Assembly: GCF_014698335.1 (NCBI RefSeq)
Contig: NZ_JACJSV010000019.1
Span: 1-62,002, forward strand
Reading direction: 5' to 3'
DNA from: Microcystis viridis FACHB-1342
GTDB taxonomy: Bacteria > Cyanobacteriota > Cyanobacteriia > Cyanobacteriales > Microcystaceae
DNA length: 62,002 nucleotides
Below the pieces are notes generated by a model that was not told the origin of the DNA, searched no databases, and saw nothing but the letters and a program-made list of their open reading frames with translations. Position numbers and translations under genes: made by a program. Shown here piece by piece: positions 1 to 62,002 of the stretch (the first letter of the stretch is position 1; each line of letters opens with the position of its first letter).

Positions 1-215
1 CTTTTGGCTTGGGCGGCAATTATATCTGAGGGGTGAAAATAGGGGGAATTCCAAAAGTCGTAGGTGGCACTCGCTGCGGCTAGATTTCCCGAAGCTTGTG
101 GCACACTTGTACTAGGTTGGCTGGCCAAGTTTTCTACGATACTGATTAACCTTTTCTTTCTTCTGGTGTCCCCTAGGTCTGCATACTGTAATTCTTGGGC
201 TGCCCATTTCTCCAT
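1..215 (-). pseudogene. Transposase N-terminus, cut by the window edge
   Basis: On the minus strand an ATG at 215-213 opens a frame that runs off the left edge (about 71 residues). It begins MEKWAAQELQYADLGDTRR and continues with KKRLISIVENLASQPSTSV and then an ASATYDFWNSP segment. This is the N-terminal DNA-binding domain seen in Tn5/IS4-like transposases (Tnp_DNA_bind type). A GGAGG lies about 11 bases before the ATG. Whether the element is complete cannot be judged because the catalytic DDE part would be outside the window. Family assignment is by pattern recognition. Confidence 0.7.
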
Positions 216-368
216 TTTTTTGCTTACCTCCACCTTAATTCCTTCTTTCAAAACTATACCTATCAATCGTTTCCCCTTTTTTTAAGTTTCTTCTCTTTTT
301 GTTAAGAAAGATCTGACTAATGGATAGCCTTATCAAGGGGGGCTTTGATCCCTCCTTATTAAGGGGGA

Positions 369-393
369 TCTGACAATTTTTAACACCTAACTA
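369..393. repeat. Short dispersed repeat, copy 1 (MITE target)
   Basis: A 25-base stretch ending in AACACCTAACTA recurs at 42476-42500 with one mismatch (24 of 25). A looser match to a 'cct..ttga/tta..aaggg' segment precedes both. Here it is interrupted by the MITE at 394-607; the copy at 42476 is uninterrupted. Confidence 0.65.
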
Positions 394-613
394 GGGTCTG
401 CTGAAAAAGTTTGTTGGTGGGGGCAGGGTGTGGGGTGTGGGGTGTGGGGTGTAGGGTTTTACCGATTTTGAGGTAGTCAGTTACCTAATTTTCAGGGAAA
501 AAGTACCTGAATTTTACCCCCGATCCCTCCAATGGTCGGCACTTTTTGAGGGAAAAAAAGTCTAAAAGCCTTATCCAACAAGGTTTTTAGATTTATTCAG
601 CAAGCCCTAACTA
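388..613. mobile_element. MITE family A, copy 1, with 6-bp target-site duplication
   Basis: The element occupies 394-607 (214 bp). Its ends are imperfect inverted repeats: GGGTCTGCTGAAAAA on the left, and GGGCTTGCTGAATAA read inward from the right. It is flanked by the direct repeat TAACTA at 388-393 and 608-613. Internally it carries a GGGGTGT heptamer run near one end (about 425-455) and a CTTGTTGG/CCAACAAG segment at the other. It has no coding capacity, so it would need a transposase in trans. A second copy in the opposite orientation lies at 55688-55894. Confidence 0.8.
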
Positions 614-688
614 ATTAGAAAGAAAAAGAATATCCAAAAAGTTCTATCTACAACTTTTGCAAGAGGGATCAAGGAGAAAATCAAGGAT

Positions 689-1957
689 TTACAATCTCGG
701 TTTCAGAACAGTCCACTGGGTTACGGGGGCCATGGCTTTCCAACCTAAAAACTTGCCGACCGGTTCGGCTTTTTCAATGCCAATTCGCAGCAGTTCCCCT
801 CCTAATTTACTATGCCATTGCAAGAGAACTAATTCGCTTTCAATTGTAACAGTATTGGCAATAAGACGACCCCCGGGGCGCAGGGCTAACCAACAGGTTT
901 CCAATAGGTGGGGTGTGGTGATACCGCCACCAATAAAAATAGCGTCCGGTTGCGGTAAATCTTCCAGGGCGCTCGGTGCGATTCCGGCGACGATTTGCAG
1001 GTGAGGCGTTCCCAGGGCGGCGGCATTATCGGCAATGTATTGTAATCTGGTGGGATGATGTTCGATCGCAATAGCCTGGCAACGGCGATCGCTACGCAGC
1101 CACTCAATGGCAATGGAACCACAACCCGCCCCCACATCCCAGAGCAATTGTCCGGGTAAGGGAGCCAATCTGCTCAGAGTGATAGCACGAACTTCTCTTT
1201 TTGTCAACTGTCCGTCATGATGGTAAGCAGAATCCGGCAGTCCAGGAAGGCGCGGCGCCTGGGTAGGAGGATTAGAGGAGATGCAGCTAATGGCGATGAC
1301 ATTTAGATCCGCCAGATCTGTAAACTCCCAATCGTTGGCGATGCCTTGAATGTGGCGTTCTCGGGTTCCCCCTAGATGTTCTAAAACCGTGATGGAACTC
1401 TCGCCAAAACCTCCCTCCCGGAGCAGCCGAGCAGCGATCGCCGGAGTCTGGGCATCGGCGCTTAGTACCAGCAGTTTAGCGCCGGGATAAAGCACCCCAT
1501 TCAACCAAGCCAGGGGCCGACCGCACAAACTCAAAGTTTCCACTTCACTCAGGGACCAACCCAAACGACTACAGGCAAGACTAAAGCTAGAAGGAGAGGG
1601 AATAATCGTCATTTCCTCCAGGGGAATCTGGCGGGTGAGGGTGACACCAATTCCGTAGCACATGGGATCACCACTGGCCAAAACACAGACAGATTGACCA
1701 CGACGGCGGATAATCTCGTTAATGGAGTCTTGAATGGGAGAAGTCCAGAGCAGTTTTTGCCGTTGATCCTCTGGGGGTAACATTGCCAGATGACGTTCAC
1801 CACCGACAATAACTGATGCTAAAGAAAGCAGACTTCGCCCCACCGAACTTAAACCTTCTAAGCCATCTTCACCAATTCCTATGATCGATAGCCATTTCGA
1901 CTTACAATTGCGATCCGCCATATTAAAAAAAATCGCTACTATTTCATTATCTGCCAT
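689..1957 (-). CDS. cobL: Precorrin-6Y C5,15-methyltransferase (decarboxylating)
   Basis: This 422-aa bifunctional corrin-ring enzyme methylates C5 and C15 and decarboxylates the C12 acetate. The N-terminal half (about residues 20-215) is a CbiE-type tetrapyrrole methylase, with WLSIIGIGEDGLEGL and VCVLASGDPMCYGIG motifs. The C-terminal half (about 240-420) is a CbiT-type SAM fold with WDVGAGCGSIAIEW and AIFIGGG. Full length for a CobL fusion. An in-frame ATG at codon 13 is an alternative start. It diverges from the DUF3782 gene at 2021 and is separate from cobGHI, so the pathway genes here are in two transcription units. Confidence 0.93.
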   Translation of the reverse strand: MADNEIVAIFFNMADRNCKSKWLSIIGIGEDGLEGLSSVGRSLLSLASVIVGGERHLAMLPPEDQRQKLLWTSPIQDSINEIIRRRGQSVCVLASGDPMCYGIGVTLTRQIPLEEMTIIPSPSSFSLACSRLGWSLSEVETLSLCGRPLAWLNGVLYPGAKLLVLSADAQTPAIAARLLREGGFGESSITVLEHLGGTRERHIQGIANDWEFTDLADLNVIAISCISSNPPTQAPRLPGLPDSAYHHDGQLTKREVRAITLSRLAPLPGQLLWDVGAGCGSIAIEWLRSDRRCQAIAIEHHPTRLQYIADNAAALGTPHLQIVAGIAPSALEDLPQPDAIFIGGGITTPHLLETCWLALRPGGRLIANTVTIESELVLLQWHSKLGGELLRIGIEKAEPVGKFLGWKAMAPVTQWTVLKPRL

Positions 1958-1980
1958 CAGGCTCTATCCTTCAAACAAGA

Positions 1981-1986
1981 TATAAT
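1981..1986 (+). promoter_or_regulatory. Candidate -10 element, duplicated upstream of both DUF3782 copies
   Basis: TATAAT sits 35 bases before the ATG at 2021, inside a segment (ACAAGATATAATCG.GTTAGTG) that is repeated almost exactly at 2658-2680, ahead of the second copy, where TATAAT is at 2665-2670. No convincing -35 hexamer is seen at either position. Conservation of the upstream segment shows that the duplication unit included the promoter region. Confidence 0.4.
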
Positions 1987-2020
1987 CGCGTTAGTGCTAA
2001 GTTAATTTATCTGAAAAATT

Positions 2021-2647
2021 ATGACCACCACCGCCGATGACGTTTGGAAATTATTAGCCGAATTAGTAGAAGCTCAAAAAGAGACAGAAAGATGCTTTCA
2101 AGAAACCGAGCGACGCTTTCAAGAAACGGAGCGGATTCTCAAAGAACAATCTTTAGAAACCGAGCGGATTCTCAAAGAACAATCTTTAAAAACCGATCGC
2201 CAAATTACTAGACTCAGTAAAGAAATTGGTAATCTTGGAGGTAAATGGGGACGTTTTGTCGAAAATATGGTAGCCCCAGCTTGTGAGACTTTATTTTTAA
2301 ATCGTCAGATTCCCGTACATCAAGTTAGTCAAAGAGTCAGAAAACGTCTCGACGGTAAAACCCTAGAAATTGATGTGTTAGTAACTAATGAAAATCATGT
2401 GCTGGTAGTGGAAGTCAAAAGTAGTTTAAGTGTAGATGATGTCAAAGAATTAATCAAGAATCTAACAGAATTTAGGCAATTTTTCCCAGAATATAACCAT
2501 AAACAATTATATGGGGCAGTAGCAGGCATTGAAATCGAAGAAGGAGCAGATAAATATGCCTATCGTCAAGGTTTATTTGTCTTGGCACAAAGGGGTGAAA
2601 ATGTAGCGATTCTTAACGATACTGAGTTTCAACCGAAAACGTGGTAG
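2021..2647 (+). CDS. DUF3782-type PD-(D/E)XK nuclease-like protein, copy 1
   Basis: 208 aa. The N-terminal 75 residues form a charged coiled coil built from repeats of the type ETERRFQ and ETERILKEQSL. The C-terminal part carries the conserved GGKWGRFVENMVAPACETLF segment. It ends with a nuclease-like core, EIDVLVTNENHVLVVEVKSS, in which the acidic residue and E-x-K resemble the PD-(D/E)XK catalytic set. Target and role are unknown; the family is abundant in Microcystis-type genomes. It is a tandem paralogue of the next gene, from which it differs chiefly by extra coiled-coil repeats. A product with intact catalytic-type residues is expected, but activity is inferred only. Confidence 0.8.
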   Translation: MTTTADDVWKLLAELVEAQKETERCFQETERRFQETERILKEQSLETERILKEQSLKTDRQITRLSKEIGNLGGKWGRFVENMVAPACETLFLNRQIPVHQVSQRVRKRLDGKTLEIDVLVTNENHVLVVEVKSSLSVDDVKELIKNLTEFRQFFPEYNHKQLYGAVAGIEIEEGADKYAYRQGLFVLAQRGENVAILNDTEFQPKTW

Positions 2648-2704
2648 GGGCTTTAAAAACAAGATATAATCGGGTTAGTGCCAAGTTAATTCAGAGGAAA
2701 AATT

Positions 2705-3274
2705 ATGACCACCACCGCCGATGATGTTTGGAAATTATTAGCCGAATTAGCAGAAGCTCAAAAAGAGACAGAAAGATGCTTTCAAGAAACCGAGCGACGC
2801 TTTCAAGAAACCGATCGCCAAATTACCAGACTCAGTCAAGAAATTGGTAATCTTGGAGGTAAATGGGGACGTTTTGTCGAAAATATGGTAGCCCCCGCTT
2901 GTGAGACTTTATTTTTAAATCGTGATATTCCCGTACATCAAGTTAGTCAAAGAGTCAGAAAACGTCTCGACGGTAAAACCCTAGAAATTGATGTGTTAGT
3001 AACTAATGAAAATCATGTGCTAGTAGTGGAAGTTAAAAGTAGTTTAAGTGTAGATGATGTCAAAGAATTAATCAATAATCTAACAGAATTTAGGCAATTT
3101 TTTCCCGAATATAACCACAAACAATTATATGGGGCAGTAGCAGGCATTGAAATCGAAGAGGGAGCGGATAAATATGCTTATCGTCAAGGTTTATTTGTCT
3201 TAGCACAAAGGGGGGAAAATGTAGCGATTCTTAACGATACTGATTTTCAACCAAAAACGTGGTATGATCCTTAA
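2705..3274 (+). CDS. DUF3782-type PD-(D/E)XK nuclease-like protein, copy 2
   Basis: 189 aa, nearly identical to the gene 57 bases upstream over the whole C-terminal domain, including EIDVLV and VVEVKSS. It lacks the ETERILKEQSL repeats, so the coiled coil is about 20 residues shorter. A GAGG lies 10 bases before the ATG. Its stop is immediately followed by the cobalamin riboswitch of the cobG operon, so the riboswitch may share readthrough transcripts from this gene. A third, more diverged paralogue is at 24524. Confidence 0.8.
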   Translation: MTTTADDVWKLLAELAEAQKETERCFQETERRFQETDRQITRLSQEIGNLGGKWGRFVENMVAPACETLFLNRDIPVHQVSQRVRKRLDGKTLEIDVLVTNENHVLVVEVKSSLSVDDVKELINNLTEFRQFFPEYNHKQLYGAVAGIEIEEGADKYAYRQGLFVLAQRGENVAILNDTDFQPKTWYDP

Positions 3275-3386
3275 ACTTGTCTTTGGGAAAGTCCAGTGCA
3301 ATTCTGGTACTGTGCCGCAGCTGTAATCAAGTAAAAAGTAAAAAGAGTACATCTTCCCTTTTTCCTTGCGAGTCAGAATACCAATT
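3275..3386 (+). promoter_or_regulatory. Cobalamin (B12) riboswitch
   Basis: The leader of cobG shows the ordered landmarks of the cobalamin element: GGGAA (about 3285), an AGTGCAATTCTGG stretch corresponding to the usual GGTGAAATTCC segment, TGCCGCAGCTGTAATC corresponding to the B12-box core CCGC.ACTGT, and a closing GAGTCAGAATACC. Spacing between parts is as expected for the family. It lies 75 bases upstream of cobG and should repress cobG-cobH-cobI when adenosylcobalamin is sufficient. Recognition is by eye; a covariance-model search (Rfam RF00174) would confirm it. Confidence 0.85.
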
Positions 3387-3460
3387 ACAAGCTTTTGATC
3401 GGTAGTATAGACAACTAATTTTCTAACTACTTCTCTGCGTCGCATGGAGAACAAACAACG

Positions 3461-4885
3461 GTGAATTGGTTAGTTGAAGCAAATGCTTGTCCCGGTTTAT
3501 TTTATGGCACTGCTGCCCAGGATGGATTTTTAATTCGTCTCCGCACCCCCGGTGGATGGCTCAATTCTCCACAGGGAAAAGCGATCGCCACTTGGCTCGA
3601 ACAATGGCAGACGACAATACAAGTTACCAATCGGGCAAATCTGCAAATTCGCGGACTGCAAAAATCCCCCAGTTTAGAAGAATTTCAAACCCTGCAAAAA
3701 TTAGGGTTAGCTGCCCATAACCCCAGTATCGATCATCTGCGTAATATCATGTCCAGTCCCACGGCTGGAATTGACTGCCAAGAATTGATCGATACTCGTC
3801 CATTAGTCCAAGAATTAGATAATTTTATCCAAAATTATCCATCAATTGCCCAACTAAGTCCTAAATTTAGTATCGGGATCGATGGCGGTGGTGCAGTGGG
3901 AATTGGCACTGGTTCAACTATGGCTTGGCAACACCGCTATAATGAGATTCAGCTATCGGCAATTACCGTCAAAAATCCGACAAATTTAACTTCTCTTGTT
4001 TGCTTTCGATTAGCACTTGGAGGAGATAAACAATTATATGACACGGACTTATTAATTGAGCCAGAAAACTGTTTAGCTGTGGTCAAAGCTCTAGTAAAGG
4101 TTTATGTCAATTATGTTCAACAAACCCCCAATATCAAGGGGAAAAAACCTCGGATGAAACACCTAATCAAAGATTGGGGATTGACAAAATATCTCGAACA
4201 AGTTAACTCCCGATTACATCGGACTTCTACCGGCATAATACAAGGGCAAGAATACCAGCAGGCTGCCCATTCTACTCAACCCTATTTTCATCTAGGAATT
4301 CATCCTCAAAAGCAACCCAGATTGTCTTATGTTGGCCTATCATTAAGATTAGGACAATTGACGGCTAATCAACTATGGGGATTAGCGGCACTATCAGAAA
4401 CTTTTGGCAGTGGTCAGTTACGATTAACCCCTTGGCAGACTGTTATATTACCCGATATTCCCGATGAAAAAGTGTCAGAATTGTTGCCAAAACTGGCATC
4501 ACTAGGATTATCCGCTTCTCCCGGATGGGATGCGGGGATAGTTGCCTGTAGCGGTAAACCGGGTTGTGCGGCAGCGGCCACTGCAACTCAAATTCATGCT
4601 TCTCTCCTGGCAGATTATTTGCAGGAACACTTAACCTGCAATTCTCCTGTTAATATTCACTTGACGGGTTGTGCTAAATCCTGCGCTCAACCGGGTCCTG
4701 CGGAAATTACCCTTTTAGGAACTACCATCGAGGAAAATGGCCAAATACTAGAAGCTTATCAAGTCTATGTGGGTGATAGTCAAAAGTTCTTAGAAACACC
4801 CATATTTGAGGGAGAATTTACCAAGATTCCCCCGCTCATAGCCCAAATTTTAAGCTCCCAAAAATCAAAAAATTTAGATGAATAG
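3461..4885 (+). CDS. cobG: Precorrin-3B synthase (CobG-type sirohaem/Fe-S oxidoreductase)
   Basis: 474 aa, nitrite/sulfite-reductase family. It has two ferredoxin-like half domains (about 10-70 and 270-340) and a [4Fe-4S]-binding cysteine set near the C-terminus, in ACSGKPGCAAAA and LTGCAKSCAQPGP. In the aerobic corrin pathway CobG makes precorrin-3B. The start is GTG at 3461; the ATG at 3444 is out of frame and stops at once. A GGAG sits 12 bases upstream. First gene of a riboswitch-controlled operon; it overlaps cobH by 8 bases. Which oxygen strategy the organism uses for ring contraction cannot be decided from this gene alone. Confidence 0.88.
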   Translation: MNWLVEANACPGLFYGTAAQDGFLIRLRTPGGWLNSPQGKAIATWLEQWQTTIQVTNRANLQIRGLQKSPSLEEFQTLQKLGLAAHNPSIDHLRNIMSSPTAGIDCQELIDTRPLVQELDNFIQNYPSIAQLSPKFSIGIDGGGAVGIGTGSTMAWQHRYNEIQLSAITVKNPTNLTSLVCFRLALGGDKQLYDTDLLIEPENCLAVVKALVKVYVNYVQQTPNIKGKKPRMKHLIKDWGLTKYLEQVNSRLHRTSTGIIQGQEYQQAAHSTQPYFHLGIHPQKQPRLSYVGLSLRLGQLTANQLWGLAALSETFGSGQLRLTPWQTVILPDIPDEKVSELLPKLASLGLSASPGWDAGIVACSGKPGCAAAATATQIHASLLADYLQEHLTCNSPVNIHLTGCAKSCAQPGPAEITLLGTTIEENGQILEAYQVYVGDSQKFLETPIFEGEFTKIPPLIAQILSSQKSKNLDE

Positions 4886-5513
4886 AATGGAATACATTAA
4901 GAATGGTGAGGAAATTTACCGCAAATCTTTTGCTATTATTCGGGCTGAAACTAACTGGAAAAATCTCCCCGATGATTTAGCCCCTGTGGCAGTTCGTCTA
5001 ATTCATTCCTGCGGGATGACAGACATAACAGAAGATTTAGAAGCATCACCAGACGCGGTTAAAATCGGACGAAATGCTCTCGCTGGGGGTGCAGCAATTC
5101 TCTGTGATTCTCAAATGGTCGCTAATGGCATTACCAAAGCCCGTTTACCTAAAAATAATCCGATTATTTGTACCCTCAATTATCCAGAAGTGACCGAGTT
5201 AGCACGACAAATTAATAATACCCGCTCCGCTGCCGCTTTAGAACTTTGGCAACCTCATTTAGCTGGAGCAGTGGTAGCCATTGGTAATGCACCAACCGCA
5301 CTTTTTCACCTACTAGAATTGCTCGATCAAAATGTAGCTAAACCGGCTTTGATTTTAGGCTTTCCCGTGGGATTTGTAGGAGCGGCAGAGTCGAAAATAG
5401 AATTAGCAACTAATAGTCGTGGCGTGCCATTTATTACCCTGCACGGACGTAGAGGCGGCAGCGCAATCGCAGCAGCAGCAGTCAATGCTTTAGCAAAAGA
5501 GAACGAATTATGA
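4878..5513 (+). CDS. cobH: Precorrin-8X methylmutase
   Basis: 211 aa, the usual CobH/CbiC length. It catalyses the C11-to-C12 methyl shift that converts precorrin-8X to hydrogenobyrinate. The RLIHSCGMTDITEDL motif contains the histidine conserved in the active site, and the C-terminus has GFPVGFVGAAESK and LHGRRGGSAIAAA. It overlaps cobG by 8 bases and cobI by 4 (ATGA), which indicates translational coupling. Confidence 0.93.
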   Translation: MNRMEYIKNGEEIYRKSFAIIRAETNWKNLPDDLAPVAVRLIHSCGMTDITEDLEASPDAVKIGRNALAGGAAILCDSQMVANGITKARLPKNNPIICTLNYPEVTELARQINNTRSAAALELWQPHLAGAVVAIGNAPTALFHLLELLDQNVAKPALILGFPVGFVGAAESKIELATNSRGVPFITLHGRRGGSAIAAAAVNALAKENEL

Positions 5514-6214
5514 ATAAATTAGGCAAACTTTATGGATTAGGAATCGGTCCCGGTGATCCCGAATTGTTGACGCTAAAAGCACACCGGATTCTCACAACTG
5601 TTCCGGTAATTGCTTATCCTACCTTAGAAAGTGGCAAAGTTTTGGCACGAGCAATTGTGTCGGATTTTATCCGTCCCGAGCAGATAGAAATTCCCATGCC
5701 TTTACCTTTTAGTGCCGAGCGCAGTTCTCAACCTCATTATGATATTGCCGCCGAAAATATCGCCGAACAGTTAAACTTAGGCCGAGATGTGGCAGTTTTA
5801 TGTGTGGGCGATCCGATGTTGTATGGCACGTTTATGTATATCTTTAATCGCTTGTGCAATCGCTTTTCCATTGAAGTCGTGCCGGGTATTTCTTCAGTGA
5901 TGGCAAGTGCAGCAATGCTGGGTGTACCTATCACTTATCGAAATGACGTATTTAGTATCATGCCCGCTACTTTAGAGGCGGAAATATTGCGGGATCGCCT
6001 AGCATTTATCGATGCAGCAGCGATTATTAAATTAGGCAGACATTTCGCTAAAGTTCGTGATATTCTCGAGGAATTAGGATTATTAGAACGCGCCCTCTAC
6101 ATCGAACGAGCAACCTTACCCAATCAGCAAATTATTCCGATTACCGAAATCGATCCAGAGGCTGTCACCTACTGGTCATTAATTCTGATTCCTAGTAAAA
6201 CTAAACTCCAATAA
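5510..6214 (+). CDS. cobI: Precorrin-2 C20-methyltransferase
   Basis: 234 aa tetrapyrrole methylase that transfers a methyl from SAM to C20 of precorrin-2. Motifs are YGLGIGPGDPELLTLKA at the N-terminus, VLCVGDPMLYGTF in the middle and VVPGISSVMASAA, all typical of the class III methylase fold. It starts within the last codons of cobH (ATGA overlap) and is the last gene of the riboswitch operon. A weak hairpin (6258-6279) follows the stop. Confidence 0.92.
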   Translation: MNKLGKLYGLGIGPGDPELLTLKAHRILTTVPVIAYPTLESGKVLARAIVSDFIRPEQIEIPMPLPFSAERSSQPHYDIAAENIAEQLNLGRDVAVLCVGDPMLYGTFMYIFNRLCNRFSIEVVPGISSVMASAAMLGVPITYRNDVFSIMPATLEAEILRDRLAFIDAAAIIKLGRHFAKVRDILEELGLLERALYIERATLPNQQIIPITEIDPEAVTYWSLILIPSKTKLQ

Positions 6215-6257
6215 TTCTATAGACATAGTTAAATCTTCTATCCCCTACCTGACAAAA

Positions 6258-6279
6258 CCTATCGGGTTTAGATGATAGG
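6258..6279 (+). terminator. Weak hairpin after cobI
   Basis: CCTATC (6258-6263) pairs with GATAGG (6274-6279) across a 10-base loop. There is no following U-tract, so it is at best a weak terminator or processing site. Confidence 0.25.
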
Positions 6280-6449
6280 AAGAATTTCATGAAGATTTTG
6301 CTAAAATTGTCGATGCCTATATTGGGAATGATCGAGTATATGTATTTATTGACGATTTAGATCGCTGTAAACATCCAAAATCAGCAGAGTTGATGCAAGC
6401 GATTAACTTGATGATTGCTGATGATCCGTCAGTGGTGTTGATTTTCTGA
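6279..6449 (+). pseudogene. Fragment of a KAP-family P-loop NTPase
   Basis: A 56-codon frame reads EEFHEDFAKIVDAYIG, then VYVFIDDLDRCKHPKSAELM, then DDPSVVLIF and stop. VFIDDLDRC is the Walker B region typical of KAP NTPases (Kidins220/ARMS/PifA family). There is no start codon, Walker A or membrane part: stops lie just upstream (6273-6278). Its terminal TGA (6447-6449) is supplied by the end of the MITE that follows. A full-length KAP gene must have existed elsewhere or been deleted here. Confidence 0.7.
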
Positions 6450-6676
6450 CAGGGGGACAAGCGAGCTAAAAAATTTGCCAACAAAGGCTTCTGGCTTCTC
6501 TCGCTAGAAATAGATCGAGCGATTCTAGGCAAAAAGCTAACGAAAGAATTAGGGATAGGAGCGAGCTTACTAGGAATCATTATTAATAAGTGAGAGATGG
6601 TGCGGCGAACTTTTTCGAGCTAAAATCATGAAAAGTTTACGATATATGGATTTCAGCTTTCTTGTCCCCCTGTCAG
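6446..6676. mobile_element. MITE family B, 231 bp, 16-bp perfect terminal inverted repeats
   Basis: The ends are CTGACAGGGGGACAAG (6446-6461) and its exact reverse complement (6661-6676); partial pairing continues inward. No open frame in it looks like a transposase. No target-site duplication is visible: the left flank is a KAP NTPase fragment and the right flank is the 3' end of a Uma2 gene. This suggests a rearrangement between two copies, or a deletion beside the element. The TIR places a TGA two bases inside each end. Confidence 0.8.
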
Positions 6677-7239
6677 GTTTCTAGGGTGATATCCTCGTAT
6701 AAATCCCGAAGAGATGCCGTCAGATTAATACTCTGTAAACTAAAACTTTCTTGCTGATAGGTTTGCAGAATCCATAAACCCTGTTCACCGCGTCGAAAAG
6801 TTTCCACTCGTTGGTGTTTACTATTCACTAAGACATATTCCTCTAAACTTTCTAGAGTTTGATAATCATTAAATTTATCCCCCCTGTCAAAAGCTTCTGT
6901 AGAATCGGAGAGAACTTCGATAATCAATTTAGGAAAACTTTTGTAGGTAGCAGTTTCTCTATCTCTGTCATCGCAGGTGACAAGAATATCGGGATAATAA
7001 AAGTGATTGCGTTTCTCTAATCTGACTTTCACATCGGCAAAATAAACCCGACAATCGGAACCACGCAAATGATTACGAATGATAAAAGTTAAATTGAGTC
7101 CGATAATATTATGAGTATCCGTCGTTCCTGCCATGGCGTAAATTTGCCCATCGATATATTCATGTTTAATGGGACTTTTTTCTTCAAACTGAAGATATTC
7201 TTCTGGAGTGAGATTATTATAGTTAGATAGAGCAATCAT
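6673..7239 (-). CDS. Uma2-family (DUF820) endonuclease-like protein, truncated copy
   Basis: 188 aa PD-(D/E)XK-like protein of the Uma2 family. LTPEEYLQFEE lies at the N-terminus, KHEYIDGQIYAMAG follows, and YPDILVTCDD plus LIIEVLSDST form the presumed catalytic region. It is almost identical to the gene 26 bases upstream on the same strand. Its C-terminus stops at EDITLET because the TGA stop is formed by the MITE end at 6673-6675; the neighbour has eight further residues (VNDTPESP). The tail is probably dispensable. Biological role unknown. Confidence 0.8.
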   Translation of the reverse strand: MIALSNYNNLTPEEYLQFEEKSPIKHEYIDGQIYAMAGTTDTHNIIGLNLTFIIRNHLRGSDCRVYFADVKVRLEKRNHFYYPDILVTCDDRDRETATYKSFPKLIIEVLSDSTEAFDRGDKFNDYQTLESLEEYVLVNSKHQRVETFRRGEQGLWILQTYQQESFSLQSINLTASLRDLYEDITLET

Positions 7240-7265
7240 GGGTTTAATCGTTGAAGGAGATTTTC

Positions 7266-7856
7266 TTAAGGGCTTTCGGGAGTATCATTAACCGTTTCTA
7301 GGGTGATATCCTCGTATAAATCCCGAAAAGATGCCGTCAGATTAATACTCTGTAAACTAAAACTTTCTTGCTGATAGGTTTGCAGAATCCATAAACCCTG
7401 TTCACCCCGGCGAAAAGTTTCCACTCGTTGGTGTTTACTATTGACTAAGACATATTCCTCTAAACTTTCTAGAGTTTGATAATCATTAAATTTATCCCCC
7501 CTGTCAAAAGCTTCTGTAGAATCGGAGAGAACTTCGATAATCAATTTAGGAAAACTTTTGTAGGTAGCAGTTTCCCTATCTCTGTCATCGCAGGTGACAA
7601 GAATATCAGGATAATAAAAGTGATTGCGTTTCTCTAATCTGACTTTCACATCGGCAAAATAAACCCGACAATCGGAACCCCGCAAATGATTACGAACAAT
7701 TGTGTATATATTCCCCCCAACAATATTATGAGTATCCGTCGTCCCTGCCATGGCGTAAATTTGTCCATCGATATATTCGTGTTTAATGGGACTTTTTTCT
7801 TCAAACTGAAGATATTCTTCTGGAGTGAGATTATTATATTTAGATAGAGCAATCAT
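7266..7856 (-). CDS. Uma2-family (DUF820) endonuclease-like protein
   Basis: 196 aa, intact tandem paralogue of the gene at 6673-7239. It has the same PD-(D/E)XK-like signature (YPDILVTCDD, LIIEVLSDST, EAFDRGDKF). The two proteins differ almost only in a short patch around residues 40-48 (VGGNIYTIV here, IGLNLTFII there), against near identity elsewhere, which suggests gene conversion. Uma2 proteins are hugely expanded in cyanobacteria; no pathway is implied by the neighbours. Confidence 0.82.
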   Translation of the reverse strand: MIALSKYNNLTPEEYLQFEEKSPIKHEYIDGQIYAMAGTTDTHNIVGGNIYTIVRNHLRGSDCRVYFADVKVRLEKRNHFYYPDILVTCDDRDRETATYKSFPKLIIEVLSDSTEAFDRGDKFNDYQTLESLEEYVLVNSKHQRVETFRRGEQGLWILQTYQQESFSLQSINLTASFRDLYEDITLETVNDTPESP

Positions 7857-8148
7857 CGTTTTTTCTGCTAATTACAACTATATTAAGTACCTAAGCAAAA
7901 TTAATTATACATCTAAGCCGTTAGCCTTTTCTGTAATCAGTAAGCAGTATTAAGTAACAGTAACATTCCCTGATTACTGTTCACCGTTCACCGATAACTG
8001 AAAAGTCTCCTCTCTCCGAGTCTCAACTAGGAAATTAACTTTGCAGGATTAGATACCTGTTGAAATACTGTCTAGGGGAACCGGCAAAAAGAGCCTCGAA
8101 TGGTTAATCTATATGTTATTACTCTTGTAACCCTCTATAACTACTGCT

Positions 8149-10068
8149 ATGACAACCCTAATTGACTATTCAAATATTCAATCTTTACCCGAAGTTTGGT
8201 CAATAGTTGCCCAGCGTTTCCCCAATATTATCGCCCTGCACGATCCCCACAGTAAACCGGAAGTAATTCTCACCTATCGGGAACTTTATCAACAAATTCA
8301 GCAATTTGCCGCCGCTTTGCAAGCATTAGGAGTCACAGAAACCGAAAATGTCGCTTTATTTGCCGATAATAGTCCCCGGTGGTTTATTGCCGACCAAGGT
8401 TCCATGGCAGCCGGGGCCGCCAACGCGGTACGATCTGCTCAAGCAGATGCAGAGGAATTAGCCTATATTCTGGCCGATAGTGACAGTCAGACGCTGATTG
8501 TCGAAAATAACAAAACTTTAGGCAAATTGCTGGCGAAAATCCCTGAATTGCCCCTAAAATTAATCGTGCTGCTCACCGACGAAGACCCCGCTACTGGGGC
8601 GATTTCCGTGCAGACCTTAAATTTCAAGCAACTAATGGCGATCGGGGCTGAGAACACCCTTAAACCCATCACCAAGAGCGAAAATGATCTGGCTACCCTC
8701 ATCTACACATCGGGGACGACGGGACAACCAAAAGGGGTGATGTTAAGTCACGGTAATCTGCTGCATCAGGTACGCAACTTAAACGCTATCTTTCAACCGG
8801 ATCCTGGCGATCGAGTTTTAAGTATACTACCTTCATGGCACTCCTACGAGCGCAGTTGTGAGTATTTCAGTCTAGCTCAAGGTTGCACCCAGATTTATAC
8901 CAGTATTCGCACTTTTAAGCAGGATTTAAAGCAATTTAGTCCGCAATTAATGGTGGGAGTTCCCCGTCTTTGGGAATCTCTTTACGAGGGTATCCAAAAG
9001 CAATTTAGCGAACAATCGGCCACAAAACAGAAATTAGTGCGATTTTTGCTAGAAAAGTCGGAAAATTACGTTATTGCTAAACGTATCGCCGATAATCTCA
9101 GTCTTGATCACCTTCACGCTTCCGGGATCGAAAGACTAAAAGCAAGAATTCAATCCCTCTTACTCTATCCCCTCCATGCCATCGGTGACAAGCTAGTTTA
9201 TGGCAAAATTCGCCAAGCAGTGGGAAATAAAGTTAAAATCTTGGTTAGTGGCGGTGGTTCCTTAGCTAGACATCTAGATACTTTCTATGAGATTGCGGGA
9301 ATCCCGATTTTAGTTGGTTATGGACTGACAGAAACTTCTCCCGTCGCTACCGTCCGTCGTATCGATCATAACCTGCGCGGGTCTGCCGGTCGTCCCGTCT
9401 TTCAGACAGAAATCTGTATTGTCGATTTACACAGCAAAGAAGTCCTACCCACAGAAAAACACGGTTTAGTCTTGATTCGTGGTCCGCAGGTGATGCAGGG
9501 ATACTATAAAAAACCCGAAGCAACCGAAAAAGCGATTTCTCCCGATGGTTGGTTTGATAGCGGTGATATTGGTTGGTTAACCGCTGCCGGGGATTTAGTC
9601 TTAACCGGACGGGCCAAAGATACAATTGTTTTGAGCAATGGTGAAAATATCGAACCGCAACCGATTGAAGATGCTTGTTTACGCAGTCCCTTTATCTCCC
9701 AAATCATGCTAGTGGGACAGGATCAAAAAGCTTTGGGGGCTTTGATCGTGCCTAATCTTGATATACTGGCTAATTGGGCCCAAGAACAGAAACTATCCTT
9801 AAATTTACCCGATCCTCACAGCGATCGCTCCACGATTCTTTCTAGCGATCTCTACAGCAAAAAAGTCTTAGATCTCTACCAACAAGAATTAAAGCGCGAG
9901 GTGAGAAATCGGCCCGGTTATCGTACCGATGACCAGATTAAAACCTTTGAGTTAATTTTAGAGCCTTTTTCCCTAGAAAACGGCATGATGACCCAAACTT
10001 TAAAGATTAAACGACCGGTAGTAACGCAACGCTATCGCGATATGATTAACGAGATGTTTGCCAAGTAA
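8149..10068 (+). CDS. aas: Long-chain acyl-ACP/acyl-CoA synthetase (AMP-forming)
   Basis: 639 aa member of the ANL adenylating superfamily. The ATP-binding P-loop TLIYTSGTTGQPKGVMLSHG is at about residue 184, VGYGLTETSPVAT at about 390, WFDSGDIGWL at about 470 and the hinge-type GRAKDTIVLSNGENI at about 485. In cyanobacteria this single-copy enzyme recycles free fatty acids onto acyl carrier protein, so Aas is the more likely assignment than a catabolic FadD. That choice rests on lineage knowledge, not on a residue I can see. Independent transcription unit; the YlqD-like gene follows after 61 bases. Confidence 0.85.
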   Translation: MTTLIDYSNIQSLPEVWSIVAQRFPNIIALHDPHSKPEVILTYRELYQQIQQFAAALQALGVTETENVALFADNSPRWFIADQGSMAAGAANAVRSAQADAEELAYILADSDSQTLIVENNKTLGKLLAKIPELPLKLIVLLTDEDPATGAISVQTLNFKQLMAIGAENTLKPITKSENDLATLIYTSGTTGQPKGVMLSHGNLLHQVRNLNAIFQPDPGDRVLSILPSWHSYERSCEYFSLAQGCTQIYTSIRTFKQDLKQFSPQLMVGVPRLWESLYEGIQKQFSEQSATKQKLVRFLLEKSENYVIAKRIADNLSLDHLHASGIERLKARIQSLLLYPLHAIGDKLVYGKIRQAVGNKVKILVSGGGSLARHLDTFYEIAGIPILVGYGLTETSPVATVRRIDHNLRGSAGRPVFQTEICIVDLHSKEVLPTEKHGLVLIRGPQVMQGYYKKPEATEKAISPDGWFDSGDIGWLTAAGDLVLTGRAKDTIVLSNGENIEPQPIEDACLRSPFISQIMLVGQDQKALGALIVPNLDILANWAQEQKLSLNLPDPHSDRSTILSSDLYSKKVLDLYQQELKREVRNRPGYRTDDQIKTFELILEPFSLENGMMTQTLKIKRPVVTQRYRDMINEMFAK

Positions 10069-10129
10069 ATATTTCTGGTAAATATTCCCTAAACCCTTGA
10101 CAAAAAAACCTTTTTAGGATAAGCAAATC

Positions 10130-10579
10130 ATGGATGACGCACAAACCAGTTTATTACTGAAGCGCCCGGTGACAATTAAAGTCATCGTAACCCCGCGCTG
10201 GAAAGAAGAAGCACAACAGCAATTACAGGCACAAATGGTGCAAATTGATGCACAAATTCAACAATTAGAAAGCCAAGGACAAAGAGCGATCGCAGAAATT
10301 CAGCGTCAGAGTCTGATCCCCTTACCCCCCGCGGCTGCCCAACAGATTGACAATATTCAAATCCAAGTCAATCAACAGAAAAGTGAGTTTCTCGAACAAA
10401 AAAACCAGTATCTGCAACAACTGCAACAGATACAACTCTTGGAACTCAATCAAGAAGTCGCCCAAGCACAACTAGAAAGCTTTTTCCGCGTCGAAAAAGG
10501 CGATAACTTAGTGGCCAAAATGAATGTGGAACTCGTCCTTAGAGATGGCATCGTCGAAGAAATTCGCGGCGAAATTTAA
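10130..10579 (+). CDS. YlqD-family coiled-coil protein
   Basis: 149 aa, glutamine-rich. A short N-terminal beta-like segment (SLLLKRPVTIKVIVTPRWKE) is followed by a long helical coiled coil (about 25-125) and a C-terminal beta segment (NVELVLRDGIVEEIRGEI). This is the layout of YlqD proteins, whose function is not established. No signal peptide or membrane segment. Lies 61 bases after the acyl synthetase on the same strand. Confidence 0.7.
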   Translation: MDDAQTSLLLKRPVTIKVIVTPRWKEEAQQQLQAQMVQIDAQIQQLESQGQRAIAEIQRQSLIPLPPAAAQQIDNIQIQVNQQKSEFLEQKNQYLQQLQQIQLLELNQEVAQAQLESFFRVEKGDNLVAKMNVELVLRDGIVEEIRGEI

Positions 10580-10584
10580 AGCTA

Positions 10585-10661
10585 GGGTGAGCAGTTACGG
10601 GTCATTGTCAACTTAACCCTTAAAATCGGCAATAGCAAGGGGTATTCTCCCTTGCTCACCC
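10585..10661 (+). promoter_or_regulatory. Overlapping inverted repeats (terminator or switching leader)
   Basis: GGGTGAGCA (10585-10593) is the exact complement of TGCTCACCC (10653-10661). GCAAGGG (10635-10641) is the exact complement of CCCTTGC (10649-10655). The two pairings share TGC at 10653-10655 and therefore compete. No U-tract follows either hairpin. It may end the YlqD transcript or act in the leader of the next gene. Confidence 0.4.
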
Positions 10662-10826
10662 AGAAAACCGTCCCTAGTTCACATCACCCCTGACAGGACT
10701 TGATCAGACCTTAAAAATATATTAAGATTCTTTATCGATCGCCCGGACACACTCGCTTATATTGTCGTATAACTTCAGCTCTCCATCGACTCACCCTGAA
10801 TTAGATCCTATAAATATGGAATCTCT

Positions 10827-12191
10827 ATGCTTTCTTTCTTACCCACTATTCTTTTAGCTCAGTCCGCCTCGGTTCTGCCCCAGATAGAGAGGAAATTAAT
10901 CACCCAATATCAGGAAGTGCGTCAGTTGCCCGGTCAACTAAATGACGTTCTAGTTTTTAATAGCAATAGTCCCGAAGTGGTAGAAAAAGAGGGAATTCTC
11001 CTCTCCACTTTCCCCGGTAAAGGAAAACGTTTTCCCATAGCCCATCTCAATCATCCCCTACAAGGACGTTTTGACGTTTTCACCCACCACATCGCTCGTC
11101 AAACCGATCCCATCCGCGACCTACACCAGGGACTGATCGTTACTAATCCCACCTCCAAAAACCTCGTTATCCGCATCCTGCAAGGAGTCAGTTACGTCAC
11201 CTCCGCCGATGCCCCTTTTGTCGATTTACCCTCTCTGGTGGAAGATCCCAACGGCCGGGTTTTTTCCGGTCCCGGTTCCCGTTTAGCCAGCGATATCATG
11301 CGTCGTCGCCATGATACCCAATTTCCCACCCAGATCGTCATTCCCCCCGGCGAAAGTCGGATGCTCTTGGATCTAGTTATCCCCAGAAGCAGCGCTCGCT
11401 CGACTCTGCTGCGTCTCTACAGCGATGGCCCTATCTATATGGCTAATTTAGCCCTCTACGAAGTTCCCCAAAAAGTCAAAATCGAAGATCGGGAAATAGA
11501 AACCTTTCGTCCCCCTATCCTAGAGGAATGGCGTACCCTATTAGTTAGAGGTGATTTAGCCGCTCCTCGTGATTTTCCCCCCACTCCCCCTGATCAGTGG
11601 TCTCCCGGAAGAAGAAATTTTTATGGTCGCGTGGCCGGAATTTCTGTCGGTTCGGAATGGGCAACCCGCATTGTCGATCCCAAAGGGGGAATTAATCTCA
11701 CCATTCCTCAACCCGGTCAAGCTTTTGCCTATCCTTTAAGTACGGTGACAGCAGCTACTTTCGGAACCAGACAAATTCAAAGCGCCCCCATGTTAGTGCG
11801 TTATCCCGATACGGCTTTCAAAGCTCACGGTAACTACGGTGTTCACTACTATCTGACTTTACCTCTATATAACAACACTAGCAAAACCCAGGTGGTGGCT
11901 TTGACTATTCAAACCCCAATTAAAGAAGATAATTATCTCGATCGCTTGCTATTTGTTGAACCCGTCCAGGGACCGGTATTTTTCCGGGGTGCAGTGCGCG
12001 TTACCTATCGTAACGAACTGGGACGCACCGAGGAACGTTTTTTCCATCTCGTTCAACGGGAAGGACAACAGGGAGAAGCTTTAGTACAGATAGAACTTCC
12101 CCCCGGCGCCCGACGCGACGTTAATCTCGATTTTCTCTATCCCCCCGATGCCACCCCCCCCCAAGTTTTGAGCGTTAAAACGTTGAAATAG
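10827..12191 (+). CDS. DUF3370-family protein
   Basis: 454 aa, beta-rich protein recognised as DUF3370 by its FDVFTHHIARQTDPIRDLHQ segment, the QIVIPPGESRMLLDL segment and the GRVAGISVGSEWATRI region. The N-terminus is short and hydrophobic (LSFLPTILLAQSA), which could be a minimal signal sequence, so a periplasmic or envelope location is likely. Function unknown. Preceded by a 247-base gap that holds competing inverted repeats. Confidence 0.75.
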   Translation: MLSFLPTILLAQSASVLPQIERKLITQYQEVRQLPGQLNDVLVFNSNSPEVVEKEGILLSTFPGKGKRFPIAHLNHPLQGRFDVFTHHIARQTDPIRDLHQGLIVTNPTSKNLVIRILQGVSYVTSADAPFVDLPSLVEDPNGRVFSGPGSRLASDIMRRRHDTQFPTQIVIPPGESRMLLDLVIPRSSARSTLLRLYSDGPIYMANLALYEVPQKVKIEDREIETFRPPILEEWRTLLVRGDLAAPRDFPPTPPDQWSPGRRNFYGRVAGISVGSEWATRIVDPKGGINLTIPQPGQAFAYPLSTVTAATFGTRQIQSAPMLVRYPDTAFKAHGNYGVHYYLTLPLYNNTSKTQVVALTIQTPIKEDNYLDRLLFVEPVQGPVFFRGAVRVTYRNELGRTEERFFHLVQREGQQGEALVQIELPPGARRDVNLDFLYPPDATPPQVLSVKTLK

Positions 12192-12277
12192 ATAGTTTTT
12201 CTCGAAAAGTTAACGGCTGATTGTCCGGAGGAACAACTAAGATACACTGATATTAATCTCTCTCTGGGAATTAGCCG

Positions 12278-13168
12278 ATGGATATTAGCAAAACTTGCTT
12301 TATTTGCTGCTTATTATCTCAATTTTTGGGCAATGCAGCCGCGAGTTTAGCCGTGACTAAACTCGATTTTGATACCAGTCAACCCCTAAGAAATCAAGTG
12401 ATTAAATCGGGGAAAATTAAGGTACAAGTTAGCTATCAACCCATCGACCTAAACGAGAAAATTGATGACAATTCTGATCTTAATAATGTTTCTTATCAAA
12501 TCTTTTATAACGAGCAACTTTATCAGCAAAATAGCGGGTATAGTGCCTTTGGATCTGGCTATGTGGAATTAAGAGATTTAGATAATAATGGCATCGATGA
12601 GATTATCATCTCCACCTATAGCGGCGGCGCTCACTGCTGCACATCTTTGGTAATTTATACTTGGCAAAAAGATAGATTTATTAGAGAAGAAACGGGATTT
12701 TTAGATGGTAGTGGTGGTTCTTTTGAAGATTTAGATGGAGATAATAATTATGAATTTATTACCGTTGATAATTCTTTTTTATATGCTTTTAGTTCCTACG
12801 CTGCCTCTTTTCCTCCCTCCAAAATTTATACTTTTCAACAGGGTAAATTAGCAGATGTCACTAGAAAATATCCCCAAGAATTAAGAAAAACTTTAGCAGC
12901 AATGCTGAAAGCTTTTCAGTTAGCTAAAAAAGAAAAAGGCGAAGTTAATGGCATTTTGGCTGGTTATGTGGCACAGAAAATTATACTAGGAGAATACGAA
13001 GAAGCTTGGCAATTTCTTCTCACTAATTATGATAAACACTCCGATTGGGGTCTCGATATCCATGGCGAAAATACAGTGATCGGAAAATATCCAGACTTTC
13101 CCACTGCTCTGAGCGCTTTTCTCCTGAAAAATGGCTATTTATCTGAAAATAAAAACAATAAAAAATAG
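12278..13168 (+). CDS. Secreted protein with FG-GAP/VCBS-like repeats
   Basis: 296 aa. An N-terminal hydrophobic segment (TCFICCLLSQFLGNAAASLA) looks like a signal peptide. The middle has two calcium-loop-like repeats, ELRDLDNNGIDEIIIST and FEDLDGDNNYEFITVD, the D-x-D-x-D-G pattern of FG-GAP/VCBS propeller blades, with GGAHCC between them. The C-terminal third is helical. I do not recognise a named family. It is 18 bases from the next gene, and both look exported. Confidence 0.65.
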   Translation: MDISKTCFICCLLSQFLGNAAASLAVTKLDFDTSQPLRNQVIKSGKIKVQVSYQPIDLNEKIDDNSDLNNVSYQIFYNEQLYQQNSGYSAFGSGYVELRDLDNNGIDEIIISTYSGGAHCCTSLVIYTWQKDRFIREETGFLDGSGGSFEDLDGDNNYEFITVDNSFLYAFSSYAASFPPSKIYTFQQGKLADVTRKYPQELRKTLAAMLKAFQLAKKEKGEVNGILAGYVAQKIILGEYEEAWQFLLTNYDKHSDWGLDIHGENTVIGKYPDFPTALSAFLLKNGYLSENKNNKK

Positions 13169-13186
13169 CAAACGCTGTGAACAACT

Positions 13187-14635
13187 ATGTTAAAGAAAGT
13201 TAATTATCTGCGATCGCTATTTTGTTTTCTTGCTACAATTCTCTGGATTAGTCCTCTAGGGATTAACTCTAGTCTCGCTGTCAATGATAATTGTCAACTG
13301 TCCGAATCAGAAATCCAACAACAAGAAAATCTCCGTCAAACCTCGCCCCAAGAATATAACATCTTAGTACAGAAATATGCTGAACAATTGCGCTTTTGCC
13401 GTTCCCGACACTGGTTACAGGAACAGGCGATCTGGTTACGTCTCTACTCCTGTGATAGCCGTCCCGGATCGATGGAAAGTATCCTCGATCGCATCGTGGC
13501 CAAAGGTTATAATACAGTTTATGTGGAAGTTTTTGCCGATGGTCAAGTCCTATTACCTCCTAACAATAATCCCACCGTTTGGGATAGCGTCATTAAAAAT
13601 CCCAGTGCCGGAAATGTCGATTTATTAGCACAGGCAATCGAACAGGGACATAAACGCGGTTTAAAGGTTTATGCTTGGTTATTTAGCCTCAATTTTGGCT
13701 ATGCTTATAGCTTAAAACCCTATCGACAGGAGGTATTAGCACGCAATGGTAAAGGACAAGATAGCACCTCTTTTGTCGATGATCAATCCCAAACTTTTGT
13801 CGATCCCTACAGCAATCAAGCGCGACAGGATTATTTAATTCTCCTAGAAGCCATTTTACAACGTCGTCCCGATGGAGTTTTATTTGATTATATTCGCTAT
13901 CCCAGAGGAACGGGAGTCGATTCCGTTGCTGATGATGTCAAAGATTTATGGATTTTTAGTCCGGCATCCCGACAAGCTTTAATTAATCGAGGATTGAATA
14001 ATAAGGGCAAATTTCTCATCGATCGCTATCTGACTCGTGGCAAAATTTCCCCTGATGATATCGTCGAAGCCGATCGCCTTTATCCCCAAGAAACTGCTCC
14101 TCTCTGGCAAGGAAGAATACCTTTAGAAGAGGAGATGAAACAATCAGTTAAAAGTCGTTTTGATCGCCTCAAATTAGAACTTTGGTTCCTAGCGGTTGCC
14201 CATGCTGCCCAGGGTGTCATTGATTATATTAGTTATTTTTCTGCCCTGGTGGAACGTCAGGGAATTCCCGCCGGAGCAGTGTTTTTTCCCGATGGGAATC
14301 GTCTTGTGGGTAATCAAGGTTTTGATTCCCGTTTACAAGCTTGGGATAGTTTTCCCGCTTCCCTAGAATGGCATCCCATGTCCTACGCTAATTGTAACGA
14401 TACTACCTGTGTAGTTAATCAGATCAAAAGAGTAGTAGAAAGCAGGGGAAATCAAACTCCTGTTATCCCAGCTTTAGCCGGTTTATGGGGACAACCCTAT
14501 AACAATCGTCCCTCCTTAGAAGTGCAAATGGCAGCGATTCGCCTAGCTTTTCCCACCATAGATAGTATCAGTCATTTTGCTTTTTCTTGGCAAGAACCAC
14601 AATTCGATCGAGCCCGAAGATTTTGTCATAAGTAA
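13187..14635 (+). CDS. Family 10-like glycosyl hydrolase (GHL10 type), exported
   Basis: 482 aa with a signal peptide (LRSLFCFLATILWISPLGINSSLA). The body resembles the GHL10/DUF187 TIM-barrel family: IWLRLYSCDSRPGSMESIL, GYNTVYVEVFADG, HKRGLKVYAWLFSLNFG and RPDGVLFDYIRYPRG, the last containing the aspartate typical of the putative active site. Substrate unknown; a cell-envelope polysaccharide is a reasonable guess. The next genes on the opposite strand make exopolysaccharide, which fits but does not prove a link. Confidence 0.75.
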   Translation: MLKKVNYLRSLFCFLATILWISPLGINSSLAVNDNCQLSESEIQQQENLRQTSPQEYNILVQKYAEQLRFCRSRHWLQEQAIWLRLYSCDSRPGSMESILDRIVAKGYNTVYVEVFADGQVLLPPNNNPTVWDSVIKNPSAGNVDLLAQAIEQGHKRGLKVYAWLFSLNFGYAYSLKPYRQEVLARNGKGQDSTSFVDDQSQTFVDPYSNQARQDYLILLEAILQRRPDGVLFDYIRYPRGTGVDSVADDVKDLWIFSPASRQALINRGLNNKGKFLIDRYLTRGKISPDDIVEADRLYPQETAPLWQGRIPLEEEMKQSVKSRFDRLKLELWFLAVAHAAQGVIDYISYFSALVERQGIPAGAVFFPDGNRLVGNQGFDSRLQAWDSFPASLEWHPMSYANCNDTTCVVNQIKRVVESRGNQTPVIPALAGLWGQPYNNRPSLEVQMAAIRLAFPTIDSISHFAFSWQEPQFDRARRFCHK

Positions 14636-14641
14636 CCCCAT

Positions 14642-16843
14642 TTATACCTCCACCTTCACTTCCTCTGTCTCTGTTTGTCCTCGTGTTGGGGGAACTATCA
14701 AAGGCGGCAGTCCTGGTTCGGCGGTGTTGAGAGTCGGTGTAATATCGACGTAGTTAATCACCGCCCCTAAAATTTTCACTTCCGCTTCTGTTAACTGGTC
14801 AGTTGCTTCACTCAAGAGACTAGAACGAGTTATGGGCGGGCGCGTTACCAGAATAATCCCGTCCGCTAGTTCTTCTAAGAGCAGCGCATCATTACAGCTA
14901 GACAGAGAAGGAGTATCGACAATCACCAGATCGAAACGGCCGCTAGAATCTTTGAGAATCAATTGTAATTCGCTCGATTCAATGATAGCTGCCGCTTGTT
15001 TTTGCGGACCGGGACTAGGCAAAATGGAAAGGTTTTCTATATTTGGGGCCAGCCGGATCGATTTACTTTTTGCCCCGTAGTAAAGTAGGGGTTCTCGGAA
15101 AGAATTGGGATCGGGAGTGACTCCGATTTCTTCGGACTTAGAAGGACTTCTCAGATCTCCTTCGACTAACAGAGTCCGTCGGCCCGCTAAAGCCGCGGCG
15201 ATGGCCAGATTATAGGCAGTGGCGGTTTTCCCCTCTCCGCCAGTAATACTGGTGACAACAACCACTTTCACCTTTTCGCTGCCGCCAACAAGTCGCAGGG
15301 TACTGCGTAAACGTTCGTAGTAGGGGAGATAATTGGCATTAGCATCGGCGAGAATCGGATCGATTTCCTCGCCCTCTAAATTCCGGACAATGGGCAATTG
15401 TCCCAAGAGTAGTATATCCTGACTAACCAAAGCTTCCCGCAATTCTTGGGGACTGTGCAGGCGATCATCGATCACTGCTAACAGCAGGATCACACCCAAT
15501 CCGGCTAAAGTTCCCAAACCAGCACCCGCCAAGAGAATCAAGAGACGATTCTTGCGGTTAAACACCTGTTCGATCGGTTCAGCGACCGGCGGTTGGGCGA
15601 CGGTGAGACTACCCACGGTTTCCGCTTCTGCGGCCTGAGCATCCACCAGCGCATTGAGAATATTCTCGTAGATACCCCTTTGAAAGGCGACGGCTTGGGT
15701 TAAACGAGCTTGCTGTAACTGTTTATCGGGGAATTTCTCGTATTGGGAGCGTAATTGCTGTTCCTGAGTCACTAAGGATTCTAATTGTTTCATCAAACCC
15801 TCGCGCTGAGTTTGCAGGGCGACTAATTGACCCGCTAGTTGTTGACGGGCGGCATCGAGATTACTTTGCTGACGGATGCGATTGCTGGGAAGAGAGGTCA
15901 GGACACCATCTTTTCCGATCACCTCGGCGGCTCTTTTTTGTAAGAGAGATTCGTTAACTTCCTGTTGCTTGCGTAATTTAACTACGGCGGGATGTTCGGG
16001 ACGTAAATCCTTCTCTAGTCGCTCCAATTGGGCCTCTGTGTCCAAGATCTGCGCTCGGATACTGGCAATAATCGGGTCGGCACTAAGGGCTGAGGAGGTG
16101 TAGGCCTGATCGGGAGTTAAATCGAGTTGTTTACTCAGACTATCAATTTGTCCTTGAATGCCTTGCAGTCCTAGACGAATTTCTCGCTGTTGCTGTTGAC
16201 TACTGGTGATAGCGGCGAATAAACTCCCATCTTGAATGGCCAGTAAATCTGAACCCTGGCTACTAATGTAGCGATAAAATTTTTCTTCGGCTCTGGTTAA
16301 ATCTTTTTGGACTTCGTTAAGCCGGACACCGAGAGCTTCTATGCGGGCCCGTAACTGGGAAGTATTAATCCAGCGGCTGTATTCCACCATTTCCTTCATC
16401 AAGGTTTCGAGAATTAACTCCGCCTTGGCCCGGGAGTCGGCCGTTAACTCTAAAAGTATCTCTTGGGGTTGATCGCTATTATTTTTTCCCGCCGCTTCAC
16501 CCGGGAAGGTGATTTTTAAATCTTGATCGCGAATTTTAACGAGCTGTTCTTGATTAAATTGCAATTTTTTGGCTGTATTGATCAATACCCGGGGAGATAG
16601 CAGTAAATCGCGATCGATAGCCCGTCCTTGTTCTTGCAGTTGGGTTCCCGTACTGGTAAAAGCTGGCGGCGGTACCCGATAGGCTAGTTGTCCCACCGCC
16701 CGATAAAATGTGGGGGGTTTCTCTGGATCGGGGAGGAGAGCAAAGATCGCAGAACCACCTAAACAGACGAGGAAGACGAATATTCCCACAAATTTGTTCT
16801 GATCTAGCGAGATGAGAAATCGTTTAACAATTGGTAGAGCCAT
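14642..16843 (-). CDS. Wzc-like exopolysaccharide chain-length/tyrosine-kinase protein
   Basis: 733 aa polysaccharide co-polymerase. A transmembrane helix near residues 17-35 and a second near 435-455 (LLILLAGAGLGTLAGLGV) bracket a long periplasmic coiled coil. The cytoplasmic domain has Walker A SITGGEGKTATA, a Walker A'-like LLVEGDLRSPS and Walker B LVIVDTPS. The C-terminal tail (PPLIVPPTRGQTETEEVKVEV) has no tyrosine cluster, so autophosphorylation of a C-terminal tail is unlikely. It is last in the minus-strand block with the Wza-like protein and cyanoexosortase, and probably sets chain length of the exported polymer. Confidence 0.87.
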   Translation of the reverse strand: MALPIVKRFLISLDQNKFVGIFVFLVCLGGSAIFALLPDPEKPPTFYRAVGQLAYRVPPPAFTSTGTQLQEQGRAIDRDLLLSPRVLINTAKKLQFNQEQLVKIRDQDLKITFPGEAAGKNNSDQPQEILLELTADSRAKAELILETLMKEMVEYSRWINTSQLRARIEALGVRLNEVQKDLTRAEEKFYRYISSQGSDLLAIQDGSLFAAITSSQQQQREIRLGLQGIQGQIDSLSKQLDLTPDQAYTSSALSADPIIASIRAQILDTEAQLERLEKDLRPEHPAVVKLRKQQEVNESLLQKRAAEVIGKDGVLTSLPSNRIRQQSNLDAARQQLAGQLVALQTQREGLMKQLESLVTQEQQLRSQYEKFPDKQLQQARLTQAVAFQRGIYENILNALVDAQAAEAETVGSLTVAQPPVAEPIEQVFNRKNRLLILLAGAGLGTLAGLGVILLLAVIDDRLHSPQELREALVSQDILLLGQLPIVRNLEGEEIDPILADANANYLPYYERLRSTLRLVGGSEKVKVVVVTSITGGEGKTATAYNLAIAAALAGRRTLLVEGDLRSPSKSEEIGVTPDPNSFREPLLYYGAKSKSIRLAPNIENLSILPSPGPQKQAAAIIESSELQLILKDSSGRFDLVIVDTPSLSSCNDALLLEELADGIILVTRPPITRSSLLSEATDQLTEAEVKILGAVINYVDITPTLNTAEPGLPPLIVPPTRGQTETEEVKVEV

Positions 16844-16956
16844 AGCTTTTTAATATATTCCCAGATTTTTTACATTTTAGCGGTCAAGAGTTATTCTCGT
16901 CCTTGAAATCCTAGCTTATGAAGTTGTGTTAAGGAGTGAAGGGAGCAAGTTGCACC

Positions 16957-18186
16957 TCAATTATTGAAGTTATTGAATTGATTGCCAAAGTCGAGAATTG
17001 TATTGGTAAAACTGGAAATATCCCGAATGGGTTGGGTAATGATATTAAAAGCGGCGAAAATTTCCCCTAATAGGGTGCGGGTGACGATAATTACGTCTTG
17101 ATCTTCTAAGGGAATATTTTGGGAGATATCTCCCCTAACTGCCGCTATCGGACTCAAAGTTTGACTAACAATTCCCCCTTTGGCACTGTCAAAACGTAGC
17201 AGGGACACTTCATTGACATTAATCCGCAGGCGATCAGAAACCGGTAAACTAGCCACCACATCGAGGAAGGTACTGCCATTAGGAATCGAAACATTTCTCA
17301 GGGAAATTCCCGAAGGAATTGAGGGAGCTAAAACCCTGACGGTAATATTCTGCTGGGCGAGGGTGGTTCTAGCCACCAATGTGCGATTATATCCCGTTTC
17401 TTGGCCCACTTCTAACTTGGAAACAACCACGGCATCACCTCCTTGCAGACGCAGATCTGGTAAGCGTTCCCCCTTAATCAAGGGAGTATAAAGGTCAAGT
17501 TTCTCCTCTAACACTGTACCATCGACTAAAACCCGACGGACAAGGATCGAACGCAGATCGGCTCTGGGAGTGCCACCACCCGCTGCCAAAATTACCTGTA
17601 CTAGGGAAGTATTAGGAGCAATACTATAAAACCCCGGTCGCTGTACCTCTCCCAGAATGGTCAACTGGACGGGACGGGCAGTGGTTAGAACAGCAATGAC
17701 TTCTGGTTCCTCCCGCAAGTATTTTCGCCCCAATTCGAGGCGGATTTTAGTTTGCACTTCGTCTAAAGTCAAGCCGAGTACCGGAATGCGGCCTAAAATC
17801 GGCACTAGAAAATTCCCATCGGGATCCACCGGACTTGCGGAATTAAATTCGGGAAAATCAGGAACCGAGACAGTAATTTGATCGCCTATATCGAGTCGAT
17901 AGGTCTGAATTTGTCGGGATTGGGGATTATTGGGAGAGTAAACCGGTGGACTGTAGCCAGCGGGGGGAATCGTGTTTTCAGGAAAGGTGGGATTAGGCGG
18001 TTCGGGGGGCAAAAATTCTAACCCAGATCCGGGTTGAGTCTGGGGAATGGACAAAGGACCCTGGGCCTTGAGGCTCTCGGAGGGAATTACCCATAAGAAC
18101 CCTGTCAGACTAAACCCTGATAAGGCTATGGCCCCGGTTCTGAATAAACCAACTGGCAAAAACTTGTTGAGCATTGGTGGAATCAT
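16957..18186 (-). CDS. Wza-like polysaccharide export protein (SLBB domains)
   Basis: 409 aa. An N-terminal signal segment (LFRTGAIALSGFSLTGFLW) is followed by a proline-rich linker and a polysaccharide export domain (about 92-175, YRLDIGDQITVSVPDFPEF, FLVPILGRIPVLGLTL). Two SLBB-like repeats follow (VQLTILGEVQRPGFY and ITVRVLAPSIPSG). It should form the outer-membrane export channel that works with the Wzc-like protein 113 bases downstream. Confidence 0.87.
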   Translation of the reverse strand: MIPPMLNKFLPVGLFRTGAIALSGFSLTGFLWVIPSESLKAQGPLSIPQTQPGSGLEFLPPEPPNPTFPENTIPPAGYSPPVYSPNNPQSRQIQTYRLDIGDQITVSVPDFPEFNSASPVDPDGNFLVPILGRIPVLGLTLDEVQTKIRLELGRKYLREEPEVIAVLTTARPVQLTILGEVQRPGFYSIAPNTSLVQVILAAGGGTPRADLRSILVRRVLVDGTVLEEKLDLYTPLIKGERLPDLRLQGGDAVVVSKLEVGQETGYNRTLVARTTLAQQNITVRVLAPSIPSGISLRNVSIPNGSTFLDVVASLPVSDRLRINVNEVSLLRFDSAKGGIVSQTLSPIAAVRGDISQNIPLEDQDVIIVTRTLLGEIFAAFNIITQPIRDISSFTNTILDFGNQFNNFNN

Positions 18187-18306
18187 ACAGATATATCAAT
18201 TTATTTTCTGAGAGTTATCTAGTGGGAGAGGAACAAAGAAGCTATTAAGGACTAGAAAAGTGCCTTGAGCTAGTTTTTTTTAAACAGATAGTTGGGAGCA
18301 GAAAAA

Positions 18307-19053
18307 CTACTTTTCTTTTTTGGTCTCAGGCAGAGAAGTTAATTGACTTAAGACATTTTGTTCTAAGTAACTCTGCACTTCCGTGGCGAGATTGAGAGCA
18401 AAGGGAGTGAGAGTTTGCAGTTCTTTCATCGGTTCTAAGGGAATCAGCAAGGAAACGGCTATCCAGGGTACTCTTTGTCTTTTTAATTGCGCCCATTGGT
18501 CAAGCCAATACCACACCGAGGGATCGTAATGACCACCACCTAGCCAAGCGTACCATTGCACCACGGCAAAAGTGCTTTGTGTCCAAGCCCGATAGAATCG
18601 AGCCGTGGCCTTTCCTCCTGACTGGGTGGGAATTGATAGCTCGGTTGTTTCCCCCTGATTCCAACGACTAATAGAACTTATATCTGACCATTCTACTCCC
18701 GGTTGACTTTTATAGTAAACCTGTGGCTTTAAAAGCACGGTGATCCTCTTGCCATCAGGACTTTCCACCACTTGTACCGACCATTTTCCCTCAGCGATTT
18801 CACCTTGGCTCCGGTCGGTGGTTTTCAGGTCAGAGAACTTGATTCCCGATTCTTGTAGGGCCAGCATTTTCTGAATATTACCGATTCTCGGTTGATCCAG
18901 CCAAGACCACTGGCCAGAAATTAAATTGGGTAAGATACCCCCTAAAATCAAAATCAGCAGCAAGCACAACAGCAGTAAATAATTACCCGGTAGCTTTTTT
19001 TTGATTTTATCTAACACTAAACTTACCTCGTCCGGAATTTTTCGACTAATCAT
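18307..19053 (-). CDS. Cyanoexosortase A system-associated protein
   Basis: 248 aa with one N-terminal membrane helix (NYLLLLCLLLILILGGILPNL) and a soluble extracytoplasmic domain. It overlaps the cyanoexosortase gene by 8 bases, the standard arrangement for the small EpsI-like partner of exosortase systems. Features such as the WSVQVVESPDGKRITVLLKPQ stretch and WYAWLGGGHYDPSVWYWLDQW are compatible with that family. Biochemical role unknown; it is presumed to assist processing of PEP-CTERM-type proteins or polymer export. Confidence 0.75.
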   Translation of the reverse strand: MISRKIPDEVSLVLDKIKKKLPGNYLLLLCLLLILILGGILPNLISGQWSWLDQPRIGNIQKMLALQESGIKFSDLKTTDRSQGEIAEGKWSVQVVESPDGKRITVLLKPQVYYKSQPGVEWSDISSISRWNQGETTELSIPTQSGGKATARFYRAWTQSTFAVVQWYAWLGGGHYDPSVWYWLDQWAQLKRQRVPWIAVSLLIPLEPMKELQTLTPFALNLATEVQSYLEQNVLSQLTSLPETKKEK

Positions 19054-19951
19054 CCTGGTTAACTTCCTCTTGAGTCAGGGACTGTTTCCTGACTACCTCG
19101 CGATACTGCATGATTTGGAAGACCAAAAAGATCAGTAACAACATCAAGACGGAGTATAAATCGCCCCCCCAGCCATCGTGGAATAATGTAAAGTTTTCCT
19201 CCTGTCCTGTGCCGTGAAACCAAGCTAAAAGCGCGTTACGAATGATGTTAGCTCCGACACTAATTCCAAAGGCGCTGAGGAGCATAAAGCAGGTTTTACG
19301 GCCGTTTTTGATGGTATCAGTCCAATGGAGCAGCAGCAGCGTGACGTAAAGACTGGTAAATAACATTTTCAGCCCCGCACAGTAGGGAGCGATTTCCACC
19401 GTCCTACCTTCTACCGCCACATAAATACCGTCAACAGAGACATCTAGACCCGCTTGCTGGAGAATAAAACCAGAGCAAGCAGCAATAAAAACCTGTAGGG
19501 GTAGAGTATAAGGAGCGATCAGGTATGGTATAGGATTAGGAGTCGCTAAAGCCGTTAAAAGTAGGGGAACTCCCTGTAATTTAAAACCTTCCCTTCCTTT
19601 TAACCAGAGACAGATTCCCGCTAAAATAATCGGGAAAGACATACTAACCCAAAGGGAGGAGCCGAGGAGATAAAAAATCGCTCCTAGGGTTAACAAAAAC
19701 GCTCCGAGGGGGTAGGAGCGATCTTCGAGGCGTTGCCATTTTTTGCGATTCTGCCAGACAATATAGGCGGCGTAGGGAAGGCCGATCAAGCCGTGGCTAA
19801 AGTACTCGTGTTCGGTGCTGATCGATTTATTCAGCCAACCATCGTACCAGTGAAAGATCACCGGACCATAGATAACCGCCAAGAAACCGATCATCAGCCA
19901 AGATTGCCGATTTTTCTGGGAGACGGTGGATAAGGAAGGACTAATACCCAT
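19046..19951 (-). CDS. crtA: Cyanoexosortase A
   Basis: Multi-pass membrane transpeptidase that is thought to cleave PEP-CTERM sorting signals. The catalytic Cys (EIAPYCAGLKML), Arg (GANIIRNALLAWFHG) and His (FTLFHDGWGGD) are all present, as are about eight hydrophobic helices. I start it at the ATG at 19951 (MGISPSLSTV) because the longer frame to 20095 would overlap the DegT gene by over 100 bases; the chosen start leaves a 37-base gap. No PEP-CTERM substrate gene is seen in the window. Confidence 0.85.
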   Translation of the reverse strand: MGISPSLSTVSQKNRQSWLMIGFLAVIYGPVIFHWYDGWLNKSISTEHEYFSHGLIGLPYAAYIVWQNRKKWQRLEDRSYPLGAFLLTLGAIFYLLGSSLWVSMSFPIILAGICLWLKGREGFKLQGVPLLLTALATPNPIPYLIAPYTLPLQVFIAACSGFILQQAGLDVSVDGIYVAVEGRTVEIAPYCAGLKMLFTSLYVTLLLLHWTDTIKNGRKTCFMLLSAFGISVGANIIRNALLAWFHGTGQEENFTLFHDGWGGDLYSVLMLLLIFLVFQIMQYREVVRKQSLTQEEVNQDD

Positions 19952-19988
19952 AGGACAGAGCGATTTAGTGACAAATTCTGAATTTATG

Positions 19989-21128
19989 TTACCCGATGAT
20001 CGCAGTGATCTGTTCAACCACGATGGCAATTTGCTCCTCCCGGATGCCGGGGTACATGGGGAGAGAGACAATTTCTTCACAGAGAGTCTCTGCATTGGGA
20101 AAGTCTCCCTGTTGATAACCCAGGTAGCGATAGGCCGGTTGTAGATGACAAGGAATCGGATAATGAATGCCAGTTTGAATACCGACGGCAGTTAATTGTT
20201 CTTGTAGTTGTTGGCGATCAACGGGACAATGGGGGAGGAGGCGAATAACGTAGAGATGATAGACATGACCAGTCTCGGTTTCGTCTCTTATGGGTAAAAT
20301 GCCCTTATCGGCTAAAGGAGCCAACAGCCGATCATATTGTCTTGCCGCTCGCTGACGGGTCTGATTCCAGCCCTCCAGATGGGGTAATTTAATGTTTAAA
20401 ATGGCGGCTTGTATGCTATCCAAACGGCTATTAGTGCCGATATCGGTGTGGAAATACTTGCTTGGTGCGCCATAATTTCTTAAACTGCGGGCTTTTTGGC
20501 TAATTTCGGGATCATTGCTCACTAAAATTCCGCCATTGCCAAAAGCACCTAAATTTTTACTGGGATAAAAACTAAACCCCGCCGCCACACCGACACTGCC
20601 GGCGCGATAACCTTCTCTACTGGCTAAATGGGCCTGGGCTGCATCTTCAAAGATGGTCAGACTATGGCTGCGGGCAAAATCCTCTAATTGTTGGGGTGAT
20701 ACCATCTGTCCGTACAGGTGTACGGGTAGAATGGCGCGGGTGTTGGGGGTAATTTTTTGGGCGGCCGCCGCGAGGTCAATTAAGGCCGTATCGAGGTGAC
20801 AATCAACTAAAACTGGTTTAGCTCCCGCTTGAATAACACCCATGAGGGTGGCGACAAAGGTATTAGCGGGGACTAGCACTTCATCCCCGGCACCGATGCC
20901 GTAAGCTTGTAAAGCCAAGGCAAGAGCAGCAGTGCCAGAAGCTACTCCCACAGCATACTCGACTCCGCAAGCCTGGGCAAAGGCGGTTTCAAATTCGGCT
21001 AAAGCTTGGCCTAAAACAAAATCTCCTCGGTCGATAACTGTTTGGATTGCCTCGGTAATTTTTGCTTGTAGGGGCTGATTTTGCCAAGTTAAATCAACAA
21101 AGGGAACTTTGATTAAATGGGAATTCAT
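19989..21128 (-). CDS. DegT/DnrJ/EryC1/StrS-type sugar aminotransferase
   Basis: 379 aa PLP-dependent fold I enzyme that installs amino groups on nucleotide keto-sugars. VPFVDLTWQNQPLQAKI is the family N-terminus, VGVASGTAALALALQAYGIG binds cofactor phosphate, IFEDAAQAHLA holds the PLP aspartate, and GFSFYPSKNLGAFGNGG holds the Schiff-base lysine. First gene of the minus-strand exopolysaccharide/exosortase block, so an amino-sugar for the exported polymer is the likely product. Confidence 0.88.
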   Translation of the reverse strand: MNSHLIKVPFVDLTWQNQPLQAKITEAIQTVIDRGDFVLGQALAEFETAFAQACGVEYAVGVASGTAALALALQAYGIGAGDEVLVPANTFVATLMGVIQAGAKPVLVDCHLDTALIDLAAAAQKITPNTRAILPVHLYGQMVSPQQLEDFARSHSLTIFEDAAQAHLASREGYRAGSVGVAAGFSFYPSKNLGAFGNGGILVSNDPEISQKARSLRNYGAPSKYFHTDIGTNSRLDSIQAAILNIKLPHLEGWNQTRQRAARQYDRLLAPLADKGILPIRDETETGHVYHLYVIRLLPHCPVDRQQLQEQLTAVGIQTGIHYPIPCHLQPAYRYLGYQQGDFPNAETLCEEIVSLPMYPGIREEQIAIVVEQITAIIG

Positions 21129-21199
21129 CTATTGCTTGTTTAGGGAGACATTATTAATTGTCAAGAGACTAGCATAGGTTTGAGCAAGTTGCCTAGATT

Positions 21200-21256
21200 T
21201 GTAGGCTCTCTTGTTCTTTCTGTCTTTTTCTTTGTGTTTTTTGTGCCTCTGTGGTT
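21200..21256. repeat. Dispersed T-rich repeat ('tttgtgcctctgtggttt' type)
   Basis: CTTTGTG...TTTTGTGCCTCTGTGG ahead of mobA is the reverse complement of the AAACCACAGAGGCACAAAG stretch at 41857-41875. A related CTTTGTGTCCTTTGTGTC lies near 57132. It is a low-complexity intergenic repeat family with no coding content. Confidence 0.5.
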
Positions 21257-21277
21257 TATCCTTTAAAACTGGTTATT

Positions 21278-21892
21278 ATGAGTGATTTTCCCGCTTTAAC
21301 GGCGTTAATTCTGGCTGGTGGTCAAAGTTCCCGCATGGGACGAGATAAAGCTTTGTTATCTTTTCAGGGTGTCTCTTTTCTAGAGAATACTTGTTTAATT
21401 GCCCAAGATTGTGCAGTACAAGTGTCTGTGATTACGCCTTGGCCGGAACGTTATGAACTTATCATTCCCCAATGCTGCCAGATAATCAAGGAACCTCTCC
21501 CCACTAGGGGGCCTTTATTGGCCTTTGCCTTGGGATTAACTTTTGTATCAACCGATTGGGTTTTATTACTCCCTTGCGATTTACCTTTACTCAGGTCTTC
21601 AATTATTCAAGAATGGTCAAGATTATTAGCCACTGTACCAGAAAATGCTATGGCTTCGGTTCCTCGGTGCGGCAATCGTTGGGAGCCTCTCTGTGCTTTT
21701 TATCATCGTCGTTGTTTAGCATCTTTGCAGACTTATATTAAGCAGGGAGACACTTCTTTTCAAAAATGGTTAAATGTCGCTGTGGTGGAGGAATTAATTA
21801 TCGATAATTCCGAGATTTTATTTAACTGTAATACCCCAGAAGATTTAGAGATAATAATAAACTACCCAGATATTAACCGTGAGGAAACCTAG
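21278..21892 (+). CDS. mobA: Molybdenum cofactor guanylyltransferase
   Basis: About 204 aa from the ATG at 21278; a GTG at 21251 gives 213. It transfers GMP to molybdopterin for Mo-bis-MGD enzymes such as nitrate reductase. The N-terminal signature is ALILAGGQSSRMGRDKALL, with LLPCDLPLL (metal-binding aspartate) and RCGNRWEPLCAFYHRR later. The 3' end overlaps the convergent J-domain gene by 48 bases. Functionally it fits the nitrate assimilation genes further along the window, although they are 30 kb away. Confidence 0.87.
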   Translation: MSDFPALTALILAGGQSSRMGRDKALLSFQGVSFLENTCLIAQDCAVQVSVITPWPERYELIIPQCCQIIKEPLPTRGPLLAFALGLTFVSTDWVLLLPCDLPLLRSSIIQEWSRLLATVPENAMASVPRCGNRWEPLCAFYHRRCLASLQTYIKQGDTSFQKWLNVAVVEELIIDNSEILFNCNTPEDLEIIINYPDINREET

Positions 21893-23110
21893 CACAAAAG
21901 GGATTAAAAGTAAAGAGATCGGCGAAGAAATATTGGATAAATGTCGATAACCATAGTAAAGCATTCCGGTTAGATAACCGCCTGTTACACCGATAATTGC
22001 GCCGATAATATCGCCATTTATGGATAAATAGGAAGTGAGCCAAATGACGAGGGAAAAGGGCAAAATTATTAAGCCACCTAAAAATATATCCCCGACGATA
22101 CTACCATATTTATTACTTAATTTTCTGCCCAAACAACTAGATAAAGTCAGAATAATAAAAGGAAATACTGCCCAGCCTAATAACAGTAAAAACTCGGATT
22201 TAACTGTCCAGTTTTGCCAAGTCAAAGCGATAAAAAAACTGCTGATTATTGCCGCAAATACCCCTGTAGCCAAAGCCTGATTACGGTTAAGCTTTAAAAA
22301 AGACTGTGCTAGACCGGTCTTGGGTTTGAGCAAAGATAAAAAAGAGATTTTCAGCAAATTAAAAATAATAAAAAGAGTTTTTGACCACTTAATTGATTGC
22401 TGTTGTCGATAACTTTTATGAACATATTTTAACTTATTAATAATGGCATGATAGCGGCGAAAATTTCCCTGTTGCTTAAATTTCTTGGCCGCTATTTGAA
22501 AATCTTTTCGTGCTGCTGGCAGTTCCGAGAGTTCCTCTAGAGCCAATCCTCTTTGATAATAGAATTGGGGATTATTTTGGTCAATGGCGATTGCTTTGCC
22601 ATAAGCTTCTAGGGAGGATTGGGTGTAACCGAGTCGTTGACGGGATAAACCGAGGTAATAGTAAGCTTGGGAACAATCGGGTTTTAACTGCAAAACTTGC
22701 CGACAATCGCTTAAAACTTGCCGATCCTGCTGATTATAGTAGTAAACTTCCGCCCGTTGCAGATAGGCCTGCCAAAATTGCGGATTAATTGCGATCGCTT
22801 GCTGGTAAAATGCGATCGCTAGTTGATAATTTTTCTCTTGAGCGTAGTGCCATCCCTGTTGATAAAAATCCTCGGCACTACGGTTAAAAGTGGGTATTTC
22901 TGGGGATAAACTGCGATCATACTCTTTTCTTTTGTCTTTATCGCTCAAAACCCGATAAGCTTGTTCAATTTCGCGAAATTTTGTCACTGCCTCTGGATCA
23001 TTGGGATTATAATCGGGGTGATATTGCCGGGCCAGACGACGAAAAGCGGCTTTTATCTGATTATTACTGGCATTACGGGGAATTTGGAGGATTTCATAGT
23101 AATTTTTCAT
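21845..23110 (-). CDS. J-domain protein with TPR repeats and membrane tail
   Basis: 421 aa. Residues 3-67 are a J domain with the HPD motif (RQYHPDYNPND), so it should stimulate an Hsp70. Residues about 80-215 hold at least four tetratricopeptide repeats (WHYAQEKNYQLAIAFYQQAI, AYYYLGLSRQRLGYTQSSLE). The C-terminal 150 residues have four or five membrane helices, probably tethering it to a membrane. Domain combinations of this kind are common in cyanobacteria; the client is unknown. Tail-to-tail overlap with mobA. Confidence 0.82.
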   Translation of the reverse strand: MKNYYEILQIPRNASNNQIKAAFRRLARQYHPDYNPNDPEAVTKFREIEQAYRVLSDKDKRKEYDRSLSPEIPTFNRSAEDFYQQGWHYAQEKNYQLAIAFYQQAIAINPQFWQAYLQRAEVYYYNQQDRQVLSDCRQVLQLKPDCSQAYYYLGLSRQRLGYTQSSLEAYGKAIAIDQNNPQFYYQRGLALEELSELPAARKDFQIAAKKFKQQGNFRRYHAIINKLKYVHKSYRQQQSIKWSKTLFIIFNLLKISFLSLLKPKTGLAQSFLKLNRNQALATGVFAAIISSFFIALTWQNWTVKSEFLLLLGWAVFPFIILTLSSCLGRKLSNKYGSIVGDIFLGGLIILPFSLVIWLTSYLSINGDIIGAIIGVTGGYLTGMLYYGYRHLSNISSPISLLLIPFVLGFLTVNIWVVYYYL

Positions 23111-23170
23111 ACTTGAATGCGGGGAGAATTTTCAACTACTGAAAACTGTTGCCAATGGCTCGCCGAAACG

Positions 23171-23190
23171 ACTATCATTGTCAATTAAAT
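23171..23190. promoter_or_regulatory. Possible Fur box upstream of fur
   Basis: ACTATCATTGTCAATTAAAT, 25 bases before the fur ATG, partly matches the Fur consensus GATAATGATAATCATTATC. The match is partial and this is also the divergent promoter region for the J-domain gene. Autoregulation is common for Fur, which is the main reason to note it. Confidence 0.3.
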
Positions 23191-23215
23191 AGCTTTTATT
23201 GAGAGTCGATCGCTT

Positions 23216-23767
23216 ATGTCTGCCTACACTGCCTCCTCCCTGAAAGCGGAACTCAATGCACGGGGGTGGCGCTTAACTCCCCAGCGAGAGAAAATTCTGC
23301 ACGTTTTCCAGAATTTACCGAAAGGCAATCATCTCAGTGCCGAAGAATTGCAGGAATTACTGGACAAACGGGGGGAAGGAATTAGTTTATCGACGATTTA
23401 CCGCAGTGTTAAACTAATGTCGCGGATGGGAATTTTGCGGGAGTTGGAATTGGCCGAGGGTCATAAACACTACGAACTCAATCAACCCTATCCCCACCAC
23501 CATCATCATTTGGTCTGTATTCAGTGTAATAAAACCATCGAATTTAACAATGATTCCATTCTCAAACACAGTCTCAAACAGTGTGAGAAAGAGGGTTTTC
23601 AGTTAATTGACTGTCAGCTAACGGTGATGGCCATCTGTCCGGAAGCTTTGCGGATGGGTTGGCCGTCGGGAATACCGAGTAATTGGGGTTGCACCCGTTC
23701 GCTGGTGGATACTCGTTTCCAAAACTGCGAGATTCCCGAATCAAAGGAACCGGAACCAGAAAACTAG
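23216..23767 (+). CDS. fur: Fur-family ferric uptake regulator
   Basis: 183 aa winged-helix metalloregulator. The DNA-binding part has RGWRLTPQREKILHVFQNLP and ISLSTIYRSVKLMSRMG. The HHHHHLVCIQCNKTIEF region has the histidine cluster and first CxxC. The second CxxC found in many Fur proteins is replaced by a single-cysteine AICPEALRMGW, followed by a 40-residue tail containing two more cysteines. The sequence resembles the iron-responsive FurA of cyanobacteria more than Zur or PerR, by recall. Confidence 0.87.
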   Translation: MSAYTASSLKAELNARGWRLTPQREKILHVFQNLPKGNHLSAEELQELLDKRGEGISLSTIYRSVKLMSRMGILRELELAEGHKHYELNQPYPHHHHHLVCIQCNKTIEFNNDSILKHSLKQCEKEGFQLIDCQLTVMAICPEALRMGWPSGIPSNWGCTRSLVDTRFQNCEIPESKEPEPEN

Positions 23768-23771
23768 ACAT

Positions 23772-24194
23772 CTAAGCGGACATTCCCAACTGAAAACCGA
23801 GAGCTTTTTTCTGCATTAATTGGAAAATATTATAAAATCCGTTGGCGCGGGAAGGGGTAAGACTGACTTTTAAACCGGTTTCTTCGATAAAATCCGGGGT
23901 GACTTGCAGGATTTCCGAGGGAGTCAGTCCATTTAACCCCTCGATTAACAAAGCAACTAAACCTTTGACTAATTGCGCGTCGGAATCGCCTTTGTACCAA
24001 ACTTGGCCATTTTCGAGGTCGGCAGTGATATAAACTTGGGATACACAGCCCTGGACTTTATTAGTGGGTATTTTGGCAGATTCTGGTATTGGTTCTAGTT
24101 TTTTAGCAAAAGCTAGTAATTGTTCGTATTTTTGCTTAGGATCGGTACGACGTTTGAGGCGTTCGACGATGCGATCGAGATTAGACGGGAGCAT
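23772..24194 (-). CDS. sufE: SufE-family cysteine desulfurase activator
   Basis: 140 aa. It accepts persulfide sulfur from SufS for Fe-S cluster assembly. The acceptor cysteine lies in KVQGCVSQVYI (about residue 50). The N-terminus (LDRIVERLKRRTDPKQKYEQLLAFAKKL) and the C-terminal FYNIFQLMQKKA helix are typical of SufE. It is convergent with fur, 4 bases apart, pairing iron control with iron-cluster assembly by position only. Confidence 0.92.
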   Translation of the reverse strand: MLPSNLDRIVERLKRRTDPKQKYEQLLAFAKKLEPIPESAKIPTNKVQGCVSQVYITADLENGQVWYKGDSDAQLVKGLVALLIEGLNGLTPSEILQVTPDFIEETGLKVSLTPSRANGFYNIFQLMQKKALGFQLGMSA

Positions 24195-24523
24195 ATTGCG
24201 AGTTAAAATAGGAAAAAATTAGCCAATAGCTTTTTTATATTAGCATTCTTGCGGAAGTTGCGCGCTGTGGTTATCGCTGCCAGGACTACCTTGGTCAGAG
24301 CGCATTGATGCTATCTGCTAGAATTGGCATCAATCAAACGCCACGCTTGCAGGGGTATTCATCCGACATTTTAGGTAAATTCCAGAAAAAAAACCACCCT
24401 AAACCCCACATTTGTCAAGTGTTTTACATAATTTTAATATTTCTTGCCGTTTTGCTCTCTCGCTCTCGTCCGGCTTCTCGACGGAATCGCTAAAATGATC
24501 AGGGGTGTTTTAGAGGCAAGTCT
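24195..24523. other. Non-coding gap between sufE and the DUF3782 gene
   Basis: 329 bases. The only structure I see is the perfect 8-bp inverted repeat ATTGATGC (24304-24311) / GCATCAAT (24327-24334). The rest is the divergent promoter region of sufE and the gene at 24524. A short frame at 24305-24493 has no family features and is not called. Confidence 0.5.
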
Positions 24524-25309
24524 ATGAGTGAACCAGTAACTCTTGAGGATATTTACCAGCTATTCCGCGCTTCCGCTGAGGAATATGATCGCCGGGCTGC
24601 CCAATCCAAGGCGGAATATGATCGCCGGGCTGAGGAATATGATCGCCGGGCTGCCCAATCCAAGGCGGAATATGATCGCCGGGCTGAGGAATATGATCGC
24701 CTGGTTGCCCAATCCAAGGCGGAATATGATCGCCTGGTTGCCCAATCCAAGGCGGAATATGATCGCCGGGCTGAGGAATATGATCGCCATAGAGTCGAAA
24801 TAGAGAACCTCCTGGCCGAATCTAAACTAGAAAGCGATCGCTCGATGACAGAACTGAAACGCACCGTAGAACGAACCAGCAAAGCGGTAGATAGTCTGAC
24901 CACTCGCTGGGGTCGATTTGTGGAAGAGTTGGTAGAACCGGCGGTTTTACGGCTTTTTCAGGAAAAAGGCATTGATATTAAGGAAGTTTATCCCCGTGCT
25001 AGAGTCAAACGTCAGGGCATCGCCATGGAAATTGATATCCTAGGGGTGGATGATACCGATCTCGTGGTGGTGGAATGTAAATCGAGATTATCTCAAGATG
25101 ATGTAGATGAATTTATTGAAAAATTGACTCGTTTTAAAATCGCTTTTCCCCATTATCAAAACTATCGAGCCTACGGTGCAGTGGCAGGAATTGAAATCAA
25201 CGAGGGAATCGATCGCTATGCTTATAAAAAAGGTCTATTTGTGATTAAACCCTCCGGGGATACGGTGGCTATTATTAATGATGCCGACTTTCAACCGAAT
25301 ACTTGGTAA
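24524..25309 (+). CDS. DUF3782-type nuclease-like protein with expanded coiled-coil repeats
   Basis: 261 aa, third paralogue of the genes at 2021 and 2705. Residues about 18-88 are tandem repeats of EYDRRAAQSKA (11 aa) and EYDRRAE (7 aa), mixed with an EYDRLVAQSKA variant, predicted to be helical. The rest has the conserved TRWGRFVEELVEPAVLRLF segment and the catalytic-like EIDILGVDDTDLVVVECKS (acidic residue plus E-x-K). It ends in INDADFQPNTW, like the other copies (ILNDTxFQPKTW). Repeat units are multiples of three bases, so length change keeps the frame. Function unknown. Confidence 0.8.
   Translation: MSEPVTLEDIYQLFRASAEEYDRRAAQSKAEYDRRAEEYDRRAAQSKAEYDRRAEEYDRLVAQSKAEYDRLVAQSKAEYDRRAEEYDRHRVEIENLLAESKLESDRSMTELKRTVERTSKAVDSLTTRWGRFVEELVEPAVLRLFQEKGIDIKEVYPRARVKRQGIAMEIDILGVDDTDLVVVECKSRLSQDDVDEFIEKLTRFKIAFPHYQNYRAYGAVAGIEINEGIDRYAYKKGLFVIKPSGDTVAIINDADFQPNTW
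24580..24786 (+). repeat. In-frame 33-bp and 21-bp tandem repeats inside the DUF3782 gene
   Basis: Units of GAATATGATCGCCGGGCTG are followed by either CCCAATCCAAGGCG or the start of the next unit. They alternate 33- and 21-bp steps (54-bp superunit). Because all periods are multiples of three, several other frames are also open across it, on both strands. Confidence 0.85.
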
Positions 25310-25370
25310 TTTCCCTAGTCAAAACAATCGCTATGGTTAACCTTTCCTACAATAAAAATCGCCTTCTTCC

Positions 25371-25493
25371 CAGTATCGAGAGGAAAGGGCGATCGCCGCT
25401 CAAGCAGGTTTAGCCAAACAGGAAGCGGAACAAAAAGCCCAACGACTAGCGGAAAGACTAAGAGCGCTGGGTATCAACCCCGATGAAGTTTAG
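25371..25493 (+). pseudogene. C-terminal remnant of a Uma2-family protein
   Basis: An open stretch reads QYREERAIAAQAG, LAKQEAEQKAQRLAERLR and ALGINPDEV before TAG at 25491. This is the heptad-rich tail that many cyanobacterial Uma2 proteins carry. No catalytic part, start codon or Shine-Dalgarno sequence is present, so it is a decayed 3' end left between the DUF3782 gene and rpoZ. Confidence 0.7.
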
Positions 25494-25520
25494 GGGTTGC
25501 TCCCCAGCAATTTTAGGGGA

Positions 25521-25748
25521 TTAATCGCGTAATAATTCCGGTTCGGTTAATTCGTCGGTCATTTCCATCAGGGCCCGTTGGACGGGTTTAATCATCGGGT
25601 CGTCGATATTTTCTACGGTATCGTAGCGGACCCGCTTGGCCCGTCTAGCGACTTGCACGACGATCGAGTAACGATTGCTGGCCACATTCATCAGTTTATC
25701 GGTGAGATAAATCATCTCGGAGGAGTCGAATTTAAACCGTTTGGACAT
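25521..25748 (-). CDS. rpoZ: RNA polymerase omega subunit
   Basis: 75 aa cyanobacterial RpoZ. It contains VASNRYSIVVQVARRAKRVRYD, the conserved omega core, followed by an acidic tail (ALMEMTDELTEPELLRD). It assists assembly of RNA polymerase and, in cyanobacteria, sigma-factor recruitment. Monocistronic as far as can be seen; upstream lies a 1-kb non-coding stretch. Confidence 0.93.
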   Translation of the reverse strand: MSKRFKFDSSEMIYLTDKLMNVASNRYSIVVQVARRAKRVRYDTVENIDDPMIKPVQRALMEMTDELTEPELLRD

Positions 25749-25984
25749 AGTTATATTTAGCCTTCTCTGGTGAATTTGGCAGTTGTCACTGATAATAGGT
25801 TAGTGATCAGTTTTATTACTCAGTCCACCTTACCACATTTTGTCAACCTTAAGGATAGGGTCCTATTCCATCTAGATTGGATTTTGTCAACTACTTTTTA
25901 CAAAAGTTAAATCAATTTTATACAAGTTTAAAAATATACAAATAAAGAGATAATTTTTGAAATAAATAAACCCAAAAAAGGGAC

Positions 25985-26200
25985 ACCATTGCCGGGGCTG
26001 TAAATACACTTGAACGTATAACTTCCCCCTCGATTTAGCTTCCGGTGATGCTATTCCCATGGCCTTGACAGTGCCGGCGATCGATGGTTAAAAATAAACA
26101 GATGCTGGATCCCCATCCAACATCCGCGTTCTAACTCTGCACACATTTTGCTAAGTCCTCATGATAAGTTAAAAAACGCTTCCTTTTTGGGGGCGTTTTT
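25985..26200 (+). ncRNA. Candidate structured small RNA
   Basis: A GC-richer island (about 25990-26160) in AT-rich DNA contains a hairpin, GATGCTGGAT/ATCCAACATC (26101-26124, one mismatch, CCCC loop). It ends in a strong intrinsic terminator at 26172-26200. No open reading frame of note lies before the terminator, which therefore needs another transcript to end. Both strands nearby lack a gene reading toward it. Identity is unknown; 6S RNA is one possibility I could not verify. Confidence 0.4.
26172..26200 (+). terminator. Intrinsic terminator
   Basis: AAAAACGC pairs with GCGTTTTT across a 13-base loop and runs into T-rich sequence. No annotated plus-strand gene precedes it, which supports the small RNA candidate upstream. 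Confidence 0.7.
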
Positions 26201-26251
26201 ATTTATTCGATTGAAAAAACCGATGACAATCATTACTAAAGCTGATAAGAA

Positions 26252-26347
26252 AGTGGGGTGTGGGGTGTGGGGTGTGGGGTGTGGGGTGTAGGGTGTGGGG
26301 AGTTTTCTCAGTGAACTGATAACTGATAACTGATAACTGATAACTGA
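26252..26347. repeat. Heptamer repeats: GGGGTGT run then AACTGAT run
   Basis: About six GGGGTGT units (26252-26298) are followed 15 bases later by about five AACTGAT units (26313-26347). The same pairing of the two heptamers occurs at 35334-35477, and separately at 32849-32872, 26790-26816 and in the nrt operon. They belong to the short tandemly repeated class known in cyanobacteria. Confidence 0.9.
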
Positions 26348-26482
26348 CTTCTAACCCAATTTTGGACAAAGATAAGTAAAAATTATTTATTGACCGTAAA
26401 AACTTGAGAATATTTAAATTAACATTCCGCAATATTTATAAATTCTTAAGAATTAATTGAGAAAGATTTTTATTTAACAACG

Positions 26483-26593
26483 ATGTTCCAATGGTTACAG
26501 CGATTTGATAAAATTTCAGAATGGGTTGTTCTGTGCTTTTTTAGCCAGCAATGGTTGAAACCCTTGTCAAACCTAGAAGGTGATCCTATTTAA
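26483..26593 (+). CDS. Possible 36-aa small protein
   Basis: A frame from ATG at 26483 encodes MFQWLQRFDKISEWVVLCFF and 16 more residues to TAA at 26591. It has an amphipathic N-terminus and a short hydrophobic stretch. No clear ribosome site. It could be a real membrane-associated peptide or chance; I do not recognise it. Confidence 0.25.
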   Translation: MFQWLQRFDKISEWVVLCFFSQQWLKPLSNLEGDPI

Positions 26594-26789
26594 GACGGGT
26601 AAATTAGTCAATTTCACCCACAACGATGATCTTTTTTTTATGTAGTTTTATTGCAAAAAAAAAGTTTTTTTGACAAAAAGCACAAAGTATGATACAGGCG
26701 CAAGGTGTTTCTGGTGGCGAGTAATTATTGTAGAGGGGGGAGATGGGAGAATAAATAAAAGCAATCTCCTGACGACCGACGACCGACTA

Positions 26790-26816
26790 CTGATAACTGA
26801 TAACTGATAACTGATG
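26790..26816. repeat. AACTGAT heptamer run fused to a start codon
   Basis: Four heptamer units end exactly at the ATG of the following gene, whose first bases (CTGATGAAAAG) continue the repeat. The Shine-Dalgarno position is occupied by repeat sequence. Confidence 0.85.
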
Positions 26817-28259
26817 AAAAGATTAGCTTGGTTTGATCGCTTAGTTTTAGCGAGTATTTTGGCTTTAATTGCCGCGATATCGTCGATTTTGATCCAGGGA
26901 AATCAAGTCCCGACCCGAGGGGAGAATTTTAGCTGGCAAGGGCGAAAAATCGGCGTTAGGGACAATTATTTTACTTTAAGTTTTAATCGACCGATTGACC
27001 GTTCCGATATAGAAACCAGCTTGGTGATCAATCCTCCCTTACCGGGTAAAATTAGCTGGGCCGGAGATCGCTTGACCTATACTTTGACGGAATTGCCCAT
27101 CTACGGCAAGAAATATCAAGTAAAGTTACCCATTGCCCAAGGTGAGGACTTTATCGGCGAATTTTACAGCCACGATCGAGCTTTTGCCTATATTGGAGTC
27201 AACCAAGAGGAAAGAGGCCGTTTAATCGTCTGTAATATCATTCAGGGGGCAAATAAGGTCACAGAACTGAAAAAAACCATCCTTACCCCTGGGGATCTAG
27301 TGGTCACGGATTTTCAAATCTATCCGAGGGGGGATAGAATTTTATTCTCGGCCTTCGATCGTTCTGACTTAGGACGAGATACCCCAAAACAGCAACTTTA
27401 CACAATTACCACGGGTTTAAATCATGACGAAAATAGTCAAAATTTGCCTAGTGGTCGTATAGAAAGGTTTTTAGATGCGAAAACCTATCAAAATCTGCGC
27501 TTTAATCTCTCAGATAACGGCAAAACCCTAATCGTGCAGAGAATCAATCACGGGAATCCGGGGGATGCCAGTTTATGGGTAATCAGCGATGATGGACAAT
27601 CGCGACCGTTAGGAATACAAGGGGATATTTTTTTACTATCTCCCGACGGTAAAAAAGCGGTTGTCAGTCAAACGGGAGGGGTAGCGGTGATTCCTTTGGA
27701 TGTGCAAGGGGGAAAACCGCAATTTTTGCCCACCTACGAGAAAATACTCGCTTTTTCCCGGGATGGTCGCCAAAAACTCATGGTGAAATCGGAACCAGAT
27801 AATCAGCGATCGCTATTTTTGCTCAATGATCAGGGAGAGTCAAGACTACTATTAAGAACAGCTAATCCGATTATTAGCTGTGAATTTGAACCGCGACAGG
27901 AAAAAACCCTTTACTGTCTGAAAAGCGATCTGGTTATGGGCAGCGATGGCAAGGTGAAAGAAGAACCATTTTTAGCGATTATTGAGCTAAAAACGGGTAA
28001 AATGATCCCCCTGCTGGCCTTACCTAATTATCGTGACGTGCAGATGAGTATGTCTCCCGATGGCGTGGCTTTATTATTTGATCAGTTAGCAACCATACCT
28101 TTTGGAGTCGGAAATGATTTAGTCACTGGGGAGGGGTCGAGTATTGCCGATGGTCGTCTCTGGTTATTACCGCTTCCTGATCAGTTCAGTCCCAATAGCA
28201 TCCCGAAAATTTTACCTCAAGAACTCAACCCTGGTTTTAAACCCCGTTGGCTGCCCTAA
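26814..28259 (+). CDS. Membrane-anchored beta-propeller (TolB-like) protein
   Basis: 481 aa. An N-terminal membrane helix (LVLASILALIAAISSILIQG) anchors an extracytoplasmic region. Residues about 35-120 resemble an SbsA-type Ig-like domain (TLSFNRPIDRSDIETSLVIN, LTYTLTELPIYGKKYQVKLP). The remainder has repeated blades of the WD40/TolB type (NLRFNLSDNGKTLIVQRI, IFLLSPDGKKAVVSQTGG, VQMSMSPDGVALLF). Function unknown. Its start codon is embedded in a heptamer repeat, so the translation start may have moved. Confidence 0.65.
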   Translation: MKRLAWFDRLVLASILALIAAISSILIQGNQVPTRGENFSWQGRKIGVRDNYFTLSFNRPIDRSDIETSLVINPPLPGKISWAGDRLTYTLTELPIYGKKYQVKLPIAQGEDFIGEFYSHDRAFAYIGVNQEERGRLIVCNIIQGANKVTELKKTILTPGDLVVTDFQIYPRGDRILFSAFDRSDLGRDTPKQQLYTITTGLNHDENSQNLPSGRIERFLDAKTYQNLRFNLSDNGKTLIVQRINHGNPGDASLWVISDDGQSRPLGIQGDIFLLSPDGKKAVVSQTGGVAVIPLDVQGGKPQFLPTYEKILAFSRDGRQKLMVKSEPDNQRSLFLLNDQGESRLLLRTANPIISCEFEPRQEKTLYCLKSDLVMGSDGKVKEEPFLAIIELKTGKMIPLLALPNYRDVQMSMSPDGVALLFDQLATIPFGVGNDLVTGEGSSIADGRLWLLPLPDQFSPNSIPKILPQELNPGFKPRWLP

Positions 28260-28467
28260 CACAGCAGAATTAAGGAGTTAGGAGTCAGTCCCGATGAAAA
28301 AATTTTCACCCCCACAGATGAAAGAGGTTTCCTTCCCTACACCCCACACCCTACACCCTCTTTCAAGTCAGGAGACAGGAGAGAAATCTTTCCCTAATCA
28401 GGTGACTCGGAGAATGCTGACTCCCGAAAACGAAAACCTCATACCTCACCATTAAGATAAGTGCTAT

Positions 28468-30705
28468 ATGCTACTTCAGCGATTTGCTTTTTTATTGCGT
28501 CCCAGTGGCGATATCGAGATCGAGCGGGGGATTCGGACTTTATTGGCGCTCGCGGTACCGATTATTATCGGTGATATTTTAGATCAGTCAGAATTGGGGT
28601 TAATGGTCGGTTTAGCGGCTCAAACCTTGATTTTAGCGGATGTGGGGGGGCTTTACTGCCTGAGAGCGAAAACCCTAGTCGCTACGACTATCGGGATGGC
28701 TTTAGCTTTGATTATCGGCACATTAGCCAGTGCTTGGCTAGGATTGACCGTAGTGATAGTTTTTTGCGGGTTGTTTCTAGCGGGTTATTTGACGGTTTAC
28801 GGGGAAAATGGGGCGTTAGCTGGGGTAGTAATCAGTTTATTGCTGCTTTTGGCCGTTTCTTTGCCATCGGGAGATATGATCGTCGCTTTACAACGGGCCG
28901 GAATTGCTGTGTTGGGAGGGGGATGGACAATTTTTTTAGCCCTGTTTATCTGGCCTTTTCGTCCTAATCAGCCTTTACGTCAGGTAACAGCGGAAAATTT
29001 TCAGGGTATCGCCACCTATCTCCGTTCTTTGCCTTTACACTCTTGTTCTAATGCTCATGAGGAGCCATATTTTGACCAAATTCGCCAGCTGTTGCTCCGT
29101 TCGCGGAAAACTGTCACCTTAACCCGTCGGGGACGTTGGGGAAAGAGTGAGCTGCGGGAATTGTTAATCGTCTTGATTGAAGATAGCGATCGCATTAATA
29201 CCAGCTTGATTGCGCTGCGAGAATTGCTTCATCTTCATCCCTTGCCACAACTGACCACGGTGGGTATTTTATTAGAAGATATTCTCGTGCAAGTGGCGGA
29301 AATTAGCGAAGATATTGCCGGGTTAATTTTGGGTAGAAATAAACGACCGGATTGTGAGCGCTTGCAGCTATTACTCAAGGCGATCGAGCAGCAAAAAAAC
29401 CTGCAAGCTAAAGTTTTAGAAAATGCCCAAGATGATTATAGCAGTTATGTGGCAATTTCCCAATTAAATAATCGTTTAAAAAAATTATTTAAACAGCTAA
29501 AAATAGCCAGTGAAACAGCGCAACATTTGCGGCAAAGCGAGGAATTTCCAGATAAAAAAAATCCCTGGCAGCGGAACTTTGAAGGGATAGAAAAAGAGTA
29601 CGGTCAAGAAAAAGCTTGGTGGGAACCATTAAAATCTAATTTTAATCTAGAATCGCCCCTATTTCGCCATGGTTTACGCTTAGGTTTGGGAAGTGCGCTA
29701 GGAGTTTTGATTTACAATAAGCTAGGAATTACCCATAGTTTTTGGATTGGTTTAACCTTAGTTATTGTGTTAAAACCAGATTTTAGCTTGACTTTTCAAC
29801 GCTTTTTTAATCGGGTGTTTGGCACGATTTTAGGCTCGTTGTTTGTTTTGGCATTGTTGCCAATTATAGATAATTCGATCTGGTTAGAAATTATTGGGGT
29901 GATTTCTATAGCGATCGCTTTAGCTTTAGTGCGATTTCACTATAGTTTAGCCGTATTTTTTATCACAATTTTTGCTTTAATTATCAGTCGTCTCGATGCC
30001 AGCAATGACGGGATTAATTTAGAGTATATCAGAATAGTTTATACTTTAATCGGTAGTGCTTTAGCCTTTGTACTTTCCTTCGGTTTTTTACGGGTTAATG
30101 AAGATGAACGTTTTTCCCTCGCTGCCATTAAAGCATTAGAAGCTAATCAAATATTTTTTCAGTCAGTTATGGCAGTTTATTTGGGAGAATCATCCTATCA
30201 AACTGCAATTTTATCTTCCTATCGCAATAAAGCTCGACGAGCAAATACAACTATGCAAACGGCCTTACAACGATTAATTGATGATCCTAGCACACCCTTT
30301 CCACAAATGGAACCGGCAATCACTTTAAGTAATTATATTCCTCGTTTTGGTCGCGGGGTGACAGTTTTATTGACGGAATTGGAACAATATCGCGGTAGTC
30401 CTCCCCATCCTAATCTAAGTCTGTTCACGCAACAAATAACCCAAGCTTTGACGCAATTAACCCAAGCTTTGCAAGCAAATAATCCTCCTTCTCCCTTACC
30501 TCCCCTCGAAGATACTTTAGAAAATATCCTCGATCATTTGCAAGAATTGCGAGAGGAAAGGTTAGTGGAAATTGGCCATCAAAAAGAGGGAACTAATCTC
30601 CAGAAATATTTAGGGGATTATAATATTGTTACCACGGAACTTGTGGAATTATCCAGTCGCGTTGGGGTAATGAACACAGCAATTGATCGTTTTATTAGAA
30701 GTTAA
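28468..30705 (+). CDS. FUSC-family membrane transporter-like protein
   Basis: 745 aa in the pattern of FUSC/YccS/aromatic-acid exporter proteins. One hydrophobic block (about 20-160) is followed by a long soluble helical region. A second hydrophobic block (about 400-540, including GLRLGLGSALGVLIYNKLG, SFWIGLTLVIVLKPDFSLTF and RFFNRVFGTILGSLFVLALL) is followed by a helical C-terminus. SFWIGLTLVIVLKPDFSLTFQR is close to the FUSC signature. Substrate unknown. Stands alone between non-coding gaps. Confidence 0.82.
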   Translation: MLLQRFAFLLRPSGDIEIERGIRTLLALAVPIIIGDILDQSELGLMVGLAAQTLILADVGGLYCLRAKTLVATTIGMALALIIGTLASAWLGLTVVIVFCGLFLAGYLTVYGENGALAGVVISLLLLLAVSLPSGDMIVALQRAGIAVLGGGWTIFLALFIWPFRPNQPLRQVTAENFQGIATYLRSLPLHSCSNAHEEPYFDQIRQLLLRSRKTVTLTRRGRWGKSELRELLIVLIEDSDRINTSLIALRELLHLHPLPQLTTVGILLEDILVQVAEISEDIAGLILGRNKRPDCERLQLLLKAIEQQKNLQAKVLENAQDDYSSYVAISQLNNRLKKLFKQLKIASETAQHLRQSEEFPDKKNPWQRNFEGIEKEYGQEKAWWEPLKSNFNLESPLFRHGLRLGLGSALGVLIYNKLGITHSFWIGLTLVIVLKPDFSLTFQRFFNRVFGTILGSLFVLALLPIIDNSIWLEIIGVISIAIALALVRFHYSLAVFFITIFALIISRLDASNDGINLEYIRIVYTLIGSALAFVLSFGFLRVNEDERFSLAAIKALEANQIFFQSVMAVYLGESSYQTAILSSYRNKARRANTTMQTALQRLIDDPSTPFPQMEPAITLSNYIPRFGRGVTVLLTELEQYRGSPPHPNLSLFTQQITQALTQLTQALQANNPPSPLPPLEDTLENILDHLQELREERLVEIGHQKEGTNLQKYLGDYNIVTTELVELSSRVGVMNTAIDRFIRS

Positions 30706-30734
30706 AATTTAGTTATAACAACAGAATTTAGTAG

Positions 30735-32807
30735 TCAGGAGGAAAATCGATTAACTTCGATAATTTCCGTATATTCAAAATTATTAGGACTGCGTTTCAC
30801 TAGAGAATAATCAACACCATGAAGATTAATTAAGTCCTCTTGACAATCTGCTTTCGGAGAATTATACACTAACACATATTCTTTACCGATATAGGGAGAA
30901 ATCTCGGTTTCTACTTCTCCTCTCCATTGAGTTTTTGTCACTAAAACAACTAACTGATTGGCTAATTTAGGAATAGCGATCGCGACTTGCCGACGATAGA
31001 TATGATCAAGACTACCAAAAGGGGAATCCATCACCAGAGGAAAAGTGCTGCTATCAATTCCCATCAAAGTATTTTTCTGACTCCATTCTCGCACTCGATC
31101 GATAATTCCCCCGATAAAAGATAAACTAAGAATCTGATTTTCTCCGGTAGAAGCTGCCACGGGAATTGCGAATCCTGTGGTATTTTCTAATAGTCTTACC
31201 TCGTAATCGGGACTAATACGGGGAATATAGGGAGTAAAAGAAATTGAGCTAAAGATTTCCTGTACCCGTTTTTCTAAGGACAAACGAAACTGATTTTCTA
31301 ATCTCTGTCTTACCTCACTAATGCGATTAATTGCCTCTTGAGTCGCTAAAATACGTCGTTGTCCTAAATTAGATTTTTCCTCTTTTTGTTGCTGTTTTTG
31401 TACCTGCTTTTGCAGGGATTCTAACTCTTTTTCATAGATATCTAGTTGATTTTTATTGCTGCCCTGTTCCAAGCGTAAATCTTTTAGGGAATCCTCGATC
31501 GCATCTAAGCGAGATTGCAGATTTTTAATATCTTCATCGGGATAATGGCGAAATTTATCCCGCACTTCATCTAATTCTGATTCTACTAAAGATAATTCTA
31601 AGCGCCACTGGTGAATATTAGCTTGATAATTATCCACTTCTTGCCAAAAATCTAAGACTTTTTTATCCATTTCTTTGACTGTGGAAGATAAGCGAATGGC
31701 TGCTTCTTCTACATCGGCCATTCCTGCTTTATTCATCCAATCTTGTACCTGTAAATAAGCTTGGCTATTTTCCTGTAATTCCTGACCACAAATACATTTT
31801 TTTCCCTCTAATAATTGTTGGACAAATTGCTGTTTGATACCACTGGGTAATTCCCCTTGTTGTCGTAGGCGATCGATTAATTGCTGAAAATTTTGATTAA
31901 TTTCTTTTAAAAAGACTTGATAAGCTTGCTGAGAAATTAATTTCTTTAACTTATCCTTAGTTCTGACTAAATCTTGCCGCAGATTTCTTTCCTGTTGTTC
32001 TAATTTTTCTTTTAACTGTTTTAATTCCTCGGCACCACTTAACTCTAGTAAGCGATTAGTCACGGCTTTTTTTAATTCTTCTTGCTGGGATAACTGGCTA
32101 ATAATATCCTGCTGACGCTGTTTTAATTTCTCGAAATCCTGCTCAATTTTACTTTCCTGTTTTAATAACTTTTTTAAATCCGATTCCCCTAAATCTTTAA
32201 GCTCATCTTGTAAAGATTTCTTAGCTTTTTTTAAATGCTCGATCGCTCGATCTAATACTTTAACTCCCAATAATTCCTTTGTATCTTCGGCGATTTTACC
32301 TTGGCTACTACTACGAAATTGATGATCGATATATTCCCCATCAAAAAAGAAATAACGGTGTAAACTTTCGGGTAAAATTTGATTAATAATATCCTCCGCT
32401 GGTTGATTGGGTGTGTACCAATTACCATCATCACCAGCGTAGAGCATATATAAACTATTTGAACCGTATTTAATCTTACTATTTACATCTTGGTAGGCGA
32501 AAAATTTTCGTTTTACCTGATAGCGTTTATTTTCATGTTCAAAGTTTACTTCCGCGGAACATTCTATGGAGGTTCCCGTTGTTACTTCGGTAATTGCCCG
32601 TTTATTAACTAATAACTCTGGTTCGGCAAAAGCTGCTGTAAATTTTTCATAAAGAACCCAGGTACAAGCATTTAAAATTGTTGTTTTTCCTGCCCCATTA
32701 TTGCCATAAATTACCGTCGTATTGCGAGAACTCGCCGCTAAATGTATCTCAGGAGTCTTACCATAAAATTGTCGAAAATTACATAACTTTATTGATAGTA
32801 GTTTCAT
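30735..32807 (-). CDS. dndD: DndD-like SMC/AAA ATPase (DNA phosphorothioation)
   Basis: 690 aa. Walker A is VIYGNNGAGKTTILNACTW (residue 32 on). Two long coiled coils (about 190-310 and 390-500) flank a zinc-hook-like GKKCICGQELQ. The ABC signature is AASTGENQILSLSFIGG and Walker B/D-loop LVMDSPFGSLDH. FNG-type SMC layout with FRQFYGKTPEIHLA and FFFDGEYIDHQF matches DndD, the ATPase of the DndBCDE sulfur-modification system. No dndB or dndC adjoins it, but dndE is at 41905. A 58-aa partner gene precedes it on the same strand. DndD and other defence SMC ATPases are hard to separate by eye. Confidence 0.72.
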   Translation of the reverse strand: MKLLSIKLCNFRQFYGKTPEIHLAASSRNTTVIYGNNGAGKTTILNACTWVLYEKFTAAFAEPELLVNKRAITEVTTGTSIECSAEVNFEHENKRYQVKRKFFAYQDVNSKIKYGSNSLYMLYAGDDGNWYTPNQPAEDIINQILPESLHRYFFFDGEYIDHQFRSSSQGKIAEDTKELLGVKVLDRAIEHLKKAKKSLQDELKDLGESDLKKLLKQESKIEQDFEKLKQRQQDIISQLSQQEELKKAVTNRLLELSGAEELKQLKEKLEQQERNLRQDLVRTKDKLKKLISQQAYQVFLKEINQNFQQLIDRLRQQGELPSGIKQQFVQQLLEGKKCICGQELQENSQAYLQVQDWMNKAGMADVEEAAIRLSSTVKEMDKKVLDFWQEVDNYQANIHQWRLELSLVESELDEVRDKFRHYPDEDIKNLQSRLDAIEDSLKDLRLEQGSNKNQLDIYEKELESLQKQVQKQQQKEEKSNLGQRRILATQEAINRISEVRQRLENQFRLSLEKRVQEIFSSISFTPYIPRISPDYEVRLLENTTGFAIPVAASTGENQILSLSFIGGIIDRVREWSQKNTLMGIDSSTFPLVMDSPFGSLDHIYRRQVAIAIPKLANQLVVLVTKTQWRGEVETEISPYIGKEYVLVYNSPKADCQEDLINLHGVDYSLVKRSPNNFEYTEIIEVNRFSS

Positions 32808-32848
32808 ATTTATATGGAGGGGATGATGGGGAAGTTTTTTCAGTAAAC

Positions 32849-32872
32849 CGATAACTGATAACTGATAACTGA
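32849..32872. repeat. AACTGAT heptamer run between dndD and its small partner
   Basis: Three to four CGATAACTGAT-type units fill most of the 65-base gap between the 58-aa gene and dndD. It displaces any normal spacer between two probably co-transcribed genes. Confidence 0.8.
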
Positions 32873-33049
32873 TTATTGAATTACTTCTTTAATAATTGTT
32901 AAAACATCATCATTGATATTGCGAGGATTGCGCTGGTATAACTTATCTCTTTCCAATTTTAAAACGCGATCGATGATTTTTCGCACATCTTCGGGAGCGT
33001 TTAAAATCGGTTCTTGGATATTTTGGAGATTATTATCAGGATTAGTCAT
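32873..33049 (-). CDS. 58-aa small protein preceding dndD
   Basis: Encodes MTNPDNNLQNIQEPILNAPE followed by DVRKIIDRVLKLERDKL and YQRNPRNINDDVLTIIKEVIQ. Helical and charged, with no membrane segment. It is on the same strand as dndD, 65 bases upstream of it, with only heptamer repeats between. Similar small helical proteins accompany DNA-modification ATPases, which makes it a plausible accessory. That comparison is from memory and not tested. Preceded by a CCCT on the coding strand, with no clear Shine-Dalgarno site. Confidence 0.6.
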   Translation of the reverse strand: MTNPDNNLQNIQEPILNAPEDVRKIIDRVLKLERDKLYQRNPRNINDDVLTIIKEVIQ

Positions 33050-33150
33050 AGGGCAGATTTTTTAATATTTACAGCTGCTGCATTTCCAACAAAATCCCTG
33101 CCGGGGTACGTTAATCTATTGCTAACGCACCCTCAGCCTAGATTGTTTCC

Positions 33151-33741
33151 CTAGACGAAACTTAAATAGGGTAACTTTTGCGCGGTAGATTGAATCAGAT
33201 CGAGATTTTGTAACAGCTGTCTGCAGGTATCCCAACCCCCTTCTATTAACATCTGTCGGGAACCTTCATTCATAGACACGGTAGCGACAAAATCCCCCCA
33301 TTCCACTGTCATGGTTGTCAAGGAAAGATCGACGGGAATTTCGGGATTAGCGGCAATTAAATCCTGTAAATGGGTGATGGTTTTTGCCTCAGCAGTGACA
33401 CAGGGAACCCCATTAGCGATACAATTGCCAAAAAATATTTCGGCGAAACTTTCCCCGATAATTGCTTGAATTCCCCAACGTAAAATCGCTTGCGGTGCGT
33501 GTTCCCGAGAAGAGCCACAACCAAAATTACCATTGACTACCAGAATTTTCGCCCCTTGGTACTGGGGTAGATCGAAAGGATGACTCCCCTGTAAAGCGGA
33601 TCGATCATCGGCGAACACTTGTTCGCCTAAACCTTCAAAGGTGATACAACGCAAAAAACGAGCCGGAATAATGCGATCGGTGTCAATATCGTTGCCTCGC
33701 AAGGGTAAAGCTCGTCCAGAGATGGTTTTAACTTGACTCAT
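33151..33741 (-). CDS. leuD: 3-isopropylmalate dehydratase small subunit
   Basis: 196 aa swivel-domain subunit of the aconitase-like enzyme of leucine synthesis. [17 protein letters not shown] at the N-terminus and [21 protein letters not shown] carry the substrate-binding loop. The large subunit leuC is not in the window, a common split in cyanobacteria. Confidence 0.93.
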
Positions 33742-33750
33742 GATCTTTTT

Positions 33751-34283
33751 CTAACTTTTACTAGCAGTGATAAAAAAGGTGGTTGCATCTTGCCATACCC
33801 CCTGATCGGTGGCATTTTTCTCGATTTCTCGGCGATAATTGTTCACTAGAGTCGCAATTTCGGCAGCCGATAGGCGATCAAACCGCCTTTTTTTAACCAT
33901 TGATACCATTTTGCCAGCACTTGCGGGATATCGGGGAAAAGTGCAATCGCCAGAGAACAGGTAATCAGATCGAAACTAGACTCGGCAAAGTCAATGGCAG
34001 CTATATCAGCGTTAATTAGGTCAATATTCTCGATATTTAATGCTTCTAGCTTTTTTTCGGCTCTGGCAATCATTTCCGGCGTGAAATCAACCCCGATGAC
34101 ACTTTTTACTTTTGGGGCAATTGCGACCGCTATAAATCCCGTTCCCACGTCTAGCACAGATTGGCTTTTTTGTAAATAGAGATAATTTACTAATTTAAGG
34201 GCGCGAGCTTGCGTAAAATCGTTATCGTAATCGTGACGAAGGGCATAAAAATCAATTACTTGACGCTGATAATCGTTGCTCAA
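33751..34283 (-). pseudogene. Class I SAM methyltransferase with internal deletion and frameshift
   Basis: The first 135 residues are a normal SAM fold (VLDVGTGFIAVAIAPKVK, DLITCSLAIALFPD, KWYQWLKKGG). After GGLIA the frame runs into a stop at 33846. In another frame the same DNA continues LSAAEIATLVNNYRREIEKN and ends VWQDATTFFITASKS with TAG at 33751-33753, which looks like the family C-terminus. About 90-100 residues of the substrate domain seem to be missing at the junction near 33885. The product is unlikely to work. Confidence 0.7.
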
Positions 34284-34288
34284 CTTCT

Positions 34289-34840
34289 CTATTGCCCAAT
34301 TATCGACAAAGACTGACCCAATTGACTTAAATTAAGAGCATGGCCGCCGGTAACTAGATAAACCGCGTCTGCTATTGTGCCAATTCTACGACAGAGATCG
34401 CCTAAACGATCGCGAAACAGACGACCGAGGGGATAAGCGGGAACCACACCCCAACCGGTTTCTTCCGCCACCAGAATAACATCAACCGCCGCATTTTTGA
34501 GGGAATACAAGAATCGATCGCTGATTTCTAACCATTCAGCTGCCGACATTTCTAAACAATTGGCTACCCAAGTACCGAGGGAATCGATCAATAAACAGTG
34601 AGTAAATGGGCTATTATCAATAGTTTCGCTTAATTGTCGGGGAATTTCTTGGGTTTGCCATTGGGGGGAACGTCGCTGCCGGTGTTTTTCAATGCGATCG
34701 CACCATTCTTGATCTTTTTCATCCACCGAGGAGGTGGCGATATAAATAACGGGTTTTTGGCTGATTTTGGCTAAATATTCGGCCCATTCACTTTTCCCAG
34801 AACGGGCAGCCCCTGTAACTAGGATAATTTTTTCATCCAC
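34289..34840 (-). CDS. cobU: Adenosylcobinamide kinase / GTP:cobinamide-phosphate guanylyltransferase
   Basis: 183 aa bifunctional enzyme of nucleotide loop assembly in cobalamin synthesis. P-loop LVTGAARSGKSEWAE at residue 7, a DEKDQEWCDRIEKHRQRRSPQW segment containing the histidine that accepts GMP in the family, and VAEETGWGVVPAYPLGRLFRD near the C-terminus. Third cobalamin locus in the window, 5 bases upstream of the broken methyltransferase. Confidence 0.93.
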   Translation of the reverse strand: MDEKIILVTGAARSGKSEWAEYLAKISQKPVIYIATSSVDEKDQEWCDRIEKHRQRRSPQWQTQEIPRQLSETIDNSPFTHCLLIDSLGTWVANCLEMSAAEWLEISDRFLYSLKNAAVDVILVAEETGWGVVPAYPLGRLFRDRLGDLCRRIGTIADAVYLVTGGHALNLSQLGQSLSIIGQ

Positions 34841-34888
34841 GATCGAGATTTTGGCAAATAACTAAAGTATATACGGAAGAAAACTGTC

Positions 34889-35281
34889 CTATTCTGCATC
34901 ATCAAAACGGTGAATATCATCATCTCCTAAATATTCGCCATTTTGCACCTCAATCATCACCAGAGGAATAGAACCGGGGTTTTCCACCCGATGACGGGTA
35001 TTCATGGGAACGTATGTAGATTCTTTTTGTTTGAGGAGAGTTTCTTTTTCATCACAGATTACCCGCGCTGTACCGGAGACGACAATCCAGTGTTCACTGC
35101 GATGGTAGTGCATTTGGGTACTCATGTGATGGCCGGGTTTAATGACAATGCGATTGATGCGATACCGGGAACCTTCCTCCAATACCGTCACTGTTCCCCA
35201 GGGGGGAGTCCGCGTCATTTCTAGGTCTTGGGGAGAAGGGGAGGGATCATTAATTAAGTCATCCATGGTGGTGGTCTCCAA
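34889..35281 (-). CDS. Cupin, mannose-6-phosphate isomerase type II-like
   Basis: 130 aa single cupin domain. Motif 1 is HHMSTQMHYHRSEHWIVVSG and motif 2 is YVPMNTRHRVENPG, both with the metal-binding histidines and glutamate. The fold matches the C-terminal domain of mannose-6-phosphate isomerase/GDP-mannose pyrophosphorylase fusions. It probably acts in sugar nucleotide metabolism for the cell surface. Confidence 0.82.
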   Translation of the reverse strand: METTTMDDLINDPSPSPQDLEMTRTPPWGTVTVLEEGSRYRINRIVIKPGHHMSTQMHYHRSEHWIVVSGTARVICDEKETLLKQKESTYVPMNTRHRVENPGSIPLVMIEVQNGEYLGDDDIHRFDDAE

Positions 35282-35333
35282 ACTTGATTAACATTCTAGT
35301 GGACAATCTCTGGTTTGCAGCTATTAGCTAAAG

Positions 35334-35477
35334 GTGTGTGGGGTGTGGGGTGTGGGGTGTGGGGTGTGGGGTGTGGGGTGATGGGGTGATGGGGAGAATA
35401 AATAAAATAATCTATTGAATCCTGTCTCGGAGTCTCCTGTCTCGGAGTCTCCTGTCTCCTGATAACTGATAACTGAT
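35334..35477. repeat. Heptamer and related repeats between the cupin and flotillin genes
   Basis: Seven or more GGGGTGT units (35334-35390) are followed by three CTGTCTCGGAGTCTC units (about 35420-35457) and then an AACTGAT run (35460-35477). A minus-strand frame of 61 codons at 35296-35481 is just these repeats. Confidence 0.88.
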
Positions 35478-36761
35478 TCAAGAGGGCAATTGTTTAAAAT
35501 CAAAATTTGTCTCTTTACCCTTGACAGATGGCTCGGTTTGTGCTATGCGATTAGCCATTTGTACCAGATCCACTCCGGTAGCTTGACGCAATTGTTCAGC
35601 AAAGGCAGTCATTTTCGGGACAAGATTACCATCACCTCCGTCCACTACCGTCACCGTTTGCACCTGCACTTCTGGGACACTAGCGACCATTAATTTAAGC
35701 AATAACTCCAATTTTTGGTATAAAAAGATGTTTTTAGCGTTATTTCCCGCTCCTTGCCAAGATGCCGCCAGTTTTTTGGTTCCTTCCGCTTGCGCTTTCC
35801 CCTGTTCGATAATTTTGGCTGCTTCCCCCCGGGCTTTTGCGATCGCTTGTTGACATTCCGCGGCCGCAGGGGCGATCACATCTGCCTGTAATTGCTGTTT
35901 CACCTGCTTAATTCGGGCAGTTTGTACCGCCACTTCTGCCTGTACTTTAGCTAAATCGGACATAACCACCGATTCTACCTCGGCAATCATGGCGCCGCGC
36001 TTAGTTTGAGTGTCGCGCACCCGTTTTTCTGCGTCAGCTTTGGCTATTTCTAAATCTTTTTGGATACGACGCAAAGCGGTTAGGCGTAGATTCTCGGAAT
36101 CCTTGATAATCGATGTTTTTCGGGCTTTTGCTTCTGCTATCCGGGCATCTCTCTGTAATTCGGCTTTTTGCTTCCGTCCGATCGAATCGAGATAACGCAC
36201 CTCATCGGAAATATTCTGGATCTGCAAACTATCCAAAACTAAACCCAATTTTTCCAGATCCTGTTCCGCTTCTTCTAGGAGACTTTTAGCGAAAGCAATC
36301 TGATCGGAGTTTGCTTGTTCTGGGGTTAAATTCGCCAGGACACCGCGCAAATTGCCCTCGAGGGTTTCTTTAGCCAGTTGTTCGATTTCCTTGCGTTTCT
36401 TGCCCAATAAACGCTCGATCGCATTATGAATAATCGGTTCCTCCCCAGCGATTTTAATATTCGCCACCCCGGTGACGATCAACGGCACACCGCCCTTAGA
36501 ATAGGCATTAACCACCCTGAGATCGATGATCATGTTGGTCAAGTCCATTCGATACACTTGTTCTAGCATCGGTAAACGAATACTGCTGCCCCCTTTTACC
36601 AAACGATAACCGATGGTTTTGCCCGTGGCCGTGGGACGACGACTACCGGCAAAAATTAAAACTTCACTCGGTTGACAGATGTGATAATAGTTACGGATGA
36701 CTAATAAACCCGCACCTGTCCCTAAACCGAAAACTCCCAGTAAAACAGCGATAATTTCCAT
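35478..36761 (-). CDS. Flotillin-family (SPFH/band 7) protein
   Basis: About 427 aa from the ATG at 36761 (MEIIAVLLGVFG); a longer frame to 36842 has a non-hydrophobic lead that I judge untranslated. One N-terminal membrane helix is followed by an SPFH domain (VLIFAGSRRPTATGKTIGYR, GVANIKIAGEEPIIHNAIER). A long Ala/Glu-rich coiled coil (about 200-350) and a QVQTVTVVDGG segment follow. Flotillins scaffold membrane microdomains. Its 3' end abuts the repeat block. Confidence 0.87.
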   Translation of the reverse strand: MEIIAVLLGVFGLGTGAGLLVIRNYYHICQPSEVLIFAGSRRPTATGKTIGYRLVKGGSSIRLPMLEQVYRMDLTNMIIDLRVVNAYSKGGVPLIVTGVANIKIAGEEPIIHNAIERLLGKKRKEIEQLAKETLEGNLRGVLANLTPEQANSDQIAFAKSLLEEAEQDLEKLGLVLDSLQIQNISDEVRYLDSIGRKQKAELQRDARIAEAKARKTSIIKDSENLRLTALRRIQKDLEIAKADAEKRVRDTQTKRGAMIAEVESVVMSDLAKVQAEVAVQTARIKQVKQQLQADVIAPAAAECQQAIAKARGEAAKIIEQGKAQAEGTKKLAASWQGAGNNAKNIFLYQKLELLLKLMVASVPEVQVQTVTVVDGGDGNLVPKMTAFAEQLRQATGVDLVQMANRIAQTEPSVKGKETNFDFKQLPS

Positions 36762-36886
36762 AGATTTTATGTGGGTGAAATTGGTGATTATCTTTACTTT
36801 TAGCCAATCGACTCTCTGGCTGGTTGATTTTTTGGGGGTCATCGATATTAAACTAAAAAGTAAAGCTTAGACAGCCTATCTTTATC

Positions 36887-38401
36887 ATGCCAGATCAGCC
36901 AATCTCGATCGCCCAATACTACCACGAGCGGACCAAATACGACCCCCAGACGATCGCTTCAAAAAGTAAAGGTCTTGATTGGAGTCAACAACCCTATCCT
37001 TTCAAAGAATACAAAATCGGTCAGACTTTCGATCTCAAACCCTACCTCTCCCGTCAAATAGTTCCCCAGAAAGGAGACTTTTGGCGACGTATATCGCGAA
37101 TTTTGGGCTGTAGCTATGGATTAACTGCCAAAATCGCCACTATGGGTAGTCCCTTGTACCTGCGTTCTGCACCCTCTGCTGGTGGATTATACCCCGCCGA
37201 GGTCTATCTGATCTCCCGTGGCACGGAATTTTTACCCGCCGGTCTCTACAGTTATCAAGGTCAAAGTCACTCGCTGCTTTTATTCTGGGAAAGTGATGTC
37301 TGGACGAACCTACAATCTGCTTGTTTCTGGAATCCTGTTTTAGAAAATACCGATATCGCTTTAGTTACCAGTGCCATTTTTTATCGATCCGCTTGGCGCT
37401 ACGAGGATCGAGCCTATCGGCGTATTTTCCTCGATACAGGGCATTTATTGGGCAATATTGAGCTATCAGCCTCGATTAATGACTATCGCGCTCATTTAAT
37501 CGGTGGTTTTAACGATAGTCAGATGAATGAATTGCTTTATCTTGATTCCGAGAAAGAAAGTGTCATGACGGTGATTCCTTTGGCAGATCTGCTCAATATC
37601 CGGCAAAATCTCCCCCCTAGTACCACGGCACTCCCTTCGACAACCACGACTCTTTATCCCAAAATTGCCGAGGGGGAATTATTAAACTCTCTACACCAAG
37701 CCACTATCATAGCCACAGATGAGAAGATAGAAGCAAATATTACCCCGTCTAATTGGGAAGATAAATATAATTTTCCTTTTTGTCTAAAAGTTTCGGTGAC
37801 ATCCCGTCCCGTCAATTGGGGGGAAGATTTAATCGATCTGGAAAGTACGATGCTTAAACGCAGATCTACCCGCGCTTATAGTGGTGCTAGTCTCAGTTTA
37901 GACGAATTGCGAGCGCTGCTGCATTTTACCTATCAACCCCAAGATTATGCCGACCAAAATCTCGATCCCAATCCCGATTATTTTGCTCTGGATTTATTGG
38001 AAACTTTTATCGCTGTTTCGGCAGTAACCGGATTAGAGGAAGGCTGTTATTATTATGCTCCTAAAGCCCAAGAATTGCGGCAAATTCGCTTTAAAAATTT
38101 CCGGCAAGAGTTACATTATCTCTGTTTAGGTCAGGATTTGGGACGAGATGCGGCCGCTGTGGTTTTTCATACGGCGGATCTGTCAAAAGCAGTGGCTAAA
38201 TATGGCGATCGAGTCTATCGTTATCTTCATGCAGATGCGGGTCATTTGGGACAGAGATTAAATTTAGCGGCTATTCATCTGGGGTTAGGGGTTAGTGGTA
38301 TCGGTGGTTTTTTTGATGATCAAGTTAATGAAGTGTTAGGAATTCCCTCCGATGAAGCAGTTATCTATATCACTACTTTAGGCCGACCAAAAGTTTTTTA
38401 A
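36887..38401 (+). CDS. SagB/ThcOx-family FMN oxidoreductase, tandem nitroreductase domains
   Basis: 504 aa with two nitroreductase-like halves. The N-terminal half contains LYLRSAPSAGGLYPAEVYLI; the C-terminal half begins LKRRSTRAYSGASLSLDELRAL and ends with HLGLGVSGIGGFFDDQVNEVLG. The family includes oxidases that convert azolines to azoles in RiPPs, but many stand-alone members have other roles. No precursor peptide or cyclodehydratase lies next to it. It converges on the putative biosynthetic operon, separated by a hairpin region. Confidence 0.8.
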   Translation: MPDQPISIAQYYHERTKYDPQTIASKSKGLDWSQQPYPFKEYKIGQTFDLKPYLSRQIVPQKGDFWRRISRILGCSYGLTAKIATMGSPLYLRSAPSAGGLYPAEVYLISRGTEFLPAGLYSYQGQSHSLLLFWESDVWTNLQSACFWNPVLENTDIALVTSAIFYRSAWRYEDRAYRRIFLDTGHLLGNIELSASINDYRAHLIGGFNDSQMNELLYLDSEKESVMTVIPLADLLNIRQNLPPSTTALPSTTTTLYPKIAEGELLNSLHQATIIATDEKIEANITPSNWEDKYNFPFCLKVSVTSRPVNWGEDLIDLESTMLKRRSTRAYSGASLSLDELRALLHFTYQPQDYADQNLDPNPDYFALDLLETFIAVSAVTGLEEGCYYYAPKAQELRQIRFKNFRQELHYLCLGQDLGRDAAAVVFHTADLSKAVAKYGDRVYRYLHADAGHLGQRLNLAAIHLGLGVSGIGGFFDDQVNEVLGIPSDEAVIYITTLGRPKVF

Positions 38402-38412
38402 GGTGAGTTTGA

Positions 38413-38470
38413 ACCCCTGAAGGGGTGACAAGGAGGCATCTGTCATCGTACTCTGTACCTTGACAGATGC
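38413..38470. terminator. Bidirectional terminator region
   Basis: ACCCCT-GA-AGGGGT (38413-38426) is a tight hairpin. GCATCTGTCA (38436-38445) is the exact complement of TGACAGATGC (38461-38470) with a 15-base loop. It lies between the 3' ends of the SagB gene and the dioxygenase gene, as expected for a shared terminator. Confidence 0.65.
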
Positions 38471-38495
38471 ACTTTCTCGCTGGGACGTATTTTGT

Positions 38496-39413
38496 TTAAA
38501 GGTTAATCCAACTACGCACCATTTGTCGAGGTTTTCCTGAATTTTTAAAAGCGGTTCTATTGTGGCATAAAAAGCGATTATTAACGTAAAATATATCACC
38601 TTTTTTCATTTTGAAGCGGACTGTATTTTCCGGTTCTGAAAAAAAGTTGTCGATGATGTCAAGTGTTTTTGTGATAGCTTCCGGTTGCGCTATTTCTAGT
38701 TTGGAGTAAGCAACTTCAATCCAGTACCGCATATAACGAAAAACCAGACCCCGAGAATCTGTTGAGAATAAGGGGAAATTATTATTTTGAATAGCTTCTT
38801 GAGAATTAATCTCTCCAGGGGTAATCACATCCCGCGCCAAAGGTTCGTAGAGACAGGGAACTAGGTCTGTATGGTGTTGCCAGAAATATTGATACAAATT
38901 GGCGGCGTTTACTACCAGGGAATCTCCTCCCTCATCCGCGGCAGCAAGACAGAGTAAGCCAACAATATCAGGGAAGTAGTTTTTGGCTGTACTATCGGTA
39001 TGATAGCCAGTTTCTGCATTCGTCATCGAAACGGGTATAGCTTCTTTAGTGTAATCCATTCCTCGATCGATTACATCAAAAAAATAGCCATAGCGGTGGT
39101 TTAGCAGTCCAAAAATGCGAGAAATAAAAGCATAAATTAACCGCATTTCTATTTCTGTTAATTCCGGTTCTAATCGGAAAATAATTATGCCTGGTTCCTG
39201 GAGCAATTTCTCACGAAACGGCAGGAAAAAGTCAAGATTTTTATTAACTGTTTGCCGTCCTATTTCGTTGGGTTTGTCAAGCCATCTCTGATTGCTTGTT
39301 TTTAGTAAATCTGAGACTAATGATTCTGGTACATGAAAAAATAGTTGAGAAGGATCAGGCAATTTTTTCCAAGTCAGTAATGAAATATTAGGATCAGAAA
39401 TCGGTATAATCAT
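38496..39413 (-). CDS. TauD/TfdA-type Fe(II)/2-oxoglutarate dioxygenase
   Basis: 305 aa. The facial triad is visible: H138 and D140 in GYHTDSTAKNYFPD, and H284 in FLCHNRTAFKN, followed by a conserved arginine (R296 or R300 in KPRQMVRSW) for 2-oxoglutarate. It probably hydroxylates or otherwise oxidises a small molecule. Its ATG overlaps the preceding methyltransferase stop by 4 bases, so the two are translationally coupled. It is the last gene of the three-gene operon, followed by a terminator. Substrate unknown. Confidence 0.82.
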   Translation of the reverse strand: MIIPISDPNISLLTWKKLPDPSQLFFHVPESLVSDLLKTSNQRWLDKPNEIGRQTVNKNLDFFLPFREKLLQEPGIIIFRLEPELTEIEMRLIYAFISRIFGLLNHRYGYFFDVIDRGMDYTKEAIPVSMTNAETGYHTDSTAKNYFPDIVGLLCLAAADEGGDSLVVNAANLYQYFWQHHTDLVPCLYEPLARDVITPGEINSQEAIQNNNFPLFSTDSRGLVFRYMRYWIEVAYSKLEIAQPEAITKTLDIIDNFFSEPENTVRFKMKKGDIFYVNNRFLCHNRTAFKNSGKPRQMVRSWINL

Positions 39414-40171
39414 TTTTGAATCTTGAAGGCAACGTGAAGGGGAAGGTCAATGAGCGGAGTAAAAAATTCTGGGTCTAGTTCTAAATGTTCCTGATTAATT
39501 TTTAGTTCATAAACTTCTGGCATTTTTGTGAATGCTGCTAAACGAAGAGATGTGAAGTAATCTTCCATAGTTTTATGAACACATTGCACGGCGACGGCTT
39601 TTCTATCTCGGCGCCAAATCTCACCGGGGAATAATTGATCGCGTCCAGAAAAATAGCCAGCTTTCGGTTTAAAATAAAAGGGAAACTTATCTTTTTTCAG
39701 AAAAGGTAAAGAGGGATGGGGGACGGCGAACAGGAAATAGCCACCGAATTTCAAAAGTTGGTAGGCTTTCTGCAGCGTGCTAATAGTTTCTGAAACATTT
39801 AAGTAGTTGAACAGGAACATAGCCAGAACTAAATCGTATTGTTCGGACTCAGTGACCGCAAAATCACGAATATCACCAGTTTCATAAGAAACATTAGTAA
39901 TCTGATACTCGTTTTTTTGAATCAAGGCCTGCTCGATCATTTGCGATGAAATATCAATCCCATGAACATATTGAGCGCCTCGGTTAATTAACTCTCTTCC
40001 TACATAACCTTCCCCACAGCCTAGATCTAATATATTCTTGTTGACAATCGGTTCACATAAATCAATGACAAACGGACGCGCAGAGTAATCAGAAAGCAAA
40101 ATCGGTTCTACTCGTTTCCAGTCTGCTGCGCTTTCTTCGTAAAGTTTTTTGGTTTCTTGTGTTGCTTTCAT
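39410..40171 (-). CDS. Class I SAM-dependent methyltransferase (operon member)
   Basis: 253 aa with a complete SAM-binding motif, NILDLGCGEGYVGRELINRG, then HGIDISSQMIEQA and YDLVLAMFLFNYLNVSE. The C-terminal part (PFYFKPKAGYFSGRDQLF) is not diagnostic. It sits 26 bases after the HDO-cupin gene and overlaps the dioxygenase by 4 bases. Substrate unknown, possibly an amino-acid-derived nitrogen or oxygen. Confidence 0.85.
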   Translation of the reverse strand: MKATQETKKLYEESAADWKRVEPILLSDYSARPFVIDLCEPIVNKNILDLGCGEGYVGRELINRGAQYVHGIDISSQMIEQALIQKNEYQITNVSYETGDIRDFAVTESEQYDLVLAMFLFNYLNVSETISTLQKAYQLLKFGGYFLFAVPHPSLPFLKKDKFPFYFKPKAGYFSGRDQLFPGEIWRRDRKAVAVQCVHKTMEDYFTSLRLAAFTKMPEVYELKINQEHLELDPEFFTPLIDLPLHVAFKIQK

Positions 40172-40197
40172 ACCTATCTAACGGGATAAAATTTGCA

Positions 40198-41709
40198 CTA
40201 ATTTTGTTTTAGTCTAGCACTGTGTAAGTAATTACCCATAAAACTTTTACCAGTTAATCCAAAATCAGCTATCGCCAGAAAAATTAGCTCTTCTTCTCCT
40301 AAGTTCACAGATTGATGCACACACCAACGGGGAATAACAGCAAAAGTACCCGGTTCGACTTCGTTTTCGTATTGATCAACAATAACTTTTCCTTGACCCT
40401 GAAGAAATACAAATACGGTTTCATGTGCGTGTTTGTGCATTTCATTCGCCTTTCCTGGCTTGACTATAACTAGGCGTGCATCTAAAACTTCTAGAGCAAA
40501 TGGCAGGCGAAATACGTTAAAATCAATATTGAGTTTATCAACCTTATTGTTGTACAAAGCCTCTAAGTTGCTGGCCCTGATTGTTGAAATAAGCTCTTTA
40601 CCTTCTTGGACATGAGTTAGGCTTTTTTGTTCATTAATTTTTTCGGTCAATGCTCCCAGTCGCAGCGTTTGAAAATCATGGTAAAGTTGTGATGCAAGCC
40701 TTAATATTGTTGGAGAGCATTGGCATTCACCAGATGGATTTTCAAGCCAATCTAGCAAGTTCAGAACTTCTTCCCTGTGCTTTTCCCTTTGCATCCCGTA
40801 TAGCAAAAGTGAACTCAATCCGGGTAGTAGTTTTTCCCCTGGAACAGTAGATAAGTCTTCCGTCAATCCAATCCGCACATCATTGATTTGATGCAATAAA
40901 AGTTCCTGTTCCTGATTAGACAGCCTTTTGCCTTTAATCATTTTAGTCAAAAGCGTAACAATCTTGAGTTGGTCTGATGATATCAAAGATTTATCTAGTG
41001 CCAACGCACGTTCATACATATTGTCCCAGTAAGCAGCACGTAGATTTAAGGCTTTTAACATTCCTTTGCGTAATTCCAGAACAGCTTGTTCGCTTTCGCT
41101 GGCTAATTCCCTAGCAATCTCAACTAAAGTTAAGCTGTGTTCATCCTCCACTTCTGTATGTAAAGGAAAAAATACATATTGCTCCAAGGATAATGATGTA
41201 TGGTTTTTAATCGCTTCAATAATGTGTTTGTAGATAAATTTAACCACAGATTCAGTCCCTAAACCTATGGCTCCAATAGCTTCGAGTGGACTTCCATTCT
41301 GGAGCAGCGATAAGAATGATTCACGCCAGATTTCTACTTCAACACAAGGCTTTTGCGTGCTATCTACTCCCATAGCTTCTTGAAAACGCTTGAATAACTG
41401 TGGGTGAGGAATTTCCTGTACCCACTCGTCTTTAATACCTAATTTACGGATTGCTTCCAGATATTCATCCTGTAGATGTCCGGTTTCTTCAGCTAAGTTC
41501 TCCAGCAGGTGATTTCGATGAGTGGGATTTTCTAGCTTTGATATTACTGCTGTTAAATAGCGGGAAAACCAGTCACTATAAGCTCCATATTGACTGGCAA
41601 AATCTTTCAGAACTTCATCAATATGTTGAAATTCTCCTTTTTCTAAAGCAAGTAAATACGGGTGATTAATTGCTCGATGGCTTAGTGCTTCCTTGATTAA
41701 GTTTTCCAT
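40198..41709 (-). CDS. Heme-oxygenase-like diiron oxidase fused to a cupin
   Basis: 503 aa. Residues 1-240 are an all-helical heme-oxygenase-like domain with a plausible diiron ligand set: E74/E75 and H78 in NLAEETGHLQDE, E153 in GLGTESVVKF, then H184, E188 and H191 in PLHTEVEDEHSL. The H-x3-E/D-x2-H spacing matches that recalled for SznF and related N-oxygenases. Residues 245-390 are helical. Residues 400-480 are a cupin with H425, H427 and E430 in MHKHAHETVFVF, and H465 in PRWCVHQSVN. SznF also joins these two metal domains, but with the helical region first. GGGAATGAG precedes the ATG. Probably a metal-dependent oxygenase of small-molecule biosynthesis. Confidence 0.75.
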   Translation of the reverse strand: MENLIKEALSHRAINHPYLLALEKGEFQHIDEVLKDFASQYGAYSDWFSRYLTAVISKLENPTHRNHLLENLAEETGHLQDEYLEAIRKLGIKDEWVQEIPHPQLFKRFQEAMGVDSTQKPCVEVEIWRESFLSLLQNGSPLEAIGAIGLGTESVVKFIYKHIIEAIKNHTSLSLEQYVFFPLHTEVEDEHSLTLVEIARELASESEQAVLELRKGMLKALNLRAAYWDNMYERALALDKSLISSDQLKIVTLLTKMIKGKRLSNQEQELLLHQINDVRIGLTEDLSTVPGEKLLPGLSSLLLYGMQREKHREEVLNLLDWLENPSGECQCSPTILRLASQLYHDFQTLRLGALTEKINEQKSLTHVQEGKELISTIRASNLEALYNNKVDKLNIDFNVFRLPFALEVLDARLVIVKPGKANEMHKHAHETVFVFLQGQGKVIVDQYENEVEPGTFAVIPRWCVHQSVNLGEEELIFLAIADFGLTGKSFMGNYLHSARLKQN

Positions 41710-41743
41710 TTTTTCTCATTCCCCGATAGCCGCCCCTTTTTAA

Positions 41744-41772
41744 ATACTATCACAAAATTGGCCAATTGTCGA
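41744..41772 (-). promoter_or_regulatory. Promoter with a 12-bp palindromic operator for the three-gene operon
   Basis: On the minus strand, TCGACA (41772-41767) and TAGTAT (41749-41744) are 17 bases apart and resemble -35 and -10 boxes. The perfect palindrome AATTGGCCAATT (41756-41767) fills part of the spacer and touches the -35 box, a typical repressor position. It is 35 bases upstream of the ATG at 41709. Confidence 0.45.
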
Positions 41773-41904
41773 TAGCGTTTGAGATGCGCTCATTCTGGGT
41801 TAAATATAACCAGGCTGACAGTTTTCCTTCGGGTTATCTCAGAAGGATTAAGTATAAACCACAGAGGCACAAAGAACACAGAGAGGAAGATAGAGTGTTC
41901 TTGA

Positions 41905-42303
41905 TTAAGATTCTCTCAGATTTTCCCTCTCTAATTCGATTAAATTATCGATTTTTTTTAGCTTGGCATCCCCAGCAAGATAACCGATACCGCGATGTAA
42001 ATGTAAGCGAAATTGTTGAGTTAGAGTTTCTTTATCGGTTCCTAATCCGTCTTGATGACAACGTTGTTTGAGGGCAATTAAGAAAATATCGGCCATTTCT
42101 CCCCCGAATACTTTCCAAGATAATTCTACATTGCTATCGGCAGGAATGGGAACGGGAGAGGGGAGACTCGGTTCAGCAAGGGAACGACAAAAAGCCCAAC
42201 GACAGAGGATATTCCATTGGTCAATTTTGGTGTAGCGTTTTAATTTTATGAGGCTATCTTTGGCGGTTTGAGATAGTCGAAAACGTTCGATCGGTGATTC
42301 CAT
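41905..42303 (-). CDS. dndE: DNA sulfur modification protein DndE
   Basis: 132 aa, recognised as DndE (DUF1832). It has FRLSQTAKDSLIKLKRYTK, WNILCRWAFCRSLAEPSLP, the tetramer-type GGEMADIFLIALKQRC segment and the C-terminal FRLHLHRGIGYLAGD. DndE binds nicked DNA and works with DndB/C/D in phosphorothioate modification. None of dndB or dndC is beside it; dndD is 9 kb away on the same strand, with an unrelated operon between. Upstream DNA (42304-42475) has no other dnd gene. Confidence 0.85.
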   Translation of the reverse strand: MESPIERFRLSQTAKDSLIKLKRYTKIDQWNILCRWAFCRSLAEPSLPSPVPIPADSNVELSWKVFGGEMADIFLIALKQRCHQDGLGTDKETLTQQFRLHLHRGIGYLAGDAKLKKIDNLIELERENLRES

Positions 42304-42475
42304 AATCTATAATTTTACCTCGCTCTGACTGATGATAGAATAGTTAGTCCTTCTCAATCCTGTTTAATAGGAGAGTGGAAAGTGCGGTCACTCCTCATCT
42401 TACAAAGACAGTGATCGCTTTTACTTTTGATATTCTGATGGGAGAATAAAACAGCCCTACTTGATAAAGGGAGTG

Positions 42476-42500
42476 TCTGACAGTTTTTAACACCTAACTA
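42476..42500. repeat. Short dispersed repeat, copy 2 (uninterrupted)
   Basis: It matches 369-393 at 24 of 25 bases and then continues CTTAATAATGG with no element inserted. It shows what the insertion target of the MITE at 394-607 looked like. Confidence 0.65.
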
Positions 42501-42517
42501 CTTAATAATGGGTTTCC

Positions 42518-42775
42518 TTATTTTTCCAAACGGACCACATACCATTGTAGATAACCCTCCTCACCCAGGTCTAACTCGCAGTAATTATCGCGCAGATAGA
42601 GAGCTTTTTCCTCAAAACTAGAGAATTTTGCCAATTGTCGAGGACAAATCTCCGGTTTTGCGGCGATTAAATCTTTTAACTTATCGCGTAACTGGTCGGG
42701 AGTCTGGAATTGTTCAGGTTGATCGGCCTCAAGGACAAGAAAATAGTCCCCTTGATACATAATAGAATCGGGCAT
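42518..42775 (-). CDS. CRR7-like NDH-1 assembly protein
   Basis: 85 aa. Ends with EEGYLQWYVVRLEK, preceded by LYLRDNYCELDLGEEG, and starts MPDSIMYQGDYFLVLEADQPEQF. This pattern matches the chlororespiratory reduction 7 family, which supports assembly or activity of the photosynthetic NDH-1 complex. Cytoplasmic; monocistronic. Diverges from selO. Confidence 0.75.
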   Translation of the reverse strand: MPDSIMYQGDYFLVLEADQPEQFQTPDQLRDKLKDLIAAKPEICPRQLAKFSSFEEKALYLRDNYCELDLGEEGYLQWYVVRLEK

Positions 42776-42857
42776 CGCTGTTTGATAGTCTCAGTAGGAA
42801 AATTTTTTGGCTATCTTTATCACTTTATCGCCTCAACGCTCGATCGACACCACCACT

Positions 42858-44282
42858 ATGACAGACCATCTCACCAATCCCTTTCTCAGTCTCCCTTCCG
42901 AAAGCGCCATGCAGGACTTGGGGGACCAATACTACGATCAAGTTGCGGCTGCGGATTTTCCCCGTCATATCCTTCGTTTTCGCAATGATGCTTTATTACC
43001 TTTGGTGGGAATTCAGCCAGAATTAACCTTAGATGAGCATTTTATCGAGGCTTTTGGTAAATTTCAAGCCCTTACCCCCTTTTTAGCCCTGCGTTACCAC
43101 GGTTATCAATTTGGCGAGTATAATCCTTTTTTGGGAGATGGTCGCGGTTTTCTCTACGGTCAAGTTAGGGGTATTGATGGCAAATTATACGATTTTGGTA
43201 CGAAAGGATCGGGACGGACCCCCTATTCCCGTCATGCGGACGGTAGGTTAACTCTCAAGGGTGGAGTTAGAGAAGTCTTAGCCGGGGAAGCTTTACGCAG
43301 TTTAGGGGTGAATACCTCTCGCTGTTTGAGTTTGGTGGAAACGGGGGAACCCCTCTGGCGTGGTGATGAACCTTCCCCGACGCGATCTTCGGTGATGATT
43401 CGAGTTAGTAATTCTCATATTCGTTTCGGGACTTTTGAGCGTTTATTTCATATTAAACGTGCCGATTTAATTAAAAGACTCCTCGATCATGTGATTATTT
43501 ATTATTATCCTGAAATCGATCCCCAAGATAGCGATCGCCATTTAAAATTTTACGATGTTTTGATTGAAAGAACCGCTAAATTAGCAGCCCAATGGATGTC
43601 CGCAGGTTTTTGTCATGGGGTTCTCAATACCGATAATATGTCAATTACTGGGGAAAGTTTTGATTATGGTCCCTACGCTTTTATTCCTTACTATAACCCC
43701 CAATTTACGGCGGCCTATTTCGACTACGGTGGTCGTTATAGTTACGGTAATCAGCCTTTTATCTGTCGTTTAAATCTAGAGTTACTGCAATCTCCCCTGG
43801 CCATGGTTGTCTCCTTGTTAGAGTTAGATATGGCCTTGGCTAACTATGACCAGCACTACAATTTTTATTATCAAAAAATGATGCTTAAAAAGTTAGGTTT
43901 TGAGGATATTTTTACTCCCGAATCTGCTTTACTGGTTAGCAAAACTGTGGAAGTTCTCCAAGAAACTGGCCTCGGTTATCACGAATTTTTCTATCAATTA
44001 AGTGAACAATTTAATTACGGTTGGCGAGAAAATAGTTCTCTAATTCTTGAAAATATGGATTTACCGAAAGCTGATTGGCAACGTTGGCGAGAGTTATATA
44101 GTTTGGTCTTAAATCAATTACCCCTAGATTCCTTGTCTCAAATTGACGACACTTTAACGCATTATAATCCTAAAACCGCTTTACTTAGACCGCTAATCGA
44201 ATCGGTTTGGGAAGCAATTACCTCTAAAGACGATTGGCAACCTTTCCACGAATTAGTGATAAAATTACAAAATAAACAGTAA
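42858..44282 (+). CDS. selO: SelO-type protein adenylyltransferase (YdiU family)
   Basis: About 474 aa from ATG 42858; a TTG at 42807 would extend it by 17 residues and is less likely. It is a pseudokinase that transfers AMP from ATP to proteins. Features: [55 protein letters not shown] (nucleotide pocket), [15 protein letters not shown], and [22 protein letters not shown] (metal-binding Asn/Asp). Complete and probably active in redox or stress adjustment. Confidence 0.9.
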
Positions 44283-44592
44283 TTAAGTAATAAGTAGTGA
44301 TCAAAATTAATTTCTTGGTTAGAATAGGCAAGAGGTAGTTAAATATGTGTAATTAATTATCTCTAGCTACTTATTTAGGTCATTTCCTAAAATGCGTTGG
44401 ACAAAAATTGACCAGACTTGGCGATCGCTGTTTCCTCTCCAATCATTAAGAGTGTCAAAATAATAGTAAAGTTTTGTGACAAAGTGCAGTCAGCTCTAAG
44501 AATCTTTGCTAGAATTCTAGAAAGCTTCTGTGATAAGTCTCCTTAAAAGAGATTGTTTGCAGTAAACTAATCTGGCTAACACGCTTTTGGGT
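44283..44592. other. Non-coding gap after selO
   Basis: 310 bases of AT-rich DNA with no open frame of note and no strong hairpin. It leads into the phased repeat array at 44593. Confidence 0.5.
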
Positions 44593-44692
44593 GTGATATA
44601 GAGAAAGTTTCTTGCGATTGCGCCTAAATGGAGTGATATACAGAAAGTTGACTCATATCGTTACTCTGGAGAGTGTTATATAGAAAGTTGAC
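44593..44692 (+). repeat. Three direct repeats at exactly 40-bp spacing
   Basis: Copies begin at 44593, 44633 and 44673. The consensus is GTGATATAnAGAAAGTTGAC; the second and third copies share 20 of 23 bases including GAGTG upstream and GAC at the end. The first lacks the final GAC. Intervening DNA is unrelated. The array ends 37 bases before the sulfotransferase ATG. 40 bp is about four helical turns, so a protein would bind the same face. It could be an operator array. Confidence 0.75.
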
Positions 44693-44729
44693 CTATAATA
44701 TGTAGTTAGGCACGAGGAGAATAATACGC

Positions 44730-45353
44730 ATGCTGATATCGAGAGAATACAAGTTTATATTCGTCCATATTTATAAGAATGCTGGCACAAGTATTACAAC
44801 GGCGCTACGACCATTTGCAATAAGTCCATGGCAGTGGACAGCTCATAGGTTGATAAAAAAGGCGGGCTTTCCTTCTCCTTTCTTTGATCCTCATCCATTT
44901 CCTGCGCATGTCAAGGCATCCGAAATAAAAGAGAGTTTTGGAGCAGAGAAATTCAATGAGTATTTTTCATTTGCTGTAGTCAGAAACCCATGGGATTGGC
45001 AAGTTTCACTCTACAAATATGCGTTGAAATCAGAAACACATCATCAGCATGAGTTAACGAAAAATTTAGGTAGCTTTGAAGAATATATAAAATGGCGATG
45101 TGAAAATGAAGTTAGATATCAAAAAGATTTTATATATGATAACAATGAGTTGCTTGTTGACTTTGTTGGGAGATATGAAAGCCTAGATAATGACTTCAAC
45201 GAAATATGCTCTCGCATTGGAATCTCCGTCTCGTTACCAAAACTAAATGTATCAAATACAAAACCATATCAGAGTTACTATTCTGAGAAGAGTAAAGAAC
45301 TTGTAAAGGAAGCATTTGAACCTGATATTAGGACATTTAATTATGAATTCTAA
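44730..45353 (+). CDS. Sulfotransferase family 2 domain protein
   Basis: 207 aa. The 5'-phosphosulfate loop FVHIYKNAGTSITTAL is at residue 10 and the 3'-phosphate motif FAVVRNPWDWQVSLY is at about 80. This is the PAPS-dependent carbohydrate sulfotransferase signature. AT-rich codons (many AAA, TAT, ATA) differ from flanking genes, which suggests horizontal transfer. Probably sulfates a surface polysaccharide. Confidence 0.8.
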   Translation: MLISREYKFIFVHIYKNAGTSITTALRPFAISPWQWTAHRLIKKAGFPSPFFDPHPFPAHVKASEIKESFGAEKFNEYFSFAVVRNPWDWQVSLYKYALKSETHHQHELTKNLGSFEEYIKWRCENEVRYQKDFIYDNNELLVDFVGRYESLDNDFNEICSRIGISVSLPKLNVSNTKPYQSYYSEKSKELVKEAFEPDIRTFNYEF

Positions 45354-45563
45354 AAAAGTGCGATCGCCGATCTTGTAGGGTGCGTTTCCTAATCTGGCTC
45401 CCACTGCCCCACCGATCGATTTTGGGGAACGTACTCTGCCCATGGATTGAAGCTGTGAGTTTAAGTACGATGCCGCTCTGGTGGGACCAGTTGAGGAATG
45501 TTAGGGAAGATTCCCAATGTTTCGTTAAAATAGAGGGGCAAAAGTCGCCACAGGGTCGCTTCA
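45354..45563. other. Non-coding gap between sulfotransferase and small-gene pair
   Basis: 210 bases. Contains a frame with WWDQLRNVREDSQCFVK that overlaps the next gene out of frame and resembles repeated Microcystis intergenic sequence more than a protein. I do not annotate a gene here. A minus-strand frame covers 45337-45837 but conflicts with the better pair on the plus strand. Confidence 0.4.
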
Positions 45564-45839
45564 ATGACAGTTCGACAACCCCGCTACAGTAAAGAAGAAT
45601 TTGCCCGACGTGGTAATGAGATTTATCAATCTCAGGTACGTCCCCAAGTCGAGGAGGGAAATCAGGGGAGAATTGTGGCAATTGACATTGAAACAGGGGC
45701 TTTTGAAGTAGCGGATGATTTGATAAGCGCAGCGAAGCAACTTTCTGCACGAGTGCCTGATACTCAGACATGGTTTGTTCGCATTGGGCATTCAGCCGTC
45801 GATCACTTTGGCGCAAGGAGCCTGAGAACAAAGCCATGA
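45564..45839 (+). CDS. Small hypothetical protein paired with aspartic protease
   Basis: 91 aa starting MTVRQPRYSKEEFARRGNE. The conserved centre is GRIVAIDIETGAFEVADD and the end TQTWFVRIGHSAVDHFGARS. I recognise this as a protein family common in Microcystis and other cyanobacteria, without known function. Its TGA overlaps the ATG of the next gene by 4 bases (ATGA). The arrangement resembles toxin-antitoxin pairs. Confidence 0.7.
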   Translation: MTVRQPRYSKEEFARRGNEIYQSQVRPQVEEGNQGRIVAIDIETGAFEVADDLISAAKQLSARVPDTQTWFVRIGHSAVDHFGARSLRTKP

Positions 45840-46147
45840 TGCAAGGTCGTGTAAATCAAGGGTGTGAGGCGACGTTGGCGATCGCAGTCAGAAACCATGA
45901 AACAACGCAGATAGTAGATGCTGTAATTGATACAGGATTTTCGGGTTTTCTCACCTTGCCGTCTGAGATAATTGCTAGGTTAGGGTTTATTTGGGAGGGT
46001 CGAGATCTTGCGACATTAGGCGATGGGACTTTCTGCACGTTTGAAGTTTACATCGGGCTTGTGATCTGGGACGGGCAATATCGTGAGATTTACATCAACG
46101 AATCAGAGACGGTTCCGTTGATTGGGATGCAGCTATTACGAGGATAA
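45836..46147 (+). CDS. Clan AA retroviral-type aspartic protease
   Basis: 103 aa from ATG 45836 (MMQGRVNQGCEATLAIAVRN). The active-site-like motif AVIDTGFSGFLTLP is the D-T-G-x-S/A-G of single-domain retropepsin-like proteases; dimerisation would be needed. The C-terminal VPLIGMQLLRG fits the hydrophobic flap/ILG segment. A longer frame to 45770 is overlapped by the upstream gene. Coupled to it by the ATGA junction. Confidence 0.78.
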   Translation: MMQGRVNQGCEATLAIAVRNHETTQIVDAVIDTGFSGFLTLPSEIIARLGFIWEGRDLATLGDGTFCTFEVYIGLVIWDGQYREIYINESETVPLIGMQLLRG

Positions 46148-46297
46148 GATTTGCGAATTCAGGCAATTGAGGGTGGTTTAGTTACGATCGAAGCGTTGAA
46201 GTAGAGTGCGATGCTGAAGGCACTGGGTAGCAGTACGCCATCGCTGCAGCAACGTGAAAGCTAGAATATATTAAGCCCTATACGCTAGATGTTGTCT

Positions 46298-46414
46298 ATG
46301 ACTGAACGACTTGAGCAGGCGATCGCCCAATTAAAAACCTTATCAACCGCTCAACTAAATCGGGAATTTTTTAGGTTAATACTGCTTGGGATTGAATTGT
46401 TCCTTCAATTTTAG
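46298..46414 (+). pseudogene. Remnant of a DUF2281-like antitoxin N-terminus
   Basis: ATG at 46298 opens MTERLEQAIAQLKTLSTAQL and then NREFF before running 13 unrelated codons to TAG at 46412. The beginning is like small antitoxins of the type MTE..E.AIAKLK.LP. The end overlaps the 3' end of the gene at 46371 on the other strand, which suggests a junction at about 46371. Confidence 0.4.
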
Positions 46415-46670
46415 CTGTGATAATTTTGACTTCCGTGATTTCTTTGTGTAGGTTAATAAATTGCTTGTTATTTTCTTCTCTCAGGGTTTCTAGTTGTTGG
46501 CGATTATCTTCCTTTAGCGTATCAATTTGCTCGCGGGTGTCTTCTCGCAAGGAACTTATTTGCTCACGGGTTTCTTCTCGCAGGGAACTTATTTGCTCAC
46601 GGTTTTCCTGTCGCATTGCCGAGAGTAAGTCTTTCAATTCTTGAATATCATTGCTGGTAACAGTAGTCAT
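46371..46670 (-). CDS. Coiled-coil protein with REQISSLREET heptads
   Basis: 99 aa. Residues 20-72 are a regular coiled coil of repeated REQISSLREETREQISSLR-type units, and the C-terminus is HKEITEVKIITAKIEGTIQ. Proteins of this type often end in a membrane anchor, which is absent here. It may therefore be truncated at the junction with the antitoxin remnant. Function unknown. No operon partner. Confidence 0.55.
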   Translation of the reverse strand: MTTVTSNDIQELKDLLSAMRQENREQISSLREETREQISSLREDTREQIDTLKEDNRQQLETLREENNKQFINLHKEITEVKIITAKIEGTIQSQAVLT

Positions 46671-46717
46671 AGAATTAACCCCAAGAGAATCTATTTAACC
46701 GGCACTCTTTGATTTTA

Positions 46718-48379
46718 TTATATTTCACCTACGCTAAAAAGATCAAATTCATCAAATTTAATTACCTCGGAGTCAGGATAACGGGTATCAAAACGATAAC
46801 TGCTCACGGTTCCTTTTTCTGTATCTAAAATGCTAAAAACCGTCAGATCATTACTGGCAATATAGGGTAAAGGTTGATTAACCAAATCCACTAGAGGAGC
46901 AATATTCGGGATAATTGCTGGTAATCCATTGGGATTACCGATGGCCGCATAATTTCTATCGAGAGGTACAGGACGTTTTTTATCACCTAAATGAGCGCCA
47001 TAACTATTACCAACGTTAGAAGATTCAAGAAAATTCATACCCTTAGGACTAAGAAAACGATTCCATAAATGAGAATGACCATAAAAAACCAAATTAACCT
47101 TGGCTGATTCTAATAAGGGAATGAGATCACGAATAATATAATCATTTTCTTGGGGATAATCATAACGTACTGATCTAACTTTTCCCGTGGCATCCCGTTC
47201 AATTGTCGGCACGGGATCGGTGTAAGGTGGCACGATATTTCCTCCTAGGGTATGGGGAGGATGATGAAACATAACTACTTTATATTTAGCCTCTTCAAAT
47301 TCTCGACTATTTAACTCTTTTTCTAACCATTGATATTGAGGACTACCCTGAGCAATTGTCTCAAAAATATGCTGACCGTAACCCCAGCGACTGGGACTAT
47401 CTAAATCTCTTTGATTTTCGTAATATCTTCCCCTTGCACTGGGTTCTAAATTGGGATTTCTCCAGATATTAGTAACATATAAAACCACTAAACGAATATC
47501 GCCAAAAGTGAGAGAATAATATTTATTTTGAGGCAAAGAAAAAATTTCTTCGTAGGTTTCTGTGTTAAAAGCATTATTTTTTAGCCAGTTTTCACTAATT
47601 GCTGCTGTATCCTCCGCTAGTTGTTTAGCAATAAATTGAGGAATAGCATCTTTAAACTGTTCATTTAAACCTGTGGAATTAGAAAATCTGCCCATAACTT
47701 CATGATTACCAATAGCAGGAAATAAGGGAGCATTTTGAATAATTTCTCCCCCTTTATAAATAGTCTGAATACCATTCTTTGTCAGAGGATAATTAGCACG
47801 ACCTTGTAAACAGGGAAAGAATGCCCCACCGCGACTATCATCAAACCATTCGGAAGCTCGATCGGGTATATTAACTAAATCTCCTGCTAAAAAAACTGCA
47901 TCCACCTGTCCAATAGTTTCAATAACTTTTTGTAAATTAGCGGCAGTCATAGGCATTAATTGATGATCGGAAGTGAGCAGAATTTTGAGATTAGTTCCTT
48001 TTTTTGGTCTTGGGGTAAGAGTATAAATATCACTTCTAATCGCTTTATTTTCCTGAAAACTGGTGACTTGATAGGGAATCCTTTCCCCCGAATTTAAATC
48101 AGTAATTTCGGCCTGATGTCGCCAGATTTCTCGATCGGTTAAAGATTGATAAGCTTCAAGGGTTCTCGATTGAGCATCTTCTCTAACTCTAGTTAATTTG
48201 CTAGTACGAGCGGGGGCCATTTTCTCTAGTTTTTCCCCGTAGCGCACCTGATGACCAGTGCCAAAAAATTCCGTAAACCAAATCACTTGTATTGATGTTT
48301 CGGTGGGTAATTGTAAAAAAGGTTCGGTTAAAAGTTGCTCCTTGTTCATTGTCGCTAAAAGATAACTGCTGTGCTGCAT
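46718..48379 (-). CDS. Calcineurin-like metallophosphoesterase (purple acid phosphatase type)
   Basis: 553 aa. An N-terminal fibronectin-like region (SIQVIWFTEFFGTGHQVRYG) is followed by a metallophosphoesterase domain with LLTSDHQLMPM, VDAVFLAGDLVN, FPAIGNHEVMG, KVVMFHHPPHTLGG and LVFYGHSHLWNR. All five metal-binding motifs are present, but the first D-x-H reads SDHQL. ATG at 48349 (MNKEQ) is an alternative to 48379. No clear signal peptide is visible from either start. Confidence 0.85.
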   Translation of the reverse strand: MQHSSYLLATMNKEQLLTEPFLQLPTETSIQVIWFTEFFGTGHQVRYGEKLEKMAPARTSKLTRVREDAQSRTLEAYQSLTDREIWRHQAEITDLNSGERIPYQVTSFQENKAIRSDIYTLTPRPKKGTNLKILLTSDHQLMPMTAANLQKVIETIGQVDAVFLAGDLVNIPDRASEWFDDSRGGAFFPCLQGRANYPLTKNGIQTIYKGGEIIQNAPLFPAIGNHEVMGRFSNSTGLNEQFKDAIPQFIAKQLAEDTAAISENWLKNNAFNTETYEEIFSLPQNKYYSLTFGDIRLVVLYVTNIWRNPNLEPSARGRYYENQRDLDSPSRWGYGQHIFETIAQGSPQYQWLEKELNSREFEEAKYKVVMFHHPPHTLGGNIVPPYTDPVPTIERDATGKVRSVRYDYPQENDYIIRDLIPLLESAKVNLVFYGHSHLWNRFLSPKGMNFLESSNVGNSYGAHLGDKKRPVPLDRNYAAIGNPNGLPAIIPNIAPLVDLVNQPLPYIASNDLTVFSILDTEKGTVSSYRFDTRYPDSEVIKFDEFDLFSVGEI

Positions 48380-48455
48380 TTAAACAGTCTTAAGGAATAA
48401 TTGAGATAGTCCACAACTTCACCGGTAATAACTAGCAGATTCCCTATTTTATCGG

Positions 48456-50198
48456 CTAATCTAAAACCTTAGACTCTAACTGCTGCTGTTGCCAGAGATT
48501 TTGATAGACTCCGGGGACTGCGATTAACTCCTCGTGGGTTCCTATCTGGACAATTTCTCCGAGGTCCATGACAAAAATGCGATCAGCAGTGGCAGCGGCC
48601 AATAATTGATGGGAGATAAAAATCACGGTTTTTTGGCTTTCTTGGCTGAGATTTTCCAAAATAGCCGTGGCCGTTTGATTATCGACGCTAGATAGGGCAT
48701 CATCAAGGATTAAAATCGGTGCTTGGATGGCTAAAGCTCGCGCTAAAGAGACCCGTTGACGTTGACCCCCGGAAAGAGTAATCCCACGTTCTCCCACTAA
48801 AGTTCCGTATTTTTGCGGGAAATTCTCGATTTCCTCCTCAATTCTCGCTTGTTTGACCGCCGATTTCACTGCCGAAAAATTCAGCAGCGGATCGCCATAA
48901 CGGATATTATCTTCGATGGTGGTACTAAATAAAAAACTTTCTTGGGGAACATAAGCGATCGCTTTTCGCAGATCTTCAAGAGCAATTTGAGTGACATCTT
49001 GATTATCAATAAATAACTGTCCTTCCGCAATATCCAAAAGACGGGGAATAGCGTTAGCAAGGGTAGATTTTCCCGACCTGATCGCACCGACTACCGCTAC
49101 CATTTCCCCCGGATTAATGGTAAAAGAAAGAGATTTTAAGGCTGGTTCTTTAGCATCAGGATAGAAAAAAGTCAAGGCTTTGGCGGTAATTTTTCCTTGA
49201 ATATTTTTTAGGTGAATACAATCGGCATTGTCTTTAATTTTAGCCTCAGCTAACAGGATAGTTTCTAGGCGATCGATACTCACTTCTCCCTGTTGGTAGG
49301 CCGTAATAGTGAAACCTAATAAAGCAGTGGGAAAAACTAATCTTTCCGCCAAAATTAACAGAGCAATAAAGTCCCCAATGGTGATATTATCCGATATAAT
49401 TTGTCTAGTACCGAGGGCAAGCAACGCCAATAAACTCACATAGGATAAAGCTTCAATCAGGGGAAAAAGAAAATTACGAGTCTGGACTAAATCTAAATTA
49501 GCCTGTAATAATTTGCGATTTCTTTGTTTAAATGCTAGGCGCTCGTTACCTTCTTGGGCATAGATTTTAATCAGAGTAATACCACTCATATCCTCTTGAA
49601 TTAAATCGCTCAGATGCGAGAGTTTTTCTTGTACTTTTTTCTGTTGCCGCTGCAGACGACCACTAAATAACTGCACAGCAATTAACATCAAAGGATAGAC
49701 AGAAATGGCGGCGACTGAAAGGGGAATATGAATCGCTAACATTACGGGCAAAGTTAACCCATAGGCAAAAAAAGTATTAGCCAAACTGAGCAAAGCAAAA
49801 CCCACCAGACGACGGATATTATCCACATCGCTAGTGGCACGGTTGATTAAATCTCCTGAAGTTTGCCGCGAAAAATAGGCAGGTTCAAGGGTTAATAAAT
49901 GCTGAAAGATTTTTTGTTTAAGATCGAACTCTACCTGACGACCGATCCCGAATAATAACACTCTGGATATCATGCGGATAAACCACATAATCGAGGCTAA
50001 AGCGATAATAAAAATCACATAGTAAATGATTTTTTGGAAGTCAAAGGATTTACTTAAATCATCGATGCTATCCCGGATTAAAAGCGGTATATAAACACCC
50101 AAAAGATTAACAACAAGCAAAGCAACTACCCCCCAAGTTACTATTTGCCAATGGGGACGTAGATAATTTGCTAGTTTTTTAATGCGAGAATAAGCCAT
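48456..50198 (-). CDS. ABC exporter, fused membrane and ATPase domains
   Basis: 580 aa half-transporter (MsbA/LmrA type). Six helices (residues 15-300), then Walker A VVGAIRSGKSTLANAIPRL, Q-loop AYVPQESFLFS, signature GITLSGGQRQRVSLARAL, Walker B PILILDDALSSVDN and H-loop FISHQL. Works as a homodimer or heterodimer; substrate unknown, lipid or drug likely. Preceded by AACTGAT repeats. Confidence 0.88.
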   Translation of the reverse strand: MAYSRIKKLANYLRPHWQIVTWGVVALLVVNLLGVYIPLLIRDSIDDLSKSFDFQKIIYYVIFIIALASIMWFIRMISRVLLFGIGRQVEFDLKQKIFQHLLTLEPAYFSRQTSGDLINRATSDVDNIRRLVGFALLSLANTFFAYGLTLPVMLAIHIPLSVAAISVYPLMLIAVQLFSGRLQRQQKKVQEKLSHLSDLIQEDMSGITLIKIYAQEGNERLAFKQRNRKLLQANLDLVQTRNFLFPLIEALSYVSLLALLALGTRQIISDNITIGDFIALLILAERLVFPTALLGFTITAYQQGEVSIDRLETILLAEAKIKDNADCIHLKNIQGKITAKALTFFYPDAKEPALKSLSFTINPGEMVAVVGAIRSGKSTLANAIPRLLDIAEGQLFIDNQDVTQIALEDLRKAIAYVPQESFLFSTTIEDNIRYGDPLLNFSAVKSAVKQARIEEEIENFPQKYGTLVGERGITLSGGQRQRVSLARALAIQAPILILDDALSSVDNQTATAILENLSQESQKTVIFISHQLLAAATADRIFVMDLGEIVQIGTHEELIAVPGVYQNLWQQQQLESKVLD

Positions 50199-50230
50199 AT
50201 TCAGTTATCAGTTATCAGTTATCAGTGAGC
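50199..50230. repeat. AACTGAT heptamer run upstream of the ABC exporter
   Basis: CAGTTATCAGTTATCAG units (reverse orientation of AACTGAT) lie directly ahead of the ABC exporter ATG, so its Shine-Dalgarno position is repeat DNA. Confidence 0.85.
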
Positions 50231-50276
50231 AGTTAGAACAGGGAACAGGTAAAAGGGGGAATAGCCCCCCAAGATT

Positions 50277-50411
50277 TTATTTTTTCTCCTTGTACTGATT
50301 TGGTGGCGGTTTAACATTAGAACCACCCGTGGGCGGTTTACCAGGGGGTTTATCAATTTTAGCTTGATAGCCGTCGTTTTTCTGAACCCGTCGTTCTTGT
50401 TTTTTGGACAT
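50277..50411 (-). CDS. 44-aa basic, proline-rich small protein
   Basis: Encodes MSKKQERRVQKNDGYQAKID, then KPPGKPPTGGSNVKPPPNQY, ending in KEKK. Strongly basic with no hydrophobic segment. An AGGTAACTTAA precedes the ATG. The regular composition argues for a real gene, but I do not recognise it. Confidence 0.5.
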   Translation of the reverse strand: MSKKQERRVQKNDGYQAKIDKPPGKPPTGGSNVKPPPNQYKEKK

Positions 50412-50856
50412 TTAAGTTACCTCTGTTTGATGCTGCCAAAATTCAATCAGCTAAGACGTATTTAAACCGCTTATTCTTAGATTAGCCAAATCTCCCTCAA
50501 TCCCTTTACTGTTGCCAGAGTGCAAGAGTGCCTCATCTTAACAAGCAATTTAAATACGCGGGCAGCTTATTACATTTTGGGCGCACGCAGTTCGATAAAC
50601 TCACTGACCACGATGGGCCCCTACCATTGGTGCAATAATATTATTGTAGGGGCGAATTGCCTTCACCCTCTTTTAATAACTTCTGCTGCTCACCATAAGT
50701 GAGAGAGATTCACAAATGTGAGCTGCACCCAACCAGTAATCATTGAACTGCAAACTCAAATCCGATAACTGAGTCAAGATGGCTAAAAATCCCCATCGCC
50801 CTACCATGCGTTTCAGACAAATTTTTATGCTTTTATTACATGACTGGCAATATTTT
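50412..50856. other. Upstream part of the nrt intergenic region
   Basis: Contains the inverted repeat CCCCTAC (50618-50624) / GTAGGGG (50646-50652) around a 14-bp palindrome, CAATAATATTATTG (50633-50646), which looks like a dispersed hairpin repeat. A frame at 50520-50702 has no protein-like features. No nirA or other nitrogen gene is here. Confidence 0.55.
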
Positions 50857-50897
50857 GTAACAATCTATACGAATTTTCCTGTTGAAGACTGTAAATT
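50857..50897 (+). promoter_or_regulatory. NtcA-activated promoter of the nrt operon
   Basis: GTAACAATCTATAC (50857-50870) is a perfect GTA-N8-TAC NtcA box. TAAATT (892-897 of this block, 50892-50897) follows 21 bases later and fits the TAN3T -10 box of NtcA-dependent promoters. The predicted start is near 50904, leaving a leader of about 315 bases before nrtA. NtcA would activate the operon under nitrogen limitation. Confidence 0.85.
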
Positions 50898-51220
50898 TAA
50901 GTTAATTGCTTCGGTGATAACCCTGAAATAAACTGATCTTTCTAGCCCAGATGACCAAAAACCGCCCCTATCTATCTATCGACTCCTCAAAACTGTTATG
51001 CTTCTAGAAAAAATCTCTTAGACAAAAACTACTGCTAAATCTCCCCAGATGGAGAAGCAAAAGCGATCGAGAGATAAAAATAGTCAAAGCCTCCTTACTG
51101 AATCAACAGTTACTTTCAAGAAATTTTCTCGGTTATCACCGCAGTCAGTTAGGGGAAATAATGAGAATTTTTCACCGTTTCATCACCTTTGTTTAGTTTC
51201 TAATCACGATTTTTTAGTCC

Positions 51221-52543
51221 ATGAGTAAACTTTCTAGACGTAGATTTATCTTCACTGCCGGAGCAACTGCCGTAGGAACAGCAATTCTCCACGGTTGCGC
51301 CACTCCCAATAATACCGCGACCAGTCCCTCCCCGGCCGGCAGTCCTGCCGCTTCCCCCGTTGCCGGTGGAGAAACTCCCGAAGTCACCACCGCTAAACTA
51401 GGTTTTATTGCCCTCACCGACGCTGCCCCCTTAATTATCGCCAAGGAAAAAGGTTTATTCGCTAAACACGGGATGCCCGATGTGCAAGTGATGAAACAAG
51501 CTTCTTGGGCTGCAACCCGGGATAACCTCGAATTAGGTTCGGCGGGTAACGGTATCGATGGGGCGCATATTTTATCCCCCATGCCCTACCTAATGACCTT
51601 GGGCAAAATCACCAAACAGCCAGTACCGATGTATATTCTGGCGCGTTTGAATACCAATGGTCAAGCGATTTCTGTGGCTAACGAATACATGGATCTAAAG
51701 GTTGCCCTCGATAGCGGTGTACTGAAAGAATCCTTCGCTAAAGCTAAATCTGCGGGCAAAGAAGTTAAAGCCGCCGTCACTTTCCCCGGTGGTACTCACG
51801 ATCTCTGGATGCGCTATTGGTTAGCCGCCGGTGGCATCGATCCGAATAAAGATCTATCCCTAATTGTTGTTCCTCCGGCACAAATGGTGGCTAACATGAA
51901 AGTCGGCACGATGCAAGCTTTCTGTGTGGGGGAACCTTGGAACGCCCAATTAGTTAACAAAAAACTCGGTTATTCGGCCCTGATTACTGGGGAACTGTGG
52001 AAGGATCACCCTGAAAAAGCCTTCGCTTTACGCGCCGATTGGGTGGATAAAAATCCCAAAGCGGCAAAAGCTTTAACTATGGCTGTTCTGGAAGCGCAGC
52101 AATGGTGCAACGATCCCGCTAATGTTAAGGAAATGTGCGAGATTATTTCAGGACGGGAATGGCTGAAAATTGACCCCGCCGATATCTTGGGAAGAATGCA
52201 AGGTAATATCGATTTCGGTGATGGTCGCAAAATCGAAAATAGCCCCGTAGCCATGAAATTCTGGGCTGATAACGCTTCCTATCCCTACAAGAGTCATGAT
52301 ACTTGGTTTGTGACTGAAGACATCCGTTGGGGCTATATTCCCGCCGATACAGACATCAAAGCTTTAGTTGATAAAGTTAACCGGGAAGATATCTGGAGAG
52401 AAGCCGCCACAGCCCTCAATGTTCCGGCTGATCAAATTCCCACCTCTACCTCTCGCGGTGTGGAAACTTTCTTTGATGGTGTTACTTTTGACCCCGAAAA
52501 TCCCACCGCTTACCTGAAATCTCTCAAGATTAAAAAGGTTTAA
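51221..52543 (+). CDS. nrtA: Nitrate/nitrite ABC transporter substrate-binding lipoprotein
   Basis: 440 aa. The N-terminus MSKLSRRRFIFTAGATAVG has a twin-arginine-like RRR and a lipobox ILHGC at about residue 26, so it is probably a membrane-tethered lipoprotein. The body (KLGFIALTDAAPLIIAKEKGLF, GGTHDLWMRYWLAAGGID, FCVGEPWNAQLVNKKLG) is the NrtA fold that binds nitrate. First gene of nrtABCD under NtcA control. Confidence 0.93.
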   Translation: MSKLSRRRFIFTAGATAVGTAILHGCATPNNTATSPSPAGSPAASPVAGGETPEVTTAKLGFIALTDAAPLIIAKEKGLFAKHGMPDVQVMKQASWAATRDNLELGSAGNGIDGAHILSPMPYLMTLGKITKQPVPMYILARLNTNGQAISVANEYMDLKVALDSGVLKESFAKAKSAGKEVKAAVTFPGGTHDLWMRYWLAAGGIDPNKDLSLIVVPPAQMVANMKVGTMQAFCVGEPWNAQLVNKKLGYSALITGELWKDHPEKAFALRADWVDKNPKAAKALTMAVLEAQQWCNDPANVKEMCEIISGREWLKIDPADILGRMQGNIDFGDGRKIENSPVAMKFWADNASYPYKSHDTWFVTEDIRWGYIPADTDIKALVDKVNREDIWREAATALNVPADQIPTSTSRGVETFFDGVTFDPENPTAYLKSLKIKKV

Positions 52544-52712
52544 ATCAGTGAGCAGTGATTCAGTAACCGGTCAACAGTTAAAGATCATTTGCTGATAACT
52601 GGTAATTAATAACTGATAACTGATCACTGATGCTGATCACTGATAACTGAACCACTCCACCACTGATAACTGAACCACTGATAACTGAACCACTGATAAC
52701 TGATAACTGATT
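52544..52712. repeat. AACTGAT-type repeats between nrtA and nrtB
   Basis: At least eight CTGATAACTGA/ACCACTGATAACTGA units fill the gap and end right at the nrtB ATG (GATTATGG). There is no Shine-Dalgarno-like sequence before nrtB. Confidence 0.88.
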
Positions 52713-53540
52713 ATGGCTGTTTCTATTTCTCGTCGTTCTCAAGGTCCGAAATGGGTAAAAGACCTCAAAAAAAAATTACCCAAACTAGCAACTTCGGCGA
52801 TTGCTTTATTAATTTTCCTTCTCATCTGGCAAATAATCTGTTTTAGTCCCGATGCTCCCCTCCCTAGTCCCACTAAAGTGGTTAGCGATACCTGGGAATT
52901 AATTATTAATCCCTTTTTTAATAATGGTGGCACGGATGTGGGGTTATTCTGGCAAATTTTCGCCAGTTTACAACGGGTGGCCGTCGGTTTTACCCTTGCC
53001 GCTATTGTTGGCATCGCTGCGGGTATTTTAATCGGTAGCAGCGCCCTAATTTATGATGCGATCGATCCGATTTTCCAAATCCTGCGTACCGTTCCCCCCC
53101 TAGCTTGGCTACCCATCTCCCTAGCGGCTTTTCGTAATAACGAACCTAGTGCCATATTTGTAATTTTTATTACAGCAATTTGGCCAATTATTATTAACAC
53201 AGCCGTGGGAGTACAGCAGGTTCCCCAAGACTATAAAAACGTCTCTAGAGTGCTAAAATTATCCAAAGTTGAATATTTTTTCAATATTCTTTTTCCCGCC
53301 ACCGTTCCCTACGTTTTCACGGGATTAAGAATCGGTATCGGTTTATCTTGGTTGGCGATTGTAGCGGCAGAAATGCTGATCGGTGGCGTGGGAATTGGCT
53401 TTTTTATCTGGGATGCTTGGAATAGTTCCATGATCAGTGAAATTATCCTCGCCCTGATTTATGTGGGTATTGTTGGTTTCCTACTCGATCGCCTCATGGC
53501 CTACATCGCTAAATTAGTTGTACCCGAAGAAAATAAATAG
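52713..53540 (+). CDS. nrtB: Nitrate ABC transporter permease
   Basis: 275 aa with six membrane helices. The EAA-type loop is NVSRVLKLSKVEYFFNILFPATVPYVFTGLRIGIG, the site that contacts the ATPases NrtC and NrtD. RTVPPLAWLPISLAAF and AAEMLIGGVGIGFFIWDAWN are typical of NrtB/SsuC permeases. Start is immediately after repeats. Confidence 0.93.
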   Translation: MAVSISRRSQGPKWVKDLKKKLPKLATSAIALLIFLLIWQIICFSPDAPLPSPTKVVSDTWELIINPFFNNGGTDVGLFWQIFASLQRVAVGFTLAAIVGIAAGILIGSSALIYDAIDPIFQILRTVPPLAWLPISLAAFRNNEPSAIFVIFITAIWPIIINTAVGVQQVPQDYKNVSRVLKLSKVEYFFNILFPATVPYVFTGLRIGIGLSWLAIVAAEMLIGGVGIGFFIWDAWNSSMISEIILALIYVGIVGFLLDRLMAYIAKLVVPEENK

Positions 53541-53680
53541 GGTTTGCGGCAAAAAATTTTTCGGTGGGGGCAGGGTGTGGGGAGCTTTTTAAGTAAACAG
53601 TAAACTAAAAACTCACATCTGATAACTGATAACTGATAACTGATAACCGATAACTGATAACTGATAACTGATAACTGAAA
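53541..53680. repeat. Decayed MITE-like end plus AACTGAT repeats between nrtB and nrtC
   Basis: GGTTTGCGGCAAAAAATTTTT followed by CGGTGGGGGCAGGGTGTGGGG resembles the left end of MITE family A (GGGTCTGCTGAAAAAGTTTG then TTGGTGGGGGCAGGGTGTGG). It is followed by about eight AACTGAT units that end at the nrtC ATG. Confidence 0.75.
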
Positions 53681-55687
53681 ATGTCTGCATTTATTGAAGT
53701 CGATCACATTGATAAGGTTTTCCCTCTCCCCGATGGCCGTCAATATATCGCCCTAAAAAATATCGATCTCAGCGTTACTCAAGGGGAATTTATCTCTTTA
53801 ATCGGTCACTCCGGTTGCGGGAAATCCACCCTCTTAAATATGGTCGCTGGACTCGATCGCCCGACGGTGGGAGGGGTGATTTTAGAGGGAAAAGAAATTA
53901 AAGGTCCCGGTCCCGATCGCATGGTAGTCTTCCAGAATTATTCTCTGCTGCCCTGGTTAACCGTCCGGGAAAATATCGCCCTAGGAGTTAACCGCGTGCT
54001 GCGTCATCTACCAGCTGCTGAACGCAAAAGTGTCATCGAACATAGTATCGATATGGTACACCTGCGCCATGCCGCCAACAAACGACCGGGAGAATTATCG
54101 GGAGGCATGAAACAACGGGTAGCGATCGCCCGCGCTTTAGCCCTACGGCCAAAAGTCCTGCTACTTGATGAACCCTTTGGGGCGCTGGATGCGTTAACCA
54201 GAGGCAATTTACAGGAACGTTTGATGGAAATTGTCGAAGAAAGCCACGTTACCTGTATCATGGTCACGCACGATGTGGATGAAGCCCTATTACTATCCGA
54301 TCGAGTGGTGATGTTAACCACCGGTCCAGAGGCCCATATCGGTCAGATTCTCGATGTTCCCATTCCCCGGCCCCGGCATCGTTTAGAAGTAGTTAACCAT
54401 CCCAGTTACTACGCCCTCCGTAACGAGATCGTTTATTTCCTCAACCAACAGAAGCGATCGAAGAAAGTCGGCCAACCCACCGAACCAGTAACAGTGATCG
54501 GCCAAGCTACCAGATTGAAAACCAATCCCACCATCGGTTTTATCCCCCTCACCGATTGCGCTCCGATTATTATCGCCAAAGAGAAAGGTTTCTTCGCCGA
54601 GGAAGGATTAGAGGATGTTGTCCTGCAACGGGAACCCAACTGGAAAGCACTCGCCCAAGGAGTGGCCACCGGTCGTCTCGATGCGGCCCAGATGGTGGCG
54701 GGAATGCCCCTGAGCATGACCATTGGGGCTGGAAATAAGCCCTCTGTCCCCGTGATTAGTGCTTTGGTACTCAGTCGCAACGGTAACGCCATCACCCTCA
54801 GCAATAAATACAGGGAATTGGGGGTAGAAAAACTCGAGGACTTAAAGGAGGCCCTCCAGCAAAGTCCCGATAAAATCGCCACTTTCGGCATGGTTCACCC
54901 CGCTTCCATGCACAATCTACTGTTACGCTACTGGTTAGCTAGTGGCGGCATCGATCCCGATAGTGATGTCAATTTAGCCGTAATTCCGCCGCCTCAAATG
55001 GTTTCCCTACTAAAAGCGGGTAAGATCGACGGTTATTGTGTGGGGGAACCCTGGAACTCCTACGCCGTTCACGAAAAATTAGGCTACGTTATCGCCACCG
55101 ATCTCGATATTTGGCCCGGACACCAGGAAAAAGTCCTCGGAGTCAAGGAAACTTGGGCAGCGAAACATCCCGAAACCCATATCGCCATGGTGAAAGCTTT
55201 AATTAAAGCCTGTGAATACTGCGATGATCAGCGTAATCGAGAACATATCGTTAATATTCTCAGTCAGCCCCAGTATGTGGGTGTGGATAGGGCAATTATC
55301 CGCCCCGGTTTCCTCGATGGTTACGATCGCGGTTTAGGAACTGCCCCCGAACCCCTATTCCGATTTAATCAGTTTTACGTCGATCAAGCTAACTGTCCAG
55401 GCCGCAGTGAGGCCCTATGGACCCTAACTCAGCTTGCTCGTTGGGGTTACGCACCGTTCCCCCGCAACTGGGTGGAAGTGATTGAACGCGTCCGTCGTCC
55501 CGATCTGTTTGGTGAAGCTTGCCGGTCCCTGGGCCTTCCCGATTTGGAACCCGATCGCCACAGTTTTGCCCTCTTTGATCATCTTATTTTCAGTCCCGAC
55601 GATCCGATCGGCTATCTGGAACGTTTTTCGATCCGTCGCGATTATCGCGTCTCAGAAGTTCTCCTCGATGATCCCGTCGCTAATTAA
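53681..55687 (+). CDS. nrtC: Nitrate ABC transporter ATPase fused to NrtA-like domain
   Basis: 668 aa. Residues 1-255 are an ABC ATPase (Walker A LIGHSGCGKSTLLNMVAGL, signature LSGGMKQRVAIARALALRP, Walker B VLLLDEPFGALDAL). Residues 280-660 are an NrtA-like domain (TIGFIPLTDCAPIIIAKEKGFF, CVGEPWNSYAVHEKLG). In the family the C-terminal part mediates inhibition by ammonium/nitrate status. The final codons AAT TAA are the target-site copy of the downstream MITE. Confidence 0.93.
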   Translation: MSAFIEVDHIDKVFPLPDGRQYIALKNIDLSVTQGEFISLIGHSGCGKSTLLNMVAGLDRPTVGGVILEGKEIKGPGPDRMVVFQNYSLLPWLTVRENIALGVNRVLRHLPAAERKSVIEHSIDMVHLRHAANKRPGELSGGMKQRVAIARALALRPKVLLLDEPFGALDALTRGNLQERLMEIVEESHVTCIMVTHDVDEALLLSDRVVMLTTGPEAHIGQILDVPIPRPRHRLEVVNHPSYYALRNEIVYFLNQQKRSKKVGQPTEPVTVIGQATRLKTNPTIGFIPLTDCAPIIIAKEKGFFAEEGLEDVVLQREPNWKALAQGVATGRLDAAQMVAGMPLSMTIGAGNKPSVPVISALVLSRNGNAITLSNKYRELGVEKLEDLKEALQQSPDKIATFGMVHPASMHNLLLRYWLASGGIDPDSDVNLAVIPPPQMVSLLKAGKIDGYCVGEPWNSYAVHEKLGYVIATDLDIWPGHQEKVLGVKETWAAKHPETHIAMVKALIKACEYCDDQRNREHIVNILSQPQYVGVDRAIIRPGFLDGYDRGLGTAPEPLFRFNQFYVDQANCPGRSEALWTLTQLARWGYAPFPRNWVEVIERVRRPDLFGEACRSLGLPDLEPDRHSFALFDHLIFSPDDPIGYLERFSIRRDYRVSEVLLDDPVAN

Positions 55688-55900
55688 GGTTGGCTGAATA
55701 AATCTAAAAACCTTGTTGGGTAAAACTTTTAGACTTTTTGGCAATCAGAAAGTACCATATCTGGGAGTGATCGGGGGGAAAATTCCGGGACTTTTTCCCT
55801 GAAAATTAGGTAATTGACCAGATGAAAATCGCTAAAACCCTACACCCCACACCCCACACCCCACACCCCACGAAAAACTTTTTCAGCAGACCCGAATTAA
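55682..55900. mobile_element. MITE family A, copy 2, with AATTAA target-site duplication
   Basis: Element at 55688-55894 (207 bp), flanked by AATTAA at 55682-55687 and 55895-55900. It begins GGTTGGCTGAATAAATC and ends TTTTCAGCAGACCCG, so it is inverted relative to the copy at 394-607. The CTACACCCCACACC heptamers lie near the right end. The left target copy is the last codon and stop of nrtC. It separates nrtC and nrtD. Confidence 0.8.
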
Positions 55901-55946
55901 TAGTTGTGGTGGGCTTTGCCCACCTTAAAATAAATCTAGGACGAAT

Positions 55947-56945
55947 ATGCAAACTTTTACCGATAAGACCGTGAATTCCAGCACCACCACCCAGCCTTTT
56001 TTATTAGTTAGTAATGTTGCCAAAGAATACCCCTCTCCCGAAGGGGTTTACACCGTTTTAGACGGTGTGGAGCTGCAAGTCAATGAGGGGGAATTTGTCT
56101 GCATTATCGGTCACTCCGGCTGCGGTAAATCGACTCTTTTGAATATGGTGGCGGGGTTTTCTTCTCCTAGTCGTGGGCAAGTGCTGCTACAGGATAAAGA
56201 GGTTAAGGAACCAGGACCGGACCGGATGATGGTATTCCAAAATTATTCGCTTTTGCCTTGGAAAACTGCCTTTGAGAACGTTTATATCGGGGTTAGTTCG
56301 GTTTATCCCCAAAAATCTCACGCTGAGAAGGTGAGGATCGTGGAAGAAAATCTATCCCTAGTGGGATTGACAGAAGCAGCCCAGAAAAAACCCCCCCAAT
56401 TATCGGGAGGCATGAAACAACGGGTTGCGATCGCCCGCGCCCTGGCCATTCGTCCCCAAGTCCTCATCCTCGATGAACCTTTTGGGGCCCTAGATGCGAT
56501 TACCAAAGAGGAATTACAGGAAGAATTGCTGAAAATCTGGCAAGAAAACCAGTTAACCGTGTTGATGATTACCCACGATATCGATGAGGCTTTGTTCTTG
56601 TGCGATCGCTTGGTGATGATGACCAACGGCCCGAGCGCTAAAATTGGGGAGGTGTTAAAGATGCCTTTTGCTCGTCCCCGGGTTCGTTCCCAAATTACCG
56701 AGGATCCCCGTTACTACGAACTCCGCAATGAAGCTCTCGATTTCCTCTACAATCGTTTTGCCCATTCGGAGGATCCCAACGAGGATGCCCCCGAACAACC
56801 CCGCACAGAAAATCTCGTGGGTAAAATTGTTACTACTATTGGTGGCATAGCTTTACTCGCTTTTGTCGGTTTTAGCCTGATACAAATGTTCACCAGCAAG
56901 ACTGCCAATACTACCAATCCGGCTACCATCGAGGCCCCCAGATAG
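55947..56945 (+). CDS. nrtD: Nitrate ABC transporter ATPase with C-terminal membrane helix
   Basis: 332 aa. ABC ATPase with Walker A IIGHSGCGKSTLLNMVAG, signature LSGGMKQRVAIARALA and Walker B LILDEPFGALDAI. After residue 285 a linker (EDAPEQPRTENLVGK) leads to a hydrophobic stretch (IVTTIGGIALLAFVGFSLIQ) and a short tail. NrtD normally ends near residue 275 in several cyanobacteria. Some longer NrtD proteins may share this, so I cannot call it unique. Confidence 0.9.
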   Translation: MQTFTDKTVNSSTTTQPFLLVSNVAKEYPSPEGVYTVLDGVELQVNEGEFVCIIGHSGCGKSTLLNMVAGFSSPSRGQVLLQDKEVKEPGPDRMMVFQNYSLLPWKTAFENVYIGVSSVYPQKSHAEKVRIVEENLSLVGLTEAAQKKPPQLSGGMKQRVAIARALAIRPQVLILDEPFGALDAITKEELQEELLKIWQENQLTVLMITHDIDEALFLCDRLVMMTNGPSAKIGEVLKMPFARPRVRSQITEDPRYYELRNEALDFLYNRFAHSEDPNEDAPEQPRTENLVGKIVTTIGGIALLAFVGFSLIQMFTSKTANTTNPATIEAPR

Positions 56946-57222
56946 GTAACAGTTATCAGTTATCAGTTATCAGTTATCAGATTTGAGTTTTAAGTGACAG
57001 TATTAAATATAAGTTTCTTACTATCTTTTCACTGATTACTGTTTACTGATTACTGACCAAGAATAAACCAGAAAGAGACAAAGAACAAAAAGCTGAAACC
57101 CGATCAGTTTAACTTATATAGTAGTGATCGATCTTTGTGTCCTTTGTGTCTGGAGTGGTTCGTTCCACTCACTTGCCCGCAAGACTATATCTTAGAATAG
57201 ATTTTAATCTCTGGAGAGTTTA
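56946..57222. repeat. Heptamer run and dispersed repeats after nrtD
   Basis: CAGTTATCAG units at 56949-56980 (AACTGAT in reverse), then a CTTTGTGTCCTTTGTGTC segment near 57132 related to that at 21200. No narB or other gene follows. The next gene is on the opposite strand. Confidence 0.75.
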
Positions 57223-57849
57223 TCAGTGATTAAGATGTTCAAAGACCGATTTATCACCGATATCGTTGGGGAGAGGTTGGCTTAATTTTCTCAGAGCAAA
57301 GATAACGAATAAAGTCGCCCAGAGAATTAATAGCCCCTTTTCCCAATTTAAGGGCAATATCCCCAAAAGATGACCGAGTAAAAGGGTGGGAACTAGAGGG
57401 GTTAAAAACTTGGTTTCTAGACGATTAAAACAAAAAGCTTCTTTGAAATAAATCCCCGTGAGACTAGCAAAAATAAAGCCGACACCCAATAAACTCACCG
57501 GATGGTTATAGACAAATTCTAGGGGAGAAAGGTGAGAATAGAGGCTGAAAATTAGGGAAGTAATCGCCCCGATTAGCCAAAAAAATTGCAGGAGACGATG
57601 GAGGGGAATTAAATATATATGGATAGTCAATAAACTGATGCCTAACCCCAGACAAAAACCCATGTATAAAAGGTTAGTCAGGGGCAGTAATTGCGGTCGG
57701 GTGAGAACTATAATTGTAGCGACAGCGAAACTAAAAGCCGCTAAATTTAAACCCAGACGGTAGAGACGCACCCCTAGGCGATCACTATCCGTAATCGTAA
57801 ACTCTCCGAATTGACCTTGATAAACTCGATCGACAGCAGGGGAAGTCAT
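57223..57849 (-). CDS. DUF2301-family membrane protein
   Basis: 208 aa with about seven hydrophobic segments, starting MTSPAVDRVYQGQFGEFTIT. The N-terminal DRLGVRLYRLGLNLAAFSFAV and the ASLTGIYFKEAFCFNRLETKFLTPLVP region are the pattern of the cyanobacterial/plant DUF2301 family. Function unknown; inner or thylakoid membrane. Sits between nrtD and thiOG. Confidence 0.8.
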   Translation of the reverse strand: MTSPAVDRVYQGQFGEFTITDSDRLGVRLYRLGLNLAAFSFAVATIIVLTRPQLLPLTNLLYMGFCLGLGISLLTIHIYLIPLHRLLQFFWLIGAITSLIFSLYSHLSPLEFVYNHPVSLLGVGFIFASLTGIYFKEAFCFNRLETKFLTPLVPTLLLGHLLGILPLNWEKGLLILWATLFVIFALRKLSQPLPNDIGDKSVFEHLNH

Positions 57850-57997
57850 AATGCTCTAAAGAAAAAGGGAAGCTTAGAAAAGATCGACTACAAATTATCT
57901 TAAGCTTAAATTATGCCAGTAGCCTCACTTCTCCCTCCTCTCGGCTGACTAATTGCGAGTTAGGATCAAGGTTACATTTCCTTTAGATTTTTAAGCC

Positions 57998-59974
57998 ATG
58001 TCGTTGAACCAAGAATCCCTCGCTTTTAGCCATGGGAGGGTCAAGAACTCAACTAGCGAAATTTTGATCGTGGGCGGTGGTATCATCGGATTAGCGATCG
58101 CCGTCGATTTGCAATTGCGCGGGGCAAAAGTTACCCTCCTAGTTCGAGATATAGCTCAGGCCGCTAGTCGTGCGGCTGCGGGAATGTTGGCCCCCCATGC
58201 AGAAGGCATTCCCCCGGGCCCGTTTCTCGATCTTTGTCTGCAATCACGATGGCTATATCCAGAGTGGAGCCGCAAAATCGAGGATTTAACGGGAATAAAC
58301 AGCGGCTACTATCCCTGTGGTATTCTTGCTCCCATTTACGAGCTAGAGCAGCCCGTTACTACCGAGGAAGTTAATAAAATTTGGTTAGACAGCAATGCAG
58401 TTCATCTCTACCAACCCGGCCTAGGTAAAGATGTGGTCGGTGGTTGGTGGTATCCCGACGATGGACAAGTGGACAACCGGCAGCTAGTGACTGCGCTGCA
58501 ACAAGCGGCCGAAAATTTAGGGGTAGAAATTCGCCAAGGGGTAGAAGTCCACGCTATACAACAAAAGCAGGGAAAAGTCAAGAGTATTTATACCTCAATT
58601 GGGGAATTAGAAGCAAAAATTTACATTTTAGCGACAGGATCCTGGGCCAGTCAACTTTTACCCCTCCCTATCCATCCCGTCAAAGGTCAAATGGCCGCAG
58701 TAAAAATGCCCCCTAACCAGACCTTAGCTAGGGTTTTATTCGGTCCGCAAACCTATCTGGTTCCCCGTCGCCATGGTCGTTTAATTATCGGGGCCACTTC
58801 CGAAACAGTGGCCTGGCAAACGGGTAATACACCCCAAGGACTGCAAACCCTGTTTGAGCGGGCCACCCGTCTCTATCCCCCTTTAGCTGACTGGGAAATC
58901 GAGGAAATGTGGTGGGGATTCCGTCCGGGTACAGCGGATGAATTACCCATTTTAGGCCGCAGTAGCTGTGATAACCTGATTTTAGCCACCGGTCACTATC
59001 GCAATGGCATTTTACTAGCTCCTGTCACTGCTTCCTTAATCGCTGACCTGGTGATTAATGACAAAGTTAATCCCATTTTGACCCATTTTAGCTGCGATCG
59101 CTTTAATCAACCATCACCCGTTACTATTCCACCTATGTCCTTAACTATTATTGAGAATAAACCCCAAGCGCTTTTATCGCCCCAAAATGATCGCCTCACT
59201 ATTGCTGGGAAAACCTTTCACTCCCGCTTGATGACTGGGACTGGCAAATATGCCAATCTGACAACTATGCAGGAAAGTATTAGTGCCAGTGAATGTCAGA
59301 TCGTCACCGTTGCCGTTAGACGAGTACAAACGAACGCACCCGGTCATGAGGGATTAGCAGAGGCGATCGATTGGTCTAAAATTTGGATGTTACCCAACAC
59401 TGCCGGTTGTCAAACGGCCGAAGAAGCGATTCGGGTGGCCCGTTTAGGGCGAGAAATGGCCAAATTATTGGGACAGGAAGACAATAACTTTATTAAACTC
59501 GAAGTTATTCCCGATCCTAAATATTTATTACCCGATCCGATCGGAACTTTGCAAGCGGCCGAACAATTAGTTAAAGAAGGTTTTGCCGTACTGCCCTATA
59601 TTAACGCCGATCCTCTCTTGGCCAAACGTTTAGAGGAAGCTGGCTGCGCCACGGTTATGCCCCTAGGATCGCCGATTGGATCGGGACAGGGGCTGAAAAA
59701 TGAGGCAAATATCGCGATTATCATCGAATCGTCCCAAATTCCCGTGGTGGTAGATGCCGGGATCGGTACACCCTCAGAAGCGGCCCGGGCCATGGAAATG
59801 GGGGCCGATGCTTTATTAATTAACAGTGCGATCGCTATGGCGGCCAATCCAGCTATGATGGCCCAAGCCATGGCAATGGCGGCAAAAGCGGGACGTTTAG
59901 CCTATTTAGCGGGAAGAATGCCGATTAAGTCCTATGCTAGTCCTAGTTCCCCCCTGACGGGAACGATCGCCTAA
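57998..59974 (+). CDS. thiO/thiG: Glycine oxidase ThiO fused to thiazole synthase ThiG
   Basis: 658 aa. Residues 20-380 are an FAD-dependent glycine oxidase ([53 protein letters not shown]). Residues 395-650 are ThiG ([37 protein letters not shown] with the presumed Schiff-base Lys, [20 protein letters not shown]). Together they make dehydroglycine and the thiazole of thiamine. This fusion is known in cyanobacteria. Confidence 0.93.
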
Positions 59975-60054
59975 CCCAGAAATCTATTGAAACCCGTTAA
60001 AATAGGGGAGATTTGGCCATCTCTCCCCACACCACACCTCGATAGATCGTACAA

Positions 60055-61590
60055 TTAACGCACTTCAAACAAACGATTGTCCGGTAAATTACTAATCGAT
60101 CGCTGGAGACTATTCAAGGATTTATTGTAATCGACGATCGCCTGCAGATAACGACTTCTGGCATCGGTTAAATCCCGTTGGGAGTTGATAACGTCCGTTT
60201 GGGTTCCCACACCCGCCTGAAAGCGTAAACGGGCTAATCGCAGACTTTCCGTGGCGGATTCAATGCTTTTTTGCGAAGTTTTGATGTTTTCTTGGTTAGA
60301 AATCAAACTATAGTAGGATTCCTCCACCTGAAGGCGAATTTCATTGCGACGGAGGGAGAATTCCGTATCGGCGCGATCGATATTTCTTTCCGCTTGACGA
60401 GCGCGAGCAAAAGCACGACCACCATCAAAGAAAGTCCAACGAATCCGGCCGCCGACGCTAAAACCATCGCCAAAACCAGCTTCATCACTGAGATCGTTAA
60501 GGACATTATACTCGCCCAGAAGGTCCACTTGGGGAATCACCGCCGAAATAGCGATCGAGCGGTCTTCTGCGCTAATTTCCCTCTGTAAGAGTTGTTGTTC
60601 TAATTCCGCGCGATTTTTATAGGCCAAAACGATACTATCATTAAGACTTAAGCCCCAAGTTCCCGCCTCGCGAATCTCATCGGCAGCGGTTAACTCGATC
60701 TGCTGACCGACACTCAATATCTGTGCCAGTCGTCGTCTAGCGATGCGTTGGGTAGAAATCGCCCGGGTTAAGTCTTGGTTAGCGTTAGCGAGGTCAACTT
60801 CCGCCTGTAGGACAGCAAATCGGGTTCCTAGTCCCGCTTGCTCCAATAATTGAGCATCGCGTAAACTTTGACTAGCATCTTCGATCGCAGCTTGGGCGAT
60901 CGCTACCTGAGCGTCACCCCTTTGTAATTCATAATAGGCATCGGTGGCATCAAAACGAGTTTGTTCCGAGACTCGTTCCACCTCTAATTCCTGTTGCCGG
61001 ATGACTTTTTCGGCCCTTTTGATCTGGGCTGCCCGTTCACCCCCTGTATAAACCCCATAGACAATCCGAACACTACCCTGAAAGTTGGTACTATCTTCGG
61101 GTGTAGTGGCTGGGATGCCCTGTTGACGAGCCAACTCATTCTGTCTTTGGGCAACTGCCGATTGATCTTGAGTGAGACTGGTTTCCGCTTGGGCCGTGGG
61201 TAATAAGGCCGCCTGTTGTTCCTTTAATTGGGCGCGAGCGATTTCCAAATTAATCCGCGATGTCTGTAAGGTCTGATTATTTTTTAAAGCTAATTCGATC
61301 GCTTGATTTAAGGTGATCGGTTGTACTACCCTAATATTCACCTCATCCGGTTTGGTGGGAAAAATCAGGGGATTGCCACTAGGATTAAGATAATTAGGGG
61401 CCTTGGGATCCGCTTCCGTGGTTGCCGGTGCCGCCGAGGGACCAGGTAATTGAGACACTGGATTGGCAGTAGGTCGGGGTTTCTTCAATAAATCGGCAGC
61501 GGACTGAGTTTGTGCCTTAACCGAGGATTCAGCCAAGAAAATCAACCCAAGCACCGCACTCACGGTAATACCATAACGCAAGAGCAACAT
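60055..61590 (-). CDS. TolC-family outer-membrane efflux protein
   Basis: About 511 aa from ATG 61590 (MLLLRYGITVSAVLG); a longer frame starts at 61638. Signal peptide ends near ESSVKAQ. After a Pro-rich linker come two OEP repeats (ITLNQAIELALKNNQTLQTSR and LSLNDSIVLAYKNRAELEQQ), with GSVRIVYGVYTGGERAAQI and GGRIRWTFFDGGRAFARAR as barrel strands. Works with inner-membrane exporters or type I secretion. No partner exporter is adjacent. Confidence 0.87.
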   Translation of the reverse strand: MLLLRYGITVSAVLGLIFLAESSVKAQTQSAADLLKKPRPTANPVSQLPGPSAAPATTEADPKAPNYLNPSGNPLIFPTKPDEVNIRVVQPITLNQAIELALKNNQTLQTSRINLEIARAQLKEQQAALLPTAQAETSLTQDQSAVAQRQNELARQQGIPATTPEDSTNFQGSVRIVYGVYTGGERAAQIKRAEKVIRQQELEVERVSEQTRFDATDAYYELQRGDAQVAIAQAAIEDASQSLRDAQLLEQAGLGTRFAVLQAEVDLANANQDLTRAISTQRIARRRLAQILSVGQQIELTAADEIREAGTWGLSLNDSIVLAYKNRAELEQQLLQREISAEDRSIAISAVIPQVDLLGEYNVLNDLSDEAGFGDGFSVGGRIRWTFFDGGRAFARARQAERNIDRADTEFSLRRNEIRLQVEESYYSLISNQENIKTSQKSIESATESLRLARLRFQAGVGTQTDVINSQRDLTDARSRYLQAIVDYNKSLNSLQRSISNLPDNRLFEVR

Positions 61591-61658
61591 GAGTATCTCG
61601 AAAGTAAACAGTAAACGATAATAAGTAAACAAGCTCACACCACTATGTTGGCCGATTA

Positions 61659-61853
61659 CTAATTACTAATCAATAATCCTACTCCATCCCGACGCGGATC
61701 GCCCGTAGCAGTTAACTCCCTTCGATCATTCACTGCCACACCATGCACACCCCCAAAAAACATATTTTGTTCTTGCCACCGGGATACTTGAGTATTTGCG
61801 GGTAAAACCAGATTTTCGAGCAGATTTTCCCGATCTTCCAAAGGTTCAACTCC
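61659..61853 (-). pseudogene. C-terminal remnant of gamma-glutamyltransferase
   Basis: Minus-strand reading starts after a TAG near 61853 and gives PLEDRENLLENLVLPANTQV followed by WQEQNMFFGGVHGVAVNDRR and ATGDPRRDGVG. The GGVH-V and GDPRR-G pattern is the C-terminal end of gamma-glutamyltransferases. There is no N-terminal or catalytic threonine region, so it is a fragment. Confidence 0.6.
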
Positions 61854-62002
61854 TAACTATACTTTGCACGGTTATAACTTGCATTTTTTACTCAAAGACA
61901 ACGCCAATTCAAAAATGAAACGCATCAACCTCAAGAGTTGACAAAGAAAGGCTCATCAGGTACTGTCTGATCATTAACAAAAACAAATCAGACCCAAAAT
62001 GA
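61854..62002. other. Right-edge non-coding sequence
   Basis: 149 bases with no open frame or clear structure. A promoter for a gene beyond the edge is possible. Confidence 0.4.

Follow-up and report, generated by a model that had tools for sequence, protein, structure and literature searches.

A predicted oxidative biosynthetic operon encoding an HDO-cupin fusion, a methyltransferase and a TauD-type dioxygenase in Microcystis

Gene content, layout and distribution of the block

The window, that is, the whole 62,002-nucleotide stretch of Microcystis viridis FACHB-1342 DNA analysed here, contains three adjacent genes predicted to encode an HDO-cupin fusion protein, a class I SAM methyltransferase and a TauD-type Fe(II)/2-oxoglutarate dioxygenase (Table 1). 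The original prediction described a compact operon, and the layout it gave is real: the three minus-strand open reading frames lie where it placed them, with a 26-base gap (40172-40197) between the HDO-cupin and methyltransferase genes and a 4-base overlap (39410-39413) between the methyltransferase and TauD genes. SagB and dndE are neighbours of the block.

Table 1. Features of the block (nucleotide positions in the window) and of the fusion protein (residues)
Feature	Position	Strand	Description
HDO-cupin fusion	40198-41709	-	503 aa ORF
HDO domain	residues ~1-240		candidate ligands E75, H102, E153, H184, E188, H191
Linker of HDO-cupin fusion	residues ~245-400
Cupin domain	residues ~404-485		H425, H427, H429/E430, H465
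Predicted class I SAM methyltransferase	39410-40171	-	253 aa ORF
Predicted TauD-type Fe(II)/2-oxoglutarate dioxygenase	38496-39413	-	305 aa ORF
Whole accessory block	38424-41899	none	limits from BLAST alignments
Inverted repeat GCATCTGTCA / TGACAGATGC	38436-38470	none	3' of TauD gene

The proposed transcription signals fared less well. The block had been credited with its own promoter, but the promoter is a 9/12 match at 41772-41744, and the region 38380-41950 holds five such matches, fewer than the shuffle mean of 8.5. The terminal inverted repeat is present in the window but is followed by no T run in the window sequence, and it is retained in two of the four copies compared, those of the window and L005 (one mismatch). 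Because it is broken in the other two, L002 and L003, we rejected it as a conserved terminator; it is possible that the repeat marks a transcript end that is not conserved among strains.

The block was detected in at least six of the ten Microcystis genomes sampled; this and all other genome counts given here are lower bounds because the searches score part of the first-look candidates. Three of the four genomes lacking the block were examined, and the junction sequences reveal an empty site in all three: the entire block, within the limits given in Table 1, is missing at the same site in G310 (L052) and G095 (L051), and the stretch missing from G097 (L050) spans 38416-41842, as delimited by BLAST alignments. 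The block genes are under purifying selection in Microcystis, with dN/dS of 0.04-0.36 in 21 gene comparisons (three genes, seven loci, six strains).

Domains and candidate metal ligands

Pfam searches place a Haem_oxygenas_2 domain at residues 36-224 and a Cupin_2 domain at residues 413-480 of the 503-aa protein. Most of the ligands originally listed for it, namely E75, E153 and H184/E188/H191 in the HDO domain and H425/H427/E430/H465 in the cupin, are present, but H78 is not conserved (T in L008, I in L041 and G in L042 of the alignment). The conserved histidine of helix 2 is H102, which aligns with H88 of CADD in the profile alignment; E75 aligns with CADD E81, and the spacing between E75 and H102 is about 20 residues longer than its CADD equivalent. 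The listed HDO and cupin ligands are kept in the aligned rows, except that E188 is replaced by D in rows from outside Microcystis. All six HDO ligand positions are present, with E188, in the Microcystis rows of alignment A2, and they are invariant, with D at 188, in the 13 HDO relatives that make up profile A3, which contains neither the window row nor any Microcystis row. In the cupin, H425, H427 and H465 are kept in all nine cupin-bearing rows of alignment A2. With its Haem-oxygenase-like domain and E-H-E-H-(D/E)-H motif, the protein is predicted to belong to the HDO superfamily.

The solved HDOs nearest to profile A3 are BesC and CADD (E 2e-23 to 4e-23); SznF lies far away (E 0.002), and the window protein was therefore rejected as an SznF orthologue. 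Searched alone against solved structures, the window protein matched BesC (0.002) and CADD (0.01), and SznF was not found at E<=1 among the 50 matches listed; it is likewise absent from the best 60 of 84 matches of profile A1. The best solved matches of the cupin domain are cupins of sugar isomerase, gentisate dioxygenase and oxalate decarboxylase.

The 253-aa protein contains a Methyltransf_25 type domain at residues 47-144 (Pfam, E 4e-19) and the glycine-rich SAM motif LDLGCGEGY, and is predicted to be a class I SAM methyltransferase. Its nearest solved structure is ToxA (8rdl, E 2e-15), and no other member of the module is conserved as evenly. The 305-aa protein, with a TauD domain (Pfam, E 2e-24) and a candidate facial triad (HxD...H) of H138, D140 and H284, appears to belong to the TauD/TfdA Fe(II)/2OG dioxygenases.

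Relatives outside Microcystis

When the same genes were sought in other genomes, the module was found to recur in Bacteroidota, and a related set was found in other cyanobacteria. At least five Bacteroidota genomes encode close homologues, with a cupin in all five genomes that carry the HDO; here the fusion is represented by two separate genes, one for the HDO half and one for the linker plus cupin. In the one Bacteroidota order searched, only the genome at the centre of the search was positive (1/64).

Across the phylum and order samples, the methyltransferase gene adjoins the HDO gene in each of the 16 cyanobacterial genomes where it was found. In the 386-genome phylum sample, at least 12 genomes encode the methyltransferase, and the same 12 have a match to the HDO part (E<=2e-10, a cut-off picked after the list had been inspected), side by side in each. 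Members of the module are also fused to each other, the methyltransferase to TauD in one cyanobacterium (L081) and the HDO to c6, a protein discussed below, in L082. The HDO gene of L081 is split by an in-frame stop; ORF L081_05 is the latter half of this interrupted gene and not, as considered, a cupin gene of its own, and no cupin match was found in the L081 genome. A plasmid search returned five records, among them one relative, from Indioceanicola (L067), and an HDO-transaminase protein of Pantoea (L068), which we judged to lie outside this module. In L067 and L041, the HDO and methyltransferase genes adjoin ATP-grasp-like and DegT-like genes, the ATP-grasp-like gene of L041 with a weak score. 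One relative (G504) has an HDO with calmodulin-like EF-hands. A virus-borne version of the module was rejected, with no relatives among 24 pattern matches in viral_contigs.

In at least eight other cyanobacterial genomes, the HDO and methyltransferase genes, together with a gene for another HxD...H protein, adjoin genes for an H-NOX gas sensor and a kinase of the HNOBA-kinase type. In these relatives, the H-NOX strongly resembles Alr2278 over its full length (E 4e-75 for the one protein compared). The c6 gene, a putative oxygenase judging by its HxD...H pattern alone, is present in at least five of 291 Cyanobacteriales genomes, in all of which H-NOX lies within 2 kb of the methyltransferase gene; H-NOX itself is present in at least 28 of the 291. 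The c6 protein has no Pfam or NCBIfam match and no PDB match better than E 0.17. The literature listings consulted gave no account of an HDO pathway coupled to H-NOX. This connection to H-NOX may not extend to the window because the HDOs of these loci are distant (22-26% identity to the window HDO), none of the eight genomes has a cupin match and the putative oxygenase is a different one. H-NOX was found in none of the ten Microcystis genomes sampled and in one of the five Bacteroidota genomes (drafts), on a different contig from the module. Taken together, sequence comparison suggests a wider operon family with a core of HDO, methyltransferase and an Fe(II)/2-oxoglutarate-type oxygenase.

Functional interpretation

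The presence or absence of the block as a unit, its recurrence across phyla and the fusions among its members make a cohesive, uncharacterised oxidative biosynthetic operon a well-supported prediction, and we are confident that the block is a dedicated biosynthetic module, in which two iron oxygenases and a methyltransferase probably make an oxidised small molecule. Of the SznF-like oxidative operon originally proposed, the cohesive operon is thus supported and the analogy in N-oxygenation is plausible, but neither domain is nearest to SznF by sequence.

The best explanation overall, which we favour only tentatively, is a short small-molecule route with a plausibly N-oxygenating key step and a possible link to NO in relatives. 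The methyltransferase would methylate an amino acid or a similar amine or guanidine; the HDO, with two metal ions and O2, would oxidise the methylated substrate, with nitrogen a plausible site; the cupin, which is part of the same protein in Microcystis and has its own gene in Bacteroidota, would rearrange or cleave the reactive HDO product; and TauD would hydroxylate the result. We give N-oxygenation or N-N chemistry as the key step somewhat less than an even chance. Given the H-NOX and kinase genes in the related operon of eight cyanobacterial genomes, the product or its breakdown product may be NO or a compound that releases it, in parallel to the intermediate of SznE and SznF, whose product can decay to NO according to PMC11705231. 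SznE with SznF, and the fragin cluster with its HamA and HamB, are the precedents for such chemistry. Counted against this explanation are the great diversity of HDO reactions, the proximity of the HDO sequence to BesC and CADD, and the fragin model, which, as presented in PMC5878181, places N-oxygenation on HamA and HamC, not on the cupin.

A serious competitor, itself somewhat short of an even chance, keeps the same module and supposes that the HDO desaturates, cleaves or cyclises an amino acid by C-H or C-C chemistry of the BesC/PolF type, with methylation and TauD hydroxylation completing an unusual amino acid and H-NOX in the relatives acting in regulation only. The HDO profile is indeed nearest to BesC (E 2e-23), the ligand motif is described as common to HDOs of different chemistries (PMC11363339), and the ATP-grasp-like and DegT-like neighbours in L041 and L067 suit an amino-acid building block; however, such chemistry leaves unexplained both the cupin and the linkage to an NO-type sensor in all eight H-NOX-type loci. 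A betaine- or carnitine-like route, in which the methyltransferase would yield a quaternary amine for hydroxylation by TauD, is improbable. The best NCBIfam matches of TauD are to trimethylamine hydroxylases, namely TmpA (51 bits, cut-off 400), gamma-butyrobetaine dioxygenase (49 bits, cut-off 415) and trimethyllysine dioxygenase (37 bits, cut-off 268), none of which comes near its cut-off, but the nearest solved structures of TauD are FrbJ and the predicted hydroxylase 7n7v, and this route has no role for the HDO or the cupin. A self-sacrificing p-aminobenzoate synthase of the CADD type with unrelated neighbours would agree with CADD being among the best solved matches and with TIGR04305 being the best NCBIfam match of the HDO (61 bits vs a cut-off of 200), but is already contradicted and almost certainly wrong: the sacrificial Tyr27 and the amine donor Lys152 of CADD (PMC11965152) align with L19 and I163 here in alignments read by eye. 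Equally negligible is the idea of chance neighbours without a common function, which the functionally unrelated adjoining SagB and dndE would suit and which is already contradicted by the block-wise presence or absence, the cross-phylum recurrence and the fusions.

A reactive N-oxygenated compound, if that is what the Microcystis operon makes, would be an unrecognised metabolite of blooms. A bolder and unlikely extension is that operons of HDO, methyltransferase and Fe/2OG-type oxygenase provide a route, independent of NO synthase, to NO or an NO-releasing signal, with the maker and the H-NOX sensor forming one gene group in several cyanobacteria, and with Microcystis and Bacteroidota sharing a cupin-equipped version, possibly for chemical signalling in blooms. 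The H-NOX link makes the NO source of these sensors testable in every cyanobacterium that has the operon and can be cultured. About a dozen members of the fast-growing HDO family have been characterised (PMC13108848), so that a conserved and compact module offers a direct way to find a new reaction. Its occurrence in bloom-forming Microcystis and in Bacteroidota, and that of a related set beside a likely NO sensor, make the module worth testing.

Comparison with known systems

Among NO-sensing systems, the H-NOX/histidine kinase pair is carried beside the HDO and methyltransferase genes by cyanobacterial relatives of the module, and H-NOX is lacking in the sampled Microcystis genomes. BesC and CADD/PabS share the six-ligand pattern of the window HDO and have, to our knowledge, no cupin or methyltransferase partners. 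The ham (fragin-valdiazen) cluster of Burkholderia, whose products are a diazeniumdiolate and a signal molecule, encodes the haem-oxygenase-like HamA and a separate cupin, HamB; unlike the window operon, it is NRPS-based and includes an AurF-type N-oxygenase, and neither a methyltransferase nor TauD is among the members named in the account consulted (PMC5878181).

A parallel in organisation is SznF/StzF with SznE of the streptozotocin pathway of Streptomyces. The original prediction held that the domain order differs from that of SznF, which is mistaken: in SznF the HDO is central and the cupin, with H407/H409/H448, is C-terminal, so that in both proteins an HDO precedes a C-terminal cupin (PMC11705231). 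According to the same source, SznF also shares the E-H-E-H-D/E-H ligand pattern, its cupin shares the His-x-His followed by a histidine 38-39 residues on, and its pathway, like the window operon, includes a methyltransferase, SznE. A seventh (Glu) iron ligand has been described for SznF-type enzymes (PMC13108848, PMC11363339). The window protein differs in the spacing of the first Glu and His (27 residues vs 10 in SznF), in the longer stretch between HDO and cupin, and in a Glu beside the first cupin histidines; unlike SznF/SznE, the window operon has a TauD partner. Because Bacteroidota have the two halves as separate genes, the HDO-cupin fusions of the window and of SznF probably arose separately.

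Composition and conservation of the block in Microcystis

The three minus-strand genes encode a fusion of a haem-oxygenase-like diiron-type domain (HDO) with a cupin, a class I methyltransferase and a TauD-type dioxygenase, and the sequence bears out the original observation that they are spaced by one 26-base gap and one 4-base overlap. The block is flanked by a SagB-type dehydrogenase gene on one side and dndE on the other. In the window, dndE lacks the AAA_23-type gene (661-665 aa) that stands before it at loci L043, L083 and L084; the window has a different AAA_23 gene 9 kb from dndE. Window proteins are 93-96% identical to named Microcystis records, which places the window in this genus.

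Coordinates of the block and of other features
Feature	Location	Position	Strand	Basis
HDO-cupin fusion, class I methyltransferase, TauD-type dioxygenase	window	41709-38496	-	ORFs and family search
dndE	window	41905-42303	-	
AAA_23 gene	window	30735-32807	-	
H-NOX gene, then sensor-like gene	L089 (G390)	1456-1989	-	
EF-hand-HDO fusion gene	L081 (G504)	5227-6468	+	
Flagellar-type and TPR-like genes, HDO-methyltransferase, ATP-grasp-like and DegT-like genes	L067 (Indioceanicola plasmid)	9908-15586		labels read from sequence
Protein annotated ectB	L068 (Pantoea agglomerans plasmid)	7905-9905	+	

The methyltransferase is present in 6 of the 10 sampled Microcystis genomes, in all of which the interval between dndE and SagB holds the three genes together. 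Three of the four gene-negative genomes were examined, and each retains the flanks without the block: in G310 and G095, 16 bases replace the stretch 38424-41899, and G097 lacks 38416-41842. The named loci L002, L003, L004 and L005 are taken as the same strains as G235, G625, G251 and G355, and L006 as an additional strain. Compared with the window across seven loci from six strains, dN/dS is 0.16-0.32 for the HDO-cupin, 0.04-0.22 for the methyltransferase and 0.21-0.36 for TauD, against 0.06-0.11 for the comparison gene SagB. The dS values of the block genes (0.06-0.15) are similar to those of SagB (0.08-0.12), so the block has diverged within the genus for about as long as SagB. Judged from these ratios, the block is maintained in functional form in the genus, under looser constraint than SagB.

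Co-occurrence of the HDO and the methyltransferase

In the phylum sample of 386 genomes, the methyltransferase was detected in 12, and the same 12 match the HDO part at E<=2e-10, a cut-off chosen post hoc with the match list already known; G358, G116 and G053 gave weaker HDO matches and no methyltransferase. With the phylum and order samples combined, all 16 cyanobacterial genomes in which the methyltransferase was detected have the HDO next to it; these genomes are mutually related and do not represent 16 independent events.

Candidate metal sites

Profile alignment to the known HDO proteins CADD and BesC yields the candidate ligands E75, H102, E153, H184, E188 and H191. Among the ligands originally named, E75, E153, H184, E188 and H191 fall on aligned ligand positions, but H78 has to be abandoned, this position varying among aligned relatives. 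The spacing between E75 and H102 exceeds that of CADD by about 20 residues, with an insert common to the window and Bacteroidota rows. In the cupin, the proposed H425, H427, E430 and H465, along with H429, are kept in all nine cupin-bearing rows of the HDO/HDO-cupin alignment. Candidate residues of TauD are H138, D140 and H284.

A Bacteroidota version of the block

Five Bacteroidota MAG loci (L007-L011), two with record titles naming a pond or Lake Erken, encode an HDO 65-73% identical to that of the window. Here, the HDO and the linker-plus-cupin are each encoded by a gene of their own, and in L009, L010 and L011 the two genes share 4 bases. A cupin match was found in all five HDO-bearing genomes, on a different contig from the HDO in two, one of which (G386) has a stop codon inside the cupin-matching stretch. 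The methyltransferase (60-66% identity) was detected in four of the five, with TauD directly 3' in all four; the genome search of G390 gave no strong match (best E 3e-4). In three genomes the methyltransferase lies <=2.5 kb from the HDO on the same contig, separated from it by further members of the set, although in one of these three, G388, just its start is present on the HDO contig; in G387 the two genes are on different contigs. A GNAT gene adjoins the HDO in four of the five loci, the fifth locus being near a contig end. In L010, a PaaE-like reductase (310 bits versus a cut-off of 421), possibly an electron donor, is encoded between the cupin and the methyltransferase. In G390, which has the HDO-cupin pair, a different contig carries an H-NOX (gas sensor) gene with a sensor-like gene after it.

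The methyltransferase tree unites Microcystis with Bacteroidota and separates both from the H-NOX-linked rows (support 100/100); the corresponding HDO group (100/100) also includes the long-branched L041 and L067, and the tree tool issued long-branch warnings. This grouping suggests that the block genes were transferred between phyla, in either direction.

An H-NOX-linked version and other variants

Eight cyanobacterial genomes of the same order as the window, seven of family f5 (L069-L075) and one of f11 (L082), contain an H-NOX-linked version. The methyltransferase of the seven f5 loci is 46-52% identical to that of the window, and the HDO beside the methyltransferase in the H-NOX-linked loci is distant (22-26%). 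These loci also carry c6, a putative oxygenase gene with an HxD...H pattern and no match in family searches, together with genes for an H-NOX protein and a histidine kinase of the H-NOX-associated type. A single H-NOX and a single kinase were identified by Pfam and the rest by similarity, five H-NOX also by family search. In L082, the HDO and c6 are fused in one protein. The sample of 291 Cyanobacteriales genomes includes 12 with the methyltransferase, 28 with H-NOX and five with c6, and in all five c6-bearing genomes H-NOX lies <=2 kb from the methyltransferase; family search detected no H-NOX in the sampled Microcystis genomes. Upstream of the HDO/H-NOX genes, five of the seven f5 loci (L070-L074) have genes that we take to be apcE-like and, for those encoding 161-168 aa (cluster c3), apc-like.

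In G504, EF-hand (calmodulin-like) domains are fused to an HDO part containing an in-frame stop, next to a methyltransferase-TauD fusion; genome searches yielded neither an H-NOX nor a cupin match. L041 (G343) and L067 combine the HDO and the methyltransferase with genes that, from their sequences, we label ATP-grasp-like (29 bits versus a cut-off of 218 in L041), DegT-like and HxD...H (no match in family searches for the L041 protein); by the same labels, the gene order of L067 resembles a glycan decoration locus. L042 (G053) encodes a separate HDO-cupin fusion (cupin identity 41%), with no methyltransferase match in a search of the genome. The 666-aa protein of L068 has an HDO-like N-terminal part followed by an annotated diaminobutyrate transaminase and is possibly an HDO-aminotransferase fusion.

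Predicted chemistry and relation to known systems

The genes form a cohesive module, within which HDO-cupin, methyltransferase-TauD and HDO-c6 fusions occur. In the pathway we propose, the methyltransferase would methylate an amine-type substrate, the dimetal HDO would oxidize the substrate with O2, the cupin would handle the HDO product, and TauD would hydroxylate. N-oxygenation is inferred from the precedents of the streptozotocin (szn) and fragin (ham) clusters and from the H-NOX link. The closeness of the HDO to BesC/CADD by sequence and the lack of H-NOX in the sampled Microcystis genomes speak against this reading. One clear weakness is that the HDO and the oxygenase of the H-NOX loci are unlike those of the window, which makes the NO link an argument from relatives.

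In the open-licence literature searched, with subscription journals largely outside it, we found neither this module nor any link between an HDO and H-NOX described. A 2024 survey of SznF used SznF as the BLAST query, and the accessible part of it does not mention the HDO clade of the window (PMC11177257). The components themselves, HDO-cupin fusions, methyltransferases of this type and TauD enzymes, are of already known kinds.
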